Assembly: GCF_002973595.1 (NCBI RefSeq)
Contig: NZ_PVEO01000004.1
Location: 248,001-312,000, forward strand
Length of the DNA stretch: 64,000 nucleotides
Source: Jejuia pallidilutea
GTDB lineage: Bacteria > Bacteroidota > Bacteroidia > Flavobacteriales > Flavobacteriaceae
Direction of reading: 5' to 3'
Shown here piece by piece: positions 1 to 64,000 of this stretch. The translations under genes were made by a program, and so were the position numbers. The notes beneath the pieces were generated by a model. The model was given only the letters and a program-made list of their open reading frames with translations. It did not search any database and was not told the DNA's origin. Numbering within the stretch: the stretch's first letter is position 1; the number at the start of each line of letters is the position of its first letter.

Positions 1-494
1 CGCTTTTAAGTAGTATTGGAATTGGTGTTACAAATCTAATTTTTACATTATTAGGTGTGTTTTTAATTGATAAATTAGGACGAAAAACCCTTATGTATAT
101 TGGTTCTGTAGGATATATAGTTTCCTTGGGATTAGTATCAGCAGCCTTCTTTTTAGGATGGACAGGAATGGCAGTACCCATTTTCTTATTTTTATTTATA
201 GCGGCACATGCCGTTGGTCAAGGTGCTGTAATTTGGGTGTTTATTTCTGAAATTTTCCCTAACCATTTAAGGGCATCGGGGCAGGCGTTCGGAAGTTCAA
301 CGCATTGGATATTAGCTGCGATAATTCCGTCGTTAATTCCATTTTTGTTCAACCACCCTATGATAGGCCCAGGCGTTGTATTTCTTGTGTTTACGGGTAT
401 GATGATATTACAATTATTATTCGTAGCCTTTATGATGCCAGAAACCAAAGGAAAAACTTTAGAAGAATTAGAAGATGTGATGTTGAAAAAATAA
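1..494 (+). CDS. Sugar porter (MFS), C-terminal part, 5' truncated by the window
   Basis: The reading frame is open from base 3 at the window edge, so only the C-terminal half or less of the protein is present. It contains several hydrophobic segments and ends with the sugar-porter signature P-E-T-K-G-K-T-L-E-E-L-E just before the stop. An earlier G-R-K motif follows a membrane segment (L-I-D-K-L-G-R-K). Both are hallmarks of the MFS sugar porter family (XylE/GLUT type), which imports monosaccharides across the inner membrane by proton symport. The next gene starts 14 bp after the stop, suggesting cotranscription. By inference it takes up a monosaccharide such as xylose, fucose or galactose released by the downstream enzymes. 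The sugar cannot be told from this fragment. Confidence 0.9.
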   Translation, partial: LLSSIGIGVTNLIFTLLGVFLIDKLGRKTLMYIGSVGYIVSLGLVSAAFFLGWTGMAVPIFLFLFIAAHAVGQGAVIWVFISEIFPNHLRASGQAFGSSTHWILAAIIPSLIPFLFNHPMIGPGVVFLVFTGMMILQLLFVAFMMPETKGKTLEELEDVMLKK

Positions 495-508
495 ACCAGT
501 CATCATTC

Positions 509-1330
509 ATGAAGAAAACCATAGCATTCATATTATGTTGTTTTATCTCCATTTCGCTTTTTGCGTCAAAGGTTGATACGCTTATGGTGCATAGTAAATC
601 CATGGATAAAACCATAAAAAATGTAGTGATTACACCCAATTCCTACCCTAAACCAGGAAAGGAGTATTCGGTAGTGTATTTGCTCCATGGGGCTTGGGGC
701 GATTACAAGGCTTGGTTGGACAAAGCGCCAAAAATTAAAGACTATGCCGATGCGTATGATGTAATTTTGGTGTGCCCCGATGGGGATAAATTCAGTTGGT
801 ATTTCGATAGTCCTGTGGATGATAGCATGAGGTATGAAACCTATATTTCAAAAGAATTAATAACTAAGATTGATGAAACTTACAATACAAAAGCTGATAA
901 AGATAACCGTGCTATAACAGGATTTAGTATGGGAGGACATGGCGCTTTGTATTTAGCCTTTAAACATCCTGATATTTGGGGAGTTGCGGCCAGTATGAGC
1001 GGTGGTGTTGATGTTAGAGGGTTTCCTTTGCAATGGGAACTGTCTAAACGGTTGGGTAAATATGCTGAACATCCAGAAAACTGGGAAAACAATATGGTAA
1101 TTAACTTAGTGCATTTATTGGATGGAAAGAATTTAAAATTTCTATTTGATTGCGGCATAGACGATTTCTTTTATGATGCCAACGTACGCCTTCATAAAAA
1201 ACTATTGGCGAGACGAATTCCGCACGATTATATTGAGCGTCCCGGAGGACATACCAATGCGTATTGGGCCAATTCTATAAAATATCATATGTTATATTTT
1301 AACGATTTTTTTAATAATTCAAATAATTAA
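509..1330 (+). CDS. Secreted alpha/beta-hydrolase esterase (esterase D / CE1-like)
   Basis: A 273-residue protein starting at the ATG at 509; the frame is open further upstream, but that part overlaps the sugar porter and only this ATG gives a signal peptide (M-K-K-T-I-A-F-I-L-C-C). The alpha/beta-hydrolase fold shows as H-G-A-W-G (oxyanion region), the nucleophile elbow G-F-S-M-G-G-H with Ser140, a likely acid Asp218 (C-G-I-D-D) and His248 in G-G-H-T-N. This is the layout of the tributyrin esterase / esterase D group, some of which fall in CE1. Expected role: removing acetyl or aromatic acyl groups from the polysaccharide in the periplasm. It sits 5 bp before a sulfatase in an apparent operon. 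Confidence 0.82.
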   Translation: MKKTIAFILCCFISISLFASKVDTLMVHSKSMDKTIKNVVITPNSYPKPGKEYSVVYLLHGAWGDYKAWLDKAPKIKDYADAYDVILVCPDGDKFSWYFDSPVDDSMRYETYISKELITKIDETYNTKADKDNRAITGFSMGGHGALYLAFKHPDIWGVAASMSGGVDVRGFPLQWELSKRLGKYAEHPENWENNMVINLVHLLDGKNLKFLFDCGIDDFFYDANVRLHKKLLARRIPHDYIERPGGHTNAYWANSIKYHMLYFNDFFNNSNN

Positions 1331-1335
1331 TACTA

Positions 1336-2820
1336 ATGAACTTTAAAACAGTTTGTCTTTTTTTACTTATAACTGTACTGTGTTTTTCTTGTAAAAGCAA
1401 TACAAATGCAAAAAAGCAGGAACAAGGAATTGAAACTCCAAGTCTAGCGAATACACAGCCTAATATCGTGGTGTTGTTATGTGATGATTTGGGTTATGGC
1501 GATTTATCATCATTTGGGCACCCAATTATAGAAACCAAAAACCTAGATAAGTTAGCGGAAACGGGAATAAAGCTTACCAGTTTTTATTCTACCGCACCGG
1601 TTTGTTCGCCGTCAAGAGCAGGATTGTTAACAGGTAGAAGTCCGAATAAAGCAGGTATTTACGATTTCATTCCAGGGTTGAAAAAGAGTCCCGATAACAG
1701 AGATTTGGTACACCTTCAAGCGCATGAAGAAACCATTCCTGCTATGTTAAAATCTGTAGGTTATGCCACATGTTTAGTGGGGAAATGGCACTGTAGTTCT
1801 CGATTTAATTCTGACGCGCAACCACAACCAGACGATTTTGGTTTCGACCATTGGATGGCCACTCACAACAATGCAGCACCCAGTCATAAAAACCCCACTA
1901 ACTTTGTTCGTAATCGTGAAAAAGTGGGCGAAATTGAAGGGTTTAGTAGCCAGATAATCGTTAGTGAAGCTATCGATTGGTTGAACAATAAAAAAGATGA
2001 TAAGCCATTTTTCTTAGAAGTAACATTCCATGAACCACACGAGCCTATTGCTTCGCCTGAAGATTTGGTTCAAAAATACCTTCCGAAAGCAAAAAATAGA
2101 GAGGAAGCCGAATATTTTGCCAACGTTGAAAACGTTGATATCGCCGTTGGACGTTTGGTTGAGTATTTCAAAAAGAATAATATGAACAATACCTTAATTG
2201 TATTCAGTTCAGATAATGGTCCGGAAACGCTAATGCGCTACAGCAGAGCGAAGCATTCGTATGGTTCGCCGGGAGCATTGAAAGGAATGAAACTTTGGAC
2301 TAACGAGGCTGGTTTTAGAGTGCCTGGAATCATTAATTGGATTGGCAAAGATATTCATACAGGAACTACTGATAATGTTGTTTCTGCTTTAGATTACATG
2401 CCTACGTTTGCAGAATTATCTGGGGCCAAATTACCGAATAGAAATCTAGATGGTGAGTCGTTTGTACCGCTTTTAGAAAAGGGGGAGTTCAACAGAGAAA
2501 AGCCATTAATCTGGGCGTTTTACGATGCTATTAATGAACGCAGAGTAGCCATGCGCAATGGCGATTGGAAAATTTTAGCACGTATTGAAGCCAACGGAGA
2601 AACTTTGCCAAAAATACATAATTTGTACGATGGCAATGAAGCATTGGTTAAAAATGCGAAGTTGGTAGACCATGTGTTGTTCAATCTTAAAAATGATATT
2701 AACGAGTCCGAAGATTTATCGACACAAAAGCCAGAAGTTTTTGAAGATATGAAACAACTGTTGGAAGTGGAATACAAAAAATTATTGGACGAAAGTCATA
2801 TTTGGGTTAGAGAAGAATAG
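1336..2820 (+). CDS. Sulfatase (S1 family) lipoprotein
   Basis: A 494-residue sulfatase that should hydrolyse a sulfate ester on the glycan. The N-terminus is a lipoprotein signal ending L-C-F-S-C with Cys19. Metal-binding Asp50-Asp51 lie in C-D-D-L-G-Y-G-D, and the formylglycine site is Cys90 in C-S-P-S-R followed by A-G-L-L-T-G-R. Further metal ligands lie in F-S-S-D-N-G-P near residue 300. Activity requires conversion of Cys90 by a formylglycine-generating enzyme or anaerobic maturase, neither of which is in this window. The gene is 4 bp upstream of a large heparinase-like gene. The regiospecificity and S1 subfamily cannot be assigned from the sequence alone. Confidence 0.95.
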   Translation: MNFKTVCLFLLITVLCFSCKSNTNAKKQEQGIETPSLANTQPNIVVLLCDDLGYGDLSSFGHPIIETKNLDKLAETGIKLTSFYSTAPVCSPSRAGLLTGRSPNKAGIYDFIPGLKKSPDNRDLVHLQAHEETIPAMLKSVGYATCLVGKWHCSSRFNSDAQPQPDDFGFDHWMATHNNAAPSHKNPTNFVRNREKVGEIEGFSSQIIVSEAIDWLNNKKDDKPFFLEVTFHEPHEPIASPEDLVQKYLPKAKNREEAEYFANVENVDIAVGRLVEYFKKNNMNNTLIVFSSDNGPETLMRYSRAKHSYGSPGALKGMKLWTNEAGFRVPGIINWIGKDIHTGTTDNVVSALDYMPTFAELSGAKLPNRNLDGESFVPLLEKGEFNREKPLIWAFYDAINERRVAMRNGDWKILARIEANGETLPKIHNLYDGNEALVKNAKLVDHVLFNLKNDINESEDLSTQKPEVFEDMKQLLEVEYKKLLDESHIWVREE

Positions 2821-2824
2821 GTTT

Positions 2825-5635
2825 ATGTTAAAAAAAGTTTCATTAATACTATGTTGTATTGGCATCTTTTTTATGAAGGATGCCAATGCGCAATTCGTGT
2901 TTCCTGAAACCATAGAACGGGAACATCCACGTTTGATTTCTTCTGAAATTAATCGAGAGGAATTGCTACGTCATATAGATCAATCAGAAGATGTAAAGAC
3001 GTCATATGAAGCCATAAAAAGTAAAGTAGCAAAATATGTCGCCCAATTTAAAAAGGACCCCGATTGGTTGTCGTCGCGTTTCCAAATGTATTGGAAGAGT
3101 CATTCTACCGATGTGTTTGTAGATGGTAAGTACTATTCTCACGCTACAGGGAAAGCACCTGTGCCAACGGTTATGTTTACAGGGCAACGTGATTATATAA
3201 CCGATTACAAAACTCCGAAAGTAGAAGATATAAAACCTTATTGGGAAGATAAAAGAGGACTTTATCTTGAGAATAAAAACACTGGAAAATGGGAGTGGGT
3301 GCAACCCAAAGTAACAGGTCGGGTTATTGAAAACATTAACGAAAACATTATGGGAATGGCTCGTGATGCAGCCTTGGTGTATTTTATTGAGCGCGATGCA
3401 GATTACGCCAAATTAGCCCACCATTTGTTCGATGTTTATACCCACGGATTGTATTACAGAAAAGAGCCCATTGATTTAAGAAAAGGAAATGAGCAGAATG
3501 TAATTGGGTTAACATCCTTTCAAGTCATTAAGGAAAATATAGTAGATGAGTTGGCCGAAACCTACGATTTTTTATATGATTACATTCAAGAAAATCACAA
3601 GGACAAAAATCACATTTATACGACCTCATTAAAGAAATTAGCTGAAATTATCATCAAAAATGGGGTGCCAGATAACAACTGGAATTTACATCAAGCCGAA
3701 AAAGTCATTAACATCGCTTTGGTTTTGGATAATGATGTGGCTTATGAAGATGGTAAAGGCTGCCAGTATTATTTAAACCGAGTGTTTAACGAATCGGAAG
3801 CCAGACAGTGGTCGGTTAACGATGTGTTAGATTATGGCTACGACCATAGCAATGGGGTGTGGAACGAAAGTTCGGGCTATGCGTTGAGCGTAGCAAAAGG
3901 GTATACGCATTTGGTAAGAATTATTCAAGACGCTTTAGAAGTAGATATCATGCCCAATATGCCTGTAATATTGAAGGCTGTTGAGGTAATGCCACAATAT
4001 TTACATCCCAACAAGCATATCGTCGCATATGGCGATTCACATTACGGCGAACTGAAAACCGAACCTTTTTTAGACTTAATCAGCAACGCTCAAAAGTTCA
4101 ATAAAAGAGCACAAGAAGAAAAGTTTACAGCTTTACTGTATATGCTGAAAGACAAGGAGGAATTATTAAAAGCTACTAAACCTAAAAATGTTTTTAATGA
4201 TTTACTATACAATACTAAAGTGGAATTAGATGCTAGTATTGAAGCGGCAAATATTTCCGATTATACTTCTGCAACCTTTTATGCTCCTACCGTAAGTTGG
4301 TTAAACATGCGAAACGGCATGGATGAAAAAAACGGGTTAATGGTATCTCAAATCGGGGCTTTAGGAAATCATACACATTCCAACGGGATTGCAATGGAAC
4401 TTTACGGAAAAGGCTATGTGTTGGCCCCAGAGGGCGGACGTGGTTCAAGCTACTACCGTCCCGATTACCGTGAGTACTATTCGCAGTTTCCGGCGCACAA
4501 TACGGTTTCGGTTAACGGAAAATCGCAGTACAACAAAATGCGCAGTTATTATGCTTTTGAAGTAAACCATGTGTATCCGGCGTCCGAAAGAAAAACAGGA
4601 TATTACCCTAATATCAACTTTTCGGACTTATATTTTCATGAACCAAGCACCGATGCGGACCAAAATAGGGTGATGGCCATTATAAGAACGGGTGAAACTT
4701 CTGGGTATTATATCGATGTTTTTAGGTCGAAAACCAAAGCGGGAGACGATAAGTATCACGATTATTTCTATCATAATTTAGGGCAGAAATTAGATTTTTC
4801 AACTATAGAAAATCAATCTATTGATTTAAAACCATCTTCAAAACTGAATTCAAAAGCAGGAAACATTAAAGCTTATGATTATTTTTCAGATGAAACTTCA
4901 ACAGAAATAGAAAGTCCGTTCAAGGCGACTTACAATTTGTCTATCAACAACGGAAACGTAAAAATGAATATGTGGATGAATGGCAACGAAAACCGTGAGT
5001 TGTTCAAAGTAAAAGCACCACATTCCGAAGCCTTTAGAAACATATTGCCTGAAGATATTGAAAAAGCACCACAACTTACTACCGTAGTAAGACAATATGG
5101 CGAAGCTTGGAATACCCCTTTTGTGGCGGTTTATGAGCCATCGTCTTTAGATGAACCAGCAACTATCAATTCGGTTGAGACCTTTGCGGTAGATTCAAAA
5201 TCAAGTGTTGTAGGTTTAAAAATTGATAGTAAAAACAATAGAACGGACTATGTGTTTTCTTCTGATGTTTTTGATGCCCATACATATAACGACATCCGTT
5301 TTACAGGCACATTTGGACTGGTAACAGAAGACGATAAGGGAACAACACTCTTTATTGGAGCCGGAAAGGAACTAAACTATAATGGGTATTCCATTGAAAT
5401 TCTAGGTAAAAAATCGGGTGCTGCTACTTTGGTTACGGGCAAGCAATTGGAGTTAACTTGTAACGATGCTATTTTACTAACCGTACCTGATATTTACAAA
5501 AAAGGCGATGTGGTTTTAAACATTGGCTTTAAGCAGTTAAATGGCGGAAGAAAACTTATAAACGGACAAAAAGTGGTACAGTTTAAAGTGCCGCCAACAA
5601 ATTTTCAGAATATTTCAATCAAACTAAAACAATAA
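2825..5635 (+). CDS. Large heparinase II/III-like polysaccharide lyase-type protein (copy 1)
   Basis: A 936-residue secreted protein (signal peptide ending near K-D-A-N-A-Q). The N-terminal part (about 30-480) is alpha-helical with D-P-D-W-L-S-S-R, A-P-V-P-T-V and N-N-W-N-L-H-Q-A. The middle has the beta-sandwich signature G-N-H-T-H-S-N-G (His516, His518), followed by F-P-A-H-N-T-V with His558. This matches the heparinase II/III-like architecture ((alpha/alpha) toroid plus beta-sandwich) found in PL12, 15, 17, 21 and others, but no single PL family is obvious. Expected role: beta-elimination at a uronic acid. It is one of four related ~900-residue proteins here (also at 9442, 12124 and 36099). 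It lies between a sulfatase and a GH97 with 4-bp gaps. Confidence 0.8.
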   Translation: MLKKVSLILCCIGIFFMKDANAQFVFPETIEREHPRLISSEINREELLRHIDQSEDVKTSYEAIKSKVAKYVAQFKKDPDWLSSRFQMYWKSHSTDVFVDGKYYSHATGKAPVPTVMFTGQRDYITDYKTPKVEDIKPYWEDKRGLYLENKNTGKWEWVQPKVTGRVIENINENIMGMARDAALVYFIERDADYAKLAHHLFDVYTHGLYYRKEPIDLRKGNEQNVIGLTSFQVIKENIVDELAETYDFLYDYIQENHKDKNHIYTTSLKKLAEIIIKNGVPDNNWNLHQAEKVINIALVLDNDVAYEDGKGCQYYLNRVFNESEARQWSVNDVLDYGYDHSNGVWNESSGYALSVAKGYTHLVRIIQDALEVDIMPNMPVILKAVEVMPQYLHPNKHIVAYGDSHYGELKTEPFLDLISNAQKFNKRAQEEKFTALLYMLKDKEELLKATKPKNVFNDLLYNTKVELDASIEAANISDYTSATFYAPTVSWLNMRNGMDEKNGLMVSQIGALGNHTHSNGIAMELYGKGYVLAPEGGRGSSYYRPDYREYYSQFPAHNTVSVNGKSQYNKMRSYYAFEVNHVYPASERKTGYYPNINFSDLYFHEPSTDADQNRVMAIIRTGETSGYYIDVFRSKTKAGDDKYHDYFYHNLGQKLDFSTIENQSIDLKPSSKLNSKAGNIKAYDYFSDETSTEIESPFKATYNLSINNGNVKMNMWMNGNENRELFKVKAPHSEAFRNILPEDIEKAPQLTTVVRQYGEAWNTPFVAVYEPSSLDEPATINSVETFAVDSKSSVVGLKIDSKNNRTDYVFSSDVFDAHTYNDIRFTGTFGLVTEDDKGTTLFIGAGKELNYNGYSIEILGKKSGAATLVTGKQLELTCNDAILLTVPDIYKKGDVVLNIGFKQLNGGRKLINGQKVVQFKVPPTNFQNISIKLKQ

Positions 5636-5639
5636 ATTA

Positions 5640-7622
5640 ATGAAAATCTTTTTCAAAAAAAGTAGTGTAGCGGTTTTGCTTTTATTGGTTTTAACGAGCT
5701 GTAAACAAAATGAACTCATTGAATTAGTTTCACCCGACGCATCGAAAAAAATTGTGTTTATGGATGGCGAAAATCCAAATGATATTTCGTTTTCGGTGTA
5801 TTACGGTAACCAACAAGTTATTCAAACCTCTGTGTTGGAATTGGTTTCAGAAGAGTTAAATTTTTCAGGAAAAGTATCTGTAGAAAAAGTAGAGAATTCC
5901 TCTGAAAATTCTACTTGGAATTCAAGATTTAGTGAGTTGAGCACCATTCCAGACCATTACAATCAAACAAAAATTTACTTAAAACAAGGTGATGCCAAAC
6001 TCAATGTGATTGCAAGAGCCTACAATGAAGGCGTAGCTTTTTCTTATGAAGTTCCAGAGCAAAACAACATTACCGAAATTGGTTTAAGTGAAAATGTGCA
6101 CTATAATTTTTCAGAGGATTATCCAGTTTGGTCAACCCCAAAACGTGAAAAAGGCGTGTTAACAGCACAAGGGGAATACAGGAAAATTCCTATTACCAAA
6201 TTAGAAGAAGGTGCCGAACGTCCGTTATTAATCGAAGTAGGCGATAGCGTAAAAATTGCTTTAGCCGAAGCGCGTTTGGTAGATTATGCCCGAATGAGTT
6301 TTAACAAAGGAAATGCTTCAAAATACAGCATTGTGTCTTCACTTGATGGTAAGATAAGTGAACAAAAGCACGATACAATTACTGGTGCCGTAATTGCCGA
6401 AAGAAAAATAGAAGGCGCTCAAGTGCATAAAACATTACCGTTTCAATCGCCTTGGCGCGTGGTAATGATGGGCGATAGTTATGGGGAGCTCCTAGAGAAT
6501 AATTACATCATTCAAAATTTAAACCCGCCATCAGCCATTGATGATTCTTGGGTAGAACCCGGAAAAGTATTGCGTGAAACCACTTTAACCACCCAAGGCG
6601 GTTTTGCGGCTATCGATTTTGTAGCAAGCCATAATATGCAATACGTGCATTTTGATGCCGGTTGGTACGGAAACGAAATGGATAATGCTTCTGATGCTAC
6701 AACGGTAACCTTAGACCCAAAACGTTCTAAAGGTCCTTTTGATATTGAAGCGATTTGTAAATATGCCAAAGAAAAAGGCGTAAAAGTCATGCTGTATATT
6801 AACCGAAGAGCTTTAGAAGGTAAAGTAGATGAGGTGTTTCCAGTACTGAAAAAATGGGGTGTTTCAGGTGTAAAATATGGTTTTGTTCGCGTAGGCGACC
6901 AAGATGCAACCACTTGGATGCACGAGGCGGTTAAAAAAGCAGCAGAGTATAAACTGGTGATAGATATTCATGATGAATACCGCCCAACAGGTTTTTCAAG
7001 AACCTACCCAAATTTATTAACACAAGAAGGTATTCGTGGCGATGAAGAAACCGTGCCAAACGAACATACGTTAATCACCATGTTTACCAGAATGTTAGCT
7101 GGAGCAGCTGATAATACGGTATGTTACTATAACAAACGCGTGGATAAAATGGGCTCGCACGCTTCACAATTGGCAAAAACAGTTTGTATTTTTAGTCCAT
7201 TACAGTTTTTATACTGGTACGATAAAGCCCCTGCAGCGCCAATTAAAGACGACGGACTTTGGGGTGATACTAAAACCATTGGTAACGAACCTGAATTGGA
7301 GTTTTTCAATAATGTGCCCACCACTTGGGATGAAACAAAAGTATTGCATGCCGAAATTGCCGAAATTGGTGTGATTGCTCGTAGAGCAGGAAACGACTGG
7401 TTTGTGGGAGGCATAAATGGACCAACAGCTCGTCAAGTAAAAGTCGACTTTTCATTTTTAGAAGAAGGTGCAAAATACAAATCTAAAGTGTATACTGATG
7501 ACGACACGGTGAATACCAGAACTCAAGTGAAAATTGAAGAAATAGAAGTTACAAACGAATCAACATTAAATATCGACCTGAATAGCAATCATGGTTTTGC
7601 TATGCACATCACTAAATTATAA
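5640..7622 (+). CDS. GH97 family glycoside hydrolase lipoprotein
   Basis: A 660-residue lipoprotein (L-V-L-T-S-C near residue 21). The N-terminal beta-super-sandwich (about 25-285) is followed by a TIM barrel opening with H-F-D-A-G-W-Y-G and ending with the GH97 motif R-P-T-G-F-S-R-T-Y-P-N and E-G-I-R-G-D-E, then a C-terminal beta domain. GH97 enzymes cleave alpha-glucosides (inverting, SusB) or alpha-galactosides (retaining). At the position of the retaining nucleophile Asp this protein seems to carry Gly414 (V-K-Y-G-F), which resembles the inverting type. However, the residue after the barrel His is Asp445 rather than the Glu I recall for SusB. The substrate is therefore open; alpha-galactose or alpha-glucose are the family options. 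Confidence 0.88.
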   Translation: MKIFFKKSSVAVLLLLVLTSCKQNELIELVSPDASKKIVFMDGENPNDISFSVYYGNQQVIQTSVLELVSEELNFSGKVSVEKVENSSENSTWNSRFSELSTIPDHYNQTKIYLKQGDAKLNVIARAYNEGVAFSYEVPEQNNITEIGLSENVHYNFSEDYPVWSTPKREKGVLTAQGEYRKIPITKLEEGAERPLLIEVGDSVKIALAEARLVDYARMSFNKGNASKYSIVSSLDGKISEQKHDTITGAVIAERKIEGAQVHKTLPFQSPWRVVMMGDSYGELLENNYIIQNLNPPSAIDDSWVEPGKVLRETTLTTQGGFAAIDFVASHNMQYVHFDAGWYGNEMDNASDATTVTLDPKRSKGPFDIEAICKYAKEKGVKVMLYINRRALEGKVDEVFPVLKKWGVSGVKYGFVRVGDQDATTWMHEAVKKAAEYKLVIDIHDEYRPTGFSRTYPNLLTQEGIRGDEETVPNEHTLITMFTRMLAGAADNTVCYYNKRVDKMGSHASQLAKTVCIFSPLQFLYWYDKAPAAPIKDDGLWGDTKTIGNEPELEFFNNVPTTWDETKVLHAEIAEIGVIARRAGNDWFVGGINGPTARQVKVDFSFLEEGAKYKSKVYTDDDTVNTRTQVKIEEIEVTNESTLNIDLNSNHGFAMHITKL

Positions 7623-7634
7623 TTCAAAAAACAA

Positions 7635-9314
7635 ATGAATAGACTAACCTTATTAAAAGCATTATCCGTTTTCCTAGTTGTAGGAGTGGTTTCATGTAAA
7701 TCGAACGAAGAGAAGAAAGAGGTAGCGAAAGCAGAGAAAAAAGAGTTGCCTAAGGAACGCCCGAACATTATTTTTATGATGTCCGACGACCATGCGTACC
7801 AAGCCATTAGTGCCTATAGCAATCATTTGATTGAAACACCAAATATCGACCGTATAGCTGATGAAGGGATAAAATTCACCAATGCCTGTGTGTCTAACTC
7901 CATTTGTGCGCCCTCACGTGCCACGATTCTAACGGGTAAACACTGCCACATTCACGGAAAAGTAGATAATGTGTTTCCGTTTGATGAATCGCAAATTACC
8001 TTTCCGCAGCTTATGCAACTAGCGGGGTATCAAACGGCCATGTTCGGGAAATTACACTTCGGAAACAATCCTAAAGGTGTAGATGAATTTAAAATTTTAC
8101 CGGGACAGGGAAGATACTACAACCCTATTTTTAATACTAATGACGGACAAATCACTGTAGAAGGTTACGTAACGGATATTATTATGGACATGACTTTAGA
8201 GTGGTTGGAAAACGGAAGGGATAAAACCAAACCATTTATGATGTTCTCTATGCAAAAAGCACCGCACAGAGAGTGGTTGCCAGCGCCTCGTCACTTTAAA
8301 GAATACACCAAAAAGACATTTAAGGAGCCAGAAACCTTGTTCGATGATTACGAAGGAAGAGGAACTGCTGCCAAAACTGCCGAAATGAATTTATTGGAGC
8401 ATATGAATTGGGCAGGCGATTCTAAAATGTACCCTGAAATAATGAAAGAATTGGGTATTGAAGACAAATCAGGTTGGGATATTGAAGCTTTCCACCGCGA
8501 AGTTGGTGCTATGAACGAAGAACAGCGCGCCGTTTGGGATTCGGTATACCGCCCAATGATGGAAGAGTTTAAAAAACAATATCCAAAAATGAACGATACC
8601 GAATTGATGAAATGGCGTTACCAACGTTACATGCAAGATTATTTAGGATGTATTGCTTCGGTTGATGAAAACGTTGGCCGTTTATTGGATTATTTGGATG
8701 AAACAGGTTTGGATGACAATACCATTGTGATTTATACCTCAGACCAAGGGTTTTATTTAGGGGAGCACGGTTGGTTCGATAAGCGTTTTGTGTACGACGA
8801 ATCGTTTAAAACACCATTGTTAATTAAATGGCCAAATGTTATTGAACCAGGAATTACCAATACAGAGATGGTTCAGAATTTAGATTTCGCTCAAACCATC
8901 CTAGAAGCGGCTCATATTGAAGCTCCAGACGATATGCAAGGTGAAAGTTTAATTCCATTGTTATTAGGCAACGATGAAGAATGGACCAGAGATGCGGTGT
9001 ATTATCACTACTATGAATACCCAGGTATCCACATGGTGAAAAGACATTACGCCATCATTACACAAGATTATAAGTTGGCGCATTTTTACTACGATGTTGA
9101 TGAATGGGAATTGTACGACCGTAAAAAAGACCCTAATGAAATGACCAATGTAATTGACGACCCAGCCTATGCCGATGTAGTTGTAAAACTGAAAAAGCAA
9201 CTTAAGGAACTACGCGCTCATTACGGCGATAGCTCAGAATTAGACCAAGAAATTTTAAGAAAATACCTTGAAGCGAAGGATAACCCAGATATTGAAACCG
9301 TTCCGCTTCATTAA
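7635..9314 (+). CDS. Sulfatase (S1 family) lipoprotein, GlcNAc-6-sulfatase/iduronate-sulfatase-like
   Basis: A 559-residue sulfatase with a lipoprotein signal (V-V-S-C, Cys21). Asp51-Asp52 open the metal site (M-S-D-D-H-A-Y), and Cys91 in C-A-P-S-R with A-T-I-L-T-G-K is the formylglycine precursor. The C-terminal half has the motif T-S-D-Q-G-F-Y-L-G-E-H-G-W-F-D-K. From family knowledge this is typical of sulfatases related to N-acetylglucosamine-6-sulfatase and iduronate-2-sulfatase (S1_11-like). The exact sulfate position on this locus's glycan is not determined. It is the last gene before a strong terminator hairpin at 9328, so it closes the first transcription unit. Confidence 0.94.
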   Translation: MNRLTLLKALSVFLVVGVVSCKSNEEKKEVAKAEKKELPKERPNIIFMMSDDHAYQAISAYSNHLIETPNIDRIADEGIKFTNACVSNSICAPSRATILTGKHCHIHGKVDNVFPFDESQITFPQLMQLAGYQTAMFGKLHFGNNPKGVDEFKILPGQGRYYNPIFNTNDGQITVEGYVTDIIMDMTLEWLENGRDKTKPFMMFSMQKAPHREWLPAPRHFKEYTKKTFKEPETLFDDYEGRGTAAKTAEMNLLEHMNWAGDSKMYPEIMKELGIEDKSGWDIEAFHREVGAMNEEQRAVWDSVYRPMMEEFKKQYPKMNDTELMKWRYQRYMQDYLGCIASVDENVGRLLDYLDETGLDDNTIVIYTSDQGFYLGEHGWFDKRFVYDESFKTPLLIKWPNVIEPGITNTEMVQNLDFAQTILEAAHIEAPDDMQGESLIPLLLGNDEEWTRDAVYYHYYEYPGIHMVKRHYAIITQDYKLAHFYYDVDEWELYDRKKDPNEMTNVIDDPAYADVVVKLKKQLKELRAHYGDSSELDQEILRKYLEAKDNPDIETVPLH

Positions 9315-9327
9315 TTAAAAATAAACT

Positions 9328-9353
9328 CCTCGGGGCTCTGGCCTCGGGGTTTT
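9328..9353 (+). terminator. Rho-independent terminator
   Basis: A GC-rich hairpin starts 13 bp after the sulfatase stop. The left arm CCTCGGGGC (9328-9336) pairs with GCCTCGGGG (9341-9349) through nine pairs including two G-U pairs, with a 4-base TCTG loop, followed by TTTTC. It closes the unit that begins upstream of the window. Confidence 0.85.
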
Positions 9354-9441
9354 CATTAAAATGGTCATTCCCGTGGCTACACTAGTAGTAGCTGAAGTAA
9401 AAATGGGAAACTAAACTAAAATAGTACATAAGTAAACTTTT
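9354..9441 (+). other. Intergenic leader with nested inverted repeats
   Basis: Between the terminator and the next gene are nested short inverted repeats: TTCCC (9368-9372) with GGGAA near 9405, enclosing GCTAC with GTAGC near 9376-9392. No clear -7 element is visible. It must contain the promoter of the 9442-19522 run if that run is transcribed separately. Confidence 0.3.
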
Positions 9442-12114
9442 ATGAAATTTAAAGCCTCAATTTTTTTAGTCCTAATCTTAATGCTAAATGGTACTTTTTT
9501 GGCTGCACAACAATCCGGAGACCATCCTAGATTGTTTGCAACAAAAGGAGACCGACAAGCCATTTTGCATAAAATAGAAAATGAAGCTTGGGCGAAAGCC
9601 TCTTGGAATAAACTTTTAGAAACTATTGATGTTCATATAAACCGTCATGTTACCGACCCAGAGTGGATGGTATCGCGATTGGCTATGTATTGGAAAGACG
9701 GCGAACGTTATACTCAATGCTACATTAAGGGGCAAGATTGGGATTATGGAGAAGGCAATGCACCCGTACCCACGGTAAGGCTTCCCGGTATGCGTAAATG
9801 GAACGACTACCTAAACGTGCCTTTAGAGGACAGAACTCCGTATAACGAAACGGGAGATATGTGGGGCATTAGTCGTTCTAGTGGCGATAAAACGCCTGTA
9901 TTGGTGCCATACAAAGAATCAGGGCATATGATTCGCCAAAACAATATGGAAATTTTAAAATTGGCGGAGAAGTCGGCTTTTGCTTATTTCATTACCCAAG
10001 AAGAAAAATACGCTAAGTTTTCGTCCGATATCTTTTGGACATGGATGCTGGGGACGTATTACATGAACCCACCTTTAGATCCAAATGAATCTACTGGAGG
10101 TCCCGGAGGTTATAAACCAGGAGGGATTTTAGGCTATTACGATTACGAGGTGATTCACGACGATAGGCAAATACCTATGGCCATCACTTATGATTTTCTT
10201 TTTGATTATTTAAATGAGAATCCGCATAAACACTTAAAAGCACTCGACAAAAAACCGGTTGAAGTGGCCGGAGAGGTTTTTAAGAGATTCATTGAAATTG
10301 GTTTAGTACGCGGCGGAAAAAAAGGTAATTGGAACGTAAACCGATATAAAAATATTATTGGGAGCATTTTGGCTTTAGAATCTAATGCATTTTATGAGGA
10401 CGGAAAAGGTCGTGAGTATTACATTCCGTTTTATACTGAAAAATCTGGGGAGCACTATGCAGGCTTACCCGAAATCATGGCGAATTATGATGAGGTAACA
10501 GGTTTATGGCCAGAATCTCCGGGGTATGCTTCGGGTATGATTCCCTTTGTGTTAGATATGGGCTTGAAGCTTTATAAGTCTGGCGTGAATACCCTTTCGG
10601 GAAATCCGATGATTGCCAAAGCATCGATGGCCAATTTAGGGTGGTTGGATGCGCGTGGCAATTTGGTGGTGTTCGGCGATATGCGCGGAGGGCCTTCTAA
10701 CATGTCGGCTTTTGAATCGTTGTTAACCTATGCTACTTGGGAGGACGATACTGAAACCTCAAAAAAAATGGCAACGGTAATTCGTAAAAACATAGCTGCG
10801 GGTCAGTATGATAGGAATAATTCCGATTGGCAAGGTATTGTTTTCAATCAGCCCTTACCAGAATCAGGAAATGAGTTGCCGTTTCATAAAGCGGCTTATT
10901 CAGAGTTCCATAGGCATATGATTTTTAAAAATGGCAATGACGAAAAAAACGGCATGATGTTTACCCTGTATGGAGGGAAGAAAAAATCTCATTTATCTGA
11001 AAACGGATTGGCTATGCAGTTTTATGGAAACGCTTGGGCTATGGCACCCGATGCTTCGGCATACGAGTCGTATTGGTCTGATGATGCCGGTTACCACAGG
11101 GGTATATTAGGTTCCAATACCATTGTGCCAGGGTATAAATCAGGAGAGATAAAAGTAAATGCCATGGATCCGTGGGTAGATACCACCAAAGGATTTTATA
11201 ATACTACCGAAACATCTGAACATGTCTCTTTTGCTGATGTGTCAGCGGAAGAAAAAAGACGTTTGGTAGCTATGATTCGTACTTCAGAAACTTCTGGGTA
11301 TTATGTCGATATTTTTAGGTCCGACCAAAAGAATAACGATTACATCCATCATAACTTAGGAAATTCAATGGTACTGAAAGATGATTTAAATAACACATTG
11401 TCTTTGCAAAATGTTAACGATTTGGGTACCGAATATGATAAGAATTATAGCTTCTTCAAAAACCAAAGAAAAGTAAGTTATACAGAAGATTTTAATGCCA
11501 CTTGGACGGTAAATAATACGCAACCGGCGTTGGTGACCGATATGTGGATGATGGGTCAAGCCAACCGAGAGCTTTATGTGGTTGATGCTCCACCAACAAC
11601 GTTAAGAGAGGATGTAACTCCCGGGCAGGTGAATAAAAGTCCAGAGAAAACACCAACATTAATCGTGCGCCAAAATGGGATTAATGGAAAAAAACATCCG
11701 TTTGTTTCAGTTTTCGAAACGTACGAAACAGGTGAGAAATCTATTGAATCTATTTCTCGAATAGGGCAGTTTGTAGATTTGGTGGGTTTAAAAGTAGCAT
11801 CGAAAAACAGTATGCAGTTTATTTTAAGCGCTACCGATCAAGCCGTTTATAAGCCTTCAAAAGATTTAAGATTTCAGGGTACGTTTGCTGTGGCTTCCGA
11901 AAACAATGGGGTGTTCGAATATTTATATTTAGGAAAAGGAAACTTGGTTCAATATGGAGACTATAAAATAGAAGCCAAAAACGGAACGGTTTCTGCGGAG
12001 TTAAAATTCGAAAAAGGTAAATATTATTATTCTTCCGATAAACCCATTTCAATTCAGCTTAAAAATGGAAAGGCAAAAACCTATCCGGCAGGATATCATG
12101 TTGAAATTCAGTAA
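9442..12114 (+). CDS. Large heparinase II/III-like protein (copy 2, divergent active-site residues)
   Basis: An 890-residue secreted protein (signal peptide ending near F-L-A-A-Q-Q). It shares with its three relatives here the block D-P-E-W-M-V-S-R-L then A-P-V-P-T-V-R. The active-site region differs. Where the others have N-H-x-H-x-N-G this protein has S-H-L-S-E-N-G (His517 kept, second His replaced by Ser519). Where the others have P-A-H-N-T-V it has L-G-S-N-T-I (His replaced by Ser558). The N-N-W-N-L block also becomes G-N-W-N-V-N-R-Y. It may bind a different uronate, use a different mechanism or be non-catalytic. It starts a new unit after the 9328 terminator and is followed 9 bp later by copy 3. 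Confidence 0.77.
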   Translation: MKFKASIFLVLILMLNGTFLAAQQSGDHPRLFATKGDRQAILHKIENEAWAKASWNKLLETIDVHINRHVTDPEWMVSRLAMYWKDGERYTQCYIKGQDWDYGEGNAPVPTVRLPGMRKWNDYLNVPLEDRTPYNETGDMWGISRSSGDKTPVLVPYKESGHMIRQNNMEILKLAEKSAFAYFITQEEKYAKFSSDIFWTWMLGTYYMNPPLDPNESTGGPGGYKPGGILGYYDYEVIHDDRQIPMAITYDFLFDYLNENPHKHLKALDKKPVEVAGEVFKRFIEIGLVRGGKKGNWNVNRYKNIIGSILALESNAFYEDGKGREYYIPFYTEKSGEHYAGLPEIMANYDEVTGLWPESPGYASGMIPFVLDMGLKLYKSGVNTLSGNPMIAKASMANLGWLDARGNLVVFGDMRGGPSNMSAFESLLTYATWEDDTETSKKMATVIRKNIAAGQYDRNNSDWQGIVFNQPLPESGNELPFHKAAYSEFHRHMIFKNGNDEKNGMMFTLYGGKKKSHLSENGLAMQFYGNAWAMAPDASAYESYWSDDAGYHRGILGSNTIVPGYKSGEIKVNAMDPWVDTTKGFYNTTETSEHVSFADVSAEEKRRLVAMIRTSETSGYYVDIFRSDQKNNDYIHHNLGNSMVLKDDLNNTLSLQNVNDLGTEYDKNYSFFKNQRKVSYTEDFNATWTVNNTQPALVTDMWMMGQANRELYVVDAPPTTLREDVTPGQVNKSPEKTPTLIVRQNGINGKKHPFVSVFETYETGEKSIESISRIGQFVDLVGLKVASKNSMQFILSATDQAVYKPSKDLRFQGTFAVASENNGVFEYLYLGKGNLVQYGDYKIEAKNGTVSAELKFEKGKYYYSSDKPISIQLKNGKAKTYPAGYHVEIQ

Positions 12115-12123
12115 AAATTAAAA

Positions 12124-14910
12124 ATGAAAAAACTTAAAATATATATTGTTTCAGCGCTCTGTTTTTTGGGCTGTATTAATATGACGATAGCTCAGGATTT
12201 GGGGCATCCCCGAATTTATATTACCAACAATGCTAAAGACGATTTTTTACAGACGATACAAAACGTAGCTTGGAAAAAAGAGTTAGTTGAAAAGAAAAAA
12301 GAGCGACTCGAAAAATATATTAAACTGTGGAAAAACGACCCAGAATGGTTGGTATCGCGTTTGCAAATGAATTGGAAGACCAAGCATGACAAAGTGTTTT
12401 TACAGGGAGGAGACTTTTCGCATTCTGAAGGTTCTGCACCGGTGCCAACCGTGAGGTATTCGGGAACGCGGGATTGGGCTACCGATTATAACCGCCCAAA
12501 GCTGGAGGACGTAGAGCCCTATTTTGATGATCCTCGTGGTCTTTACTTAGAGCACAAAGAAACGGGCAAAAAGGAATGGATACATCCATCCAAAGGAGGG
12601 TTTGCCGTTGAAAAAATTAATGAAGAAATTATGAGTTTAGTGGCCGATGCTGCCTTTTTATATTGGCTTACTGGTGAAAAAACTTATGCAGAATTCGCTG
12701 CTCCAGTGTTTTTTACTTATATAGACGGAATGCATCACCGAGAGGCTCCAGTCGATTTAAAAAACTCCAACCAACAAAACATTTCGGGGTTAGCAACCTT
12801 TGAGGTAATTCATGAAGGCATCGTAATTCATTTAGTTACTGCTTACGATTTTCTATATAATTATTTTAAATCTGAAAATAGCGATTTATCAAATACAGCA
12901 TCGGTTTTTCAAAAATGGGCAGATCAAATTATAAAAAATGGTATTCCTGATAATAACTGGAACTTGTTTCAGGCCCGATTTTTAACTTATATCGCTCTGG
13001 TTTTAGAAAGTAATACAATGTATGAAAACGGAAAAGGTCGCGAGTATTATTTAGATTATACTTTTAATATTTCAACAGACAGACAAATTGCCGTAAGCGA
13101 ATCTTTAAATGTGTACGATCTAGAAACTGGTATTTGGCCCGAAAGTCCAACCTATTCGGTACACGTTATTACAACACTTTTAAAAATATTTACCTTACTA
13201 GACCACGTCACCAATGATAATGAAATATCTAAATATCCTATTTTAGAAAAAGCGGTATTGGCTTCATTTCAATATTTATTTCCATCAGGATATATGATTG
13301 GAGTAGGTGATGGTGGACATAAAATATTACCACCAGAAAATTTCGAACTGTTAATTGCTAATTATAGAAAGTACAACCAAAAGGAAAAAGAAGTATTAAT
13401 TTCTGGGTTCTTGTCTGAGTTTATTTCAAATAATTTATATGAAAGAAAAGCTAAGGATTTTTTCAATCTATTCTTTTATGTTGATGATATTGTTGACAGT
13501 AAAGCCGATTTAAATGCGATTACAACGCCAACGTTTTACGCACCCAACATAAGTATGTTTAACCAAAGAATTGGTCAAGGAAATAATGCGCTTATGCTTT
13601 CAACTGTGGGTTCTTACGGGAATCATGCACATGCCAATGGTATATCTATAGAACTGTTTGCTAATAATTATGTGCTTGGGCCAGATTCTGGTAAAGGCCC
13701 TAGTTACTGGCATCCAACCTTTAGAAATTATTACGCAAGAATGCCAGCCCATAATACGGTAATTGTAGATGGAACATCTAATTATAACAATATGCGTACG
13801 TACCACCCTCTTGCGTTAGATAATTGTTTTCCGGCATCGGGTGAGACTACTATTTTTGATAAGTTAACTTTTTCAAAAGTGTCGTTTGTAGAGCCCGAAA
13901 CAGTTTCAGATCAGCAACGATTTTCTGCCATAATAAAATCGAACACCGAAAAAGCCTATGTGGTAGATGTGTTTAGATCTCGTAAACAAAAAGGAGGTAA
14001 GCAAAAGCACGAATATATATATCGAAATATCGGACAAACTTTGGATGTTTTTGATGTAGCTTCCAACGGTTTAAAGTTTCAAAAAACAAGTGATTTAAGT
14101 TCCAAACAAGGAGATTTAATAGGGTATGATTTCTTTTCGGATAAAAAGAAAGCAATGACGTCCAAAGATGTTAATGCCATATTTACGTTAAAAGAAGATG
14201 ACACACCAAATTCTGTGATGAAGTTATGGATAAAGGGCAGTGAAAATCAAACTATTTATAAGGTTAAATCGCCAAATTCTAATGCTTTAAGTGAAGGGAC
14301 TGCGCCAAAGTCCATTTTAAAAGACTCGTTACAAACATTAATTGTTAAAAAGGATGAAGCTGCTTGGAATAATCCTTTTGCAGTAGTTTTTAACCCTTAT
14401 ATTGAAGGCGAAGAAAACCCGGTTAAAAATGTGTCGTATACCTCGTTAAAGGATTATCCTCAAACACAAATTATTGATGTGTCATTAGCAGATAACATCA
14501 CTTCAGATAGAATTATTGTAAATGCATCGGAACTTGATGTTGTAAAAACTAACGAGTTATATCAAAAAGGATTATTATCAATCATCAGAACTTCAAACAC
14601 TAACGAAACCCTGGAGTTTATGTTTTTATCTGGAGTTAGTAAATTCGATTATAAAAATTGGACAATTATAGCTTCTGGTGAGCCGGTTACAGTGTCTATC
14701 GAAAAAGTAGACGAGGGCTATGAAATTCAGAATAATAAACCAGTTACCATTAATATACCTTACACACAAGGTGATACGCGTGCTAAAATTTTGTTGTATG
14801 AAAACGGAAAGTTAGTTGCTACTAGAAATGCAGTATTAAATAGAAACAATTCTAATCTCCAATATTTTAAGTTGGAAAAAAACTATGATAAAGTCGTAAT
14901 AGCCCAGTAA
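12124..14910 (+). CDS. Large heparinase II/III-like protein (copy 3)
   Basis: A 928-residue secreted protein with a signal peptide ending near N-M-T-I-A-Q. It keeps the family landmarks: D-P-E-W-L-V-S-R, S-A-P-V-P-T-V-R, N-N-W-N-L-F-Q-A, G-N-H-A-H-A-N-G (His501, His503) and M-P-A-H-N-T-V (His543). The domain order is as for the copy at 2825: helical toroid, central beta-sandwich, C-terminal beta-rich tail. Likely a periplasmic lyase on a uronic-acid linkage; the PL family is not assigned. It lies 9 bp after copy 2 and 4 bp before an esterase, consistent with one operon. Confidence 0.8.
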   Translation: MKKLKIYIVSALCFLGCINMTIAQDLGHPRIYITNNAKDDFLQTIQNVAWKKELVEKKKERLEKYIKLWKNDPEWLVSRLQMNWKTKHDKVFLQGGDFSHSEGSAPVPTVRYSGTRDWATDYNRPKLEDVEPYFDDPRGLYLEHKETGKKEWIHPSKGGFAVEKINEEIMSLVADAAFLYWLTGEKTYAEFAAPVFFTYIDGMHHREAPVDLKNSNQQNISGLATFEVIHEGIVIHLVTAYDFLYNYFKSENSDLSNTASVFQKWADQIIKNGIPDNNWNLFQARFLTYIALVLESNTMYENGKGREYYLDYTFNISTDRQIAVSESLNVYDLETGIWPESPTYSVHVITTLLKIFTLLDHVTNDNEISKYPILEKAVLASFQYLFPSGYMIGVGDGGHKILPPENFELLIANYRKYNQKEKEVLISGFLSEFISNNLYERKAKDFFNLFFYVDDIVDSKADLNAITTPTFYAPNISMFNQRIGQGNNALMLSTVGSYGNHAHANGISIELFANNYVLGPDSGKGPSYWHPTFRNYYARMPAHNTVIVDGTSNYNNMRTYHPLALDNCFPASGETTIFDKLTFSKVSFVEPETVSDQQRFSAIIKSNTEKAYVVDVFRSRKQKGGKQKHEYIYRNIGQTLDVFDVASNGLKFQKTSDLSSKQGDLIGYDFFSDKKKAMTSKDVNAIFTLKEDDTPNSVMKLWIKGSENQTIYKVKSPNSNALSEGTAPKSILKDSLQTLIVKKDEAAWNNPFAVVFNPYIEGEENPVKNVSYTSLKDYPQTQIIDVSLADNITSDRIIVNASELDVVKTNELYQKGLLSIIRTSNTNETLEFMFLSGVSKFDYKNWTIIASGEPVTVSIEKVDEGYEIQNNKPVTINIPYTQGDTRAKILLYENGKLVATRNAVLNRNNSNLQYFKLEKNYDKVVIAQ

Positions 14911-14914
14911 AATA

Positions 14915-15781
14915 ATGAAATTAAAAATTCACCTATTGCTATTAGTTTGCGTTGTAAGTATCGCGAATAGCCAAAAGAAAAATGAAGTTGCTAATGAGTT
15001 TGCACACGAACTTGTTTATAAAGTTGTCCATGAGGATACTTTAAAACTTCAAATATATAATCCAACAAATTTTAAGTCCAATAAAAAGTATCCTACTATA
15101 GTGTTCTTTTTTGGAGGCGGGTGGAATGGCGGAACCATCTATCAATTTTTAGACCAAGCAAAATATTTTGCATCCCGAGGTATGATTTCTGTTTTGGTAG
15201 ATTATAGAGTGAAAAATAAACACGGAACTACACCTTTTGAGTCTGTAAAAGATGCCAAATCAGCAATGCGCTTTTTAAAAACTAATGCAGATGAGTACGG
15301 TATTAACACTAAAAAAATAGTAGCATCAGGAGGTTCTGCAGGAGGGCATTTGGCAGCCGCAACAACCTTACTTTCTGGGATAAACGAAGATACCGATGAT
15401 ACGTCTATAAGTCCAAAGGCAAATGCTTTAGTGCTTTACAATCCCGTTATAGATAATAGCGAAGAAGGCTATGGATACAAAAGAATTGGAGACCGTTATT
15501 TAGAGTTTTCGCCTATGCATAATATTAAAAAAGGAGCTCCGCCAACAATTTTCTTTTTGGGCGATAAAGACAAGTTAATTCCAGTGGTAACAGCCTATAA
15601 ATTCAAAGAAAAAATGGAAGAAGTGGGTAGCAGGTGCGAAGTTATTATTTATGAAAATCAACAACACGGGTTTTTTAATAAAGGAAAACAAGAGGGTGAT
15701 AGATGTTATAAAGAAACCACAAGAGCAGCCGATGAATTCTTAGAATCACTAGGATATATCAAAGGAAAACCAACTATTTAA
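14915..15781 (+). CDS. Secreted alpha/beta-hydrolase, acetylesterase-like
   Basis: A 288-residue protein with a signal peptide (M-K-L-K-I-H-L-L-L-L-V-C). The fold shows as F-F-G-G-G-W (oxyanion loop), the nucleophile elbow G-G-S-A-G-G-H with Ser141, an acid in the D-K-D-K-L-I-P-V region and His251 in Q-H-G-F-F. This is the BD-FAE / acetyl-xylan-esterase-like group that removes acyl groups from sugars. It sits between a heparinase-like gene and the beta-helix gene. By inference it unmasks hydroxyls for them. A similar but not identical esterase lies at 38860. Confidence 0.82.
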   Translation: MKLKIHLLLLVCVVSIANSQKKNEVANEFAHELVYKVVHEDTLKLQIYNPTNFKSNKKYPTIVFFFGGGWNGGTIYQFLDQAKYFASRGMISVLVDYRVKNKHGTTPFESVKDAKSAMRFLKTNADEYGINTKKIVASGGSAGGHLAAATTLLSGINEDTDDTSISPKANALVLYNPVIDNSEEGYGYKRIGDRYLEFSPMHNIKKGAPPTIFFLGDKDKLIPVVTAYKFKEKMEEVGSRCEVIIYENQQHGFFNKGKQEGDRCYKETTRAADEFLESLGYIKGKPTI

Positions 15782-15790
15782 TCAATTAAA

Positions 15791-18151
15791 ATGAAAAGAA
15801 TATTAGTTTTATTTTTAATTACAGTTCTAACATTTTCTTGTAATACAGAAGTGAACACGGTACAAATTTATGTATCAGCACAAGGTTCTGAAGCCAAAAC
15901 TGGAACCAAAGAACAACCATTTGCTACAATAGCAGACGCGATGCAAAAGGCTACCGAGTTAAAGGCAGAAGATGCAGATGTTAAGATTGTTATCAATGTA
16001 CTTCCAGGAGATTATCGTTTAAACGAAGCTATTACAATTTCACCTGTGCTAAATGGTTTAACGATTCAAGGCACAAGCGCTACTGAAGTGCATATTAAGG
16101 GTTCTAAATTATTAGCCCCTAAATGGGAAAAATATAAAGAAAATATCTACGTGAGTTCTGTCCCTGATGATTTAGAATTTGACCAACTCGTAGTAAACGG
16201 TAAAGCGCAAATATTGGCACGATATCCTAACTATAACGAAAATGGACACTATTGGCAAGGGTACGCTGCCGATGCTATTTCAAAAGAGCGATTAGCGTCG
16301 TGGGAACAACCCGATGGTGCTTTTTTTCATGCCTTACACCGCGGAAGATGGGGTGGCTATCATTTTAAAATCACTGGAGTAAATGCAGAAGGAGAAGCTA
16401 TTTTAGAGGGCGGACATCAAAATAACAGAGGTTCAAGATTTCATGATGAATACCGAATGGTTGAAAATGTTTTTGAAGAATTAGATAGTCCCGGAGAATG
16501 GTTTTTAGATAAAGACAGTGATAAATTATATTATTGGCCTTCAAACGGGGTGAATTTAGATACAGATGAATTTGAAGTAGCGGTATTAAAAGACTTAATT
16601 CAAGTAGAAGGCACATTAGAAAAACCAGTTAAACATGTAACTATAAAAAATATTTCGTTTGAAAATACCCAACGTACTTTCATGGAAGAATACGAACCTT
16701 TATTACGTAGCGATTGGACCATGTACAGAGGTGCAGTCCTGTTTTTTGAAGGTACAGAAAACTGTAAAGTGGAAAATAGCGTGTTCACCAATTTAGGAGG
16801 CAATGTAATTTTAGCAAGTAAATACAATAAAGGGCTAGAAATTGTGGGTAATCACATTTACGATTGTGGCGCCAGTGCAGTATCATTTGTTGGTGATCCT
16901 TCAGCTGTAAGATCACCTTCATTTAATTATGGCGAATTTGTTCCGTATAACGAAATGGATACAATTTCGGGTCCGAAAAACGAATTATTTCCACGTGAAT
17001 GTTTAGTTGAAAACAACCTAATTTACAGAATAGGAAGAATTGAAAAACAAACAGCAGGTGTGCAAATTTCAATGGCTATGGATATTACCGTACGTCATAA
17101 TAGTATTTACGATGTGCCACGAGCAGGTATTAATATTGGCGACGGTACTTGGGGCGGACACATTTTAGAGTACAATGATGTATTTAATACCGTTCTAGAA
17201 ACGAGCGACCATGGCTCTTTTAACTCTTGGGGGCGCGATCGTTTTTGGTTACCAAATCGAAGTAAAATGGATAGCTTAACCACAGCTATTCCAGATATGT
17301 ACACATGGGATGCCGTAAAAACAACCATTATTAGAAATAACCGTTTTCGTTGCGACCATGGGTGGGATATCGATTTAGATGATGGCTCTTCAAACTACCA
17401 TATTTATAATAATTTAATGTTGAATAGTGGACTTAAATTGCGTGAAGGATTTAACCGTATTGCCGAAAATAATATTATGGTTAATAATTCACTACACCCA
17501 CATGTGTGGTTTGCTAATAGTGAAGATGTATTTAAATATAACATTGTTGGGGCTACGTATCAAGATGTTCGTTTGTTGGGTTGGGGAAAAGAATTAGATT
17601 ATAATTTATTTCCAAACGAAGCCGCTATGATGAAGCCTCAAATTTATGATAGAGATGTAAATAGTGCATATGGCGATCCTATGTTTAAAGATCCAGAGCA
17701 TTTAGATTTTACAGTTGCTGAAAACTCACCAGCATTAAAATTAGGTTTTAAAAATTTCCCAATGGATAAATTTGGAGTACAAAAACCAGAATTAAAAAAA
17801 ATAGCTAAAACGCCAGAGGTTCCAACAATTAAAGATCCTTCTAGTACTAAAACCAGTCCGGAAGTAGCATGGTTACGAAACAAGCTAAAGAGTGTTGATT
17901 CTCATCAAGAACAATCTGCTTATGGTTTAAATACAGCGGAAGGTGTTATTGTGCTAAGAACTTGGAATGGTAGTCCAGCAGTACAAAATAACGGTATTAA
18001 AAAAGGCGATGTAATTTTAGAGGCTAACGGACAAAAAGTGAAAACCATTCAAGATTTTTTCAAAATAAATTCAAAAAATAAATCCAACAAATTAGATGTG
18101 GTTATCATGCGTAATCAATCGGAAATGAAAATAACTATTAATACTAAATAA
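15791..18151 (+). CDS. Right-handed beta-helix lipoprotein, GH141-like, with C-terminal PDZ domain
   Basis: A 786-residue lipoprotein (V-L-T-F-S-C near residue 17). The mature protein opens with Y-V-S-A-Q-G-S-E-A-K-T-G-T and P-F-A-T-I-A-D-A, the usual entry of large parallel beta-helix glycosidases such as GH141. Repeated N-x-I/V coils follow (about 270-620), with D-P-S-A-V-R-S-P in the middle. GH141 includes alpha-L-fucosidases and xylanases, which fits the adjoining GH29 gene. The last ~75 residues (from about 712) read as a PDZ domain: G-S-P-A-V, then G-I-K-K-G-D-V-I-L-E-A-N-G and V-V-I-M-R. A PDZ domain on a glycosidase is unusual. The stop abuts the GH29 start codon. Confidence 0.72.
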   Translation: MKRILVLFLITVLTFSCNTEVNTVQIYVSAQGSEAKTGTKEQPFATIADAMQKATELKAEDADVKIVINVLPGDYRLNEAITISPVLNGLTIQGTSATEVHIKGSKLLAPKWEKYKENIYVSSVPDDLEFDQLVVNGKAQILARYPNYNENGHYWQGYAADAISKERLASWEQPDGAFFHALHRGRWGGYHFKITGVNAEGEAILEGGHQNNRGSRFHDEYRMVENVFEELDSPGEWFLDKDSDKLYYWPSNGVNLDTDEFEVAVLKDLIQVEGTLEKPVKHVTIKNISFENTQRTFMEEYEPLLRSDWTMYRGAVLFFEGTENCKVENSVFTNLGGNVILASKYNKGLEIVGNHIYDCGASAVSFVGDPSAVRSPSFNYGEFVPYNEMDTISGPKNELFPRECLVENNLIYRIGRIEKQTAGVQISMAMDITVRHNSIYDVPRAGINIGDGTWGGHILEYNDVFNTVLETSDHGSFNSWGRDRFWLPNRSKMDSLTTAIPDMYTWDAVKTTIIRNNRFRCDHGWDIDLDDGSSNYHIYNNLMLNSGLKLREGFNRIAENNIMVNNSLHPHVWFANSEDVFKYNIVGATYQDVRLLGWGKELDYNLFPNEAAMMKPQIYDRDVNSAYGDPMFKDPEHLDFTVAENSPALKLGFKNFPMDKFGVQKPELKKIAKTPEVPTIKDPSSTKTSPEVAWLRNKLKSVDSHQEQSAYGLNTAEGVIVLRTWNGSPAVQNNGIKKGDVILEANGQKVKTIQDFFKINSKNKSNKLDVVIMRNQSEMKITINTK

Positions 18152-19522
18152 ATGAAAATGAAAACTTTAAAAAACATAGTACTATTTGCATTGGTTGTTA
18201 TAATGGGCACCAATTTAGGGTTTGCACAAAGCTCTAGCACTAAAAAGCTCTCTGATGATGAGCGTATGGCATGGTGGCGCGATTCTAAATTCGGAATGTT
18301 TATCCACTGGGGCGCATATTCAATAATTGGGGGCGAGCGCGGAACAAAAATAGCAGGCGGTGGCGCAGAATGGGCCATGGATAAATTAGATTATACCGTT
18401 GAGGAATACGAGAAATTCCCAAAAATGTTTAATCCAGTATTATTTGATGCTGATGCGTGGGTAACTATGGCTAAAAATGCTGGCATGAAGTATATTGTTA
18501 TTACCTCAAAGCATCATGAAGGGTTTTGCTTATGGGATTCAAAAGTAACAGATTACGACATTATGGATACTTCGCCATTTAAGCGCGATATAATAAAGGA
18601 ATTGGCAGAAGCGTGTAAAAAACAGGGTATTAAGTTTTGTTTTTACTATTCTATTGTAGATTGGCATCATCCGCAAGCGCAAGGAAACTTGTACCCAAAT
18701 TATAATATAGCACAACATGACGATCCGTCTGTGGTTAATCCAAAATTCCCGAAGTATTTTAAAAATTATATGAAGCCACAGGTTAAAGAATTATTAACCA
18801 ATTATGGCGATGTTGGCGTGGTTTGGTTTGATGGCGATTGGATTTCAGATTACACTACGGAAATGGGTAAAGAGCTTTACGATTTTATTAGAGATATTCA
18901 GCCAAATACCATTGTGAACAACAGAGTTGATAAAGGTAGAAAAGGTATGGAAGGTATGGATGCAGAAGGTAATTTTGCCGGAGATTTTGGAACACCAGAA
19001 CAAGAAATTCCAGATACAGGAATAGCTGAAGATTGGGAAGCTTGTATGACTATGAACGGAACTTGGGGGTACAAACCAGATGATAACAACTGGAAAAGTA
19101 GCGAAGATTTAATTCAAAAATTAGTGGATATTGTTTCTAAAGGTGGAAACTTTTTATTAAACATTGGTCCTGATGGTTACGGTAGATTTCCAGCACAAAG
19201 TATTCGTCGTTTAAATGCTATGGGGCAATGGACCAAAAAGAATGGGGAAGCCATTTATGGTGCTTCTGCTAGTCCGTTTGAAAGACCAAAATGGGGACGC
19301 TACACCAAAAAAGGAAATGTTATTTATGCTCATGTTTTCGATTGGCCAGAAAGCGGTTTATTAAAGTTGCATAAAGATATTAAGGTGAAAAAAGCTACCT
19401 TATTAACTAACCCAGATGTAGCGTTAGAAACATTAGCAACCTCTAGAGAGTTATTGGTTGAAGTTCCAGTTTTAGCACCAGACAATCCTGTATCTGTGGT
19501 TAAAATTGAATTAGCTAACTAA
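18152..19522 (+). CDS. GH29 alpha-L-fucosidase
   Basis: A 456-residue secreted enzyme (signal peptide ending G-F-A-Q-S) that releases alpha-L-fucose from oligosaccharides. The barrel starts with W-W-R-D-S-K-F-G-M-F-I-H-W-G, the classic GH29 opening. H-H-E-G-F-C-L-W lies near residue 121, and the nucleophile is Asp227 in V-V-W-F-D-G-D. The C-terminal beta-sandwich (about 379-456) starts P-K-W-G-R-Y-T and includes V-I-Y-A-H-V. It is closely mirrored by the N-terminus of the next gene product. The start codon follows the previous stop directly, implying translational coupling. A 16-bp terminator follows. Confidence 0.95.
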   Translation: MKMKTLKNIVLFALVVIMGTNLGFAQSSSTKKLSDDERMAWWRDSKFGMFIHWGAYSIIGGERGTKIAGGGAEWAMDKLDYTVEEYEKFPKMFNPVLFDADAWVTMAKNAGMKYIVITSKHHEGFCLWDSKVTDYDIMDTSPFKRDIIKELAEACKKQGIKFCFYYSIVDWHHPQAQGNLYPNYNIAQHDDPSVVNPKFPKYFKNYMKPQVKELLTNYGDVGVVWFDGDWISDYTTEMGKELYDFIRDIQPNTIVNNRVDKGRKGMEGMDAEGNFAGDFGTPEQEIPDTGIAEDWEACMTMNGTWGYKPDDNNWKSSEDLIQKLVDIVSKGGNFLLNIGPDGYGRFPAQSIRRLNAMGQWTKKNGEAIYGASASPFERPKWGRYTKKGNVIYAHVFDWPESGLLKLHKDIKVKKATLLTNPDVALETLATSRELLVEVPVLAPDNPVSVVKIELAN

Positions 19523-19546
19523 TACCAAATATGGTATATTAAAGAT

Positions 19547-19590
19547 AAAACAGGCAAATACCCTAGTGGTGTTTGCCTGTTTTAATTTAT
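19547..19590 (+). terminator. Strong Rho-independent terminator
   Basis: A 16-bp stem: left arm AAAACAGGCAAATACC (19547-19562), loop CTAGT, right arm GGTGTTTGCCTGTTTT (19568-19583), then AATTTATT. There is one G-U pair. It ends the 9442-19522 unit. A smaller inverted repeat ATACCA-AATA-TGGTAT lies just upstream at 19522-19537. Confidence 0.9.
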
Positions 19591-19653
19591 TATATCTAAA
19601 ATTAAAAGTAATTGTAGCTTTATATAATCAATTAAATTAAAGACATCGTAAAA

Positions 19654-20601
19654 ATGAATCTATCAAAGAAAATAATAATTGTTACCATAGCCATTATTTT
19701 TAATGTTTTGGTTGGGTTTGCTCAATCAAATAACTATGCTAAACCAGACTGGGGAGCGTATACTTCAGAAGGTGGGTTTATTTACGCACATGTTAATCAA
19801 TGGCCAAAAGACGGTAAATTGGTTATAGATAGAGCAATTAAACCAAGGGAAGCTAGGTTGGTGTCAGATCCTTCAAAAAAATTAAAAATAAAATTAATTG
19901 ATGGTAATTTAACTGTTTTACTGCCAAAAAACGAACCAGATGTTGAGGTTCCAATTATAAAAATTCAGTTGATACCTAATGATGATTGGGCAAATTTAAA
20001 ACGGTATAAAAAAGCAAATATGGCACTAAAATCCACAAGAGAAAAAGAAAACAGGGTAGTGTTTATGGGGAATTCTATCACCGAAAGATGGGTAGATTTT
20101 CATCCAGAGTTTTTTACCGAAAACAATTATGTTGGTAGAGGTATTAGCGGACAAACGTCGTCGCAAATGCTATTGAGGTTTAAACAAGATGTTATTAATT
20201 TAAATCCAGTAGCCGTAGTTATTCATGCAGGAACCAACGATATTGCTGGAAATAGAGGCCTCATAACTGTTCCTGAAATTGCCGATAATATTTTTTCAAT
20301 GGCCGAATTAGCCAAAGCGAATAACATAAAAGTAATTTTAGCATCTGTGCTTCCTGCTAGTAGTTATTCATGGAGCCCGTCTATAGAACCCATTGAAAAA
20401 ATTAGCGAACTTAATACGCTAATTGAAGCATATGCCAAAAAGCATAACATTGTGTATCTAGATTACTATTCTAAAATGGTAAATGATGAAAAAGGATTAA
20501 TAAAAGCCTATGGAAGAGATACAGTGCACCCTAATATTGAAGGGTATGCGATTATGGAACCTTTGGTTATTAAAGCGATACGAAAGGCATTAAAAAAATA
20601 A
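19654..20601 (+). CDS. SGNH/GDSL esterase with an N-terminal module shared with the GH29 C-terminus
   Basis: A 315-residue secreted protein (signal peptide ending V-G-F-A-Q). Residues ~28-108 (A-K-P-D-W-G-A-Y-T ... F-I-Y-A-H-V ... I-I-K-I-Q-L) align along their length with the C-terminal beta-sandwich of the GH29 gene just upstream. Residues ~134-315 form an SGNH hydrolase: block I with Ser141 (F-M-G-N-S-I-T-E), G-R-G-I-S-G-Q, H-A-G-T-N-D and the Asp289/His292 pair in D-T-V-H-P-N. It probably deacetylates sugars. The preceding terminator makes it a separate unit, and no -7 element is obvious in the 131-bp gap. Confidence 0.88.
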   Translation: MNLSKKIIIVTIAIIFNVLVGFAQSNNYAKPDWGAYTSEGGFIYAHVNQWPKDGKLVIDRAIKPREARLVSDPSKKLKIKLIDGNLTVLLPKNEPDVEVPIIKIQLIPNDDWANLKRYKKANMALKSTREKENRVVFMGNSITERWVDFHPEFFTENNYVGRGISGQTSSQMLLRFKQDVINLNPVAVVIHAGTNDIAGNRGLITVPEIADNIFSMAELAKANNIKVILASVLPASSYSWSPSIEPIEKISELNTLIEAYAKKHNIVYLDYYSKMVNDEKGLIKAYGRDTVHPNIEGYAIMEPLVIKAIRKALKK

Positions 20602-20675
20602 ATCTATAGCCCCATAATAACAAAGTGGTTTTTTTTGTATTAAAACTTCATATTCAAATAGTAATAAGTCATAAT

Positions 20676-20730
20676 TTATAAACTATGAACAATGGTTTAT
20701 AAGGTTTTGAATCTCTAAATTGTAATATTG
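20676..20730 (+). promoter_or_regulatory. Palindromic operator plus -7 element (site A)
   Basis: A 27-bp imperfect palindrome at 20676-20702: TTATAAACTAT-GAACA-ATGGTTTATAA, with arms matching at 10 of 11 positions. A -7-like TAATATTG sits at 20723-20730, 21 bp after the palindrome end. No TTG appears at the -33 position. It lies 161 bp before the heparinase-like start at 20863 but exactly 51 bp before the ATT that opens the degenerate reading frame at 20753. Confidence 0.65.
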
Positions 20731-20752
20731 AAAATACGAATCGAATTTTAAA

Positions 20753-20845
20753 ATTATTACAATAAAAAGATTGGTAATTGTTCTAATCTGCACAGTAACT
20801 TTTGGTGTGGTGGCTCAAAATCGAAATTATTCAATAAAAAATTAG
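20753..20845 (+). pseudogene. Remnant signal-peptide reading frame
   Basis: A 30-codon frame that reads like a signal peptide, I-K-R-L-V-I-V-L-I-C-T-V-T-F-G-V-V-A-Q-N, then N-Y-S-I-K-N and a stop at 20843. It has no ATG; at the place where the start codon lies in the two equivalent promoters (51 bp after the palindrome) there is ATT. It is best read as the decayed 5' end of a secreted-protein gene that once used this promoter. A translated leader peptide with an ATT start is less likely. Confidence 0.45.
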
Positions 20846-20862
20846 ATTTAACAAAAAAAACC

Positions 20863-22803
20863 ATGAGGTATTTAAAAACAATTTGTTTTTCATTAACGCT
20901 ATTTGTTGTGTTGGTTAATAAAGCACTTGCCCAAGATAACATTTCAACATTAAATATTAAATCCTTTTTAAGTCTTGTTGAAGGCGATGCCATTTATCCT
21001 AACAGTGCGCAAATAAAAATGCTTAAGGAGGTAATCCCAAATAATGCTTATCAACCAGCGCCTCATATAAACGATAGGGAATACTGGGAAAGAATAGCGC
21101 AGTCTAAATCGGGACAAGAATATGTAGCTTATGCCATTTCGCAAATAGATAAAAAGCCCGAAGTACCCATTTCTGATGAGATTTACAGGCGTGCAAATAA
21201 AGAAGGCAATCGCGGTATTTATAAACCCAGATATTACCGTACTATGGATCGTTTAGAGCGCTTCATTTTGGCCGAATGTATAGAAAACAAAGGTAGATTT
21301 ATACCCCAAGTTAGGGTGTATATGAAGGCCATTATGGACATGAAGTCTTGGTTACATCCTAATCACGACGATAATAATAACAGTAATTTAAAAGGTGAAA
21401 GTATTACTATAGATTTGGGTGCTCGTAAGTTTGGTACCGATTTAACCTTGGCCATCGTGCTTTTAGCTGATAGGCTTCCAAACGATCTTAAAACAGCGGC
21501 AGTTAATATGGTTCAAAAGCGTATAACAGATTCGTATTTGGCAAGTTGCAGAGATGAAAATAAATTAAACAGATGGATACGTAGCACAAGTAATTGGAAT
21601 TCGGTTTGTAATAGTGGTACTGTGTTTTCAACCATTTCAAATTCAAATAGCTATAAGGAGCGTTTGCTCGCTATTGGTTGTGCTATAAATAGTTCTAGAT
21701 ATTATTTAAGCGGATTTGGTGACGATGGCTACTGTTCAGAAGGTATTGGTTATTGGAGCTACGGATTTGGTCATTATTTGTATATGGCACAGTTTGTTTT
21801 AGATTATACCAATGGAAAAATAAATATGTTTAAACACAGCAATCCAGAAAAACTGAAGAATGTAGGTAACTTTCCTGAAAACTTCGAAATACAACAATTA
21901 AGATTTGCACCCTTTGCAGATGGTAACATAGTGGCGGCAAATACTAAAGGTAATTTCCCTTATGCATTATCTGCATATTATTATGGCGCTAGTGTACCAA
22001 CTGAATTTAAATTTGAAGAAGCTGCTGAACAACTAATAGCATGGAATCACCCTGAAATATTTTCAGAAAGAAAAAGTACAGAAAAACCACAGTTGCCAAA
22101 TGTTACATATTTTAACACTTCTGGAATGGTGATTTCTCGAGGAAAACAAGAAATACCGTTTTCTATAGCAATAAAAGCAGGCCATAATGCGGAGAACCAT
22201 AACCATAGCGATGTAGGTACTTACACCTTGTTGCTAGAGAAAGATTTTATTAGTGGCGATATAGGCGCGCCATCTTACACGGCAGGGGCCTTTTCTCCGC
22301 GTAATAAAGCTCGCAGCTCATGGGGGCATCCTGTACCTAGAATAAATAACATCTTACAATCTAATGGGTATGAATTTAAAGGAGAAGTTTTAAAAACAGA
22401 TTTTAAAGAAATGCGAGATGAAGTAGTGATGAATATTAAACCTGCCTATGAAGTTGATGGATTAAACGTCTTAGAACGTACCATGATAAACGATAAATCT
22501 GGTTATGGCGCTATTAGTGTTACCGATTATTTCGAAGCATCAAACAATGTTACGTTTGGAACGGCTTTAATGACGTTTTCAGAATATGAAATTATAAACA
22601 ACAATACCATTATTTTAACTAGTAAAAACCATAAGTTGAAAGTTGAAATTTCTAGTGTAGGAGGTGAAATTATAATTAACCCTGAGCCCGTCCCCGTAAA
22701 AGCATTACGCAATGGAAAAGATGCAAAACGAATTGGGTTAGATTTCAAAAAACCATTACAAACAGGAAGTGTAACGGTAAAATATACGCCTATATTCCAT
22801 TAG
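20863..22803 (+). CDS. Heparinase II/III family protein, 646 residues
   Basis: A secreted protein (signal peptide ending K-A-L-A-Q) with an N-terminal helical toroid (about 30-400) and a heparinase II/III C-terminal beta-sandwich starting near residue 405. The signature is G-H-N-A-E-N-H-N-H-S-D-V-G with His446, His448 and Asp450, followed by S-G-D-I-G-A-P-S-Y. This is closer to classic PL12/PL21-type proteins than to the ~900-residue group in this window. Expected role: beta-elimination of a uronic-acid-containing oligosaccharide in the periplasm. It stands alone behind promoter site A, with a remnant frame in its leader. Confidence 0.82.
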   Translation: MRYLKTICFSLTLFVVLVNKALAQDNISTLNIKSFLSLVEGDAIYPNSAQIKMLKEVIPNNAYQPAPHINDREYWERIAQSKSGQEYVAYAISQIDKKPEVPISDEIYRRANKEGNRGIYKPRYYRTMDRLERFILAECIENKGRFIPQVRVYMKAIMDMKSWLHPNHDDNNNSNLKGESITIDLGARKFGTDLTLAIVLLADRLPNDLKTAAVNMVQKRITDSYLASCRDENKLNRWIRSTSNWNSVCNSGTVFSTISNSNSYKERLLAIGCAINSSRYYLSGFGDDGYCSEGIGYWSYGFGHYLYMAQFVLDYTNGKINMFKHSNPEKLKNVGNFPENFEIQQLRFAPFADGNIVAANTKGNFPYALSAYYYGASVPTEFKFEEAAEQLIAWNHPEIFSERKSTEKPQLPNVTYFNTSGMVISRGKQEIPFSIAIKAGHNAENHNHSDVGTYTLLLEKDFISGDIGAPSYTAGAFSPRNKARSSWGHPVPRINNILQSNGYEFKGEVLKTDFKEMRDEVVMNIKPAYEVDGLNVLERTMINDKSGYGAISVTDYFEASNNVTFGTALMTFSEYEIINNNTIILTSKNHKLKVEISSVGGEIIINPEPVPVKALRNGKDAKRIGLDFKKPLQTGSVTVKYTPIFH

Positions 22804-23062
22804 AAATTTATAATCAAGTTACAGATTAAAATCCTGCAATTTCATTGCAATTACTTTAGTTTCTATAAACTTTTAAGCGTATTTTATCATTTCCATAGAG
22901 TGAGGAACAAGTGGCAAGAAATCTTATAATGGTGAGGTTTCTCTTTGTGCTTCATTCTTTTGTAAAAACTAGGGGCTTACAGTCCATAGTGGTTTATTTT
23001 CATATCCGTTAACAAAACAGTTACATTGTAAGCAGCACTTTTTTAGCTCTAAGGGTTATATT
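22804..23062. other. Intergenic region before the first T9SS beta-helix gene
   Basis: Part of a 336-bp gap. It holds a small hairpin TGCAAT-TTC-ATTGCA (22835-22849) without a clear T-run, perhaps a weak terminator of the heparinase-like gene. No reading frame of note is visible; the rest is AT-rich with no recognised element. The regulatory palindrome follows at 23063. Confidence 0.4.
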
Positions 23063-23117
23063 TTATATTATATGCAACATGGTTTATAAAAGTATAGCAT
23101 TTCAATAATTAGTTTTA
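23063..23117 (+). promoter_or_regulatory. Palindromic operator plus -7 element (site B)
   Basis: The palindrome at 23063-23089 reads TTATATTATAT-GCAAC-ATGGTTTATAA; its right arm is identical to site A. The -7-like TAGTTTTA is at 23110-23117, 21 bp after the palindrome end. The start codon at 23140 is 51 bp after the palindrome end, exactly as at site C. Confidence 0.65.
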
Positions 23118-23139
23118 CCTTAAAATAAATAATTGAACT

Positions 23140-25191
23140 ATGACTAAAAAAATTACATTATTACAAGGAATACTTTTTACCGTCTTACTGGTCTTTTCGC
23201 AACAAATTTATGCGCAAACAATTACGGTTAATTCATTAGAAGATTTATTGCTTTATCTAGATGATGATAATGTTGATGTTAAACTAGCACCCGGGACTTA
23301 CAGTATTACAGCATCTGATATTGCTGCTAATAAATTTTCTAATCCTTTATTTCTTTTCGAGGGGTCAAACAGTATTTTCGATTTTACGGGAGTTACTATA
23401 AATATTGATACTGAAGTGTTAAGATCTTTTGGGAATGTAGACGTTAACCAAATACAAATTTTAGGTAATAATAATGTACTTAAGAACTTAACCATGGAAG
23501 ACATAGGTACTACCGCACCAAGAAGAAGAGCCCAGAGTATTGTAATGGATGGTAGAGATAATAGGATAGAAGGATTTCATTTAACTGTTAGAGGATCTTA
23601 TCCATACGGTTATGGCGATGCTTTTGGAAAAGGAGGCGGTTCAGTTATCGCACACAGAAAACATTCAGGTATTTTAATTAGAGGGTTGCGAAATCATTTA
23701 AAAGACTGTAACATCATTTCACGTTCCTATGGCCATATTGTATTTATGCAAGCCGCAAGTCATCCTACCATTGAAGGCTGCTATATTGAGGGTGAAATGC
23801 GAACTACTGATGATATGTTGGCTGAAGAAGGTACAGGATCGCCCGCAGATAATGTTAATTTCCAAACCGTTTGGGGCTATAGGCTTCCCGCAGGTTATAT
23901 GATGAGTTTGCAGGAAGGTGGCATTAGAGCTTACAACGCAGGCACCACCTATATTGATGGCATAGAAATACAAAGAGGAACAGATAACCCAACCATTCTA
24001 AATTGCACGATAAAAAATGCAAGAACAGGAGTTACCTTAGTTCATGCCACTGGCACGAAACATGTTGAAGGTGTTACGCTTATAGGTTGTGAGCAGGGAT
24101 ATTCCATAGGTAGTGGTACTGTTATAAACTGTAGTAGCGATGCCCAATATGGTCCAGTATTAAGTTTTGCGTATTCAAATGATAAAAACACCAATATAGA
24201 TATAAACGTTTTGCCTGCAGAAGGAAGTTATTATAATGGCAGTGGAACTGTAGCTTACATTGGTGGTAGTTCTCATAATATTACTTTACGTGGAGGAGAT
24301 CCTTCTGCGAATCTTAGAATTCAGGTTGGTGGCGAAAAGAATAACGTACGATTACTTGGTGTTTCATCCAGTCAAAATCCGCTTACAGCATCAAATTTAG
24401 AACTTCATAATCTAACTGATTTTCCAATTACGTTAGATGCAATGAGTTCTAATGTTACAGGAGATTCTTGTGGGGTAGTTACAGATAATGGAACAAATAA
24501 TAATTTGGGGGCTTGTGATGATACTGCTCCCTTTCCAGATACTAATGCTACTTATTTTATAAATAACCCAAGATGGACAGCCAGATTAGGGGCAAACGGA
24601 GGAAATGAATTATTAATGTTGGGTGAGACAGAAACTAGTACTAACGCACAATGGAAGTTTACTCCTGTTCCTGGGGAAACAGGCTATTATTTTATAGATT
24701 GTGTTGGTGGTGGTGCTAAACCCAGAATTTCAGCTGATGCAGGCACGGTTTCAATAATGCAACCTAGTACGTATACCGATGATTCTGCAAAATGGAGATT
24801 TGATGTTTATGATAGCGATTTATTTCATATTACCAATAAAAACAATAGAAGATTACGAGGTTTCGATACTTATGTAGATGTTGTTACAACAGGTAGCTCA
24901 GGTTCGTATACAAGATTTTCGTTTACAAGTATGACGCTTAGTACCAATGATAATATTTTTAAGGATAACGTTTCTATTTTTCCAGTACCAACTTCAGATA
25001 TTTTAAACATCGAACTTAAAAATTCGGTTTCAGCCAAAATTTCAATTTTAGATTTAACCGGAAAAACACTTATTTTGGAAAATATAAATGGCAAAAAACA
25101 ATTACATCTAAACAGTTTACCATCGGGCATTTATGTTGTAAGAATTGAATCTGAAAACGTAGTATTCAATCAAAAAATAGTGAAACACTAA
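23140..25191 (+). CDS. T9SS-secreted right-handed beta-helix polysaccharide enzyme with ricin-like module
   Basis: A 683-residue protein: signal peptide (ending Q-I-Y-A-Q), parallel beta-helix (about 27-470), a beta-trefoil/ricin-like segment (about 475-600; Q-W-K-F and K-W-R-F repeats) and a T9SS type-A sorting domain (about 603-683; S-I-F-P-V-P-T-S, ending K-I-V-K-H). The helix opens L-A-P-G-T-Y like chondroitinase-B/PL6 proteins. Its own conserved blocks are R-S-Y-G-H-I-V-F-M-Q, E-G-C-Y-I-E-G-E-M-R-T and S-L-Q-E-G-G-I-R-A-Y, shared by four proteins here. I do not see the usual PL6 Lys/Arg active-site block, so the activity (lyase or fucanase-like hydrolase) is open. It probably acts outside the cell, early in breakdown. 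Confidence 0.72.
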   Translation: MTKKITLLQGILFTVLLVFSQQIYAQTITVNSLEDLLLYLDDDNVDVKLAPGTYSITASDIAANKFSNPLFLFEGSNSIFDFTGVTINIDTEVLRSFGNVDVNQIQILGNNNVLKNLTMEDIGTTAPRRRAQSIVMDGRDNRIEGFHLTVRGSYPYGYGDAFGKGGGSVIAHRKHSGILIRGLRNHLKDCNIISRSYGHIVFMQAASHPTIEGCYIEGEMRTTDDMLAEEGTGSPADNVNFQTVWGYRLPAGYMMSLQEGGIRAYNAGTTYIDGIEIQRGTDNPTILNCTIKNARTGVTLVHATGTKHVEGVTLIGCEQGYSIGSGTVINCSSDAQYGPVLSFAYSNDKNTNIDINVLPAEGSYYNGSGTVAYIGGSSHNITLRGGDPSANLRIQVGGEKNNVRLLGVSSSQNPLTASNLELHNLTDFPITLDAMSSNVTGDSCGVVTDNGTNNNLGACDDTAPFPDTNATYFINNPRWTARLGANGGNELLMLGETETSTNAQWKFTPVPGETGYYFIDCVGGGAKPRISADAGTVSIMQPSTYTDDSAKWRFDVYDSDLFHITNKNNRRLRGFDTYVDVVTTGSSGSYTRFSFTSMTLSTNDNIFKDNVSIFPVPTSDILNIELKNSVSAKISILDLTGKTLILENINGKKQLHLNSLPSGIYVVRIESENVVFNQKIVKH

Positions 25192-25217
25192 CATATATAA
25201 AAATATAAGCCATAATT

Positions 25218-25256
25218 AAAAGCACTTTCTTAATTAAGAAAGTGCTTTTATTTTAT
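25218..25256 (+). terminator. Rho-independent terminator (perfect palindrome)
   Basis: A perfect inverted repeat with 16-bp half-sites, AAAAGCACTTTCTTAA then TTAAGAAAGTGCTTTT (25218-25249), followed by ATTTTATTT. It ends the first beta-helix gene; its T-rich flanks could also work in the opposite direction. Confidence 0.9.
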
Positions 25257-25269
25257 TTAGGGTATTATG

Positions 25270-25324
25270 TTATAGGCTAAGGAACATATGTTATAATCTT
25301 CAGGTTTCCACTTTTGTATTTTTG
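25270..25324 (+). promoter_or_regulatory. Palindromic operator plus consensus -7 element (site C)
   Basis: The palindrome at 25270-25296 reads TTATAGGCTAA-GGAAC-ATATGTTATAA. A perfect Bacteroidota -7 element TATTTTTG (TAnnTTTG) sits at 25317-25324, 21 bp after its end. The start codon at 25347 is 51 bp after the palindrome, as at site B. No TTG occupies the -33 position, which overlaps the palindrome's edge. Confidence 0.7.
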
Positions 25325-25346
25325 AAGTTTAAAAAACATTTAAAGT

Positions 25347-27431
25347 ATGAAGAAAAATTACACTTTACTCATAACGGGTATTATAGCCATGTTTGTGCTT
25401 TTTGTACAGGAAGTTAAAGCACAGACTATAACAGTAAATTCTTTAGAAGATTTATTGCCTTATCTAGATGATGATAATGTTGATGTAAAATTAGCACCTG
25501 GAAACTATTCCATTAGTGCTTTTGATATTACAGCAGGAAAATTCTCTAATCCATTGCTTCTATTTGAAGGATCTAACAGTACTTACGATTTTACAGGTGC
25601 TAAAATTAGTATTAATACGTTTGTATTTACAAAATTTGGTAATGTAGATGTGAAGGAAATTCAAATATTAGGTAATAACAATGTGCTTAAAAACTTAACC
25701 ATGGAGGATATAGGTAATACAAGGCCAACAAGAACTGCATTAGGAATTGCCATGGATGGAAGGGATAATTTAATAGAAGGCTTTCATTTAACAGTACGTG
25801 GGTCTTACCCATACGGTTACGGAGATGCTTTTGGAAAAGGAGGAACAAATACTGTAATTAAGCATTATAAACACTCCGGTATTTTAATACGTGGACTAAG
25901 AAACCATTTAAAAAACACAACGGTAATTTCACGTTCTTATGGGCATTGTGTATTTATGCAAGCCGCAAGTTACCCTATAATTGAAGGATGCTATATAGAA
26001 GGTGAAATGCGTACAACAGATGATATGCTAGCAGAAACATCAGGACCTGCTTATGATAAAGGTTTTATGACTACTTGGGGCTACAAATTACCTCCAGGAT
26101 ACATGATGAGTTTGCAGGAAGGTGGTATTAGGGCTTACAATGCCGGAACAACTTATATTGATGGTGTTGAGATTCAGCGCGGAACCGATAATCCAACCGT
26201 AAAAAACTGTACCATTAAAAATGCTAGAACTGGAGTTGTGCTTGTTCATGCTACAGGCAAGAAACACGTAGAAAATTGTGTGGTTTTGGGTTGCGAATCG
26301 GGGTATTCCATAGGCTCTGGTACTGTATTAAACTGTGGTGCTGATGCAATCTATGGGCCTGTTTATAAAAATGCCTATGCAAGCGATACAGGGTATAGCG
26401 CAGATATTACTATTTTACCACCAAGTGATGATTATTACAACGGTCATGGTGCAATAGCATATATTGGAGGAAAAGAACATAATCTTACTTTTAGATCTGC
26501 GGAAACAGATTTTCCAAGCGATTTAAAGATTATGATGGCTGGAGATCTACAAGGTTTACGAGTGTTGAATGGTAGTAATGCATCACAAAACAATCATACT
26601 GTTAGGGATGTGTTCTTAAAAAATTTAACAAATTTTCCTGTGGTTTTACATGCCGATGCAACCAATAATCGTGTGCAAGAATGTGATGCTTCAGATGTGA
26701 TTAATAACGGTTCTGGAAACAGTGTAGAATCTCTAGATTGCGCTTCCGCAAATATAGCTTTAACAGGAGCAGCAATACAATCCTCAACAGATTACTCTGG
26801 TTTAGCAAATAGAGCTATAGATGGAAATACCAATGGTAATTACAACAATAATTCAGTAACCCACACAAATCCATCTGATACTGATGCTTGGTGGCAAGTA
26901 AACTTAAACTCAGAGCAAGCTATAGGAGATATAGTAATTTACAACAGAACAGGATCTACATCTTTGAGGTTAGCCGACTTTGAAGTTAAGGTTTTTGATG
27001 CTAATGGTATAGAAACATTTTCATATGTATACGATGAACTTTTGGCACCTAGCCCTTCCACCACTATTAATGCAGGAGGCGCCATGGGAAAAAGTATAAA
27101 AATTATTCAATTAAATAATAGTTATGCCTTATCTCTGGCAGAAGTTCAGGTTTTTGCATCTTCTTTATCAGTTAAAGATATTAGTAAAGCTCTTAGTTTG
27201 TACCCTAATCCTGTAAAGAATGAGCTTTATATTTCGATAAGCAAGATGAATTTCAACCTAGATAGCACTAAAATTAATGTGTATGCTTTAAGCGGACAAA
27301 AGGTATTAGAATTAAAACCAATGCGAGCAAAAGACATGGTTGTTGATGTATCGCAATTAACTAAAGGCGTTTATCTTTTAAACATAAGCGACGGACAAAT
27401 AACGGCAACTAAAAAACTAGTGAAATTGTAA
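25347..27431 (+). CDS. T9SS-secreted beta-helix enzyme with F-type lectin module
   Basis: A 694-residue paralogue of the previous gene; the first ~440 residues are highly similar (e.g. N-V-D-V-K-L-A-P-G, G-S-Y-P-Y-G-Y-G-D-A-F-G-K-G-G). The accessory module differs. Residues ~470-620 are an F-type (fucolectin) domain: N-R-A-I-D-G-N-T-N-G, V-T-H-T-N, W-W-Q-V-N-L and Y-N-R-T-G-S-T-S-L-R. The classic fucose motif ends R-x-D-x4-R; here it is R-T-G-x4-R. A T9SS sorting domain closes the protein (L-S-L-Y-P-N-P-V, ending K-K-L-V-K-L). The lectin suggests docking on a fucose-containing polymer. It has its own operator and terminator. Confidence 0.75.
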   Translation: MKKNYTLLITGIIAMFVLFVQEVKAQTITVNSLEDLLPYLDDDNVDVKLAPGNYSISAFDITAGKFSNPLLLFEGSNSTYDFTGAKISINTFVFTKFGNVDVKEIQILGNNNVLKNLTMEDIGNTRPTRTALGIAMDGRDNLIEGFHLTVRGSYPYGYGDAFGKGGTNTVIKHYKHSGILIRGLRNHLKNTTVISRSYGHCVFMQAASYPIIEGCYIEGEMRTTDDMLAETSGPAYDKGFMTTWGYKLPPGYMMSLQEGGIRAYNAGTTYIDGVEIQRGTDNPTVKNCTIKNARTGVVLVHATGKKHVENCVVLGCESGYSIGSGTVLNCGADAIYGPVYKNAYASDTGYSADITILPPSDDYYNGHGAIAYIGGKEHNLTFRSAETDFPSDLKIMMAGDLQGLRVLNGSNASQNNHTVRDVFLKNLTNFPVVLHADATNNRVQECDASDVINNGSGNSVESLDCASANIALTGAAIQSSTDYSGLANRAIDGNTNGNYNNNSVTHTNPSDTDAWWQVNLNSEQAIGDIVIYNRTGSTSLRLADFEVKVFDANGIETFSYVYDELLAPSPSTTINAGGAMGKSIKIIQLNNSYALSLAEVQVFASSLSVKDISKALSLYPNPVKNELYISISKMNFNLDSTKINVYALSGQKVLELKPMRAKDMVVDVSQLTKGVYLLNISDGQITATKKLVKL

Positions 27432-27455
27432 AAGTAGTACAGCTTAATAGTGTTT

Positions 27456-27497
27456 AAAGCACCTTTTTTCATTAATAGCAAAAAGGTGCTTTTTTTA
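27456..27497 (+). terminator. Rho-independent terminator
   Basis: The stem is AAAGCACCTTTTT (27456-27468) with AAAAAGGTGCTTT (27480-27492), an 11-base loop, and a T-run to 27497. It ends the second beta-helix gene. Confidence 0.9.
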
Positions 27498-27799
27498 TTA
27501 CTGTATTTTGAAATTGAAGTAATGGAAAGCAGTTTTTAATGCGATTAAAACCTATAGAATTAAAATAATTGTAAAGTAATTTATAGTGTGAATTAAAGCC
27601 ATTTTTAAAAGTACAATTTCATTAACAAATACAATACTTTCTTATAACTTGTGGTATCACATCATTGTGTTCCGCACTTTTATAAAACAGTTCATAATTT
27701 ATACAAAAAGAATCATGATTGATACTACAAAATATAGATTACTTATATTTTAGTTTGTAATATGAAATAACTGTTTAAAAACCCATCAAATTCAAAACT
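27498..27799. other. Promoter-bearing intergenic region before the 27800-47351 run
   Basis: About 300 bp without a gene after the terminator. It must hold the promoter of the long run. A looser inverted repeat TATAAA-N11-TTTATA (27681-27703) resembles the core of the palindromes at 20676, 23063, 25270 and 50829. However, its spacer is 2 bp shorter and no -7 element lies at the fixed distance. A TAGTTTG string at 27751-27757 is a near match to a -7 box. Confidence 0.35.
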
Positions 27800-29632
27800 G
27801 TGTTAAAATATTTTAAGAATTCAGCCTTTTTTTTGGCATTGTTACTAGCATTAATTGTGTTATCCTGTAATCAGGAAGAAAAGAAACAACAATTAGCTTC
27901 AAGTAAGCCTAACGTAATTTTAATTCTAATAGACGATCAGGGGTATGGAGATATTAGCGCGCTTGGTAATCCGTTTATAGAAACACCTAATATTGATGCA
28001 CTTCATAATGTAAGCGCAAGATTTACAGATTTTCATGTAAGCCCAACTTGTGCGCCAACACGTGCTGCTTTATTAACAGGACGTCATAATAACAGAACTG
28101 GTGTTTGGAATACTGTGAAAGGAAGGTCTTTAATTTTAGAACGCGAAACCTTAGTAGCTCAGATGTTTAAAGATAACGGTTACAACACAGGTATGTTTGG
28201 AAAATGGCATCTTGGTGATAACTATCCGTTTAGGCCAGAAGATAAGGGGTTCGAAGAGGTCTTATCCCATGGTGGTGGTGGTATGGGGCAAACTATGGAT
28301 TATTGGAATAACGATTATTTCGATGATATGTATTTGCACAACGGACAGCTAAAAAAGTACGAAGGGTACAGTGCAGATATCTGGTTCGACGAAGCTATTA
28401 AATGGATAGAATCAAAAGAAAACGAACCATTCTTTTGCTATATTCCTTCAAATACAGCACATTCAAATTACAACGTAGAAGATAAGTATTATAAAGATTT
28501 AGAAGGTAATGATAGCATCCCTCATGCGCCTTTTTTAGGTATGGTTAGAAATATAGACGAGAATCTAGGGAAGTTGGTAACCTATCTAAAAGAATCTGCT
28601 AAACTAGATAATACCATTCTAATTTTTACCACAGATAACGGTACGGCTCAAGGCGCTAAAACCGAAGGCCATCGTTTAGACGGGTTCATAAAACAAGGCT
28701 ACAACGCTGGAATGCGAGGAGTTAAAGCTAGTAAATATGAAGGCGGACATAGAGTGCCTCTTTTTATTCATTGGAAAGATGGCGGACTAAACGTTGGTAA
28801 AGATATTAACGAACTTACTGCACATTACGATATTGTTCCAACACTTGTAGATTTGTGTAACCTTGAGGTAGACGATTCTATAAAATTTGATGGTACTAGT
28901 CTTAAACCATTGTTTAATGGTAATAATTCAGAATTTAAAGATAGAATAGTAATAACCAATTCACAAAGAGTTGAAAACCCAGAACCTTGGCGCAGAACAT
29001 CATTAATGCAAGGAAAATGGCGTTTGGTTGATGGCGTAGAGCTTTATAATCTTGAGACAGATCCAGAACAACGTCATAATATCATAGACCAACACCCAGA
29101 AAAAGTAGCTGAACTTAAAAAAGCTTACGATGCTTGGTGGGAGGAGATTTCACCTTCTTATAAAGACCAACCATACATCTATATTGGTCATGAAAAAGAA
29201 AATCCAGTAACACTATATTGTCACGATTGGCACACCGAAAAGGAAGCGACACCATGGCATCAACGACACATACGAAGTGCCTTTATAGACAATGGCTACT
29301 GGCTAGTTAAAGTAGCAGAAACAGGAAAATATAGTATGAAATTAAGGAGATGGCCAAAGGAAACAGGATTGTCTCTAAATGCAGAAGCGCCAATTAGGCC
29401 CGCTTTAGAAGGCACCAGTGTTAAAGCAACAAAAAAAGGAATTGCACTAAATATTGTTAATGCGAGATTAAAAATTCAAAATTATGATGAAGTAAAAAAA
29501 GTTGATGCTTCAAAAGAATATGTTGAGTTTGAAGTTGATTTACAAGCAGGGGAAACTAAAATGCAAACATGGTTTACACTCAATGATGGTGAAGAATTGG
29601 GAGCATACTATGTAGATATTAAAAAAAAATAA
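27800..29632 (+). CDS. Sulfatase (S1 family) lipoprotein with C-terminal extension
   Basis: A 610-residue sulfatase starting at GTG (27800); no in-frame ATG precedes the lipoprotein signal (I-V-L-S-C, Cys23). Asp45-Asp46 begin the metal site (D-D-Q-G-Y-G-D), and Cys84 in C-A-P-T-R is the formylglycine precursor. After the sulfatase core (to about residue 440) comes a ~140-residue beta-rich extension with W-H-Q-R-H and L-R-R-W-P-K-E-T-G-L. The same extension occurs in the sulfatase at 31230, so the two are paralogues separated by a third, distinct sulfatase. First gene of the long run. Confidence 0.93.
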   Translation: MLKYFKNSAFFLALLLALIVLSCNQEEKKQQLASSKPNVILILIDDQGYGDISALGNPFIETPNIDALHNVSARFTDFHVSPTCAPTRAALLTGRHNNRTGVWNTVKGRSLILERETLVAQMFKDNGYNTGMFGKWHLGDNYPFRPEDKGFEEVLSHGGGGMGQTMDYWNNDYFDDMYLHNGQLKKYEGYSADIWFDEAIKWIESKENEPFFCYIPSNTAHSNYNVEDKYYKDLEGNDSIPHAPFLGMVRNIDENLGKLVTYLKESAKLDNTILIFTTDNGTAQGAKTEGHRLDGFIKQGYNAGMRGVKASKYEGGHRVPLFIHWKDGGLNVGKDINELTAHYDIVPTLVDLCNLEVDDSIKFDGTSLKPLFNGNNSEFKDRIVITNSQRVENPEPWRRTSLMQGKWRLVDGVELYNLETDPEQRHNIIDQHPEKVAELKKAYDAWWEEISPSYKDQPYIYIGHEKENPVTLYCHDWHTEKEATPWHQRHIRSAFIDNGYWLVKVAETGKYSMKLRRWPKETGLSLNAEAPIRPALEGTSVKATKKGIALNIVNARLKIQNYDEVKKVDASKEYVEFEVDLQAGETKMQTWFTLNDGEELGAYYVDIKKK

Positions 29633-29641
29633 CAGGATAAC

Positions 29642-31219
29642 ATGAATTATTCTTTTAATAAATTATTTTGGTGTTTAAGTGTATGTTGTTGGTTTATGGT
29701 TTCATGCCAAAAGAAAAGCAATGAAATAAAACAGAAACCGAATATCGTAATTATTTATACCGACGATCAAGGCTATGGCGATGTAAGTGCTCTTAACCCA
29801 AACGCCAAATTTAAAACTCCAAATATAGACCGAATAGCAAACGAAGGTGCTGTGTTTACCGATGGCCATAGTAGCGATGCGGTTTGTACACCCTCACGTT
29901 ATACGTTATTAACAGGTAGATATAGTTGGAGAACCTCGTTGAAAGAAGGTGTATTGCGCGCCGATGGTCCTTGCTTAATAGAAAAAGATAGAATGACCAT
30001 TGCTTCACTTTTAAAAAACAACGGATATAATACCGCAATGGTAGGGAAGTGGCACTTACAAATGCAATTTGAAGGCACTGTAAAAGAAGGAAGAGATTGG
30101 TCTAAACCATTTACAGAAGGACCAATTGAATATGGTTTCGATTATTTTTTCGGAATTGCAGGATCAATGAATTATGGAGTACTAACATATTTAGAAAACA
30201 ACCGTGTTCTAGACCCTCCAATTATGTACACCAAAAAAAAGCTAGACGTAACGCCTAGAACGTACCGAATGACGCCTCCGTATAAGGAGGAATGGAGCAA
30301 AGGACACGTGGAAGTAGCACCATCGTTTAACGATGAATTGGTTTTAGAAACCTTCGCTGACAAAGCAGTAGAATACATCAATAAATCTGCGAACGATGCT
30401 AAAAATGGAAAGCCATTTTTTCTCTATTTTCCTTTAACAAGTCCGCATCTACCACATTGTACACATCCCGATTTTCAAGGGCGTAGCGAGTGTGGCAATT
30501 ACGGAGCCTTTATGGAAGAAACCGATTATCGCGTAGGGCAAGTGCTAGATGCATTAAAAGCAAACGGACTAGAAGATAATACACTGGTTATATTTTCTTC
30601 TGATAATGGAGCAGAAACCAATTATAAATACCAACGAGATACATTTCAGCATTATAGCTGTATGAACTTTAAAGGTGGTAAACGCGATATTTATGAAGGC
30701 GGACATCGCGTACCCTTTTTAATGCGTTGGCCTAAGGTGATAGATGCAGGAACACAAATAAATGAGCCTGTTTATCAAGGCGATTACTTAGCATCCATAG
30801 CGAGTATTATCGGTACAGAACTTCCCGATAATGCTGGTGAAGATAGCTATAACCTTATGCCTTTAGTTGATAAGAATTCTAACGAAGACTATCAAAAAGA
30901 CAGAGCAGTTATTCATCATTCGTTTACGGGACATTTTGCTATCCGAAAAGGCGATTGGAAGCTAAATATGTTTCGTGGTTCTGGTGGGTCATTAGAGCCT
31001 AAATTTATCGAGGTAACAGAGGGAGACGCGCCTTTTGAGCTGTATAATATTAAAAACGATCCGGGAGAAACCACCAATTTGTATTTTGAAAAACCAGAGA
31101 TTGTAAATGATCTTAAAACAGAAATTACGCAAATTATAAAAAACGGAAGGTCTACACAGGGTGAACCTCAAGATTACATAAAAACCAATTGGCCACAAGT
31201 TAATTGGATAAACTTATAA
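29642..31219 (+). CDS. Sulfatase (S1 family) lipoprotein
   Basis: A 525-residue sulfatase with a lipoprotein signal (F-M-V-S-C, Cys22). Asp41-Asp42 lie in T-D-D-Q-G-Y-G-D, and Cys82 in C-T-P-S-R with Y-T-L-L-T-G-R is the modification site. The C-terminal metal and substrate region has F-S-S-D-N-G-A-E and G-G-K-R-D-I-Y-E-G-G-H-R-V-P. It resembles the arylsulfatase-A/GalNAc-6-sulfatase-like branch of S1 by its G-R-Y-S-W after the signature. It lacks the C-terminal extension of its two neighbours. Nine bp separate it from each adjoining sulfatase or nearly so, implying cotranscription. Confidence 0.94.
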   Translation: MNYSFNKLFWCLSVCCWFMVSCQKKSNEIKQKPNIVIIYTDDQGYGDVSALNPNAKFKTPNIDRIANEGAVFTDGHSSDAVCTPSRYTLLTGRYSWRTSLKEGVLRADGPCLIEKDRMTIASLLKNNGYNTAMVGKWHLQMQFEGTVKEGRDWSKPFTEGPIEYGFDYFFGIAGSMNYGVLTYLENNRVLDPPIMYTKKKLDVTPRTYRMTPPYKEEWSKGHVEVAPSFNDELVLETFADKAVEYINKSANDAKNGKPFFLYFPLTSPHLPHCTHPDFQGRSECGNYGAFMEETDYRVGQVLDALKANGLEDNTLVIFSSDNGAETNYKYQRDTFQHYSCMNFKGGKRDIYEGGHRVPFLMRWPKVIDAGTQINEPVYQGDYLASIASIIGTELPDNAGEDSYNLMPLVDKNSNEDYQKDRAVIHHSFTGHFAIRKGDWKLNMFRGSGGSLEPKFIEVTEGDAPFELYNIKNDPGETTNLYFEKPEIVNDLKTEITQIIKNGRSTQGEPQDYIKTNWPQVNWINL

Positions 31220-31229
31220 TACAGTAGCT

Positions 31230-33020
31230 ATGAAATTATCAAAGCTTTTTCAAAAATTCTTAATTGTTTTATGCGTGGGAAGCTATTCCGTAATGGCTCA
31301 AAACGATAATAAAAAACCTAACATAGTTTTCATTATTACCGACGACCAAGGTATGGGAGATTTGGCGTGTACCGGAAACCCTTATATAAAAACACCAAAT
31401 ATCGATAGGTTGTACGAGCAATCCATTAGGCTTACAAATTACCATGTGTCTACCACATGTGCGCCAACCAGATCTTCTATAATGACGGGGCGCCACTGCA
31501 ATCGTGTTAATGTATATCATACAATAGCAGGTCGTTCTTTGTTATTTGAAGATGAAGTAATTCTGCCGCAAATATTGGCACAAAATGGATACACTAATGC
31601 TATGTATGGTAAGTGGCATTTAGGTGATAATTATCCGTTTCGCCCTATGGATAGAGGTTTTCATGAAGTGGTAAGGCACGGTGCTGGAGGTATAGGTCAA
31701 GGTCCAGATTTTTGGGGTAACGATTATTTTAACGATACCTATTGGCATAACGGAAAAACCCAGAAATACCAAGGCTATTGCACCGATGTATTTTTCTCTG
31801 AAGCCATAGATTTTATAGAAAAAAATAAAGACAAGCCGTTCTTTTGTTACATATCTACCAATGCACCGCATGGACCTTACAACCTTCCTAAGGAATATTA
31901 CAACATGTATCAAGGTAAGAAGTATGAGGATTTAAACCCAAGATTAAGAAGGTTTTATGGCATGATTACGAACATAGACGACAATTTTAAGAAACTAGAT
32001 AACAAGTTACACGAACTAGGAATTGCCGACAATACCATTTTAATATTTACAACCGATAACGGCACATCTGCAGGTAGAAGCACTTACAATGCTGGATTAA
32101 GAGGCGGTAAAGGGAGTCAGTACGACGGGGGTCATCGCGTTCCATTTTTCATTCGTTGGCCAAATGGCGAACTAACGGGAGGAAAAGACATTAATAAATT
32201 AGTGGCACATTACGATTTGTTACCAACCTTCGTAGACTTACTAAATTTAAAATTCAATCCAACGAAACCTTTAGATGGTAAAAGTTTAAAACCATTATTA
32301 AAAAACCCGAATACCGATTGGGAAAACAGAATACTTTATATGGATACCCAACGAGAGCAAAATCTTGTGAAGTACAAAAAATATACGGTAATGGACGAAA
32401 ATTGGCGTTTGGTTGATGGCAATCAATTGTATAATATTAACGAAGATAGAGCACAGGAACACAATGTTATTGAAAATTATCCAGAAGTTGCAAATCGATT
32501 AGCTGTAGGTTACGAAACTTGGTGGCAATCGTTTATAGCTGATGGTGTCGATCAAAAATATGCCTATATAAAGGTGGGCTCTTCTCAGGAAAATCCTAGT
32601 AGAATATCAGCACACGATTTAATTACCGGTAGATATGCCAACGCATGGCATCAAAATAGTGCTATACGCCCAAATCCATCAGGTGGTTCTTGGCGAATAG
32701 AAGTGGTTGAAGATGGCGAATATACCATTTCTTTAAGGCGTTTCCCTCGAGAAAGCGGTTTGCATATAAATGCTACGTTTCCAGCTCAGGAAGAAGCTAT
32801 TGAATACGACAGAACGTCACCTTCAGGAGTAAAATCAGATTTTAAAGAAGCATACTTGTTTTTTGCCAATATTTCAAAATCACAAGAAATATCAAATGGA
32901 CAAGAAGAAGTAACATTTAAAGGTACAATTCCTGCGGGCAAGTACGATATGGAAGCAGAACTTATAGATGAAGCGGGTAGAAGACACCCTGCATATTATG
33001 TGTATATCGAAAAAATTTAG
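31230..33020 (+). CDS. Secreted sulfatase (S1 family) with C-terminal extension
   Basis: A 596-residue sulfatase with a cleavable signal peptide (S-V-M-A-Q), not a lipobox. Asp38-Asp39 (T-D-D-Q-G-M-G-D) and Cys77 in C-A-P-T-R mark the active site. The core and the ~140-residue C-terminal extension (A-W-H-Q-N, L-R-R-F-P-R-E-S-G-L) match the sulfatase at 27800. The pair thus arose by duplication and probably acts on related sulfate positions. The loss of the lipid anchor suggests one copy is anchored and the other soluble. One bp separates its stop from the GH43 start codon. Confidence 0.94.
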   Translation: MKLSKLFQKFLIVLCVGSYSVMAQNDNKKPNIVFIITDDQGMGDLACTGNPYIKTPNIDRLYEQSIRLTNYHVSTTCAPTRSSIMTGRHCNRVNVYHTIAGRSLLFEDEVILPQILAQNGYTNAMYGKWHLGDNYPFRPMDRGFHEVVRHGAGGIGQGPDFWGNDYFNDTYWHNGKTQKYQGYCTDVFFSEAIDFIEKNKDKPFFCYISTNAPHGPYNLPKEYYNMYQGKKYEDLNPRLRRFYGMITNIDDNFKKLDNKLHELGIADNTILIFTTDNGTSAGRSTYNAGLRGGKGSQYDGGHRVPFFIRWPNGELTGGKDINKLVAHYDLLPTFVDLLNLKFNPTKPLDGKSLKPLLKNPNTDWENRILYMDTQREQNLVKYKKYTVMDENWRLVDGNQLYNINEDRAQEHNVIENYPEVANRLAVGYETWWQSFIADGVDQKYAYIKVGSSQENPSRISAHDLITGRYANAWHQNSAIRPNPSGGSWRIEVVEDGEYTISLRRFPRESGLHINATFPAQEEAIEYDRTSPSGVKSDFKEAYLFFANISKSQEISNGQEEVTFKGTIPAGKYDMEAELIDEAGRRHPAYYVYIEKI

Positions 33021-33021
33021 A

Positions 33022-34371
33022 ATGAAAAAAAGCCTCTTAGTTTTACTATTTACCAGTGTTTCGGTGTTTTCAATCGCACAGAATCCAGTGTTTACGCATT
33101 TGTTTACTGCAGATCCTGCACCACATGTGTGGCCCAACGACGACCGACTTTGGGTTTACACTACTCGCGACGAACCAGGATCAAATAATCACTATGGAAT
33201 GACCGATTACCATGCATTTTCTACTACCGATATGGTTAATTGGACAGATCACGGACGTATACTACACTTAGATAATGTAGATTGGGCAGAGAGTCATGCT
33301 TGGGCAATGGATGCCGTATATTATCGAGACCACTACTATCTTATTTACTGTATGAAAGAGGCCGGTATAGGACTTTTTAGAACGGGTGTTGCCAGAAGTG
33401 ATGTTCCCGAAGGCCCCTTTACCGATTTAGGTTATGTAAAAGGTGTAGAGTTTGGACAAGATCCAGCAATATTTATAGACGATGATGGTACACCTTATTT
33501 GTTTTGGGGTCACGATAGAAAATGTTTTGGAGCAGAATTAAACAGCGATTTAATGTCCATTAAACCTGAGACTTATGTAGATTTAACATCGCAATTAACT
33601 CATGTTTTTGAAGGACCTTGGGTTCATAAATACAAAGGTAAATATTACCTCACCTATCCGGGGCTTACACCAAGACGTTGGCCAGAGAAAATGTTTTATG
33701 CAGTTGCTGATAAACCCTTGGGGCCTTATGAATTTAAAGATTGTTTTATTGATGATTTTGAAGGGCAAAGCGGAACGAATCATGGCGGTATTGTAACTTA
33801 TAAAGGAAAAGATATCATGTTTTATCATAGTGCTTGGTTGTCTGGTGGATTAAGTGAAACAAGATCGGTTATGGCCGATTATTTGCATTATGATAAAGAC
33901 GGAAATATCATCCCTATTGTACCTTCTAAAAAAGGTTTAGGTAACGCAAATCGAACAAAAACAACTATACATTTAGAAGCAGAAAATGGATTTGCAGCAG
34001 GAGGTAAATTGTACAACGTAATAGTTGATACCTATATGAAAGACTACGGTGGTAAAGGATATGTTACCAATTTTGATAATCCTTACGACCACGTATCAAT
34101 GCTAGCTCAAGTAGCTAAACCTGCTAAATACCGTTTTATTGTACGTTATGCATCACCCGAGGGAGAATCAAACCATGATGTTTTAATCAATAGCCACCAA
34201 TATCGCGAATTTAAGTTTCCAAAATCAGAAACGTTTAGAGAAATCGATTTTGGTCCTGTTGAATTAAAAGCAGGCGATAATATTATACGCATTCTTAGGA
34301 GCAATTGGAAACCAACTAAAGGATATTTTGCCTTAGATTATATTAAACTAGAACAAATTTTTGAAGATTAA
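33022..34371 (+). CDS. GH43 glycosidase with C-terminal CBM6-like module
   Basis: A 449-residue protein starting at the ATG at 33022, which gives a signal peptide (V-F-S-I-A-Q). The five-bladed propeller carries the GH43 triad: general base Asp31 (T-A-D-P-A-P), pKa modulator Asp147 (G-Q-D-P-A-I-F) and general acid Glu197 (F-E-G-P-W). From about residue 313 (T-T-I-H-L-E-A-E-N-G) a CBM6/35-like beta-sandwich follows, ending A-L-D-Y-I-K-L. GH43 enzymes are mainly beta-xylosidases and alpha-L-arabinofuranosidases; some cleave beta-galactose. The substrate is likely a side chain of the locus's polysaccharide. Confidence 0.9.
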   Translation: MKKSLLVLLFTSVSVFSIAQNPVFTHLFTADPAPHVWPNDDRLWVYTTRDEPGSNNHYGMTDYHAFSTTDMVNWTDHGRILHLDNVDWAESHAWAMDAVYYRDHYYLIYCMKEAGIGLFRTGVARSDVPEGPFTDLGYVKGVEFGQDPAIFIDDDGTPYLFWGHDRKCFGAELNSDLMSIKPETYVDLTSQLTHVFEGPWVHKYKGKYYLTYPGLTPRRWPEKMFYAVADKPLGPYEFKDCFIDDFEGQSGTNHGGIVTYKGKDIMFYHSAWLSGGLSETRSVMADYLHYDKDGNIIPIVPSKKGLGNANRTKTTIHLEAENGFAAGGKLYNVIVDTYMKDYGGKGYVTNFDNPYDHVSMLAQVAKPAKYRFIVRYASPEGESNHDVLINSHQYREFKFPKSETFREIDFGPVELKAGDNIIRILRSNWKPTKGYFALDYIKLEQIFED

Positions 34372-34384
34372 AAAACAAATTATA

Positions 34385-36019
34385 ATGAGAATTTTTTGTA
34401 TTGCATTCATTTCTATTCTATTCATTAACCCTATATCATCGCAAGATATCAACATAGATGCTAGCCAAAACGGTGAGAAGTTCGAACACTTTTGGAGCAA
34501 AATGGTTGGTGCTGGTAGAGCAAACGAAGGCTTACGAGCAGGTTGGTTAGAACAACTTCAAAAAGTTCAGGAAAATTGCGGATTCGAGTATGTGCGTTTC
34601 CATGGCATTTTTCACGACGATATGTTTCCAGTTTTCGAACACAACGGTAAAATAACCTATAACTGGCAATACATTGACGATTTATTCGACAGAATGCTCG
34701 ATTTAAACGTAAAACCCTTTGTTGAATTAGCCTATTTCCCTTCAATTTTAGCTGCAGAAAATAGTAAAACTCAATTTTGGTGGAAAGCAAATATCACCCC
34801 CGATGAATCTAAGTATAACGAGTGGCATAATTTAGTAAAAGCGTTTACACAACACTGTGTAGACCGCTATGGTATAGATGAAGTGCTAACTTGGTACTTT
34901 GAAGTTTGGAACGAACCTAACTTAACTCGTGGGTTTTGGGACGGTACAAAATCTCAGTATTTCGAATTGTATAAACAATCGGTGTTAGCGGTGCGATCTG
35001 TAGATAACCGTCTTAAAGTTGGCGGACCATCGTCTAGTAATTTTGTTGCAGATGGTCGCTACGAAGGTGAAAAAGAAGATACTGGCGGTTTTACAGTTAC
35101 GTTTACTGCCGAAAATATTAACGAACTCCAGTGGCGAGGGGTTTGGATTGAAGACTTTCTAGACTATTGTGAAAAAGAAAACCTTCCTGTAGATTTTATA
35201 AGTACACATCCTTATCCCACAGATTTTCCTTTAGATCCGCGTACAGGAAAAGGAAAAGACTTTTCGCGTTACGTACAATCTACTGTAGAAGATATTAAAT
35301 GGTTGAATAAAGTACTGGCTAAAAGTGCGTTTCCTAATGCCGAAATTCACCTTACAGAATGGAATACCACACCAAACAGTAGAGATGCAATGCACGATTT
35401 TTTACCACCTGCGGCTTATATTGTTCGCACAAATTTAGAGAGTATTGGTTTAACCAACTCGCTTGCCTTTTGGACGTTTACAGATATTTTTGAAGAGAAA
35501 GGTGGTGGTGAAAGTATCTTTCATGGCGGGTTTGGAATGATAAACTATCAAGGGTTAGTAAAACCTTCGTATCATGCGTACAGAATGCTACATCAACTTG
35601 GTGATGAGAAATTATATAAAGATGAATTCCTGTTTGTAAGTCGTAAGTCCGGGAATGGTAAAATAGTAGCATTGGCTTACAATTATCCAAAAGAACACTA
35701 TAATGCTGTTCCAAAAAGTATTCGAAAAATTGATAAACATTATAACGGAAGTTCGAGACAACTCAATTTTTCACTTTCAAAATTAAAACCTGGTACACAA
35801 TTCAAAATAGAAATATTAGATAAAGATCACGGTAATATTTACGATTACTGGGAAAAAATGGGTAAACCAGAACCACCAACAAGAGAGCAGATAAAAGTGA
35901 TGAAGGCATTTGCGGAGCGCTTAAATACTAATATTGTGACTGCTGATACTAATGGAAATCTGAAAATTCAGAAGGAGTTAACACCTTGGAGTGTTGTTTT
36001 AATAGAACAAATCAATTAG
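34385..36019 (+). CDS. GH39 glycosidase (beta-xylosidase / alpha-L-iduronidase family)
   Basis: A 544-residue protein; the ATG at 34385 is chosen because it directly begins a signal peptide (ending N-P-I-S-S-Q) and avoids overlap with the GH43 stop. The TIM barrel shows acid/base Glu177 in V-W-N-E-P-N and nucleophile Glu325 in L-T-E-W-N, the GH39 (clan A) pattern. Family members act on beta-xylosides, alpha-L-iduronides or related sugars. Beside heparinase-like genes an iduronidase-type role is possible, but a xylosidase role fits the GH31, GH43 and GH116 genes equally well. A 79-bp gap follows. Confidence 0.9.
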   Translation: MRIFCIAFISILFINPISSQDINIDASQNGEKFEHFWSKMVGAGRANEGLRAGWLEQLQKVQENCGFEYVRFHGIFHDDMFPVFEHNGKITYNWQYIDDLFDRMLDLNVKPFVELAYFPSILAAENSKTQFWWKANITPDESKYNEWHNLVKAFTQHCVDRYGIDEVLTWYFEVWNEPNLTRGFWDGTKSQYFELYKQSVLAVRSVDNRLKVGGPSSSNFVADGRYEGEKEDTGGFTVTFTAENINELQWRGVWIEDFLDYCEKENLPVDFISTHPYPTDFPLDPRTGKGKDFSRYVQSTVEDIKWLNKVLAKSAFPNAEIHLTEWNTTPNSRDAMHDFLPPAAYIVRTNLESIGLTNSLAFWTFTDIFEEKGGGESIFHGGFGMINYQGLVKPSYHAYRMLHQLGDEKLYKDEFLFVSRKSGNGKIVALAYNYPKEHYNAVPKSIRKIDKHYNGSSRQLNFSLSKLKPGTQFKIEILDKDHGNIYDYWEKMGKPEPPTREQIKVMKAFAERLNTNIVTADTNGNLKIQKELTPWSVVLIEQIN

Positions 36020-36098
36020 TTAAATAAAACTGCCGGCCACAATAGTTTTAAAAAGTTTGCTGAAAGCATTCAGGTTATAATATTAAAAAGCATAAATA

Positions 36099-38843
36099 AT
36101 GAAAAATCTTATTACCATAATTGGAATTATCCTCTGTTTTGGAGGCATAGTGCATGCACAGGAAACAGACAAAATTCCACTACCTGAAAATTTAGAACAA
36201 GGTTATCCTAGAATTTACATTACGCAATCCGAAAAGAAATCGCTCGAAAAAACCATTAAAAAGGAAGCTTGGGCAAAAGATGTACTTTCTGGAATTCATA
36301 AGCGAATCGACGCGCATGTAGAGCGTCATATAACCGACCCAGAGTGGATGGTTTCCAGGTTAATGATGTATTGGAAAACCAAAGCCACCAATGTATATGT
36401 TAATGGTATTTACTATTCGCATGCCGATGGAGAAGCACCAGTGCCTACAGTGCGTTTTACTGGTTCTCGAGATTATACTACCAATTACGCAATGCCCGAA
36501 TTGGAAGATATTTTGCCTTATATGGATGATGAACGCGGACTTTACCTTAGGAATAAAACCAAAGAAGGAAAGCCTTTAGAGTGGGTAGAACAGTCTAAAA
36601 CAGGTGGAATAATTCACCGACACAATCAGAAGTTAATGGATTTGGCTCGTGATGCCGCCTTTTTGTATTGGCTTGAAAACGATGAGCCATTTGCAAAATT
36701 CGCCTTCGATATTTTTGATACCTACATGACGGGTATGTACTACCGTAACGCGCCTGTTGATTTAATGAATGGGCATATTCAAACATTGGTTGGTATGGAG
36801 TGTTTTCAAGTAATTCATGAAAAAACACTGATTTCTGCTTCAGAACTTTATGATTTTTTACATCAGTACATTGAAAATAATCATCCAGAAAAAATCAAAA
36901 TTTACGATGCCACTATAAAAAAATGGAACGACCAAATTATTAAAAATGGTGTGCCACAAAACAACTGGAATTTGCATCAGGCGAAAATCATTTTAAAAGC
37001 GGCCATGGTTCTGCAAAGCGATGAAAACTATGAGGACAAAAAAGGACGCGAATACTATATCAATTATATTTTAAATGAAACATCGCCACGTCAATGGTCA
37101 TTAACCAAACTCTTAGATTATGGGTATGATAAAAATAATGGCATTTGGGCAGAATGTCCGGGGTATTCGTTTGGGGTAACCAATGACGTAGTTCGTTTTA
37201 TTAATGATTTCGATAACACATTTAACCATAATATTTTACCGTATCTACCAGTAATGGAAAAGGCTGTAAAAGTACTTCCGCAATATCTATTTCCAAACGG
37301 ACAAACGGTGGCCTTTGGCGATAGCAATTATGGGGCGTTAAGAACCGATGCTATTAGCGATATTATTCGAATTGCCCAAAAAAATAACAATGCAGAATTA
37401 GAGAAAGAATTTACCGAAATGTATCGCTTATTCACTGAAGGTTCAAAAGACTCTAAAGGGGATAGAAAACCGAGAGCCAATATCAGTTCATTTTTTGCTA
37501 GTAAACCTCTTGAGTTGAACCCAAAATATGGCACAGGAAAACTGGAGGATTACATCACTCAAACGTTTTACGCGCCTAACGTAAGTTGGCATGTGCAACG
37601 AATGGGAGAGGGCAAAAACGGTATGATGGTATCTTTAAACGGTTCCTTGGGCAACCATATGCATGCTAATGGCATTAATATGGAACTCTACGGGAAAGGC
37701 TTTGTACAAGGCGCCGATCCAGGAAAAGGAGCAGGATACCTTCAACCTATTTATTTAGAGTATTATTCGCAATTTCCAGCACATAATACGGTAATGGTTG
37801 ATGGTGCTTCGTCTTATACCGAAATGTTGAGTTACCATGCTTTCGATGTAATGGGCGAATATCCAAAATCGGAACAAAAACGAGGCTATTATCCAGACAT
37901 CACTTATTCTGATGTTTACTTTTTAGAACCAGAAACCCGCAGCGACCAATCGCGTTTGGTGAGTATTGTAAAAACAGGTGAAGAAACGGGGTATTATATC
38001 GATGTGTTCCGTTCTAAAAAACAACGTAAAGGCGATAAATTTCATGATTACTACTATCATAATTTAGGGCAATCAATGGAAATAATGGATGCGGACGGGA
38101 ACCCTTTGGAACTCGCACCTAGTGACGAAATGGGTTTTGCTGGTGGCCATTTGTATGCTTTGGACTATATGTGGGATAAAAAATCTAAAAAAACCAATAA
38201 CGACTACCAAGTAGAATGGAAAATAGATTTTGAAGATGGTAAAGACGATGTTTTTATGAACTTGTGGATGAAAGGTACCGAAGGGCGCGAAGTATTTTCT
38301 ATTAAATCACCTCCAAATAAAGCCTTTAAAGGAAATCATGGCTTGCCTTATGAGGTAGACAAACAACCGTATTTAACTTTCGCAGCAAGACAACATGGTG
38401 CGGCATGGGAAAAACCGTTTGTATCGGTTTACGAACCGTTTACATCTTCTGAAGGAAAAAGCATTAAAAGTATTTCGAGTTTTGAAGATGAAAACGGAAA
38501 TAAAGAGTTTGTTGGGCTAAATATTAGCCATAAATCTGGCCGTAAGGATATTGTGTTTTCATCAGCAAATCACGAAAAAGTGCAGTATAAAGATATGACT
38601 ACCGACGCCACTTATACGGTGATTGCTCAAGAAAAAAATGATGATTGGGTAATCTTCATTGGAAACGGAAAAGAGGTTATAGCCAAAGGTTATACAATTT
38701 CAGCTACTACCTACGGAAATATCGTTTTAAAACAACAAAATGGGCAATTAATGTTGCATAATGAAGTACCAGTTGAAATAACTCAAAACTCTAAAAAAGT
38801 GAAGTTTGATGTTGGTGATTATAGGGTAATTAACTTTAAATAA
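36099..38843 (+). CDS. Large heparinase II/III-like protein (copy 4)
   Basis: A 914-residue secreted protein (signal peptide ending V-H-A-Q). It is closest to the copy at 2825: D-P-E-W-M-V-S-R, A-P-V-P-T-V-R-F-T-G-S-R-D-Y, N-N-W-N-L-H-Q-A, G-N-H-M-H-A-N-G (His520, His522) and F-P-A-H-N-T-V (His562). It has the same helical toroid followed by a beta-sandwich. Likely a lyase on a uronic-acid linkage. The gap upstream (79 bp) is the longest inside the 27800-47351 run, so an internal promoter is possible although none is recognisable. Confidence 0.8.
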   Translation: MKNLITIIGIILCFGGIVHAQETDKIPLPENLEQGYPRIYITQSEKKSLEKTIKKEAWAKDVLSGIHKRIDAHVERHITDPEWMVSRLMMYWKTKATNVYVNGIYYSHADGEAPVPTVRFTGSRDYTTNYAMPELEDILPYMDDERGLYLRNKTKEGKPLEWVEQSKTGGIIHRHNQKLMDLARDAAFLYWLENDEPFAKFAFDIFDTYMTGMYYRNAPVDLMNGHIQTLVGMECFQVIHEKTLISASELYDFLHQYIENNHPEKIKIYDATIKKWNDQIIKNGVPQNNWNLHQAKIILKAAMVLQSDENYEDKKGREYYINYILNETSPRQWSLTKLLDYGYDKNNGIWAECPGYSFGVTNDVVRFINDFDNTFNHNILPYLPVMEKAVKVLPQYLFPNGQTVAFGDSNYGALRTDAISDIIRIAQKNNNAELEKEFTEMYRLFTEGSKDSKGDRKPRANISSFFASKPLELNPKYGTGKLEDYITQTFYAPNVSWHVQRMGEGKNGMMVSLNGSLGNHMHANGINMELYGKGFVQGADPGKGAGYLQPIYLEYYSQFPAHNTVMVDGASSYTEMLSYHAFDVMGEYPKSEQKRGYYPDITYSDVYFLEPETRSDQSRLVSIVKTGEETGYYIDVFRSKKQRKGDKFHDYYYHNLGQSMEIMDADGNPLELAPSDEMGFAGGHLYALDYMWDKKSKKTNNDYQVEWKIDFEDGKDDVFMNLWMKGTEGREVFSIKSPPNKAFKGNHGLPYEVDKQPYLTFAARQHGAAWEKPFVSVYEPFTSSEGKSIKSISSFEDENGNKEFVGLNISHKSGRKDIVFSSANHEKVQYKDMTTDATYTVIAQEKNDDWVIFIGNGKEVIAKGYTISATTYGNIVLKQQNGQLMLHNEVPVEITQNSKKVKFDVGDYRVINFK

Positions 38844-38859
38844 AACAAAACGATTTTAA

Positions 38860-39792
38860 ATGAAATTAAGCATAAAAACTATTAAAATACTATTTGTCTT
38901 AGTGTGTTGTCCGTTAGCACTAATGGCTCAAAAGCCAAATGAACAAGAGATTTTGGATACATTTCCAAACAAGGAAACCGTAGTCTATAAAACGGTAGAT
39001 GGACAAGAATTAGACATGCTTATTTTTTATCCAGATGAAGAAAAAATGACTTCTAAAAACCCTTGGATGATGCACGTTCATGGCGGAGGATGGGCAGGAG
39101 GTAGTAAATACAATATCCTTAAAAAAGCATTTTTAGGGAGTTTAAAATCTCTTTTAGATAATGGTGTTATCTGTGTTACAATTAAATATAGATTAGCCAA
39201 AGGAAATTCTAACGCTTACGATGCTGTAGTAGACGCCAAAGATGCGGCGCGTTTTCTTCTAAAACATGCAAAACGTTTCAAAGTAGATAAAAAACGATAC
39301 GGTGTTTGGGGCGGTTCTGCTGGAGGACATCTTAGTTTAGTAACAGCCTTGGGTAAAAATGCAGACTTTAAAGGCGATTCAGAATTTAAAACTTGCAAAC
39401 CTAAGTTTAAATGTGTGGTATCATATTTTCCGTTTACCTCATGCTTAAACCCAGAAATACGTCCAGGTTCTATTTTTGAAGATGGTAAATTATTCGTAAG
39501 ACTTTTAGGTGCACCTTTAGATGAGAAACCTGAATTGGCGAGATTACTAAGTCCTACCGAACTTTTAAAGAAGAACAGTCCGCCAATTTTATTAATACAT
39601 GGCGATAAAGATACGGTGTTACCAATTGTCAATTCTACTTATATGGTTGAGGTCGCCAAAGAAAAAAAGGCTGATGTTGAATTACTTACCGTAAAAAATG
39701 CTGCACATAGTTTTCATGGAAATAATATTTCACCGTCAATAGAGGAACTAAATAATTATGCAACAGCATATATACTGTCACATTTAAAATAA
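38860..39792 (+). CDS. Secreted alpha/beta-hydrolase, acetylesterase-like
   Basis: A 310-residue secreted hydrolase (signal peptide ending A-L-M-A-Q). The oxyanion loop H-V-H-G-G-G-W, nucleophile Ser153 in G-G-S-A-G-G-H, the G-D-K-D-T-V-L-P-I acid region and His283 (A-H-S-F-H-G) define the fold. It belongs to the same broad group as the esterase at 14915 but the sequence is clearly different. Probable role: deacylation of oligosaccharides before the flanking lyase and GH28-like enzymes act. Confidence 0.83.
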   Translation: MKLSIKTIKILFVLVCCPLALMAQKPNEQEILDTFPNKETVVYKTVDGQELDMLIFYPDEEKMTSKNPWMMHVHGGGWAGGSKYNILKKAFLGSLKSLLDNGVICVTIKYRLAKGNSNAYDAVVDAKDAARFLLKHAKRFKVDKKRYGVWGGSAGGHLSLVTALGKNADFKGDSEFKTCKPKFKCVVSYFPFTSCLNPEIRPGSIFEDGKLFVRLLGAPLDEKPELARLLSPTELLKKNSPPILLIHGDKDTVLPIVNSTYMVEVAKEKKADVELLTVKNAAHSFHGNNISPSIEELNNYATAYILSHLK

Positions 39793-39804
39793 AAAAGGGT
39801 AATC

Positions 39805-41343
39805 ATGTCAAATTTTAGTACATATAGTTTTAAGATTTTACGCGTATTAACGTTGGTTTTATGTTTATTCACAATTTCAATTTCCTGTAAAAGTAAATCT
39901 GAAGACAAGGAGTATGCAGAAAAAGTAAAAGTTTATCCTGCTCCAGAAGGCATAGAACTTTCTAAGGCTTTTGTGGTAGAAGTTGAGAATAAAAATGTAC
40001 CAGTATTTAAGACTAAAATTCCACCCGCAGAACCCATTCCAAGATTAAATCATTCGCGTAGTGAGCATGGGTTTGCGTCATTTGCATCGTTTGATATGAA
40101 CGAAGCTGTTATGGTAAGAGTTACGTATCCGCAACCGGTGAGTTCGGTGAAAATTTTACCAACCTCGTATGGAATTCAACCCAATTTTGAAGGAAATACC
40201 ATTTCGTTTGTAATTGATAAACCAAGTAACTTAACCATTGAAGTTAATGGCGATTGGCATGAATCGTTACACATTTTTGCAAATCCTTTTGAGGAAGACA
40301 TACCTAATCCTACCGACCCTAATGTAATATATTTTGGTCCTGGTGTTCACGATGTTAAAAGTATAAAGGTTGAAGATAGTACAACGGTATATATTGCGGG
40401 CGGCGCTTATATAAAAGCAGGATTGGATGCTGAGGAAGAAGAAGTTGAATTACGCGGCAGAAAAAGAAATCCACCTACCTTTTTCCTAGAAGGAAACCAT
40501 ATTACCATTCGAGGCAGGGGAATTATCGATCAATCCGCTATTCCAAGACCAAAAAGACGATACACCATATTCGCTCAGAAATCTAATGATATAAAAATTG
40601 AAGGCATAATTATTCGAGACCCTAGCCATTGGACAATTCCTTTGCAAGCTTCAGATAATATTCATGTTGATAATATTAAAATTTTAGGTTGGCGAGGAAA
40701 TTCAGATGGTGTAGATATTTCCAATAGTAGAGACGCACTGGTTGAAAACTGCTTTTTCCGAACATTAGATGACGCGGTGGTTGTAAAATCGTTTGAAGGG
40801 AGAGGTGAAGTAAAAAATATTCATACACGAAATTGTGTGATTTGGAACGAATTGGCCCATGCCTTGAGTATTGGCGCTGAAGTGAGGGAAAATGTAACTA
40901 ACGTGTTGTTTGAAGACTGCGATGTTATTCACGATGTGGGACGCGAAACTGCACTACGTGTGTATCATTGTGATGATGCAGTGATCCGCGATGTTACTTT
41001 TAAAAATATTAGGGTTGAAGAAGGGCGTAGACTTATTTCGGTTTGGATTGGAAAAACCCGATGGACGAAAACGCCCGAACGTGGTAATGTAAGAAATGTA
41101 GTGTTTAAAGATATAACAGCAACTTCAGCCCCAATTGATACTACCCTTACTGGATTTCAGGATGGTTCAGATTGGAAACCATATATTATTAGAGATCATG
41201 CGAGTATGCTGCTTACTGGTTTTGATGAAACACACACCGTTGAAGGCGTTGTTTTCGATAATGTTATTCTAGATGGAACACCAGTAAAAGCTAGCCAGGT
41301 AAAAGCAAATGAGTTTGTTAAAGATATTCAGTTTATAAATTAA
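39805..41343 (+). CDS. GH28-like (polygalacturonase-type) beta-helix lipoprotein
   Basis: A 512-residue lipoprotein (T-I-S-I-S-C near residue 28) with an N-terminal beta domain (about 50-160) and a parallel beta-helix. The GH28 landmarks are present in order: N-S-D-G with Asp301, D-D at 322-323, His352 in A-H-A-L-S-I-G (usual G-H-G) and Arg385 in L-R-V-Y (usual R-I-K, so the Lys is replaced). The acid pair and His suggest an active inverting exo- or endo-glycosidase on a uronic acid or rhamnose-type linkage. The altered substrate-binding Lys hints at a non-galacturonate substrate. Confidence 0.82.
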   Translation: MSNFSTYSFKILRVLTLVLCLFTISISCKSKSEDKEYAEKVKVYPAPEGIELSKAFVVEVENKNVPVFKTKIPPAEPIPRLNHSRSEHGFASFASFDMNEAVMVRVTYPQPVSSVKILPTSYGIQPNFEGNTISFVIDKPSNLTIEVNGDWHESLHIFANPFEEDIPNPTDPNVIYFGPGVHDVKSIKVEDSTTVYIAGGAYIKAGLDAEEEEVELRGRKRNPPTFFLEGNHITIRGRGIIDQSAIPRPKRRYTIFAQKSNDIKIEGIIIRDPSHWTIPLQASDNIHVDNIKILGWRGNSDGVDISNSRDALVENCFFRTLDDAVVVKSFEGRGEVKNIHTRNCVIWNELAHALSIGAEVRENVTNVLFEDCDVIHDVGRETALRVYHCDDAVIRDVTFKNIRVEEGRRLISVWIGKTRWTKTPERGNVRNVVFKDITATSAPIDTTLTGFQDGSDWKPYIIRDHASMLLTGFDETHTVEGVVFDNVILDGTPVKASQVKANEFVKDIQFIN

Positions 41344-41344
41344 A

Positions 41345-43837
41345 ATGACTCTATTTCATTCAAAATTCGAATTAATAAAATTGAAAAGTATTTTCCTCAT
41401 TGTGATTGTTGGCTTAACCTCAATTATGGGTTTTGCTCAAAGCAGCATACAATGTCAATCGGCAAAAGCTAACGATACCATTTATTATAATTTTGAATTT
41501 AAAAATGAAAATGCAAAAGCAGAAACATTTCATTTAAAAATAACTAATCTTAGAACTTTAGCGTGCGCATATATAGTATCAGATAGCATTGTTACTATCC
41601 AGCCACACGAAAGTTATTCTGGGAAATTAAGAGTTATCATTAGTGATAGAATGCCAAAAGGAGGCAAAGAATCTTGTTTTATTAGTCTTGAAAATCCATC
41701 AGAAAATTGCAATGAAACGCTAGAGTTTATATCGGTTAGGGCTAAGGAACACCCTTTTTTATTAGTAACAAATGAAATTATTAAAGAAGCCCAAGCCAAA
41801 GTGAAAAATTACCCGTGGGCAAAAGCAAATTTAGAGGCTATGCTAAAGGAACTAGATGCTTACAAGGTTCCTGAAAGAAAGATTGTGACTAAGCCTAGAC
41901 CTGTAAAAGTTTGGTCTAGTTTTAATTACAGACCTAACGATAGTGAAGATGTATTTCGTTTGTGTTTAGCGTGGAAATTAACAGGTAAGGAAAGCTACAA
42001 AGCAAAAGCCATTCAATTTATAAAGGAGGTTTGCGATAAGGAAGAAGGCTACCTTTCAATAGGAGCAGCTACTTATGGCGTTCAAGTTCATGAAGGTAAT
42101 TTCTTTTTGCATTTAGCCGCAGCCTGTGATATCCTTTTTAATGAGCCAGAGTTTTCAGCTGAAGATAGAAAGCATATAAAAGCAACTTTTCGGTATTATT
42201 TGGAGTTAAACCGAAAGCATATGGACCCTTTGGGTATTATGAATCATCAGGCAAGTGCCAATGCGGGAGCAATTCTGTCGGCATTATTTTTGCAAGATGT
42301 AGCCGAAGTGGAATATTTAACTAAGGCCGACGGAGGAATGGCAGACCAAATAGGAAAAGGTGTTATGGACGATGGTTGGTGGTTTGAAGGCACTGCCAAT
42401 TATTGCTATTTAGTAGTGCAACGGTATAGTTTGGTGGCACAGGCATTTCAAAATTACGGATGGGATTTATACCACAGGCGTTTTCCTGTAAAATTTAAAA
42501 GTAAAGACTTTGAAAACGTTAAAGAAGGGTTTACAGGTATGAAATTTGATAATTGGGGACCCGTAACACAGAATACCATTGGATTGAAAGATATGGTTAC
42601 ACCATACATTCCGTTTATGGATGAAAACGCTAATGTGGTTGCTACTAACGATTCTAATTTAAAAACTCCAGATTCGTTTTACGAATTGGCGTATAGAGCC
42701 TACAAATTAAACGATTTAGCTTGGGTGATAAGTAAAACCAAAAGAGATTCTTGGTTGTCGTTAATGTACGGTGTTCCTGAGATACCAGAAGTTGAAGACC
42801 CTAGAACAACTTCGGCATTTGCCCCTAATGTAGGGTTGGTTGCTCTAAGATCGCAAGGAAAGGCGACTAGCCCAGAACAACAAATACAGGCCTATTTTAA
42901 ATACGGAACCCACGGCGGTTGGCATGGGCATTTCGATAGAACTAATATGATTGGATTGGACCGTAATGGGCATAAATATTTTGGAGCAGAAATGGTATGG
43001 TTTGGGTACGGTAAACCAGGGTATAAAGAATGTGTGCAAACATCAGCCACCCATAATATGGTTATAGTAGATGAGTTGCAACAAGAAGCGGTACCTTCAA
43101 AGCAAACATTATTTTACAATGGCGAAAATATGCAGGCTACCGTAGTGGAAACAAAGGCTAGATGGCGAAAAATACCAATATGGAATGCTGAAAAATTTCC
43201 ACCTTGGGAGGATACCGATTACGACGAGAATTTCGAACCCATTCTACAAAGACGGTTATCTATTGTTACGGACGATTATGTAGTTATTTCAGATTACATT
43301 TCATCAAACAAAAAACATAATTACGATTGGTTAATTCACCCTGTTGGTTTTCAAACATTAGAAGGAGCGAAAAAGAAAGGAAGGGTTTTGGATACTTTGA
43401 GCCATAAAAAAGATTCGCCTTATAAGTACTTTGCTGATGCCCAGTGGTATAGAATTAACAAAGGTGCTGTAGCTCAATTTAATGAAGAAGGCCATATATT
43501 GGATGTATATACACTTTGGCCTAAAAAAGCACAAGCTTTTATTTCTGATTATCCTAACGGAGGAAAACGTAGAATCATGAGAAATAATCCAGATAGAAGC
43601 ACTTATGGAGTGCGTGTAAATGAAAAGGAAACCGCGTTTTTACATGTCTTAGAACCTTATAAGGGTACTAGTGTAATTTCTAAGACCTCCTCTAAAAACA
43701 CAAACGATTTGGTGGTGTATTTAAAAGATGGTAGGCAACATAAATACGCTATAAATAATTTAAAAGAAGGCAATGTTACCGTGCTTTTTAGTGAGAGTTT
43801 GAATGGTAAAATAGTAAGAAAAGAGATAATAAAATAA
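41345..43837 (+). CDS. Heparinase II/III-like lyase with cysteine-containing N-terminal domain
   Basis: An 830-residue secreted protein (signal peptide ending I-M-G-F-A-Q). Residues ~33-135 form an Ig-like beta domain with four Cys (37, 74, 111, 122) that could form disulfides. Next comes a helical toroid (about 140-490, including M-N-H-Q-A-S-A-N) and the C-terminal beta-sandwich with G-W-H-G-H-F-D (His527, His529, Asp531). This is the heparinase II/III_like layout but a separate branch from the ~900-residue group. Likely a uronate lyase. The start codon is one bp after the GH28-like stop, so the two are probably translated together. Confidence 0.78.
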   Translation: MTLFHSKFELIKLKSIFLIVIVGLTSIMGFAQSSIQCQSAKANDTIYYNFEFKNENAKAETFHLKITNLRTLACAYIVSDSIVTIQPHESYSGKLRVIISDRMPKGGKESCFISLENPSENCNETLEFISVRAKEHPFLLVTNEIIKEAQAKVKNYPWAKANLEAMLKELDAYKVPERKIVTKPRPVKVWSSFNYRPNDSEDVFRLCLAWKLTGKESYKAKAIQFIKEVCDKEEGYLSIGAATYGVQVHEGNFFLHLAAACDILFNEPEFSAEDRKHIKATFRYYLELNRKHMDPLGIMNHQASANAGAILSALFLQDVAEVEYLTKADGGMADQIGKGVMDDGWWFEGTANYCYLVVQRYSLVAQAFQNYGWDLYHRRFPVKFKSKDFENVKEGFTGMKFDNWGPVTQNTIGLKDMVTPYIPFMDENANVVATNDSNLKTPDSFYELAYRAYKLNDLAWVISKTKRDSWLSLMYGVPEIPEVEDPRTTSAFAPNVGLVALRSQGKATSPEQQIQAYFKYGTHGGWHGHFDRTNMIGLDRNGHKYFGAEMVWFGYGKPGYKECVQTSATHNMVIVDELQQEAVPSKQTLFYNGENMQATVVETKARWRKIPIWNAEKFPPWEDTDYDENFEPILQRRLSIVTDDYVVISDYISSNKKHNYDWLIHPVGFQTLEGAKKKGRVLDTLSHKKDSPYKYFADAQWYRINKGAVAQFNEEGHILDVYTLWPKKAQAFISDYPNGGKRRIMRNNPDRSTYGVRVNEKETAFLHVLEPYKGTSVISKTSSKNTNDLVVYLKDGRQHKYAINNLKEGNVTVLFSESLNGKIVRKEIIK

Positions 43838-43848
43838 TAGCATTAAAA

Positions 43849-44802
43849 ATGTTTGAAAATAAAAAAATAATAGGAGTATTACTGTTCTCCTTTTTAGTAC
43901 AATGGAGTTGGAGTCAAAATCCAATTTTAAGACTAGGAGATAAAGATTTTGTTTACGCAGCAGATCCTGCTGCTGAAGTTTACAATGATAAAGTTTATGT
44001 GTATTGTTCTCACGATCAAGATACCGCTGTGAATTATAGTACTATGCAAGATTACATCGTGCTAGAATCTGATGATTTAAAAACCTGGAAAAACCACGGT
44101 GTAGTTTTAAAACCACGTGAATACAGTTGGGCACACGGACAAATGAATGCTCCAGATGTGGCGTATAAAAATGGTTGGTATTACTTCTATTTTCCATATA
44201 ACAAAACCTATATAGGTGTAGCTAAAAGTAAAACTCCAGTAGGTCCTTGGGAAGAAGCAGTTACCGATAAAATAACAACCATTTTTGACCCAACCGTTTT
44301 TATTGATGATGATGGACAAGCCTATATTTTTGGAAGTGATTCTAAAGAAGATATAGGAGACAAAGGCAGACATGTTATGGGAGCAAAACTAAAAGATAAC
44401 ATGATAGAGCTTGATGGTCCATGGATGCGGTTAAGTGAAGAAACCGTTGCAGAGGCAGTGCATTGCTTTAAGCGTAATGGTAAATACTATTTTATGGCAC
44501 GTAAAGGCTGGAGAACGGGTTATTGGATGGCAGATTCACCACTACCTACAACACCTTATGCAGAGTTTAAAGGCTACATTACCAAGAGACAAATAGATGC
44601 TCCCACGCATATGTCGGCCATAGAATTTAAAAATCAATGGTACTATTTTTATCAAAGAGGAGATGTAAATAATGGAACATTTCACAGGCGGTCAGCTTGT
44701 TTTGAAAAGCTGGAGTTTAATGACGATGGTACTATAATTCCGATAGAATATACCTTAGATAAAGGAGTTAAAACCAATAAACCCGTAACACCAATAAAAT
44801 AA
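43849..44802 (+). CDS. GH43 glycosidase, single-domain
   Basis: A 317-residue secreted GH43 (signal peptide ending W-S-W-S-Q). Catalytic residues: base Asp39 (Y-A-A-D-P-A-A), modulator Asp147 ([12 protein letters not shown]) and acid Glu202 (V-A-E-A-V-H). It has no carbohydrate-binding module, unlike the GH43 at 33022. It is a candidate beta-xylosidase or alpha-L-arabinofuranosidase trimming released oligosaccharides. It directly precedes the GH95. Confidence 0.9.
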
Positions 44803-44825
44803 TAGTGACTCAAAAATCAACATAT

Positions 44826-47351
44826 ATGACATTTAAAACCGTATGGACGGCAACATTTTTAGTTCTTATACTAATTGTAAACTCTTGCGCGAATAACGAA
44901 CAGAAAACCCAAAGCAAAAATTCTATTTTAAAATTGTGGTACGATGCTCCGGCTGCCAACTGGAATGAAGCTTTACCATTAGGAAATGGTCGTTTAGGAG
45001 CCATGGTATTTGGTAATCCTACAAATGAAAATATTCAACTTAACGAATTAACACTTTGGGCAGGCGGACCTCATAGAAATGACAACCCATTAGCTAAAGG
45101 TGCACTTTCAGAAATAAGAAAATTATTATTCAATAAAAAATATGAAGATGCACATCGTTTGGCAAACGAAAAGTTTATTTCTAAAGTAGCCCACGGGATG
45201 CCTTATGAAACTGTGGGAAATTTAAGGTTGAATTTTAAAAATCAAGATAGTGTTTCTAACTATTACCGTGAATTAGATATTGAAAATGCTATCAACACCA
45301 CCAAATATACCATTGATGGTGTGGAATTTAAGCGTGAAATTTTCACATCCTTTCCAGATGAAGTCATTATTATGAAGTTAACCGCCAATGAAAAGGGAAA
45401 AATAAGTTTCAATGCAACAATGGATCGCCCAGAGCCTGCAAAGGTTTCAATATTTACTGAAAATGATAATGTGTTAGTAATGACTGGTTTTGGAAGTGAT
45501 AACAAAAACAAACGTTTACCAAAAGAAGCACCTGCTATTGAAGGTAAAATAGAGTTCGATTCTCGTGTAAAAATTGTACCAGAAGGTGGGAAGCTAACGG
45601 CATCAAAAGATGCGTTGGAGGTTGAAAATGCAGATAGTGTTACCTTGTATATTTCTATAGCCACCAACTTTGTAAACTACCAAGATTTAAGTGCCGATGC
45701 GCATCAACGAGCAGCAAATTATTTAGCAAAAGCAGAAAAGAAAGATTACCAGAATTTGGTAAAAGACCATACTGATTTTTATAAAAAATATTTCAATAGA
45801 GTATCGTTAGATTTGGGGACTTCAGAAGCTGCTAAAAAGCCAACCGATGTTAGAATTGATGAATTTAGAGATGGTTTCGACCCAGCATTGGCAGCTTTGT
45901 ATTTTCAATATGGAAGATATTTGTTGATTTCCTCTTCGCAACCAGGAGGGCAACCAGCTAATTTACAAGGCCTGTGGTGTAAAGACTTAACACCGCCTTG
46001 GAAAAGTGCGTACACCATCAATATCAATACAGAAATGAATTATTGGCCTGCAGAGGTAACCAATTTAACCGAAATGCTCGAACCGCTTATAGAAATGGTA
46101 AAGGAGCTTTCTGTTACTGGTCAGGAAACCGCAGAAGTGATGTACGGTGCCGATGGTTGGGTAACACATCATAACACCGATTTGTGGCGCATTTGTGGGC
46201 CGGTAGACGGTGCTACTTGGGGTATGTGGCCAACAGGTGGCACTTGGTTAGCGCAACATGTGTGGGATAAATATATGTTTAATGGTGACTTAGAATATTT
46301 AGAAACCGTATATCCAGCTATGAAGGGTGCTGCTCAATTCTGTTTAAGTGTATTAACGCCAGAGCCTACAAATGGATGGTTGATTATTTCGCCTTCAATT
46401 TCTCCAGAACATGGTCCAAAAGGTCGTGCGAAAAGTGTCAATATTGCTGATGCTACAACTATGGATAATCAGTTGGTGTTTGATATGCTAACAAAAACCA
46501 TTAAAGCAGCTAAACTATTGAATAAAGATGCCGATTTGGTTATGGAAATGGAAGCCACACTAGCTAAATTACCACCAATGCAAATTGGGAAACACAACCA
46601 ATTACAAGAATGGTTGGAAGATTTAGATGATCCTGAAGACGACCACCGTCACGTATCGCATTTGTACGGGTTATACCCATCAAATCAAATTTCACCTTAC
46701 AGAAACCCAGAATTGTTTAAAGGAGCAGAAAATACGTTGATTCAGAGGGGCGACCCATCAACGGGTTGGTCTATGAACTGGAAAATCAATCTTTGGGCAC
46801 GTTTGTTGGATGGGAACCATGCTTATAAACTTATGGGCGATCAAATAAAATTGGTAGGAAGACCAGGTTCAAAAGGTGGTGGTACTTATGCCAATATGCT
46901 CGATGCGCATCCACCATTTCAAATTGATGGAAACTTTGGTTTTACTTCCGGTTTAACCGAAATGTTAGTGCAAAGTCATGATGGGGCTATACATTTAATT
47001 CCAGCCTTACCAGATGTTTGGAAAGACGGAAAGGTATCTGGATTAAGAGCACGAGGAGGCTTTGAAATTGTAGAATTGGAGTGGAGAGATGGTAAAGTGG
47101 CGAAGGCCATCATTAAATCAACTTTAGGAGGAAATCTTCGAATTCGCTCTTATAACGAACTGAAACTTCAAGATGAAGGAGAACTAAAACAAGCAACTGG
47201 AGAAAATCCAAATGTGTTTTATCAGGTTCCTCAAGTTAAGCGGCCACTAATTTCAAAAGCAGCCAATCTTGAAGAGGTGTCGTTAAAGCCAACGTATTTG
47301 TATGATGTGGAAACGAAAATTGGTGATGAGATAATCGTAATTCAGAAATAA
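44826..47351 (+). CDS. GH95 alpha-L-fucosidase/alpha-L-galactosidase lipoprotein
   Basis: An 841-residue lipoprotein when started at the ATG at 44826, which leads straight into the signal (L-I-V-N-S-C); a GTG seven codons upstream is possible but less likely. The N-terminal beta domain has [14 protein letters not shown] and [10 protein letters not shown]. The (alpha/alpha)6 domain has [12 protein letters not shown], and I-D-G-N-F-G lies near residue 700; all are classic GH95. Members invert alpha-1,2-L-fucosides or alpha-L-galactosides. Together with the GH29 it supports a fucose-bearing substrate. Last gene of the run, facing the convergent 47616-50543 gene. Confidence 0.95.
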
Positions 47352-47566
47352 CAGTAGTTATAATTACTACATTAGATTGAACAAAACGTTAAGTGAATAA
47401 GTTTGTTGGTTACTAATTTAGCAATTATAAGAAGTAAACTCAAACATTATTATTAGAGTTTAAGCAATAAGCTCTATAGTTAACTTATGCCAAAAGCAAT
47501 ATAAAGCAGGTTTGTGAATACTTAGATATATTTCTAATTGGCATCCTACAGTTAACGAAAAGAGCT

Positions 47567-47592
47567 AAATTGTTATGGCAAGAACAATTTTT
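47567..47592 (+). terminator. Probable terminator in the convergent gap
   Basis: An 8-bp stem AAATTGTT (47567-47574) with AACAATTT (47583-47590) and a short T-run on the plus strand. It lies in the 264-bp gap between the GH95 and the minus-strand gene. The same gap has TAAACTC (47435-47441) with GAGTTTA (47456-47462) and a small repeat just after the GH95 stop, neither with a T-run. Confidence 0.5.
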
Positions 47593-47615
47593 CTAGTCGA
47601 GGTAATCGCATCCGT

Positions 47616-50543
47616 TTAAAGTTTAATTAGTTTTTTTACAGTTGTTCCTTGAGAATTTGAAAAAATTAAAAAATAAATACCGGATTTGAAATTGCTTAGG
47701 CTAATATTTTTTTGGTTTTCTGATATTGGAATTTTTAATTCTAATATTCCACTAACATTATAAATTTCCACAATCGAATTAATGGCATTACTTATTGTTA
47801 TGTTTTCTTGTGTGGGGTTTGGATACAGTTTTATTTTTTCTAATAAAAAATCGTTGGCGCTTAGCGTGCTAGTGCCATATACTTCAACTTCGGCTAGTTG
47901 TATCCCACGAGCTGAAGTTTTTGATATTTTAACAACCTTACCAATAATATCACCAGTGTCTATTGTTAAAGTTGGGTTGGGATAGTCTTCATAAAATTGA
48001 GAGAAGGTTACATCGCCACTTGCGTTAATAACTTCTACTGTAAAATTGTTTAGATCTGCACTGTAATTACTGCCAGTTCTATTGTAGATTTTTATTTCCC
48101 AGATGATTTTGTTTTCACCTAAATCTACTTGCCACCATTTAAGAGAGCCTTCTGTACCATGTTCCGTATGAGAAACGGAATTTCCACCATAGTTTCCATT
48201 AGTATCTCCATCGTTTGCTCTACTAGCTTCACCACCGTAACCCGTAGATGATTGTGATGCAACCCCGCCGTTTGAAGCTAGTGCTAGATTGTTTGCAGCA
48301 CTATTGAAGTAAAAAGAGAAGTTATCAATTTTTAAAAGTGAACCACTACCTCCCTTAAACACAAAATAAAGGTCGTGAACTCCTTCGATGTTGGTAGTTG
48401 TGTAGTTAGAGAATACTTGGTAATTGCCCCAGTTTCCAGTATTGGTAATATTAACTGTTGCTAGTAAAGCGCCATCAATTGCACCGCTTCTTACCTCAAT
48501 AAAACTCCCTGAAGTTGTAGAAGATGCTAAAATATCGATTGAATTGTAAATTTCATTATAACCAAAATCGACGTTAGAGAATTTAATGTAGTCATCATTC
48601 TCAATATTGCCAACAACATCATTAAATATTGAGAGGCTTTCTATAGAAACACCAGCCGAATCGCAAAAATCTTCAGCGCTAATTGGTAAAAAAGGATTAA
48701 AAGTAGCAACTGAACAAGGATTAGCAATAAAATTTAATTTGTCGATGTTAAATAGCCAACCTGCTTCGGTATCACTGTTAGCAACGAAGTAGATATCAGT
48801 TAAACCGTTAACCATTTGATTTAAGTTGGCTGAAAATTCTTGATAGGTTGCATAATTACCAGTACTTGTAATAGGAATAGTTGCAATTAATGTTCCTGTG
48901 TGGCTTCCTGTTCTAACTTCTAATTCAACATTGTTTTTGTCTCCAGAAGCAATAACATTTATAGATGTCATTCCTGTTAAATCTATGTTGTTAAAGCTAA
49001 TCCAGTCTCCTGAATTGATATCAAATACTTCATTTTCGTTGTTATTACCAGTTTTAGCTTGTACGTTAATACCGGTCATATTATCATAGCATTCTGCCTG
49101 TAGGTTGTCTGCTCTATTATTGCATGGTCTGTTGTAGTTGCAACTACTTAGGTTTGTAACTGTGTTTCCTGATCCGTTATCGGTTACCGGCCCACAGGAG
49201 TAAATAGTGCAGCCTGTAGCATCTTCTAAATAAAGAGGGTATTTTGTATTGTTAATTAGCGTGATGTTGTCTGCTCTTCTTAATGGTGGCGTATCTCCGC
49301 TTGAACCTGCTAAAAACCTATTGGCATTTCGTGTTCCCCCAAGAACAATCTTAATATCGAGGTTAAAGTAAGTGGTGCCATCGTGAATGGTAAGATTATG
49401 GTTGGTTCCACCTGCAAAGAAATACGGAGTGTCTCCAATTTTAGGGATATAGTTATCTAAAATAGTTACCTCGTAAGTAGCATTAGAACGATGGATGTCT
49501 TCAGATAATATTGGCCCTACCGATGCATCTGCAAAACAGTTGATGACATCACCATTGTTGCCTAACCAAAAACCACCTTCGCAGGCTAGCGCTGTACAGT
49601 TTTCAATACGTTTATTATTACCGCCCTCTGCACCAGTGTTTACACCAACACGCATTTTTATAATAGTACAATCAATAACAGTTGTATTCAATGTTTGTCT
49701 GTCTACCCCTGTATTGTTGCCTTGTGCATCAAATACTTTTCCTGTAGAGTATGCTCTAATTCCTGCTTCTTGAAGGCTAAAGGTATAATCGCTTGTATGG
49801 TCTTTTAAGTTGAAACCCCAAACGGTTTCAAAATCAACATTATCAGCAGGAGACCCTGTACCTGCTTCCTGTAGCATTTCGCCAACAGTTCGTAATTCGC
49901 CTTCAATATAACAGCCTTCAACAATAGCATCGTGAGACCCCTGCATAAAAATACCATGTCCATACGCTCTCATAATAACCGTGCAATTTTTTAAATGATT
50001 TCTATCGCCTCTTACTAAAATACCTGCGTGTTTATTGTGGCGAATCACACTTCCCCCGCCTTTGCCAAAGGTGTCTCCATAGCCATAAGGGAATGAGCCT
50101 CTAACTGTAGTTTTAAAGCCTTCAATAAGGTTGTCGGCACCGTCTAGGTGGATTGATCCGGCTCCTTTAGTTGGTACGGTCATGCCGATATCCTCAAGGG
50201 TAAGGTTTTTATAAGTATTGTTGCTCCCAACAGGCCAGAATTCAATAATATCTACGCCTCCGTATAATGTGAAAATTTTGGTGTCTATTTCAAATTTTAC
50301 CCCAGTAAAATCGAAGGTACTGTTGTTTCCCGTAAACAATAGGAGCCTAGGGTCGTCAAAAAGTTTTCCTGGGCCACAATTATCTGTGTTGAAATAATAG
50401 GTGCCAGGAGTCATTACAAAGTTGCCATTGCTATCATCTAATCGGTCTTTTAATTCCGCAAGTGAGTTTATGGCTGTTTGTGCCTGTGCAAAACCTAAGG
50501 CTACTAAACAAATTAGCCATAAAAGTAAAGTAGTTTTTTTCAT
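47616..50543 (-). CDS. T9SS-secreted beta-helix enzyme with two CBM6-like modules and an F-type lectin
   Basis: A 975-residue protein, the only gene on the minus strand: signal peptide (ending F-A-Q-A-Q), beta-helix (about 25-475) with R-A-Y-G-H-G-I-F-M-Q, E-G-C-Y-I-E-G-E-L-R-T and S-L-Q-E-A-G-I-R-A-Y. Two CBM6-like beta-sandwiches follow (about 490-610 and 620-750; each with G-D/D-D then W/Y-I-S/K-F and E-V-R-x-G). Then comes an F-type lectin domain (about 750-890; D-G-D-T-N-G, V-S-H-T-E, W-W-Q-V-D-L-G, N-R-T-G) and a T9SS sorting domain ending K-K-L-I-K-L. It is the most modular of the helix family here, suited to cutting insoluble or gel-like polymer at the cell surface or outside. The active site is unassigned. 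Confidence 0.75.
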   Translation of the reverse strand: MKKTTLLLWLICLVALGFAQAQTAINSLAELKDRLDDSNGNFVMTPGTYYFNTDNCGPGKLFDDPRLLLFTGNNSTFDFTGVKFEIDTKIFTLYGGVDIIEFWPVGSNNTYKNLTLEDIGMTVPTKGAGSIHLDGADNLIEGFKTTVRGSFPYGYGDTFGKGGGSVIRHNKHAGILVRGDRNHLKNCTVIMRAYGHGIFMQGSHDAIVEGCYIEGELRTVGEMLQEAGTGSPADNVDFETVWGFNLKDHTSDYTFSLQEAGIRAYSTGKVFDAQGNNTGVDRQTLNTTVIDCTIIKMRVGVNTGAEGGNNKRIENCTALACEGGFWLGNNGDVINCFADASVGPILSEDIHRSNATYEVTILDNYIPKIGDTPYFFAGGTNHNLTIHDGTTYFNLDIKIVLGGTRNANRFLAGSSGDTPPLRRADNITLINNTKYPLYLEDATGCTIYSCGPVTDNGSGNTVTNLSSCNYNRPCNNRADNLQAECYDNMTGINVQAKTGNNNENEVFDINSGDWISFNNIDLTGMTSINVIASGDKNNVELEVRTGSHTGTLIATIPITSTGNYATYQEFSANLNQMVNGLTDIYFVANSDTEAGWLFNIDKLNFIANPCSVATFNPFLPISAEDFCDSAGVSIESLSIFNDVVGNIENDDYIKFSNVDFGYNEIYNSIDILASSTTSGSFIEVRSGAIDGALLATVNITNTGNWGNYQVFSNYTTTNIEGVHDLYFVFKGGSGSLLKIDNFSFYFNSAANNLALASNGGVASQSSTGYGGEASRANDGDTNGNYGGNSVSHTEHGTEGSLKWWQVDLGENKIIWEIKIYNRTGSNYSADLNNFTVEVINASGDVTFSQFYEDYPNPTLTIDTGDIIGKVVKISKTSARGIQLAEVEVYGTSTLSANDFLLEKIKLYPNPTQENITISNAINSIVEIYNVSGILELKIPISENQKNISLSNFKSGIYFLIFSNSQGTTVKKLIKL

Positions 50544-50828
50544 GCCAATCTTCTTATTTTAGTTTTTGTAAAATAAATTCATAATAGGCAAGAAACTTAT
50601 AAATTTAAGTGCGGATGATATAAATTATCTTCCATTTATTGAGATAAGTAGGCCATGGAAGAAGAATTTATTTTTCTGAAAAAGAAATAGCTTTAAAAAT
50701 ACAAATGTGTTTATTTTTCGATTCTAGTACCATTAATCACCCTTTCAGTTTAAAAAATAGTAGAGGTCGTTTGTTAATTTATTGAAATAATATATCTGTA
50801 AAATCTTATTCCTAAAAATCAACATAGT
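50544..50828. other. Divergent intergenic region
   Basis: Part of the 374-bp gap between the divergent genes. On the minus strand, 50597-50623 is a degenerate version of the palindrome, with a right arm TAAATTTATAA matching 8 of 11. It lies 54 bp before the minus-strand start codon, close to the 51 bp seen at sites B and C. A weak TATTTTAC follows near the expected -7 place. No other feature is visible before the palindrome at 50829. Confidence 0.35.
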
Positions 50829-50883
50829 TTATAGTCTATGGCCTATGATTTATATAGTCTGAGTAACGAATTTTGTATTATTG
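50829..50883 (+). promoter_or_regulatory. Palindromic operator plus -7 element (site D)
   Basis: The palindrome at 50829-50855 reads TTATAGTCTAT-GGCCT-ATGATTTATAT. The -7-like TATTATTG at 50876-50883 begins 21 bp after its end. The start codon at 50918 is 63 bp after the palindrome, 12 bp further than at sites B and C. It would drive the ~13 kb run of genes to the window end. Confidence 0.65.
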
Positions 50884-50917
50884 TTACATTAATGTTTTTT
50901 CAAATTAAATCATAAAA

Positions 50918-52555
50918 ATGAAGTTGTATCAAACTATATACAGTATTGTTTTTTTTTCACTTGCATTGTCATGTTTCGCTCAAAACACTAAATCAATTAC
51001 TGTAGAAAGTCTTCTAAAAGACATGGTTGATAGAGACGCCATTGCACGATTTCCAACAACCAACTTTAGGTTGAAACAGGAAAGTAGTTACAATAGGGCA
51101 TCTAAAACTCCCGAGGACACAGATGGCTGGTTTATAAATCATGATTTCAACAGTAAAGAAACCGACCACAATTTTATACGAACAGAGGAAAAAAATGGTA
51201 AAAAAGAATGGGTATTAATGGAGCATATTGGTCCTGGCGCCATTGTACGAACTTGGATGCCGTTTTTAAAACCCGATAAACCCGATACCGATATCACCAT
51301 AAAAATATATTTAGACGGTAATGATGAACCCGTTTTTGAAGGCAATATGTTGGGCTTGTTAGATGGAACAAGTGACATCCCTTATCCGTTGGCGCATCAA
51401 TCATTACGTTCTGCGGTGTCTTTTTTCCCTATTCCGTATGCTAAAAGTTGTAAAATAACAACCGATGCGATGCCATTCTTTTATCAATTTACCTATAGAG
51501 CATACGATGATTATACGCCAATAAAAACCTTAACGAAAGAAGATTTCAAAAACGCTATGCAACTTACTAAAAAGGTTGGCGAGTTATTGTTGAATCCTGA
51601 AAAGGTAGAAAATGGAGAACAGGTTTCGTTTAGTGCGAGATTAGGTTCCAAAAAAGAAAAATCGGTAGCATTACCAAATGGCACTGGTGCCATCCGTAAG
51701 TTAAGTGTGACGTTGGACAATTATAAAAACCCTGAAGTAACCCGTACCGTAGTTTTAAAAATAGAGTTTGATGGAGAAGAAACGGTTTGGTGCCCCATAG
51801 GAGATTTTTTTGGTAGTGGTATTGGTTTAAACCCATACCAAGGTTGGTATAGAACGGTAAACGAAGACGGAACTATGACCAGCAGATGGGTAATGCCGTA
51901 TCAAAAATCAGGAAAAATATCAGTTGTAAACTTAGGTAAAAAATCCGTAAAAGTAAATGTGAAAGCTACAGTAGGCTCATGGCAATGGGATGACGACACT
52001 ATGTACTTTAACGCTGCTTGGAGAGGGCAGTATCCAGTATCTACACGTCCGTATTCAGACTGGAATTATGTAACGCTTAAAGGGCGTGGTGTATATGTTG
52101 GCGATGCTCTAACTATAATGAACCCAGTTGAAAAATGGTGGGGCGAAGGCGACGAAAAAATCTGGGTAGATGGCGAAGATTTTCCATCTATTTTCGGCAC
52201 AGGAACCGAAGATTATTACGCGTATTCTTGGGGAGGACGAAGCACCGATTTTTACGAGCATCCATTCCACGCGCAACCAAAATGCTACGTTTATAATAAG
52301 TTAAACCGAAAAACAACCAAAGAAAGAAATACTTCAGGTTATAGCACCGAAACGAGAAGTAGAGCACTTGATATAATGCCGTTTAGTAGCTCGTTGCAGT
52401 TGGATATGGAAATTTGGAGCTGGACCGATTGCGAAATGGGTTACGGTGTAGGCATGTATTGGTATGGTGATAAGCAAACCACATCGAACAGAATTCCAGA
52501 TGAAAAGGAAGTTTTAAATGTGCCGCCATTACCTAAAGGGTTTCCTAAAAACTAA
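50918..52555 (+). CDS. GH172 (DUF2961) glycosidase
   Basis: A 545-residue secreted protein (signal peptide ending S-C-F-A-Q). It has the DUF2961 beta-jelly-roll layout: G-P-G-A-I-V-R-T-W near residue 107, G-D-F-F-G-S-G near residue 297, and F-G-T-G-T-E-D-Y-Y with Glu431. Known GH172 members are alpha-D-fructofuranosidases, alpha-D-arabinofuranosidases and difructose-anhydride synthase, acting as multimers. It would here remove a furanosyl side chain; which one is unknown. First gene behind promoter site D. Confidence 0.88.
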   Translation: MKLYQTIYSIVFFSLALSCFAQNTKSITVESLLKDMVDRDAIARFPTTNFRLKQESSYNRASKTPEDTDGWFINHDFNSKETDHNFIRTEEKNGKKEWVLMEHIGPGAIVRTWMPFLKPDKPDTDITIKIYLDGNDEPVFEGNMLGLLDGTSDIPYPLAHQSLRSAVSFFPIPYAKSCKITTDAMPFFYQFTYRAYDDYTPIKTLTKEDFKNAMQLTKKVGELLLNPEKVENGEQVSFSARLGSKKEKSVALPNGTGAIRKLSVTLDNYKNPEVTRTVVLKIEFDGEETVWCPIGDFFGSGIGLNPYQGWYRTVNEDGTMTSRWVMPYQKSGKISVVNLGKKSVKVNVKATVGSWQWDDDTMYFNAAWRGQYPVSTRPYSDWNYVTLKGRGVYVGDALTIMNPVEKWWGEGDEKIWVDGEDFPSIFGTGTEDYYAYSWGGRSTDFYEHPFHAQPKCYVYNKLNRKTTKERNTSGYSTETRSRALDIMPFSSSLQLDMEIWSWTDCEMGYGVGMYWYGDKQTTSNRIPDEKEVLNVPPLPKGFPKN

Positions 52556-52589
52556 ATCAACAATCAATCAAAACTAAACTTAACAATTA

Positions 52590-55229
52590 ATGCAAACCAT
52601 CAAGAAAATCTCTTTTATCCACCTAGTAGCGTTAACCTTTTTATTGGTTAGCTGTCAGACTCAATTTAAACACGAATTCGACAAAAGTGATAATGGAGTT
52701 ACTATTCAACAAGACAGTACCATTATCAACATAGAAGTAATTAACGAATCGATTATCCACATTAATAAAATGAGGTTGGGCGATAAGCCATCAACACTTC
52801 CAGATTATGTTACGGTTTTAAAGCCTCAAAAAGTAAATTGGGAAGTTATTGATGCAGAAGATGTTTTGACCATAAGCACAGATTCATTAAATGTATTGGT
52901 GAATGCCAATGGTGTTATTGAATACCAAACGAAAGATAGCTTGAACTTAGTCTCTGAAACTAACGAGCTCACTTACATCAAACCAAATTCCGAAAAAAAT
53001 AAAGTATCGCAAGCGTTTTTGGCAGGCGATGAGGCATTGTATGGCTTAGGGCAATTTCAAAGTGGCATCATGAACTGGAAAAATGTACCCATCCGTTTGC
53101 AACAATACAATCAGGAAATTGCTGTACCGTTTTTAGTGTCAACTAAAGGCTATGGTATTTACTGGCACAATTACAGCCTTACAGATTTCAATAAACCAAA
53201 AAACGAAATTGAGTTTGATTCAGCCGAAACTGTTTCAACAGAAAAAAATAATAAAGAAGCATCGGTTGAAGGTGAAAAAGAAGATGTAGCGGCGCATATT
53301 ACCAAAACCGAAGCAGAACGAAAAAATATTCGCGAAACCACATTTACACCAACAAAAACAGGTGAATATACCTTTTTAGCGTTGAGTGATAATGGCGGAC
53401 GTATGCGAGGTGAAATAAAAGTTACAATCGATGGCGACGATATCATCAATTACGAAACTATTTGGATGCCACGACGCTATTCAGGAAAAAAACGCTTAGA
53501 AGCAGGAAAAACTTATAAGGTCGTGTTTCAAAATACGGGGGCTAAAATTCCTGGAAGATTATTTTATAACGAACCCGATTTTAACAAAACGGTATTCAGT
53601 AGTACGCATGGTAATGCCATCGATTATTATCTAGTTCAAGGAGGAAATCCAGCCGAGGTTATTTCAGAGTACCAAAACCTTACCGGGAAAGCGCCGTTGT
53701 TCCCCAAAACGGCTTACGGATTTTGGCAATGTAGAGAGCGTTACCACAATCAAGAAGAGCTGTTAGAAAATGCTCATGAAATGCGTGAGCGAGAAATTCC
53801 TGTTGATAATATTGTGCAAGATTGGTTTTACTGGCCCAAAGGTACCAAAGGACCTGAGTGGGATAGAGCGAAATATCCAGACCCAGAAGCTATGGTTGAA
53901 GAACTTACCAAGTTGAACTTAAAATTAATGGTATCGGTTTGGCCTGAGGTAAAAAATGAAGCGCTAGAGAAAAAATACAATCTTAAAAAAATAAATAGCA
54001 GCAACTATATTGATATTTACGATAAAGGCGTGAGCGAACGCTTTTACCGCATGTTGAGCGACTCGATGTTCCATTATGGGGTGAGTTCCATTTGGTTGGA
54101 TGGTACAGAGCCAGAAGGTGTAAAAGATGCAAAAGCCATGACTGCCGTTGGTCGATTTGAAGAGGTTCAAAACCCATATTCGTTGGAAGTTACTAGAGCA
54201 ATGTACGAAGGCAGAAGAGCTGAGTTTCCTAATCAACGCGTTTTTAATTTAACACGTTCAGCCTATGCTGGACAGCAACGTTACGGAGCGACTTCTTGGT
54301 CGGGCGATGTGGAAGCATCATGGGAGCAGTTGGAAGAACAGATTTCAGCAGGTCTTAATTTTACCATGGCTGGAATTCCGTATTGGACACATGATATTGG
54401 TGGTTTCTTCAGAGATTCAAAATCGATAAATCCAAGATTCGACAACCAGTACACCAATCCAGAATTTATTGAGTTACTAACCCGCTGGTTTCAGTTTGGA
54501 GCTTTTAGTCCTATTTTTAGAATTCACGGGTATAAATCAGAAACCGAAATCTGGCGATACAACCAAGAGTTTGAAGATATTGCTCGAAAGTTCATTGATA
54601 TACGCTACCAACTCATGCCTTACATTTATTCCGAAGCTTGGAAAGTCACCACACAGGGTAAATTAATTATGGCGCCATTAACGTATCAATACCCGAACGA
54701 TAAAAACACCTGGGGCATAAAAGACCAATTTTTATTTGGAGAATCTATGATGGTGGGTATCGTTACCGAATACAAGAAACGAACTATGGATATGTATTTT
54801 CCAGAAGGGACTTGGTATAACTTTTGGACGGATGAACAAGTTGAAGGAAACCAAAACATTATGGTAGATGCACCACTAGATGAAACCCCCATTTTTGTAA
54901 AGGCGGGAAGCATTTTGCCTATTGGTCCTAAAGTTGAGAACGTTAACGTTAGAACTCAAAAGCCAATTTTTATAGTAGTTTATCCAGGTAAAGATGCTGA
55001 ATATACTATGTATTTAGATGATGGAGAATCTTATAATTATGAACAAGGCACGTATTCTGAAATCAAATTTTCTTATTCCGAAGCTACGAAAACGCTAACG
55101 GTTAAAAAGGGCGACGGTTCTTATTACGATTTTGAAACCACGCCGATAGAATTCGCTTTTCAAATGGTTGGTAAAAGAAGTAAAGAGGAAGCATATTTCT
55201 TAGGTGAAGAGTTAACCATTCAGTTTTAA
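52590..55229 (+). CDS. GH31 alpha-glycosidase (alpha-xylosidase-like) with PA14 insertion
   Basis: An 879-residue lipoprotein (L-L-V-S-C near residue 22). An N-terminal beta domain is interrupted by a PA14-like module at about 240-330 (G-E-Y-T-F-L-A-L-S-D-N-G-G through G-R-L-F-Y). The TIM barrel has nucleophile Asp504 in I-W-L-D-G-T-E-P-E and acid/base Asp573 in W-S-G-D-V-E-A-S-W. GH31 enzymes with a PA14 insert are known among alpha-xylosidases, so alpha-xylose release is the best guess; alpha-glucosidase or sulfoquinovosidase activity is not excluded. It is two bp upstream of a sulfatase. Confidence 0.9.
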   Translation: MQTIKKISFIHLVALTFLLVSCQTQFKHEFDKSDNGVTIQQDSTIINIEVINESIIHINKMRLGDKPSTLPDYVTVLKPQKVNWEVIDAEDVLTISTDSLNVLVNANGVIEYQTKDSLNLVSETNELTYIKPNSEKNKVSQAFLAGDEALYGLGQFQSGIMNWKNVPIRLQQYNQEIAVPFLVSTKGYGIYWHNYSLTDFNKPKNEIEFDSAETVSTEKNNKEASVEGEKEDVAAHITKTEAERKNIRETTFTPTKTGEYTFLALSDNGGRMRGEIKVTIDGDDIINYETIWMPRRYSGKKRLEAGKTYKVVFQNTGAKIPGRLFYNEPDFNKTVFSSTHGNAIDYYLVQGGNPAEVISEYQNLTGKAPLFPKTAYGFWQCRERYHNQEELLENAHEMREREIPVDNIVQDWFYWPKGTKGPEWDRAKYPDPEAMVEELTKLNLKLMVSVWPEVKNEALEKKYNLKKINSSNYIDIYDKGVSERFYRMLSDSMFHYGVSSIWLDGTEPEGVKDAKAMTAVGRFEEVQNPYSLEVTRAMYEGRRAEFPNQRVFNLTRSAYAGQQRYGATSWSGDVEASWEQLEEQISAGLNFTMAGIPYWTHDIGGFFRDSKSINPRFDNQYTNPEFIELLTRWFQFGAFSPIFRIHGYKSETEIWRYNQEFEDIARKFIDIRYQLMPYIYSEAWKVTTQGKLIMAPLTYQYPNDKNTWGIKDQFLFGESMMVGIVTEYKKRTMDMYFPEGTWYNFWTDEQVEGNQNIMVDAPLDETPIFVKAGSILPIGPKVENVNVRTQKPIFIVVYPGKDAEYTMYLDDGESYNYEQGTYSEIKFSYSEATKTLTVKKGDGSYYDFETTPIEFAFQMVGKRSKEEAYFLGEELTIQF

Positions 55230-55231
55230 AG

Positions 55232-56758
55232 ATGAACAAAATTTCAGTATATATTTTATGTGTTTTATTGAATTTTGGAATTAACTTCAAGATTGAAGCA
55301 CAACAGAAGCAGCCTAATATCATTTTTTTAATGACCGACGACCAGCGTTGGGATAATATGGGATGCTACGGCAGACCAGAATTTTATACGCCCAACCTCG
55401 ATAAGTTAGCTGAAGAATCTGTGGTTTTTGATAATGCTTTTTACGCGGTGGCTATCTGTATGCCAAGTCGTGTAACCATGATGACAGGCCGTTACAACTC
55501 CAATCATCGTGTGGGGTTTGTAGCGCCAGACGACTATACTTTATCGCGATCCGATTTTGCAAAAAGTTACCCTGCAATACTTAAAAATGCGGGTTATAGA
55601 ACAGGATTTATTGGTAAGGTTGGTTTTACGGTAACTGCAGAAGCGCAACGCCCAAGCACCCCTAAGAAACATTTCTACAAAGAAAACTTGGGCAGTACAT
55701 TCGATTATTTTGCAGGAAGCGAAACCCGTGATGATAAAGGTTTGGTACTATGGCCAGAAACCGACCCAGGTTTACAGGAAATATACCGTGAAGGTCCCAC
55801 CGATACGGGGAGAACCTTGCGAACGGGCGAAGCCATGCTTCGTTTTTTAGAAACACAACCCGAAAATCAACCGTTTTGTCTGTCGGTAAGTTTTTATGCC
55901 GTTAAACACGATTCGAATAAGGATATGTATATGCCGCATTTCGAACAATTTAAAAATGAAGACTTTTCGATTCCTGAGAATTATGTGGAAGGCGATAATG
56001 AAAAGCTGCCAACTGTTGTAAAAGAAAATGCGAGAGGAGTGTATTTGCATCGTCAGCGGACTTCAAAGCCCGAGCAATACCAGCGTTTGGTGCGCCGATT
56101 TGCTACACAAGGCTACTCGGTAGACGACCAAGTGGGGAAATTAATTGAGAAGTTGAAAGAGAAAAACATGCTCGATAATACCATCATTATTTATACCAGT
56201 GATAACGGGCGCTTCCAAGGGTCTCACGGCCTTTTCGATAAATGTTTACTTTATGATGAATCGGTAAAAGCTCCGCTTATTATTTACGATGGACGTAAAA
56301 CGGCTGCAGAACAAAGCAGAAGGGAAAATGCCTTGATATCTTCAGTAGATATGGCACCAACTATTGTTTCAATAGCGGGACTACAGCCACCGAAAAGTAT
56401 GCAAGGTTGTGATATTACAGGGATATTAAATCAAACCCAAGATTTGTCGCAATGGCGCGATGCCATATTTATGGAAGATTTGTTTTTGGTGGATATGTTT
56501 AAGGAACGGTATAAGGAAAATGTAGACGAGATTAACCAAAATCTTATTAATGCCAACAAATCGTATAGGGCTCGCGGCGTAAGAACCGAGCGGTGGAAAT
56601 ATTTCGTGTATTACGAGCACACGCCTAAAATAGAAGAGTTGTATGATGTATTGAACGACCCAATGGAACAAAACAATTTAGCTAATAATCCTGAATATGG
56701 TGAGGTTTTAAAGGAACTCCGACAAAAAACAGAAGCATTGTACCAAGAAATTAAATGA
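55232..56758 (+). CDS. Secreted sulfatase (S1 family)
   Basis: A 508-residue sulfatase with a cleavable signal (F-K-I-E-A-Q). Asp36-Asp37 (T-D-D-Q-R-W-D-N) begin the metal site, and Cys76 in C-M-P-S-R with V-T-M-M-T-G-R is the modification site. T-S-D-N-G-R-F-Q-G-S-H-G-L-F-D-K near residue 320 places it near the iduronate/GlcNAc-6-sulfatase-like branch, as with the one at 7635. The start codon comes two bp after the GH31 stop, so the pair is probably translationally coupled. That may mean a sulfated alpha-linked sugar is processed stepwise. Confidence 0.94.
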   Translation: MNKISVYILCVLLNFGINFKIEAQQKQPNIIFLMTDDQRWDNMGCYGRPEFYTPNLDKLAEESVVFDNAFYAVAICMPSRVTMMTGRYNSNHRVGFVAPDDYTLSRSDFAKSYPAILKNAGYRTGFIGKVGFTVTAEAQRPSTPKKHFYKENLGSTFDYFAGSETRDDKGLVLWPETDPGLQEIYREGPTDTGRTLRTGEAMLRFLETQPENQPFCLSVSFYAVKHDSNKDMYMPHFEQFKNEDFSIPENYVEGDNEKLPTVVKENARGVYLHRQRTSKPEQYQRLVRRFATQGYSVDDQVGKLIEKLKEKNMLDNTIIIYTSDNGRFQGSHGLFDKCLLYDESVKAPLIIYDGRKTAAEQSRRENALISSVDMAPTIVSIAGLQPPKSMQGCDITGILNQTQDLSQWRDAIFMEDLFLVDMFKERYKENVDEINQNLINANKSYRARGVRTERWKYFVYYEHTPKIEELYDVLNDPMEQNNLANNPEYGEVLKELRQKTEALYQEIK

Positions 56759-56765
56759 CGTTAAC

Positions 56766-56811
56766 TTTTGATTTTAGAATCAAAAAGGTTGAAACGAATG
56801 TGCTTTCAACC
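56766..56811 (+). other. Two tandem hairpins in an intercistronic gap
   Basis: TTTTGATT-TTAG-AATCAAAA (56766-56785) is followed at once by GGTTGAAA-N9-TTTCAACC (56787-56811). Neither has a downstream T-run, so they are more likely mRNA-stability or processing elements than terminators, in the 90-bp gap after the sulfatase. Confidence 0.45.
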
Positions 56812-56848
56812 ATTAAATAATATCAACTAAATATTACAGAACAACAAA

Positions 56849-58255
56849 ATGATTAAGCAAACCTTTACCGTGCTATCCGTCTTATTGATGATTTTTTCAT
56901 GTCGCGCGCAATTGGCAGTCAAACCATCGAACGTTATAGAAATAAGCTCCATAACCGAACTTAAGGCGTATATAAACCAAGATAATGTTCATGTAAAACT
57001 TAAAGCAGGGAACTATCAAATCGATTCAGCTGAAAAAATAAGATTTATTGAAATAACGGGGAATAATTCCTATTTCGATATGAGAGGGGCTAGATTTATG
57101 GTAGATACCAAACTCTTTGACCGTCCCGATTTAATTAAAAGTGATGACGGCAACAGTATGTATTGCGCCATTGAAATATCGGGTAATCACGTTATGCTTG
57201 AAGGTTTATATATTGAAACTTATGGTCATACTCCAGGTAGACAGAGCAAGAATAAAATCTTCAATCTCGTTGGGGAGCATGTTACTTTAAAAGATGTTGA
57301 AGTGCGCACTACAGGCTCAAGTCCATGGGGTTATGGATATCTATACGGACTTGGAGGTGGCGATGTGCGTAAGATGAATGGCATTCGTATTGGCTATCCA
57401 GCCAAAAATGTAAAATTGCTTGGGTGTAAGGTTCACATGCGCGCCATGGGGCATGCTATCTTTTTACAAGGGGCAGAAAACACCCTAATTGAAGGTTGCG
57501 AAGTAGATGGGTTATTGCGTACTACCGATGCGATGCTTGCCGAAACTTCTGGTTACGGTTTCGATAAGAATTTTTATGCGGCAAAAGGCAATTATATCGA
57601 AGGCACTATAGTGGCCGAAGATGGTAAAATATTACCTGGAGAAATCATTTCTTTAAGTGAAGACGGGATTCGCATGTATCCGGAATACAACGGACATAAA
57701 ACAATAAATACCACAATTAAAAATTGTACGGTTACCCAAATGCGACGCGGTATTTGTACGGGCTTGAGTACTTCGGGTGATACCATTATAGATTGTGTGG
57801 TACGCGACTGTGTGGCTACAGGTTATAATATTGGAAATGAGGATGTTGTTATTAATTGTAGTGCAGATGCTAAATATGGCGAGGCGTTTTGTATTCCATA
57901 TACCAATGCTAAAAATGCTAAAGTTGAAATGACCATTTTGGATAGTAGGAATGGATTAGCTAATAATCTATTGGCTAAAATAAATGGAACGGGACATTCA
58001 GTAGTCATTAAAACCGATAATTCTGATTATATACCAGATACTATGGCAATCAAGTTGTCGGTATGGGAAGGCTATGGCAATTTTAACGAAAATGCAACGA
58101 TGCATGCTACCGATATTACATTAGATAATCAAACTTCAGCAGAAGTCATCACGTTCAAAGGTACAGAGAATTTAAAAATAAAGAGTGTTGGAAAAGTACG
58201 TGAAGCTACCGATTCGGAAAATGTAATAAACGAAGGTAATCGCACAAAGCGTTAA
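56849..58255 (+). CDS. Beta-helix lipoprotein of the locus's secreted helix family
   Basis: A 468-residue, probably lipid-anchored protein (L-M-I-F-S-C near residue 18). Essentially a bare beta-helix: it opens with V-K-L-K-A-G-N-Y and keeps the shared blocks R-A-M-G-H-A-I-F-L-Q, E-G-C-E-V-D-G-L-L-R-T and S-L-S-E-D-G-I-R-M-Y. It lacks the binding modules and T9SS sorting domain of the genes at 23140, 25347 and 47616. The simplest reading is a cell-bound or periplasmic member that processes shorter fragments from the secreted ones. Activity is unassigned. Confidence 0.72.
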   Translation: MIKQTFTVLSVLLMIFSCRAQLAVKPSNVIEISSITELKAYINQDNVHVKLKAGNYQIDSAEKIRFIEITGNNSYFDMRGARFMVDTKLFDRPDLIKSDDGNSMYCAIEISGNHVMLEGLYIETYGHTPGRQSKNKIFNLVGEHVTLKDVEVRTTGSSPWGYGYLYGLGGGDVRKMNGIRIGYPAKNVKLLGCKVHMRAMGHAIFLQGAENTLIEGCEVDGLLRTTDAMLAETSGYGFDKNFYAAKGNYIEGTIVAEDGKILPGEIISLSEDGIRMYPEYNGHKTINTTIKNCTVTQMRRGICTGLSTSGDTIIDCVVRDCVATGYNIGNEDVVINCSADAKYGEAFCIPYTNAKNAKVEMTILDSRNGLANNLLAKINGTGHSVVIKTDNSDYIPDTMAIKLSVWEGYGNFNENATMHATDITLDNQTSAEVITFKGTENLKIKSVGKVREATDSENVINEGNRTKR

Positions 58256-58276
58256 GAAGCTACAAAAAACATAGTT

Positions 58277-60934
58277 ATGAGAATAAAATTTAGTTTACTC
58301 TTAATCGCGTTAGTGTTGGTGTCATCTGCACAAGCACAAACAATAAACGATGCAAAAGTTAAAAGCGTTGTAAAACAAACAGAGCAGACTAAAAGTAATG
58401 ATTGGCCTGTATTAACAACTTATAACCAAAGTCACATTGCTAAAATAGCCATGCCTATTGGTGGTATTGGTACGGGTACAGTTGCCCTTGGTGGTAGAGG
58501 AGATTTACGCGATTGGGAAATTATGAATACAGCCGCCAAAGGTTACATTCCCACCAGTGAAAAATTAAGATACATCGGGCCATTTTTTGCATTTTACACT
58601 AAAACTGCTGATGGTAAAAAAGATACAAGAGTACTAGAAGGGCCTTTGGATTATTCGTTGTACGAAGGGGCTTTTGGGAGTCCTACTGTAAATCATGGTT
58701 TTCCTCGTTTTGAATCTTGTAGTTTTAATGCAGCTTATCCTTTCGGACAAGTATTGCTTTCTGATAAAAAAGTACCACTTGATGTTCGTATCAAGGCGTT
58801 CAACCCCTTAATACCTGGAGATGCCAATGCCAGTGGAATACCCATTGCAGTCATTACCTATGAGTTAACAAATACGACGGATAAACCGGTGTTCGCATCT
58901 GTTTGTGCCAATATGCCCAATTTTATTGGAGAAGATGGTTCGGTAAGAGAGCCTAAAGGGAGAGGTAATGCTTTAATTCCTGTGGGAGCTAAAGAGAATA
59001 AGAATGTTTTCAGAAAAAATAAAAATGCGCAAGGTATTTATATGAGTTCTGAGGGTGTGGCTAAAAATGCTGAAGCTTGGGGAACCATGGCTTTATCAAC
59101 CTCTAGTAACGAAAATGTGACGTACCGTACGTCTTGGGGAAAAGAAGTTTGGGGAAATTCACGTTTAGATTTTTGGGACGATTATAGTGTTGATGGTCGT
59201 ATAGATAATAGAGAACATAATGGAGAAGATAGACCTATGGCTTCTATGGCTGTAGAAGTATCGGTGCCAGCAAATACAAGTCGTGAAGTCACTTTTTATC
59301 TCACATGGCATTTTCCTAATAGAGAAACTTGGACTCCTGCCGATGATGGTTTGGATAACATGTTAACCAATTATTACACCACTCAGTACAAAGATGCTTG
59401 GGATGTGGTTGAAAAAACAATGCCACAACTACCAAACCTTGAAAACAAAACAAAAGAGTTTGTGAATGCTTTTGCAAATAGCGATTTGCCAAAGGTTGTA
59501 AAAGAAGCGGCTTTGTACAACACATCAACCTTACGTACCCAAACTTGTTTTAGAACTGCCGATGGGCATTTTTACGGATGGGAAGGAACTAGTAATACCA
59601 AAGGCGTTTGCCACGGAAATTGTACACATGTGTGGAATTACGATCAGGCAACACCTTTTTTGTTTGGGGAATTAGCACGCTCTATGCGCGAAATAGAATT
59701 TGCTCATGCTACAGATGACAAAGGAATGATGAGTTTTCGTGTGAATTTACCACTAGAACGTGCGAACGAATTTGGTAGACCTGCTGCCGATGGTCAGTTG
59801 GGAGCTATTATGAAGATGTATAGAGATTGGCAAATGAGTGGAGACAATGAGTTGTTGAAAAAACTCTGGCCTAAGGTAAAAAAAGCCATGGAATTCTGTT
59901 GGATAAAAGGAGGTTGGGATCCTAATAAAGATGGTGTGATGGATGGTTGCCAACACAACACGATGGATGTTCAGTACTTTGGACCCAACCCTCAAATGGG
60001 AATTTGGTATTTAGGAGCTTTAAAAGCAGCCTCAAAAATGGCCGACTTTTCTGGTGATAAAAAATTTGCAAAAACTTGTAATACGCTGTTTAAAAAAGGA
60101 AGCAAGTGGATGGATGAAAATTTGTTTAATGGAGAATATTATGTGCATCATATTGAACCTCCAAAAAGCAGAGAGGATATTGCAGCTCCATTACTAAAAG
60201 GATTGGAATCTAAAGATTTAGAAAATCCTGCTTATCAATTGGGTAAAGGTTGTTTGGTGGATCAGTTGGTAGGTCAATTTATGGCTCATATTTGCGACTT
60301 GGGTTATTTAACCAATCAAGAAAACATAAAAACAACCTTAAATAGCATCATGAAATACAACTATAGAGACGATAGTAGCTCTGGTTTTAACAATATGCGT
60401 TCGTTTGTGTTGGGTGATGAAAAATCATTGGTGATGGCTAGTTATCCTGGAGAAAGACCTTTGTATCCTTTTCCTTATTTTACGGAAGCCATGACCGGGT
60501 TTGAATATACAGCGGCTATTGGTATGATGTACGAAGGACAAACAGAAAATGGGTTAACAAATATTAAAAATATCAGAGACCGCTACGATGGTTTAAAACG
60601 CAACCCGTTTAACGAAGCCGAATGTGGAAACAATTATGCTAGAGCCATGGCAAGCTGGGGAGCAGTCATTGCGCTTTCAGGGTTTCATTATTCAGCTGTT
60701 GAAAAATCCATTCAATTTACAGCAACTCCGGGAAATTATTTTTGGTCTAACGGCACCCAATACGGCACCGTAGATATTAAAGACAAGGGCAAAACGAAAT
60801 CCGTAACATTTATGGTGCATAGCGGCGAACTGTCTTTAAAGTCAATAAAGCTTAAAGACTTTGGAGGTCTATCGTTCAAAAGTGAAAAGACCTTAAAAAA
60901 AGGCGATACCGAAACATTTGTCATTTCTAATTAA
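58277..60934 (+). CDS. GH116-family glycosidase (GBA2-like), Sec-secreted
   Basis: An 885-residue protein with a Sec signal peptide (ending A-Q-A-Q). The N-terminal beta domain opens M-P-I-G-G-I-G-T-G-T-V-A-L-G-G-R-G-D-L, characteristic of GBA2/GH116. The (alpha/alpha)6 domain has G-N-C-T-H-V-W-N-Y, Q-H-N-T-M-D with the likely acid/base Asp, and N-E-A-E-C-G-N-N-Y-A-R-A-M-A-S-W at the end. GH116 members cleave beta-glucosides, beta-xylosides or GlcNAc. Followed 20 bp later by a second, divergent GH116 with a different export signal. Confidence 0.87.
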   Translation: MRIKFSLLLIALVLVSSAQAQTINDAKVKSVVKQTEQTKSNDWPVLTTYNQSHIAKIAMPIGGIGTGTVALGGRGDLRDWEIMNTAAKGYIPTSEKLRYIGPFFAFYTKTADGKKDTRVLEGPLDYSLYEGAFGSPTVNHGFPRFESCSFNAAYPFGQVLLSDKKVPLDVRIKAFNPLIPGDANASGIPIAVITYELTNTTDKPVFASVCANMPNFIGEDGSVREPKGRGNALIPVGAKENKNVFRKNKNAQGIYMSSEGVAKNAEAWGTMALSTSSNENVTYRTSWGKEVWGNSRLDFWDDYSVDGRIDNREHNGEDRPMASMAVEVSVPANTSREVTFYLTWHFPNRETWTPADDGLDNMLTNYYTTQYKDAWDVVEKTMPQLPNLENKTKEFVNAFANSDLPKVVKEAALYNTSTLRTQTCFRTADGHFYGWEGTSNTKGVCHGNCTHVWNYDQATPFLFGELARSMREIEFAHATDDKGMMSFRVNLPLERANEFGRPAADGQLGAIMKMYRDWQMSGDNELLKKLWPKVKKAMEFCWIKGGWDPNKDGVMDGCQHNTMDVQYFGPNPQMGIWYLGALKAASKMADFSGDKKFAKTCNTLFKKGSKWMDENLFNGEYYVHHIEPPKSREDIAAPLLKGLESKDLENPAYQLGKGCLVDQLVGQFMAHICDLGYLTNQENIKTTLNSIMKYNYRDDSSSGFNNMRSFVLGDEKSLVMASYPGERPLYPFPYFTEAMTGFEYTAAIGMMYEGQTENGLTNIKNIRDRYDGLKRNPFNEAECGNNYARAMASWGAVIALSGFHYSAVEKSIQFTATPGNYFWSNGTQYGTVDIKDKGKTKSVTFMVHSGELSLKSIKLKDFGGLSFKSEKTLKKGDTETFVISN

Positions 60935-60954
60935 CAAAACAATTTTACTATACC

Positions 60955-63708
60955 ATGGATAAAAAACTCATTCAAAATAACTGTTGCCCAACCTCTGGTT
61001 GTTGCGAACCAAAACATCCTGTAACGAATGGTCGAAGAAGTTTTATTAAAAAAGCTAGTTTATCGGCAGCTATGTTTGCTATCGGGCCAGTAAAACTTAT
61101 GGCAGGACCATTTAGTCAGGAAGATTTTAAACATGGTATTCCAAAAGATAAAAAACTATCCAAAGAATGGATAGAAAGTTTATATGCTAGAAGCGAAGCG
61201 CTAAATGCCACTGGAGAAAACTTGAAATATATTGGTATGCCCATTAACGGTATTGGTACCGGTCAGGTGTATTTGGGGGGCGATGGCAGGCTTTGGTATT
61301 GGAATCTCGACGGAGAGCCAGATGATGTGTGGGAAGAGATGGGCTCCGGACATAAATATATGAAACCAATTACACCTTACAGCCCAATGGATCAGGGGTT
61401 TGCTTTGCAAGTTGGTGCTGGTAAAGAAAAAAGAGTATTTCGATTAGATTCCAATGGTTTTAAGGATATAGTGTTTACTAACAAATACCCAATGGGAGAT
61501 GTGCGTTATTCGGATGAAGCATGTCCTGTTAAAGTTCACCTCGAAGCCTATACACCGTTTATTCCATTAAATCGTGATGATTCCAGTTACCCAGTAACGG
61601 TTATGCGATATACTATTGAAAACACTTCCAATGAAGAACAAGAGGTAGCTATTGCAGGATGGATTGAAAATTTTTCAAATTACAGAACAGGTAAAAAGAA
61701 TAGTAACGGCGTACGTTTAAGTCAGTATCGAGAATACAATGGTTTGTCGGTTGTAGAATGTTGGACAAAACCGCTTAATGATACACATTCAGGAGAAGGT
61801 ATTCCGTTTGATCATGCAAATGATTTCGGAGCAGTTGCACTAGGTTTACTAGTAGAAAAACCTGATATGGTAGATACTCTACGCTCCCAACCCGGAGAGG
61901 TAGGTTTATTTGAGGGTGAAAAACCTAACTCAAATTCAAAAACGGTTCATGAACGCCCATTTAATGAAAAAGCCTATGCTTCAATTGGAAGTAGCGTAAA
62001 ACTTAAACCGGGAGAACAAAAAACCATATCGTTTACTTTGTCTTGGCGTTTTCCAAATGCAAGATTTGTTACAGGTTTTGGAAAAAAGGAATGGTCTCGC
62101 GATATTAACTACTATGCGACCCAATGGATTAGTGCCAGTGATGCGGCTCAAGCAGTGGCTTCAAAGGAAAAAGAGCTAAGAACAAACACACAAAAATGGG
62201 TAGATACCTGGTACGATTCTACCTTGCCTTATTGGTTATTAGAGCGCGCTTTTATTCCTGTTGACTGTATGCAAACGCAAGTGGCCGGACGTATGGCCTT
62301 GCAAGGAGGAAGGTATAGTCTTGATGAAGGCGTAACTTGTTGCGAAGGAAACTGCACCCATGTATGGCACTATGCCCAAGGTTTAGCCCGCATGTTTCCA
62401 GTAATTGAAAGAGAATGTCGTGAGCAAGTAGAATATGATCTTGGTTTTAAAGAAGATACAGGGGCGATGAATTTTCGTTGTTCTACAAAAGCTTTTAAAG
62501 AAGCGCCAGACGGACAGTGTGGCACAATTTTAAGAGTGTTAAGGGAAAGCCAAATGACCACAGATTACAGTTTTCTTGAAAGTATTTGGGAACGTACCAA
62601 ACTGTCTATGGATTATGTAATCGAAACGTGGGACGAAGACAGGGATGGAGTAATGACTGGTGCTCAGCATAATACATTAGACGGAAATTGGTTTGGAAAA
62701 GTACACTGGTTAACAAATATGTATCATGCCGCACTAAAAGCATCGGCTCAAATGGCAAGACAAATGAATCAACCTCAAGTAGCCAAACGTTATGAAACAC
62801 TTGTTTCAAAAGGTGCCAAAGCCATGGTTGATACCATGTGGAAAGAAGAGTTTGGTTACTTTATTCATATTCCTGAACTCGAACCCGAAAAAACACGAGG
62901 TTCAACAACGGGTTGTCATATCGATCAGGTGCTTGGCGAATTTTGGTTACATAACCTTGGGCTTGATCCTATTTTGCCAAGGGATAAAGTTAGAAAAGCC
63001 CTAGAATCACTTTGGATTTATAATTTCTCGCCTAACGTTGGAGATTTCAGAAAAGATAACCCAAAAGGGCGTTGGTATGCTGCCGAAGGCGATGCTGGTT
63101 TAGTGATGTGTACATGGCCGTTTGGAAAGGAAAATGCCCAAAAAACGAATTTCCATAAATACTACAATGAGTGTATGTCTGGATTTGAGTGGCAGGTAGC
63201 CGCACACATGATTTGGGAAGGCATGCTCGAAAAAGGTTTGGCCGTTGGTAAGGCTATTAATGATCGCTATCAACCCAAACACCGTAACCCGTACAATGAA
63301 GTAGAGTGTGGAGATCACTACGCTCGGGCGATGGCAAGTTATAGCGCGTTTATGGCGGTTTGTGGATACCGATATAACGGGCCAGAAGGGAAATTGGCTT
63401 TCGGACCGCGTATGAAACAAGACTATTTTAAAGCAGGTTTTACCACTGCCGAAGGTTGGGGACAATTCACTCAGAAAATAGATGCTGGCAAGCTTGTAGC
63501 AGGAATCGATTTGCGCTATGGTAAATTAAAGCTAAAAGAATTTGCATTGGATAAAGTAGAAAACATTGTGGTAACGAGTGCCACGGTAGAATTGGATGGT
63601 AAGCGAGTTGATGCTTCATTCAAAGCGGAAGCCGACCGATATATTCTAAGTTTCGATTCCGATTTGGTTTTCAGTGAAGGGTCTAAATTACGGTTTGAAT
63701 TCAGTTAA
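60955..63708 (+). CDS. GH116-family glycosidase (GBA2-like) with Tat signal
   Basis: A 917-residue paralogue of the preceding gene. The N-terminus has a Cys cluster (N-C-C-P-T-S-G-C-C-E-P) followed by a twin-arginine signal (G-R-R-S-F-I-K-K-A) and a hydrophobic stretch, so it should be exported folded. The GH116 beta domain shows M-P-I-N-G-I-G-T-G-Q-V-Y-L-G-G. The helical domain has E-G-N-C-T-H-V-W-H-Y, Q-H-N-T-L-D and N-E-V-E-C-G-D-H-Y-A-R-A-M-A-S-Y. Tat export may reflect a cofactor, metal or co-folded partner. The Cys pairs are of unknown use. The substrate is likely a beta-xyloside or beta-glucoside. Confidence 0.87.
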   Translation: MDKKLIQNNCCPTSGCCEPKHPVTNGRRSFIKKASLSAAMFAIGPVKLMAGPFSQEDFKHGIPKDKKLSKEWIESLYARSEALNATGENLKYIGMPINGIGTGQVYLGGDGRLWYWNLDGEPDDVWEEMGSGHKYMKPITPYSPMDQGFALQVGAGKEKRVFRLDSNGFKDIVFTNKYPMGDVRYSDEACPVKVHLEAYTPFIPLNRDDSSYPVTVMRYTIENTSNEEQEVAIAGWIENFSNYRTGKKNSNGVRLSQYREYNGLSVVECWTKPLNDTHSGEGIPFDHANDFGAVALGLLVEKPDMVDTLRSQPGEVGLFEGEKPNSNSKTVHERPFNEKAYASIGSSVKLKPGEQKTISFTLSWRFPNARFVTGFGKKEWSRDINYYATQWISASDAAQAVASKEKELRTNTQKWVDTWYDSTLPYWLLERAFIPVDCMQTQVAGRMALQGGRYSLDEGVTCCEGNCTHVWHYAQGLARMFPVIERECREQVEYDLGFKEDTGAMNFRCSTKAFKEAPDGQCGTILRVLRESQMTTDYSFLESIWERTKLSMDYVIETWDEDRDGVMTGAQHNTLDGNWFGKVHWLTNMYHAALKASAQMARQMNQPQVAKRYETLVSKGAKAMVDTMWKEEFGYFIHIPELEPEKTRGSTTGCHIDQVLGEFWLHNLGLDPILPRDKVRKALESLWIYNFSPNVGDFRKDNPKGRWYAAEGDAGLVMCTWPFGKENAQKTNFHKYYNECMSGFEWQVAAHMIWEGMLEKGLAVGKAINDRYQPKHRNPYNEVECGDHYARAMASYSAFMAVCGYRYNGPEGKLAFGPRMKQDYFKAGFTTAEGWGQFTQKIDAGKLVAGIDLRYGKLKLKEFALDKVENIVVTSATVELDGKRVDASFKAEADRYILSFDSDLVFSEGSKLRFEFS

Positions 63709-63767
63709 AAGCAAGTTTATTTAATGATTTAAAATACAAGATTGATTTTAACCTACATCATAAACAA

Positions 63768-64000
63768 ATGAAAACAATATTAAGAGCTACGTTATTTGGT
63801 TTACTATTGGTTAGTAACATAATAGAAGCCAAAGACATAAAAATCAATTCCCTAAAAGAGTTGGCTAAATATGCTGCAGAAAGTGGCAATACCATAACCA
63901 TGGCTCCGGGAGTCTATCAATTAACTGATTATTTAACTCGGGATATTGTCGAAAACCAACGAATTAATAAAGAATATCAATACATCACTTTTAGCGGAAG
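63768..64000 (+). CDS. Beta-helix family protein, 3' truncated by the window
   Basis: Starts at the ATG at 63768 and runs off the window after ~77 codons. It has a signal peptide (M-K-T-I-L-R-A-T-L-F-G-L-L-L-V-S, ending I-I-E-A-K), then I-N-S-L-K-E-L-A-K-Y-A and M-A-P-G-V-Y, the same opening as the other helix proteins in this locus and as PL6-type enzymes generally. Its modules and secretion route cannot be known from this part. It lies 59 bp after the second GH116. Confidence 0.65.
   Translation, partial: MKTILRATLFGLLLVSNIIEAKDIKINSLKELAKYAAESGNTITMAPGVYQLTDYLTRDIVENQRINKEYQYITFSG

Follow-up and report, generated by a model that had tools for sequence, protein, structure and literature searches.

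A secreted SGNH esterase of Jejuia pallidilutea with a fucosidase C-terminal module probably derives from a GH29-SGNH fusion by loss of the barrel

Alpha-L-fucosidases of family GH29 found in the PDB, such as 2wvv and 6gn6, consist of a catalytic barrel (PF01120) followed by a C-terminal Fucosidase_C module (PF16757). The Bacteroides SGNH hydrolases BF3764 (4ppy), BACUNI_03406 (4iyj) and BT0569 (4hf7) are chains of 205-209 residues without such a module; 4ppy and 4iyj are titled 'putative acylhydrolases' and 4hf7 'GDSL-like lipase', the function in these titles being putative only. PMC12786026, on the fucoidan-degrading cluster of Wenyingzhuangia fucanilytica, names GH29, GH95, GH141 and S1 sulfatases in fucoidan degraders, and also states that acetylation of fucose hinders the Wenyingzhuangia GH141 endo-fucanases. 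The word 'esterase' has 0 occurrences in the main text of that source, and a GH29-esterase fusion is not described there in those words. In the open-access literature, no report of a GH29-SGNH fusion was found in the titles and abstract openings among the matches listed.

The window, the whole stretch of 64,000 nucleotides of J. pallidilutea analysed here (contig NZ_PVEO01000004.1, positions 248,001 to 312,000), is a run of carbohydrate-degrading genes lying almost all on the + strand. They encode sulfatases, members of GH97, GH43, GH39, GH28, GH95, GH31 and GH116, a GH141-like protein, heparinase-type proteins and esterases, and the locus looks to be of the sulfated-fucan type. Its GH29 protein has the barrel and module order of 2wvv and 6gn6 and a module of like sequence. 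Unlike a plain GH29 with Fucosidase_C, the system described here has an SGNH domain after the module, either on the same chain or in a separate gene devoid of the barrel, as in the window (Table 1).

Table 1 Features of the GH29 gene and the adjoining esterase gene, in window coordinates.
Feature	Position	Strand	Description
GH29 alpha-L-fucosidase (lineage A)	18152-19522	+	456 aa: signal peptide, barrel, Fucosidase_C module
GH29 C-terminal Fucosidase_C module	19262-19519	+	residues 371-456
Terminator-like hairpin	19546-19584	+	between the GH29 and esterase genes; 17-pair stem
Secreted module-SGNH esterase	19654-20601	+	315 aa; read as a probable GH29-SGNH fusion remnant without barrel
Esterase signal peptide	19654-19725	+	residues 1-24; resembles GH29 signal peptides
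Esterase N-terminal Fucosidase_C-derived module	19735-19974	+	residues 28-107; seven strands in the model
Esterase SGNH hydrolase domain	19981-20592	+	residues 110-313

In the Pfam analysis the GH29 protein matched PF01120 with 351.8 bits (cut-off 25.2, residues 29-366) and PF16757 with 27.9 bits (cut-off 25.6, residues 383-444). The first-pass annotation had aligned the end of the fucosidase with the beginning of the next protein, and BLASTP bears this out: residues 28-106 of the esterase pair with residues 376-454 of the GH29 protein without a gap, 30/79 being identical (38%) and 46/79 positive, with an E value of 4e-17 for this single pairwise comparison. The module thus stands at the C-terminus of one enzyme and the N-terminus of the other, as had been described, and it begins in the esterase three residues past the 'AQ' of the signal peptide. 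Both copies match PF16757, that of the esterase below the cut-off of 25.6 bits (18.7 bits, E 0.0026; 21.3 for 19723-20040 alone); related esterases score 27.4 (locus L118) and 24.9 (L148). The homology of the window esterase module to Fucosidase_C is founded on the BLASTP alignment and on the module tree given below. When the esterase protein was searched against the whole genome (4.1 Mb, E <= 0.001), the matches were itself and the GH29 3' end only (4.5e-13).

The esterase matched PF13472 with 84.2 bits against a cut-off of 32.9, and Pfam found in it neither the PF01120 barrel nor any CBM family. Its SGNH motifs are GNSIT (Ser141), GTND (Asn195) and DTVH (Asp289/His292), which we take to be the catalytic blocks (Ser, Asn, Asp-x-x-His). 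They are intact in 25/25 proteins checked, including that of L121, which failed the stricter D..HPN pattern applied to a 23-protein set and whose DTVHPS fits D-x-x-H. The paired fucosidases keep VVWFDGDW and GTPEQE in 16/16 listed, presumably with the catalytic residues inside these motifs.

The two genes are separated by 131 bp. A hairpin was seen by eye in the gap of 15/15 listed GH29-esterase pairs (gaps of 75-215 bp), and a scan for a hairpin plus T run was positive in 8/15 of them. An Rfam search of the gap returned 12 sub-threshold rows, none near the gathering score, and a promoter scan gave 2 matches against 2.2 expected by chance.

The model of the esterase has a mean pLDDT of 75.3, with 10-residue blocks at 81-90 for residues 31-100 and 72 for 101-110; the module strands lie at 34-39, 42-47, 55-57, 64-69, 72-82, 85-89 and 101-106. 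The GH29 model is poor (mean pLDDT 47, blocks 47-69 from residue 381 onward), with module strands at 383-387, 390-396, 403-406, 412-417, 424-428, 434-437 and 447-454; by eye these are in register with those of the esterase, the GH29 model being too weak for a claim about the fold. A profile of the esterase modules searched against the PDB ranked GH29 chains first (9rzx 1.1e-4, 2wvs 2.2e-4). Foldseek (best 50 of 1815) and VIA-align (50 entries) with the esterase returned SGNH-type chains, as judged by title and by aligned length or range, and the lack of GH29 rows among these listed matches is uninformative about the module.

The module-esterase combination was also sought elsewhere, in a contig scan, in 397 genomes of a family draw and in 82 of six genus draws, some of the genomes being counted twice. 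After removal of duplicate loci (L049=L007, L054=L008, L053=L009, and the 100% identical L136=L005 and L137=L004), 26 distinct loci were obtained, comprising 18 GH29-esterase pairs and eight fusions, and a GH29 was fused or directly upstream in 26/26. In the 18 pairs the esterase gene adjoins the GH29 gene just downstream of it. The eight fusions are single polypeptides of 655-683 aa with the order GH29, Fucosidase_C, SGNH, from three genera, and in 3/3 of those scanned (of 8) PF01120, PF16757 and PF13472 were found on one chain. The module search in the 397 Flavobacteriaceae genomes gave 57 hits in 31 genomes, 44 of them GH29 proteins and 13 module-SGNH proteins, the latter being 10 in GH29-esterase pairs (window included) and three in GH29-module-SGNH polypeptides; the genus draws added five fusions and three new pairs. 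A contig scan with the esterase yielded 45 loci. Eight of these, from species of Maribacter, Algibacter, Cellulophaga and Tamlana, have the module, each with a GH29 directly upstream, and the other 37 match from residue 96 onward, that is in the SGNH domain only. An order-wide draw of 395 genomes gave six with a match (E <= 1e-8), all from the same family, and no module-SGNH protein elsewhere; in a phylum-wide draw of 395 genomes there was likewise none outside the family, and all 17 outside matches (E <= 1e-8) were GH29 proteins. Eight proteins of 629-785 aa from the phylum sample (L090-L092, L094, L095, L099-L101) were considered as further fusions and rejected, the matches to the esterase query being confined to the module; they consist of GH29 followed by another region, presumably chitobiase/PA14-like.

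The surroundings are also shared. A GH141-like gene lies immediately upstream of the GH29 gene in 14/14 pairs examined besides the window, and a homologue of the heparinase-type gene at 12124-14910 lies upstream in 12/14 pairs and in 5/5 fusion loci examined, a GH141-like gene intervening in 1/5 of the latter. Pairs and fusions therefore occupy similar places in related loci.

Trees were built from barrels (37 rows), modules (52 rows, 80 columns) and SGNH domains (49 rows) with 15/18 pairs and 8/8 fusions. L138, L144 and L148 are outside these trees; L144 and L148 were placed in a combined module+SGNH tree and L138 in no tree. The SGNH tree takes 26/37 module-less loci and the rooted module+SGNH tree 8/37, the latter being without L115/L116. 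In the barrel tree six fusions, here termed B, form a clade (98/90) outside lineage A (100/100), whose members are the 15 paired GH29s, a single solo GH29 and the two A fusions L115/L116; a constraint placing A and B together without other solo GH29s gave an AU p of 0.014. A single origin of L115/L116 and L113/L114 was rejected, since one all-fusion clade has a barrel AU p of 0.002. L115/L116 may represent a second fusion, the re-fusion of a pair or an older fusion (SGNH AU p 0.17).

In the module tree the 15 esterase modules and the six B-fusion modules form a clade (98/93), the fused L113 being placed among the esterases (99/98), and the modules of the neighbouring GH29s sit with lineage A (97/84), apart from those of the esterases. 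By raw module identity, L113 alone of the B fusions L113, L114 and L110 compared is closer to the esterases; L114 and L110 are closer to solo GH29s (0.53, 0.53) than to esterases (0.48, 0.47). The SGNH domains of pairs and fusions are split from the 26 module-less ones by one branch (99/95). In the module+SGNH tree, rooted on the eight module-less SGNH domains, five B fusions come first, and L113 then groups with the 17 esterases (94/91); a single clade of B fusions is not firmly rejected (p 0.055). The esterases as one group have a support of 63/82, which is weak support for loss of the barrel in one single deletion.

Two esterases, those of L118 and L148, look like partly erased fusions and form one clade (100/100), so these remnants are confined to a single region of the tree. 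In the L148 esterase (330 aa) a signal peptide like those of GH29s is followed by KKLSD, a motif of the GH29 N-terminus, then by a barrel end (ETIYGSS..) and finally by module and SGNH domain. Aligned end-to-end with the fused L117, it is identical at 213/330 positions with one 2-residue gap and one deletion of 327 residues, corresponding to residues 36-362 of L117, namely the barrel. When the first 31 residues of the L148 esterase are scored, L117 gives 72, the remaining B fusions 46-67 (L113 46), the neighbour GH29 49 and the rest of the paired GH29s 24-66, with 37 as the maximum among 406 other secreted N-termini; the value of 66, from the lineage A paired GH29 of L003, exceeds those of four of the six B fusions. 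In the L118 esterase (350 aa) the last GH29 barrel helix lies between signal peptide and module, with local scores of 56-78 against GH29s of the family, five outgroup rows aside (69, 67, 61, 58 and 15), and a null maximum of 47 in 500 shuffles. Against this stretch the B fusions give 73-78, the GH29 next to the L118 esterase 66 and the lineage A GH29 of L003 78; owing to this last value the stretch points to GH29 descent, not to a lineage, and the remnants of L118 and L148 by themselves do not name lineage B as the source. Both proteins keep GH29 sequence beyond the module, and L148 the N-terminus too, which suggests that a longer chain had its barrel excised. The remaining esterases are devoid of barrel or N-terminal remnants of this type.

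A further trace is found in the signal peptides, compared for 14/15 esterases (L118 omitted) and with three solo GH29s without a fitting pattern left aside. The esterase signal peptides resemble those of GH29s, and 0/86 signal peptides of other proteins score as high as the mean for paired, B-fused or solo GH29s; with a cruder cut the fraction was 1/176 for paired and fused GH29s and 14% for solo ones. Those of the two A fusions do not have this resemblance.

Individual module positions were compared with five outgroup rows excluded from the counts. Arg383 and Phe396 (GH29 numbering) occur in 32/32 barrel-attached modules and in 0/15 and 4/15 barrel-less esterases, respectively; Lys387 is also present in 32/32 and is Glu in 14/15 esterases. 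The loss of Arg383 and Phe396 in the esterases likely reflects the lost contact with the barrel. Because conserved, possibly barrel-contacting residues have been given up, the module seems to be at least partly a leftover, and it may now serve mainly as a structural cap.

Taken together, these comparisons make it quite probable that the esterase is a GH29-SGNH chain minus its barrel. The ancestor would have been a bifunctional secreted protein with GH29 barrel, Fucosidase_C module and SGNH esterase, an arrangement surviving as one polypeptide in relatives. Its locus would also have contained a lineage A GH29, making the barrel of the fusion redundant; an in-frame internal deletion would then have taken out the barrel, with signal peptide, module and SGNH domain staying in place, and later trimming with relaxed constraint on possible barrel-contact residues would have led to the present esterase. 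This order of events predicts an intermediate in which a B fusion, still intact, and an A-type GH29 lie side by side, and none was found in the sampled genomes. The account as a whole, from fusion through in-frame barrel loss beside a second GH29 to a secreted O-acetyl esterase, we regard as likely.

The first-pass annotation had proposed instead that the 3' end of the neighbouring GH29 gene was copied locally and joined in front of an SGNH esterase gene. Adjacency in 18/18 pairs and the module identity of 38% agree with such a copy, which would account for the L118 helix as well. It is not upheld by the module tree, where the esterase modules cluster with the B fusions and not with their neighbours; forcing the esterase modules into one group with those of lineage A lowers the log-likelihood by 19.2 units, the rejection being marginal (AU p 0.0485, 80 columns). 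Nor would a copied 3' end supply the GH29-like signal peptide and KKLSD of L148, whose head fits L117 better than the neighbour GH29, although the lineage A protein of L003 comes near, and a local duplication is for these reasons improbable. A somewhat different possibility is that the two-gene state is ancestral and that the fusions arose later by recombination between the two modules, with loss of the gap and one module. L115/L116, with A-type barrel and module, are what such recombination would leave, and for these two themselves this order may hold; the L113 module is GH29-like in columns 1-27, with 0.73 to paired GH29s against 0.65 to esterases, whereas its later columns are esterase-like, with 0.56 to esterases against 0.37 to paired GH29s. 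For the system at large this order is unlikely, because there is no B-type among the 15 paired GH29s of the barrel tree, five B fusions are basal in the rooted tree, it would require that Arg383 and Phe396 were gained anew or supplied by a GH29 copy, and the barrel remnants of L118 and L148 imply a former barrel on the same chain.

What the module does now admits other readings beside that of a leftover from barrel loss. It might be a carbohydrate-binding or targeting module selected to guide the esterase to fucosylated chains, as its retention in 26/26 loci could suggest, a figure that is no independent count, the set having been found partly via the module. In 15/15 esterases the core P-WG-YT, H, W-P, P shows no variation; it is, however, common to the barrel-attached modules, as maintenance of the fold predicts, and with neither a binding site identified nor a Pfam CBM match we consider targeting doubtful. 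With small probability, the esterase may be the split half of a bifunctional enzyme, in which the retained module lets it assemble with the separate, better-adapted neighbouring GH29; a fixed fusion would then have been replaced by an exchangeable two-protein unit, and barrel excision would be a route for catalytic-domain swaps in polysaccharide-utilization loci. A chance resemblance, or a module widespread among SGNH esterases far from GH29 genes, might be argued from the sub-threshold Pfam score of the esterase. This is refuted at the present sampling by the E value of the alignment, by the restriction of 37/45 scan loci to the SGNH domain, by the division of the family hits between module-SGNH and GH29 proteins, and by the GH29 nature of every match outside the family.

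The linkage to GH29 is good evidence that the esterase and the fucosidase share the same material. Given the signal peptide and the fucosidase/sulfatase locus, we would guess the protein to be a secreted O-acetyl esterase that works on the chains attacked by GH29; from its family and gene context, assignment as a secreted carbohydrate O-acetyl esterase is fairly likely, and fucan is a slightly favoured candidate for the substrate. Against the NCBIfam model for the acetylxylan esterase AxeA1 (NF042968) the protein scored 28.2 bits, the equivalog cut-off being 700. The esterase would take acetyl off fucose-containing sulfated oligosaccharides, enabling the adjacent GH29 and other enzymes of the locus to act. 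It is hence a concrete candidate for the deacetylation step when sulfated algal polysaccharides that contain fucose are digested; acetyl groups are reported to hinder some fucanases there (PMC12786026). The system also lets stages of a change in the domain architecture of carbohydrate-active enzymes be compared among living species, namely the solo fucosidase, the fusion, its partly erased form and the esterase that has no barrel and is paired with a second fucosidase.

Among natural domains of solved structure, the SGNH domain is closest to the three Bacteroides proteins, with 52-55% identity by structural alignment and Z scores of 28.0-28.6 (phmmer against 4ppy 1.9e-66; VIA-align Z 28.6 against 4iyj), the alignment starting at esterase residue 107-109. 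The first match with a named activity is the sialate O-acetylesterase of Bacteroides (Phocaeicola) vulgatus (6njc, 7pzg), a carbohydrate O-acetyl esterase by entry title, which has the same SGNH fold (Z 20.3-20.7); it is distant in sequence (23-24% identity), lacks the module in the aligned part and would be expected to act on another substrate. The gene content of the window, with GH29, GH95, a GH141-like protein and several sulfatases, resembles the enzyme set named for fucoidan degraders in PMC12786026. Acetyl-feruloyl esterases of Bacteroidetes (PMC7110780) likewise place two activities on one chain; those chains combine two xylan esterases, whereas here a fucosidase-esterase chain is found together with what is probably its barrel-less descendant.

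A hairpin was recognized by eye in the gap between the GH29 fucosidase gene and the module-SGNH esterase gene in all 15 pairs compared, namely that of the window and those of the related Flavobacteriaceae loci L003-L010, L118, L119 and L121-L124. Across most of these 15 pairs the stem sequence is related, around AACAGGCAAACACC/GGTGTTTGCCTGTT, the stem of L118 being of a different type, and a scan found the hairpin followed by a T run in 8 of the 15. No family reached the gathering score in an Rfam search over the gap. The hairpin may serve as a conserved terminator or mark the end of an mRNA, setting the levels of the fucosidase and the esterase apart.

Features of the window in and around the GH29-esterase pair.
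Feature	Position	Remarks
Large protein	9442-12114	N-terminus signal-peptide-like
GH141-like beta-helix protein	15791-18151	GH141_M 27.1 bits, barely above the cut-off of 27
Hairpin	19546-19584	between GH29 and esterase; by eye
Large protein	20863-22803	N-terminus signal-peptide-like
Right-handed beta-helix protein, first of tandem	23140-25191	Por secretion tail
Right-handed beta-helix protein, second of tandem	25347-27431	Por secretion tail
Large protein	36099-38843	N-terminus signal-peptide-like

Upstream of GH29, the GH141-like protein carries a PDZ domain (PF13180) at its C-terminal end (residues 714-784), and GH29 is preceded by a homologue of comparable size, 786-819 aa, in each of the 14 other pairs examined. 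The three large proteins, which gave no match in a Pfam scan and were found again in related loci, are candidate members of new enzyme families of this type of locus.

The intergenic gap downstream of the esterase gene holds, at 20750-20845 in its second forward frame, a signal-peptide-like stretch that lacks a start codon and ends in VVAQNRNYSIKN followed by a stop. A secreted gene that has since been lost may have left this stretch behind. The tandem beta-helix proteins are clearly related to each other; ahead of the Por tail, the helix of one is followed by a weak, sub-threshold ricin-type match and that of the other by an F5/8-type domain.

A further GH29-family protein is encoded about 2.4 kb before the window (locus L086, G000:C4:245324-245590), in a frame of 599 aa that shares 39% identity with the GH29 of the window and matches the module with 48 bits. 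GH29 proteins from other families of the phylum (L090-L092, L094, L095, L099-L101) have a different extension after the module, and the match of the esterase query to them is confined to the module.
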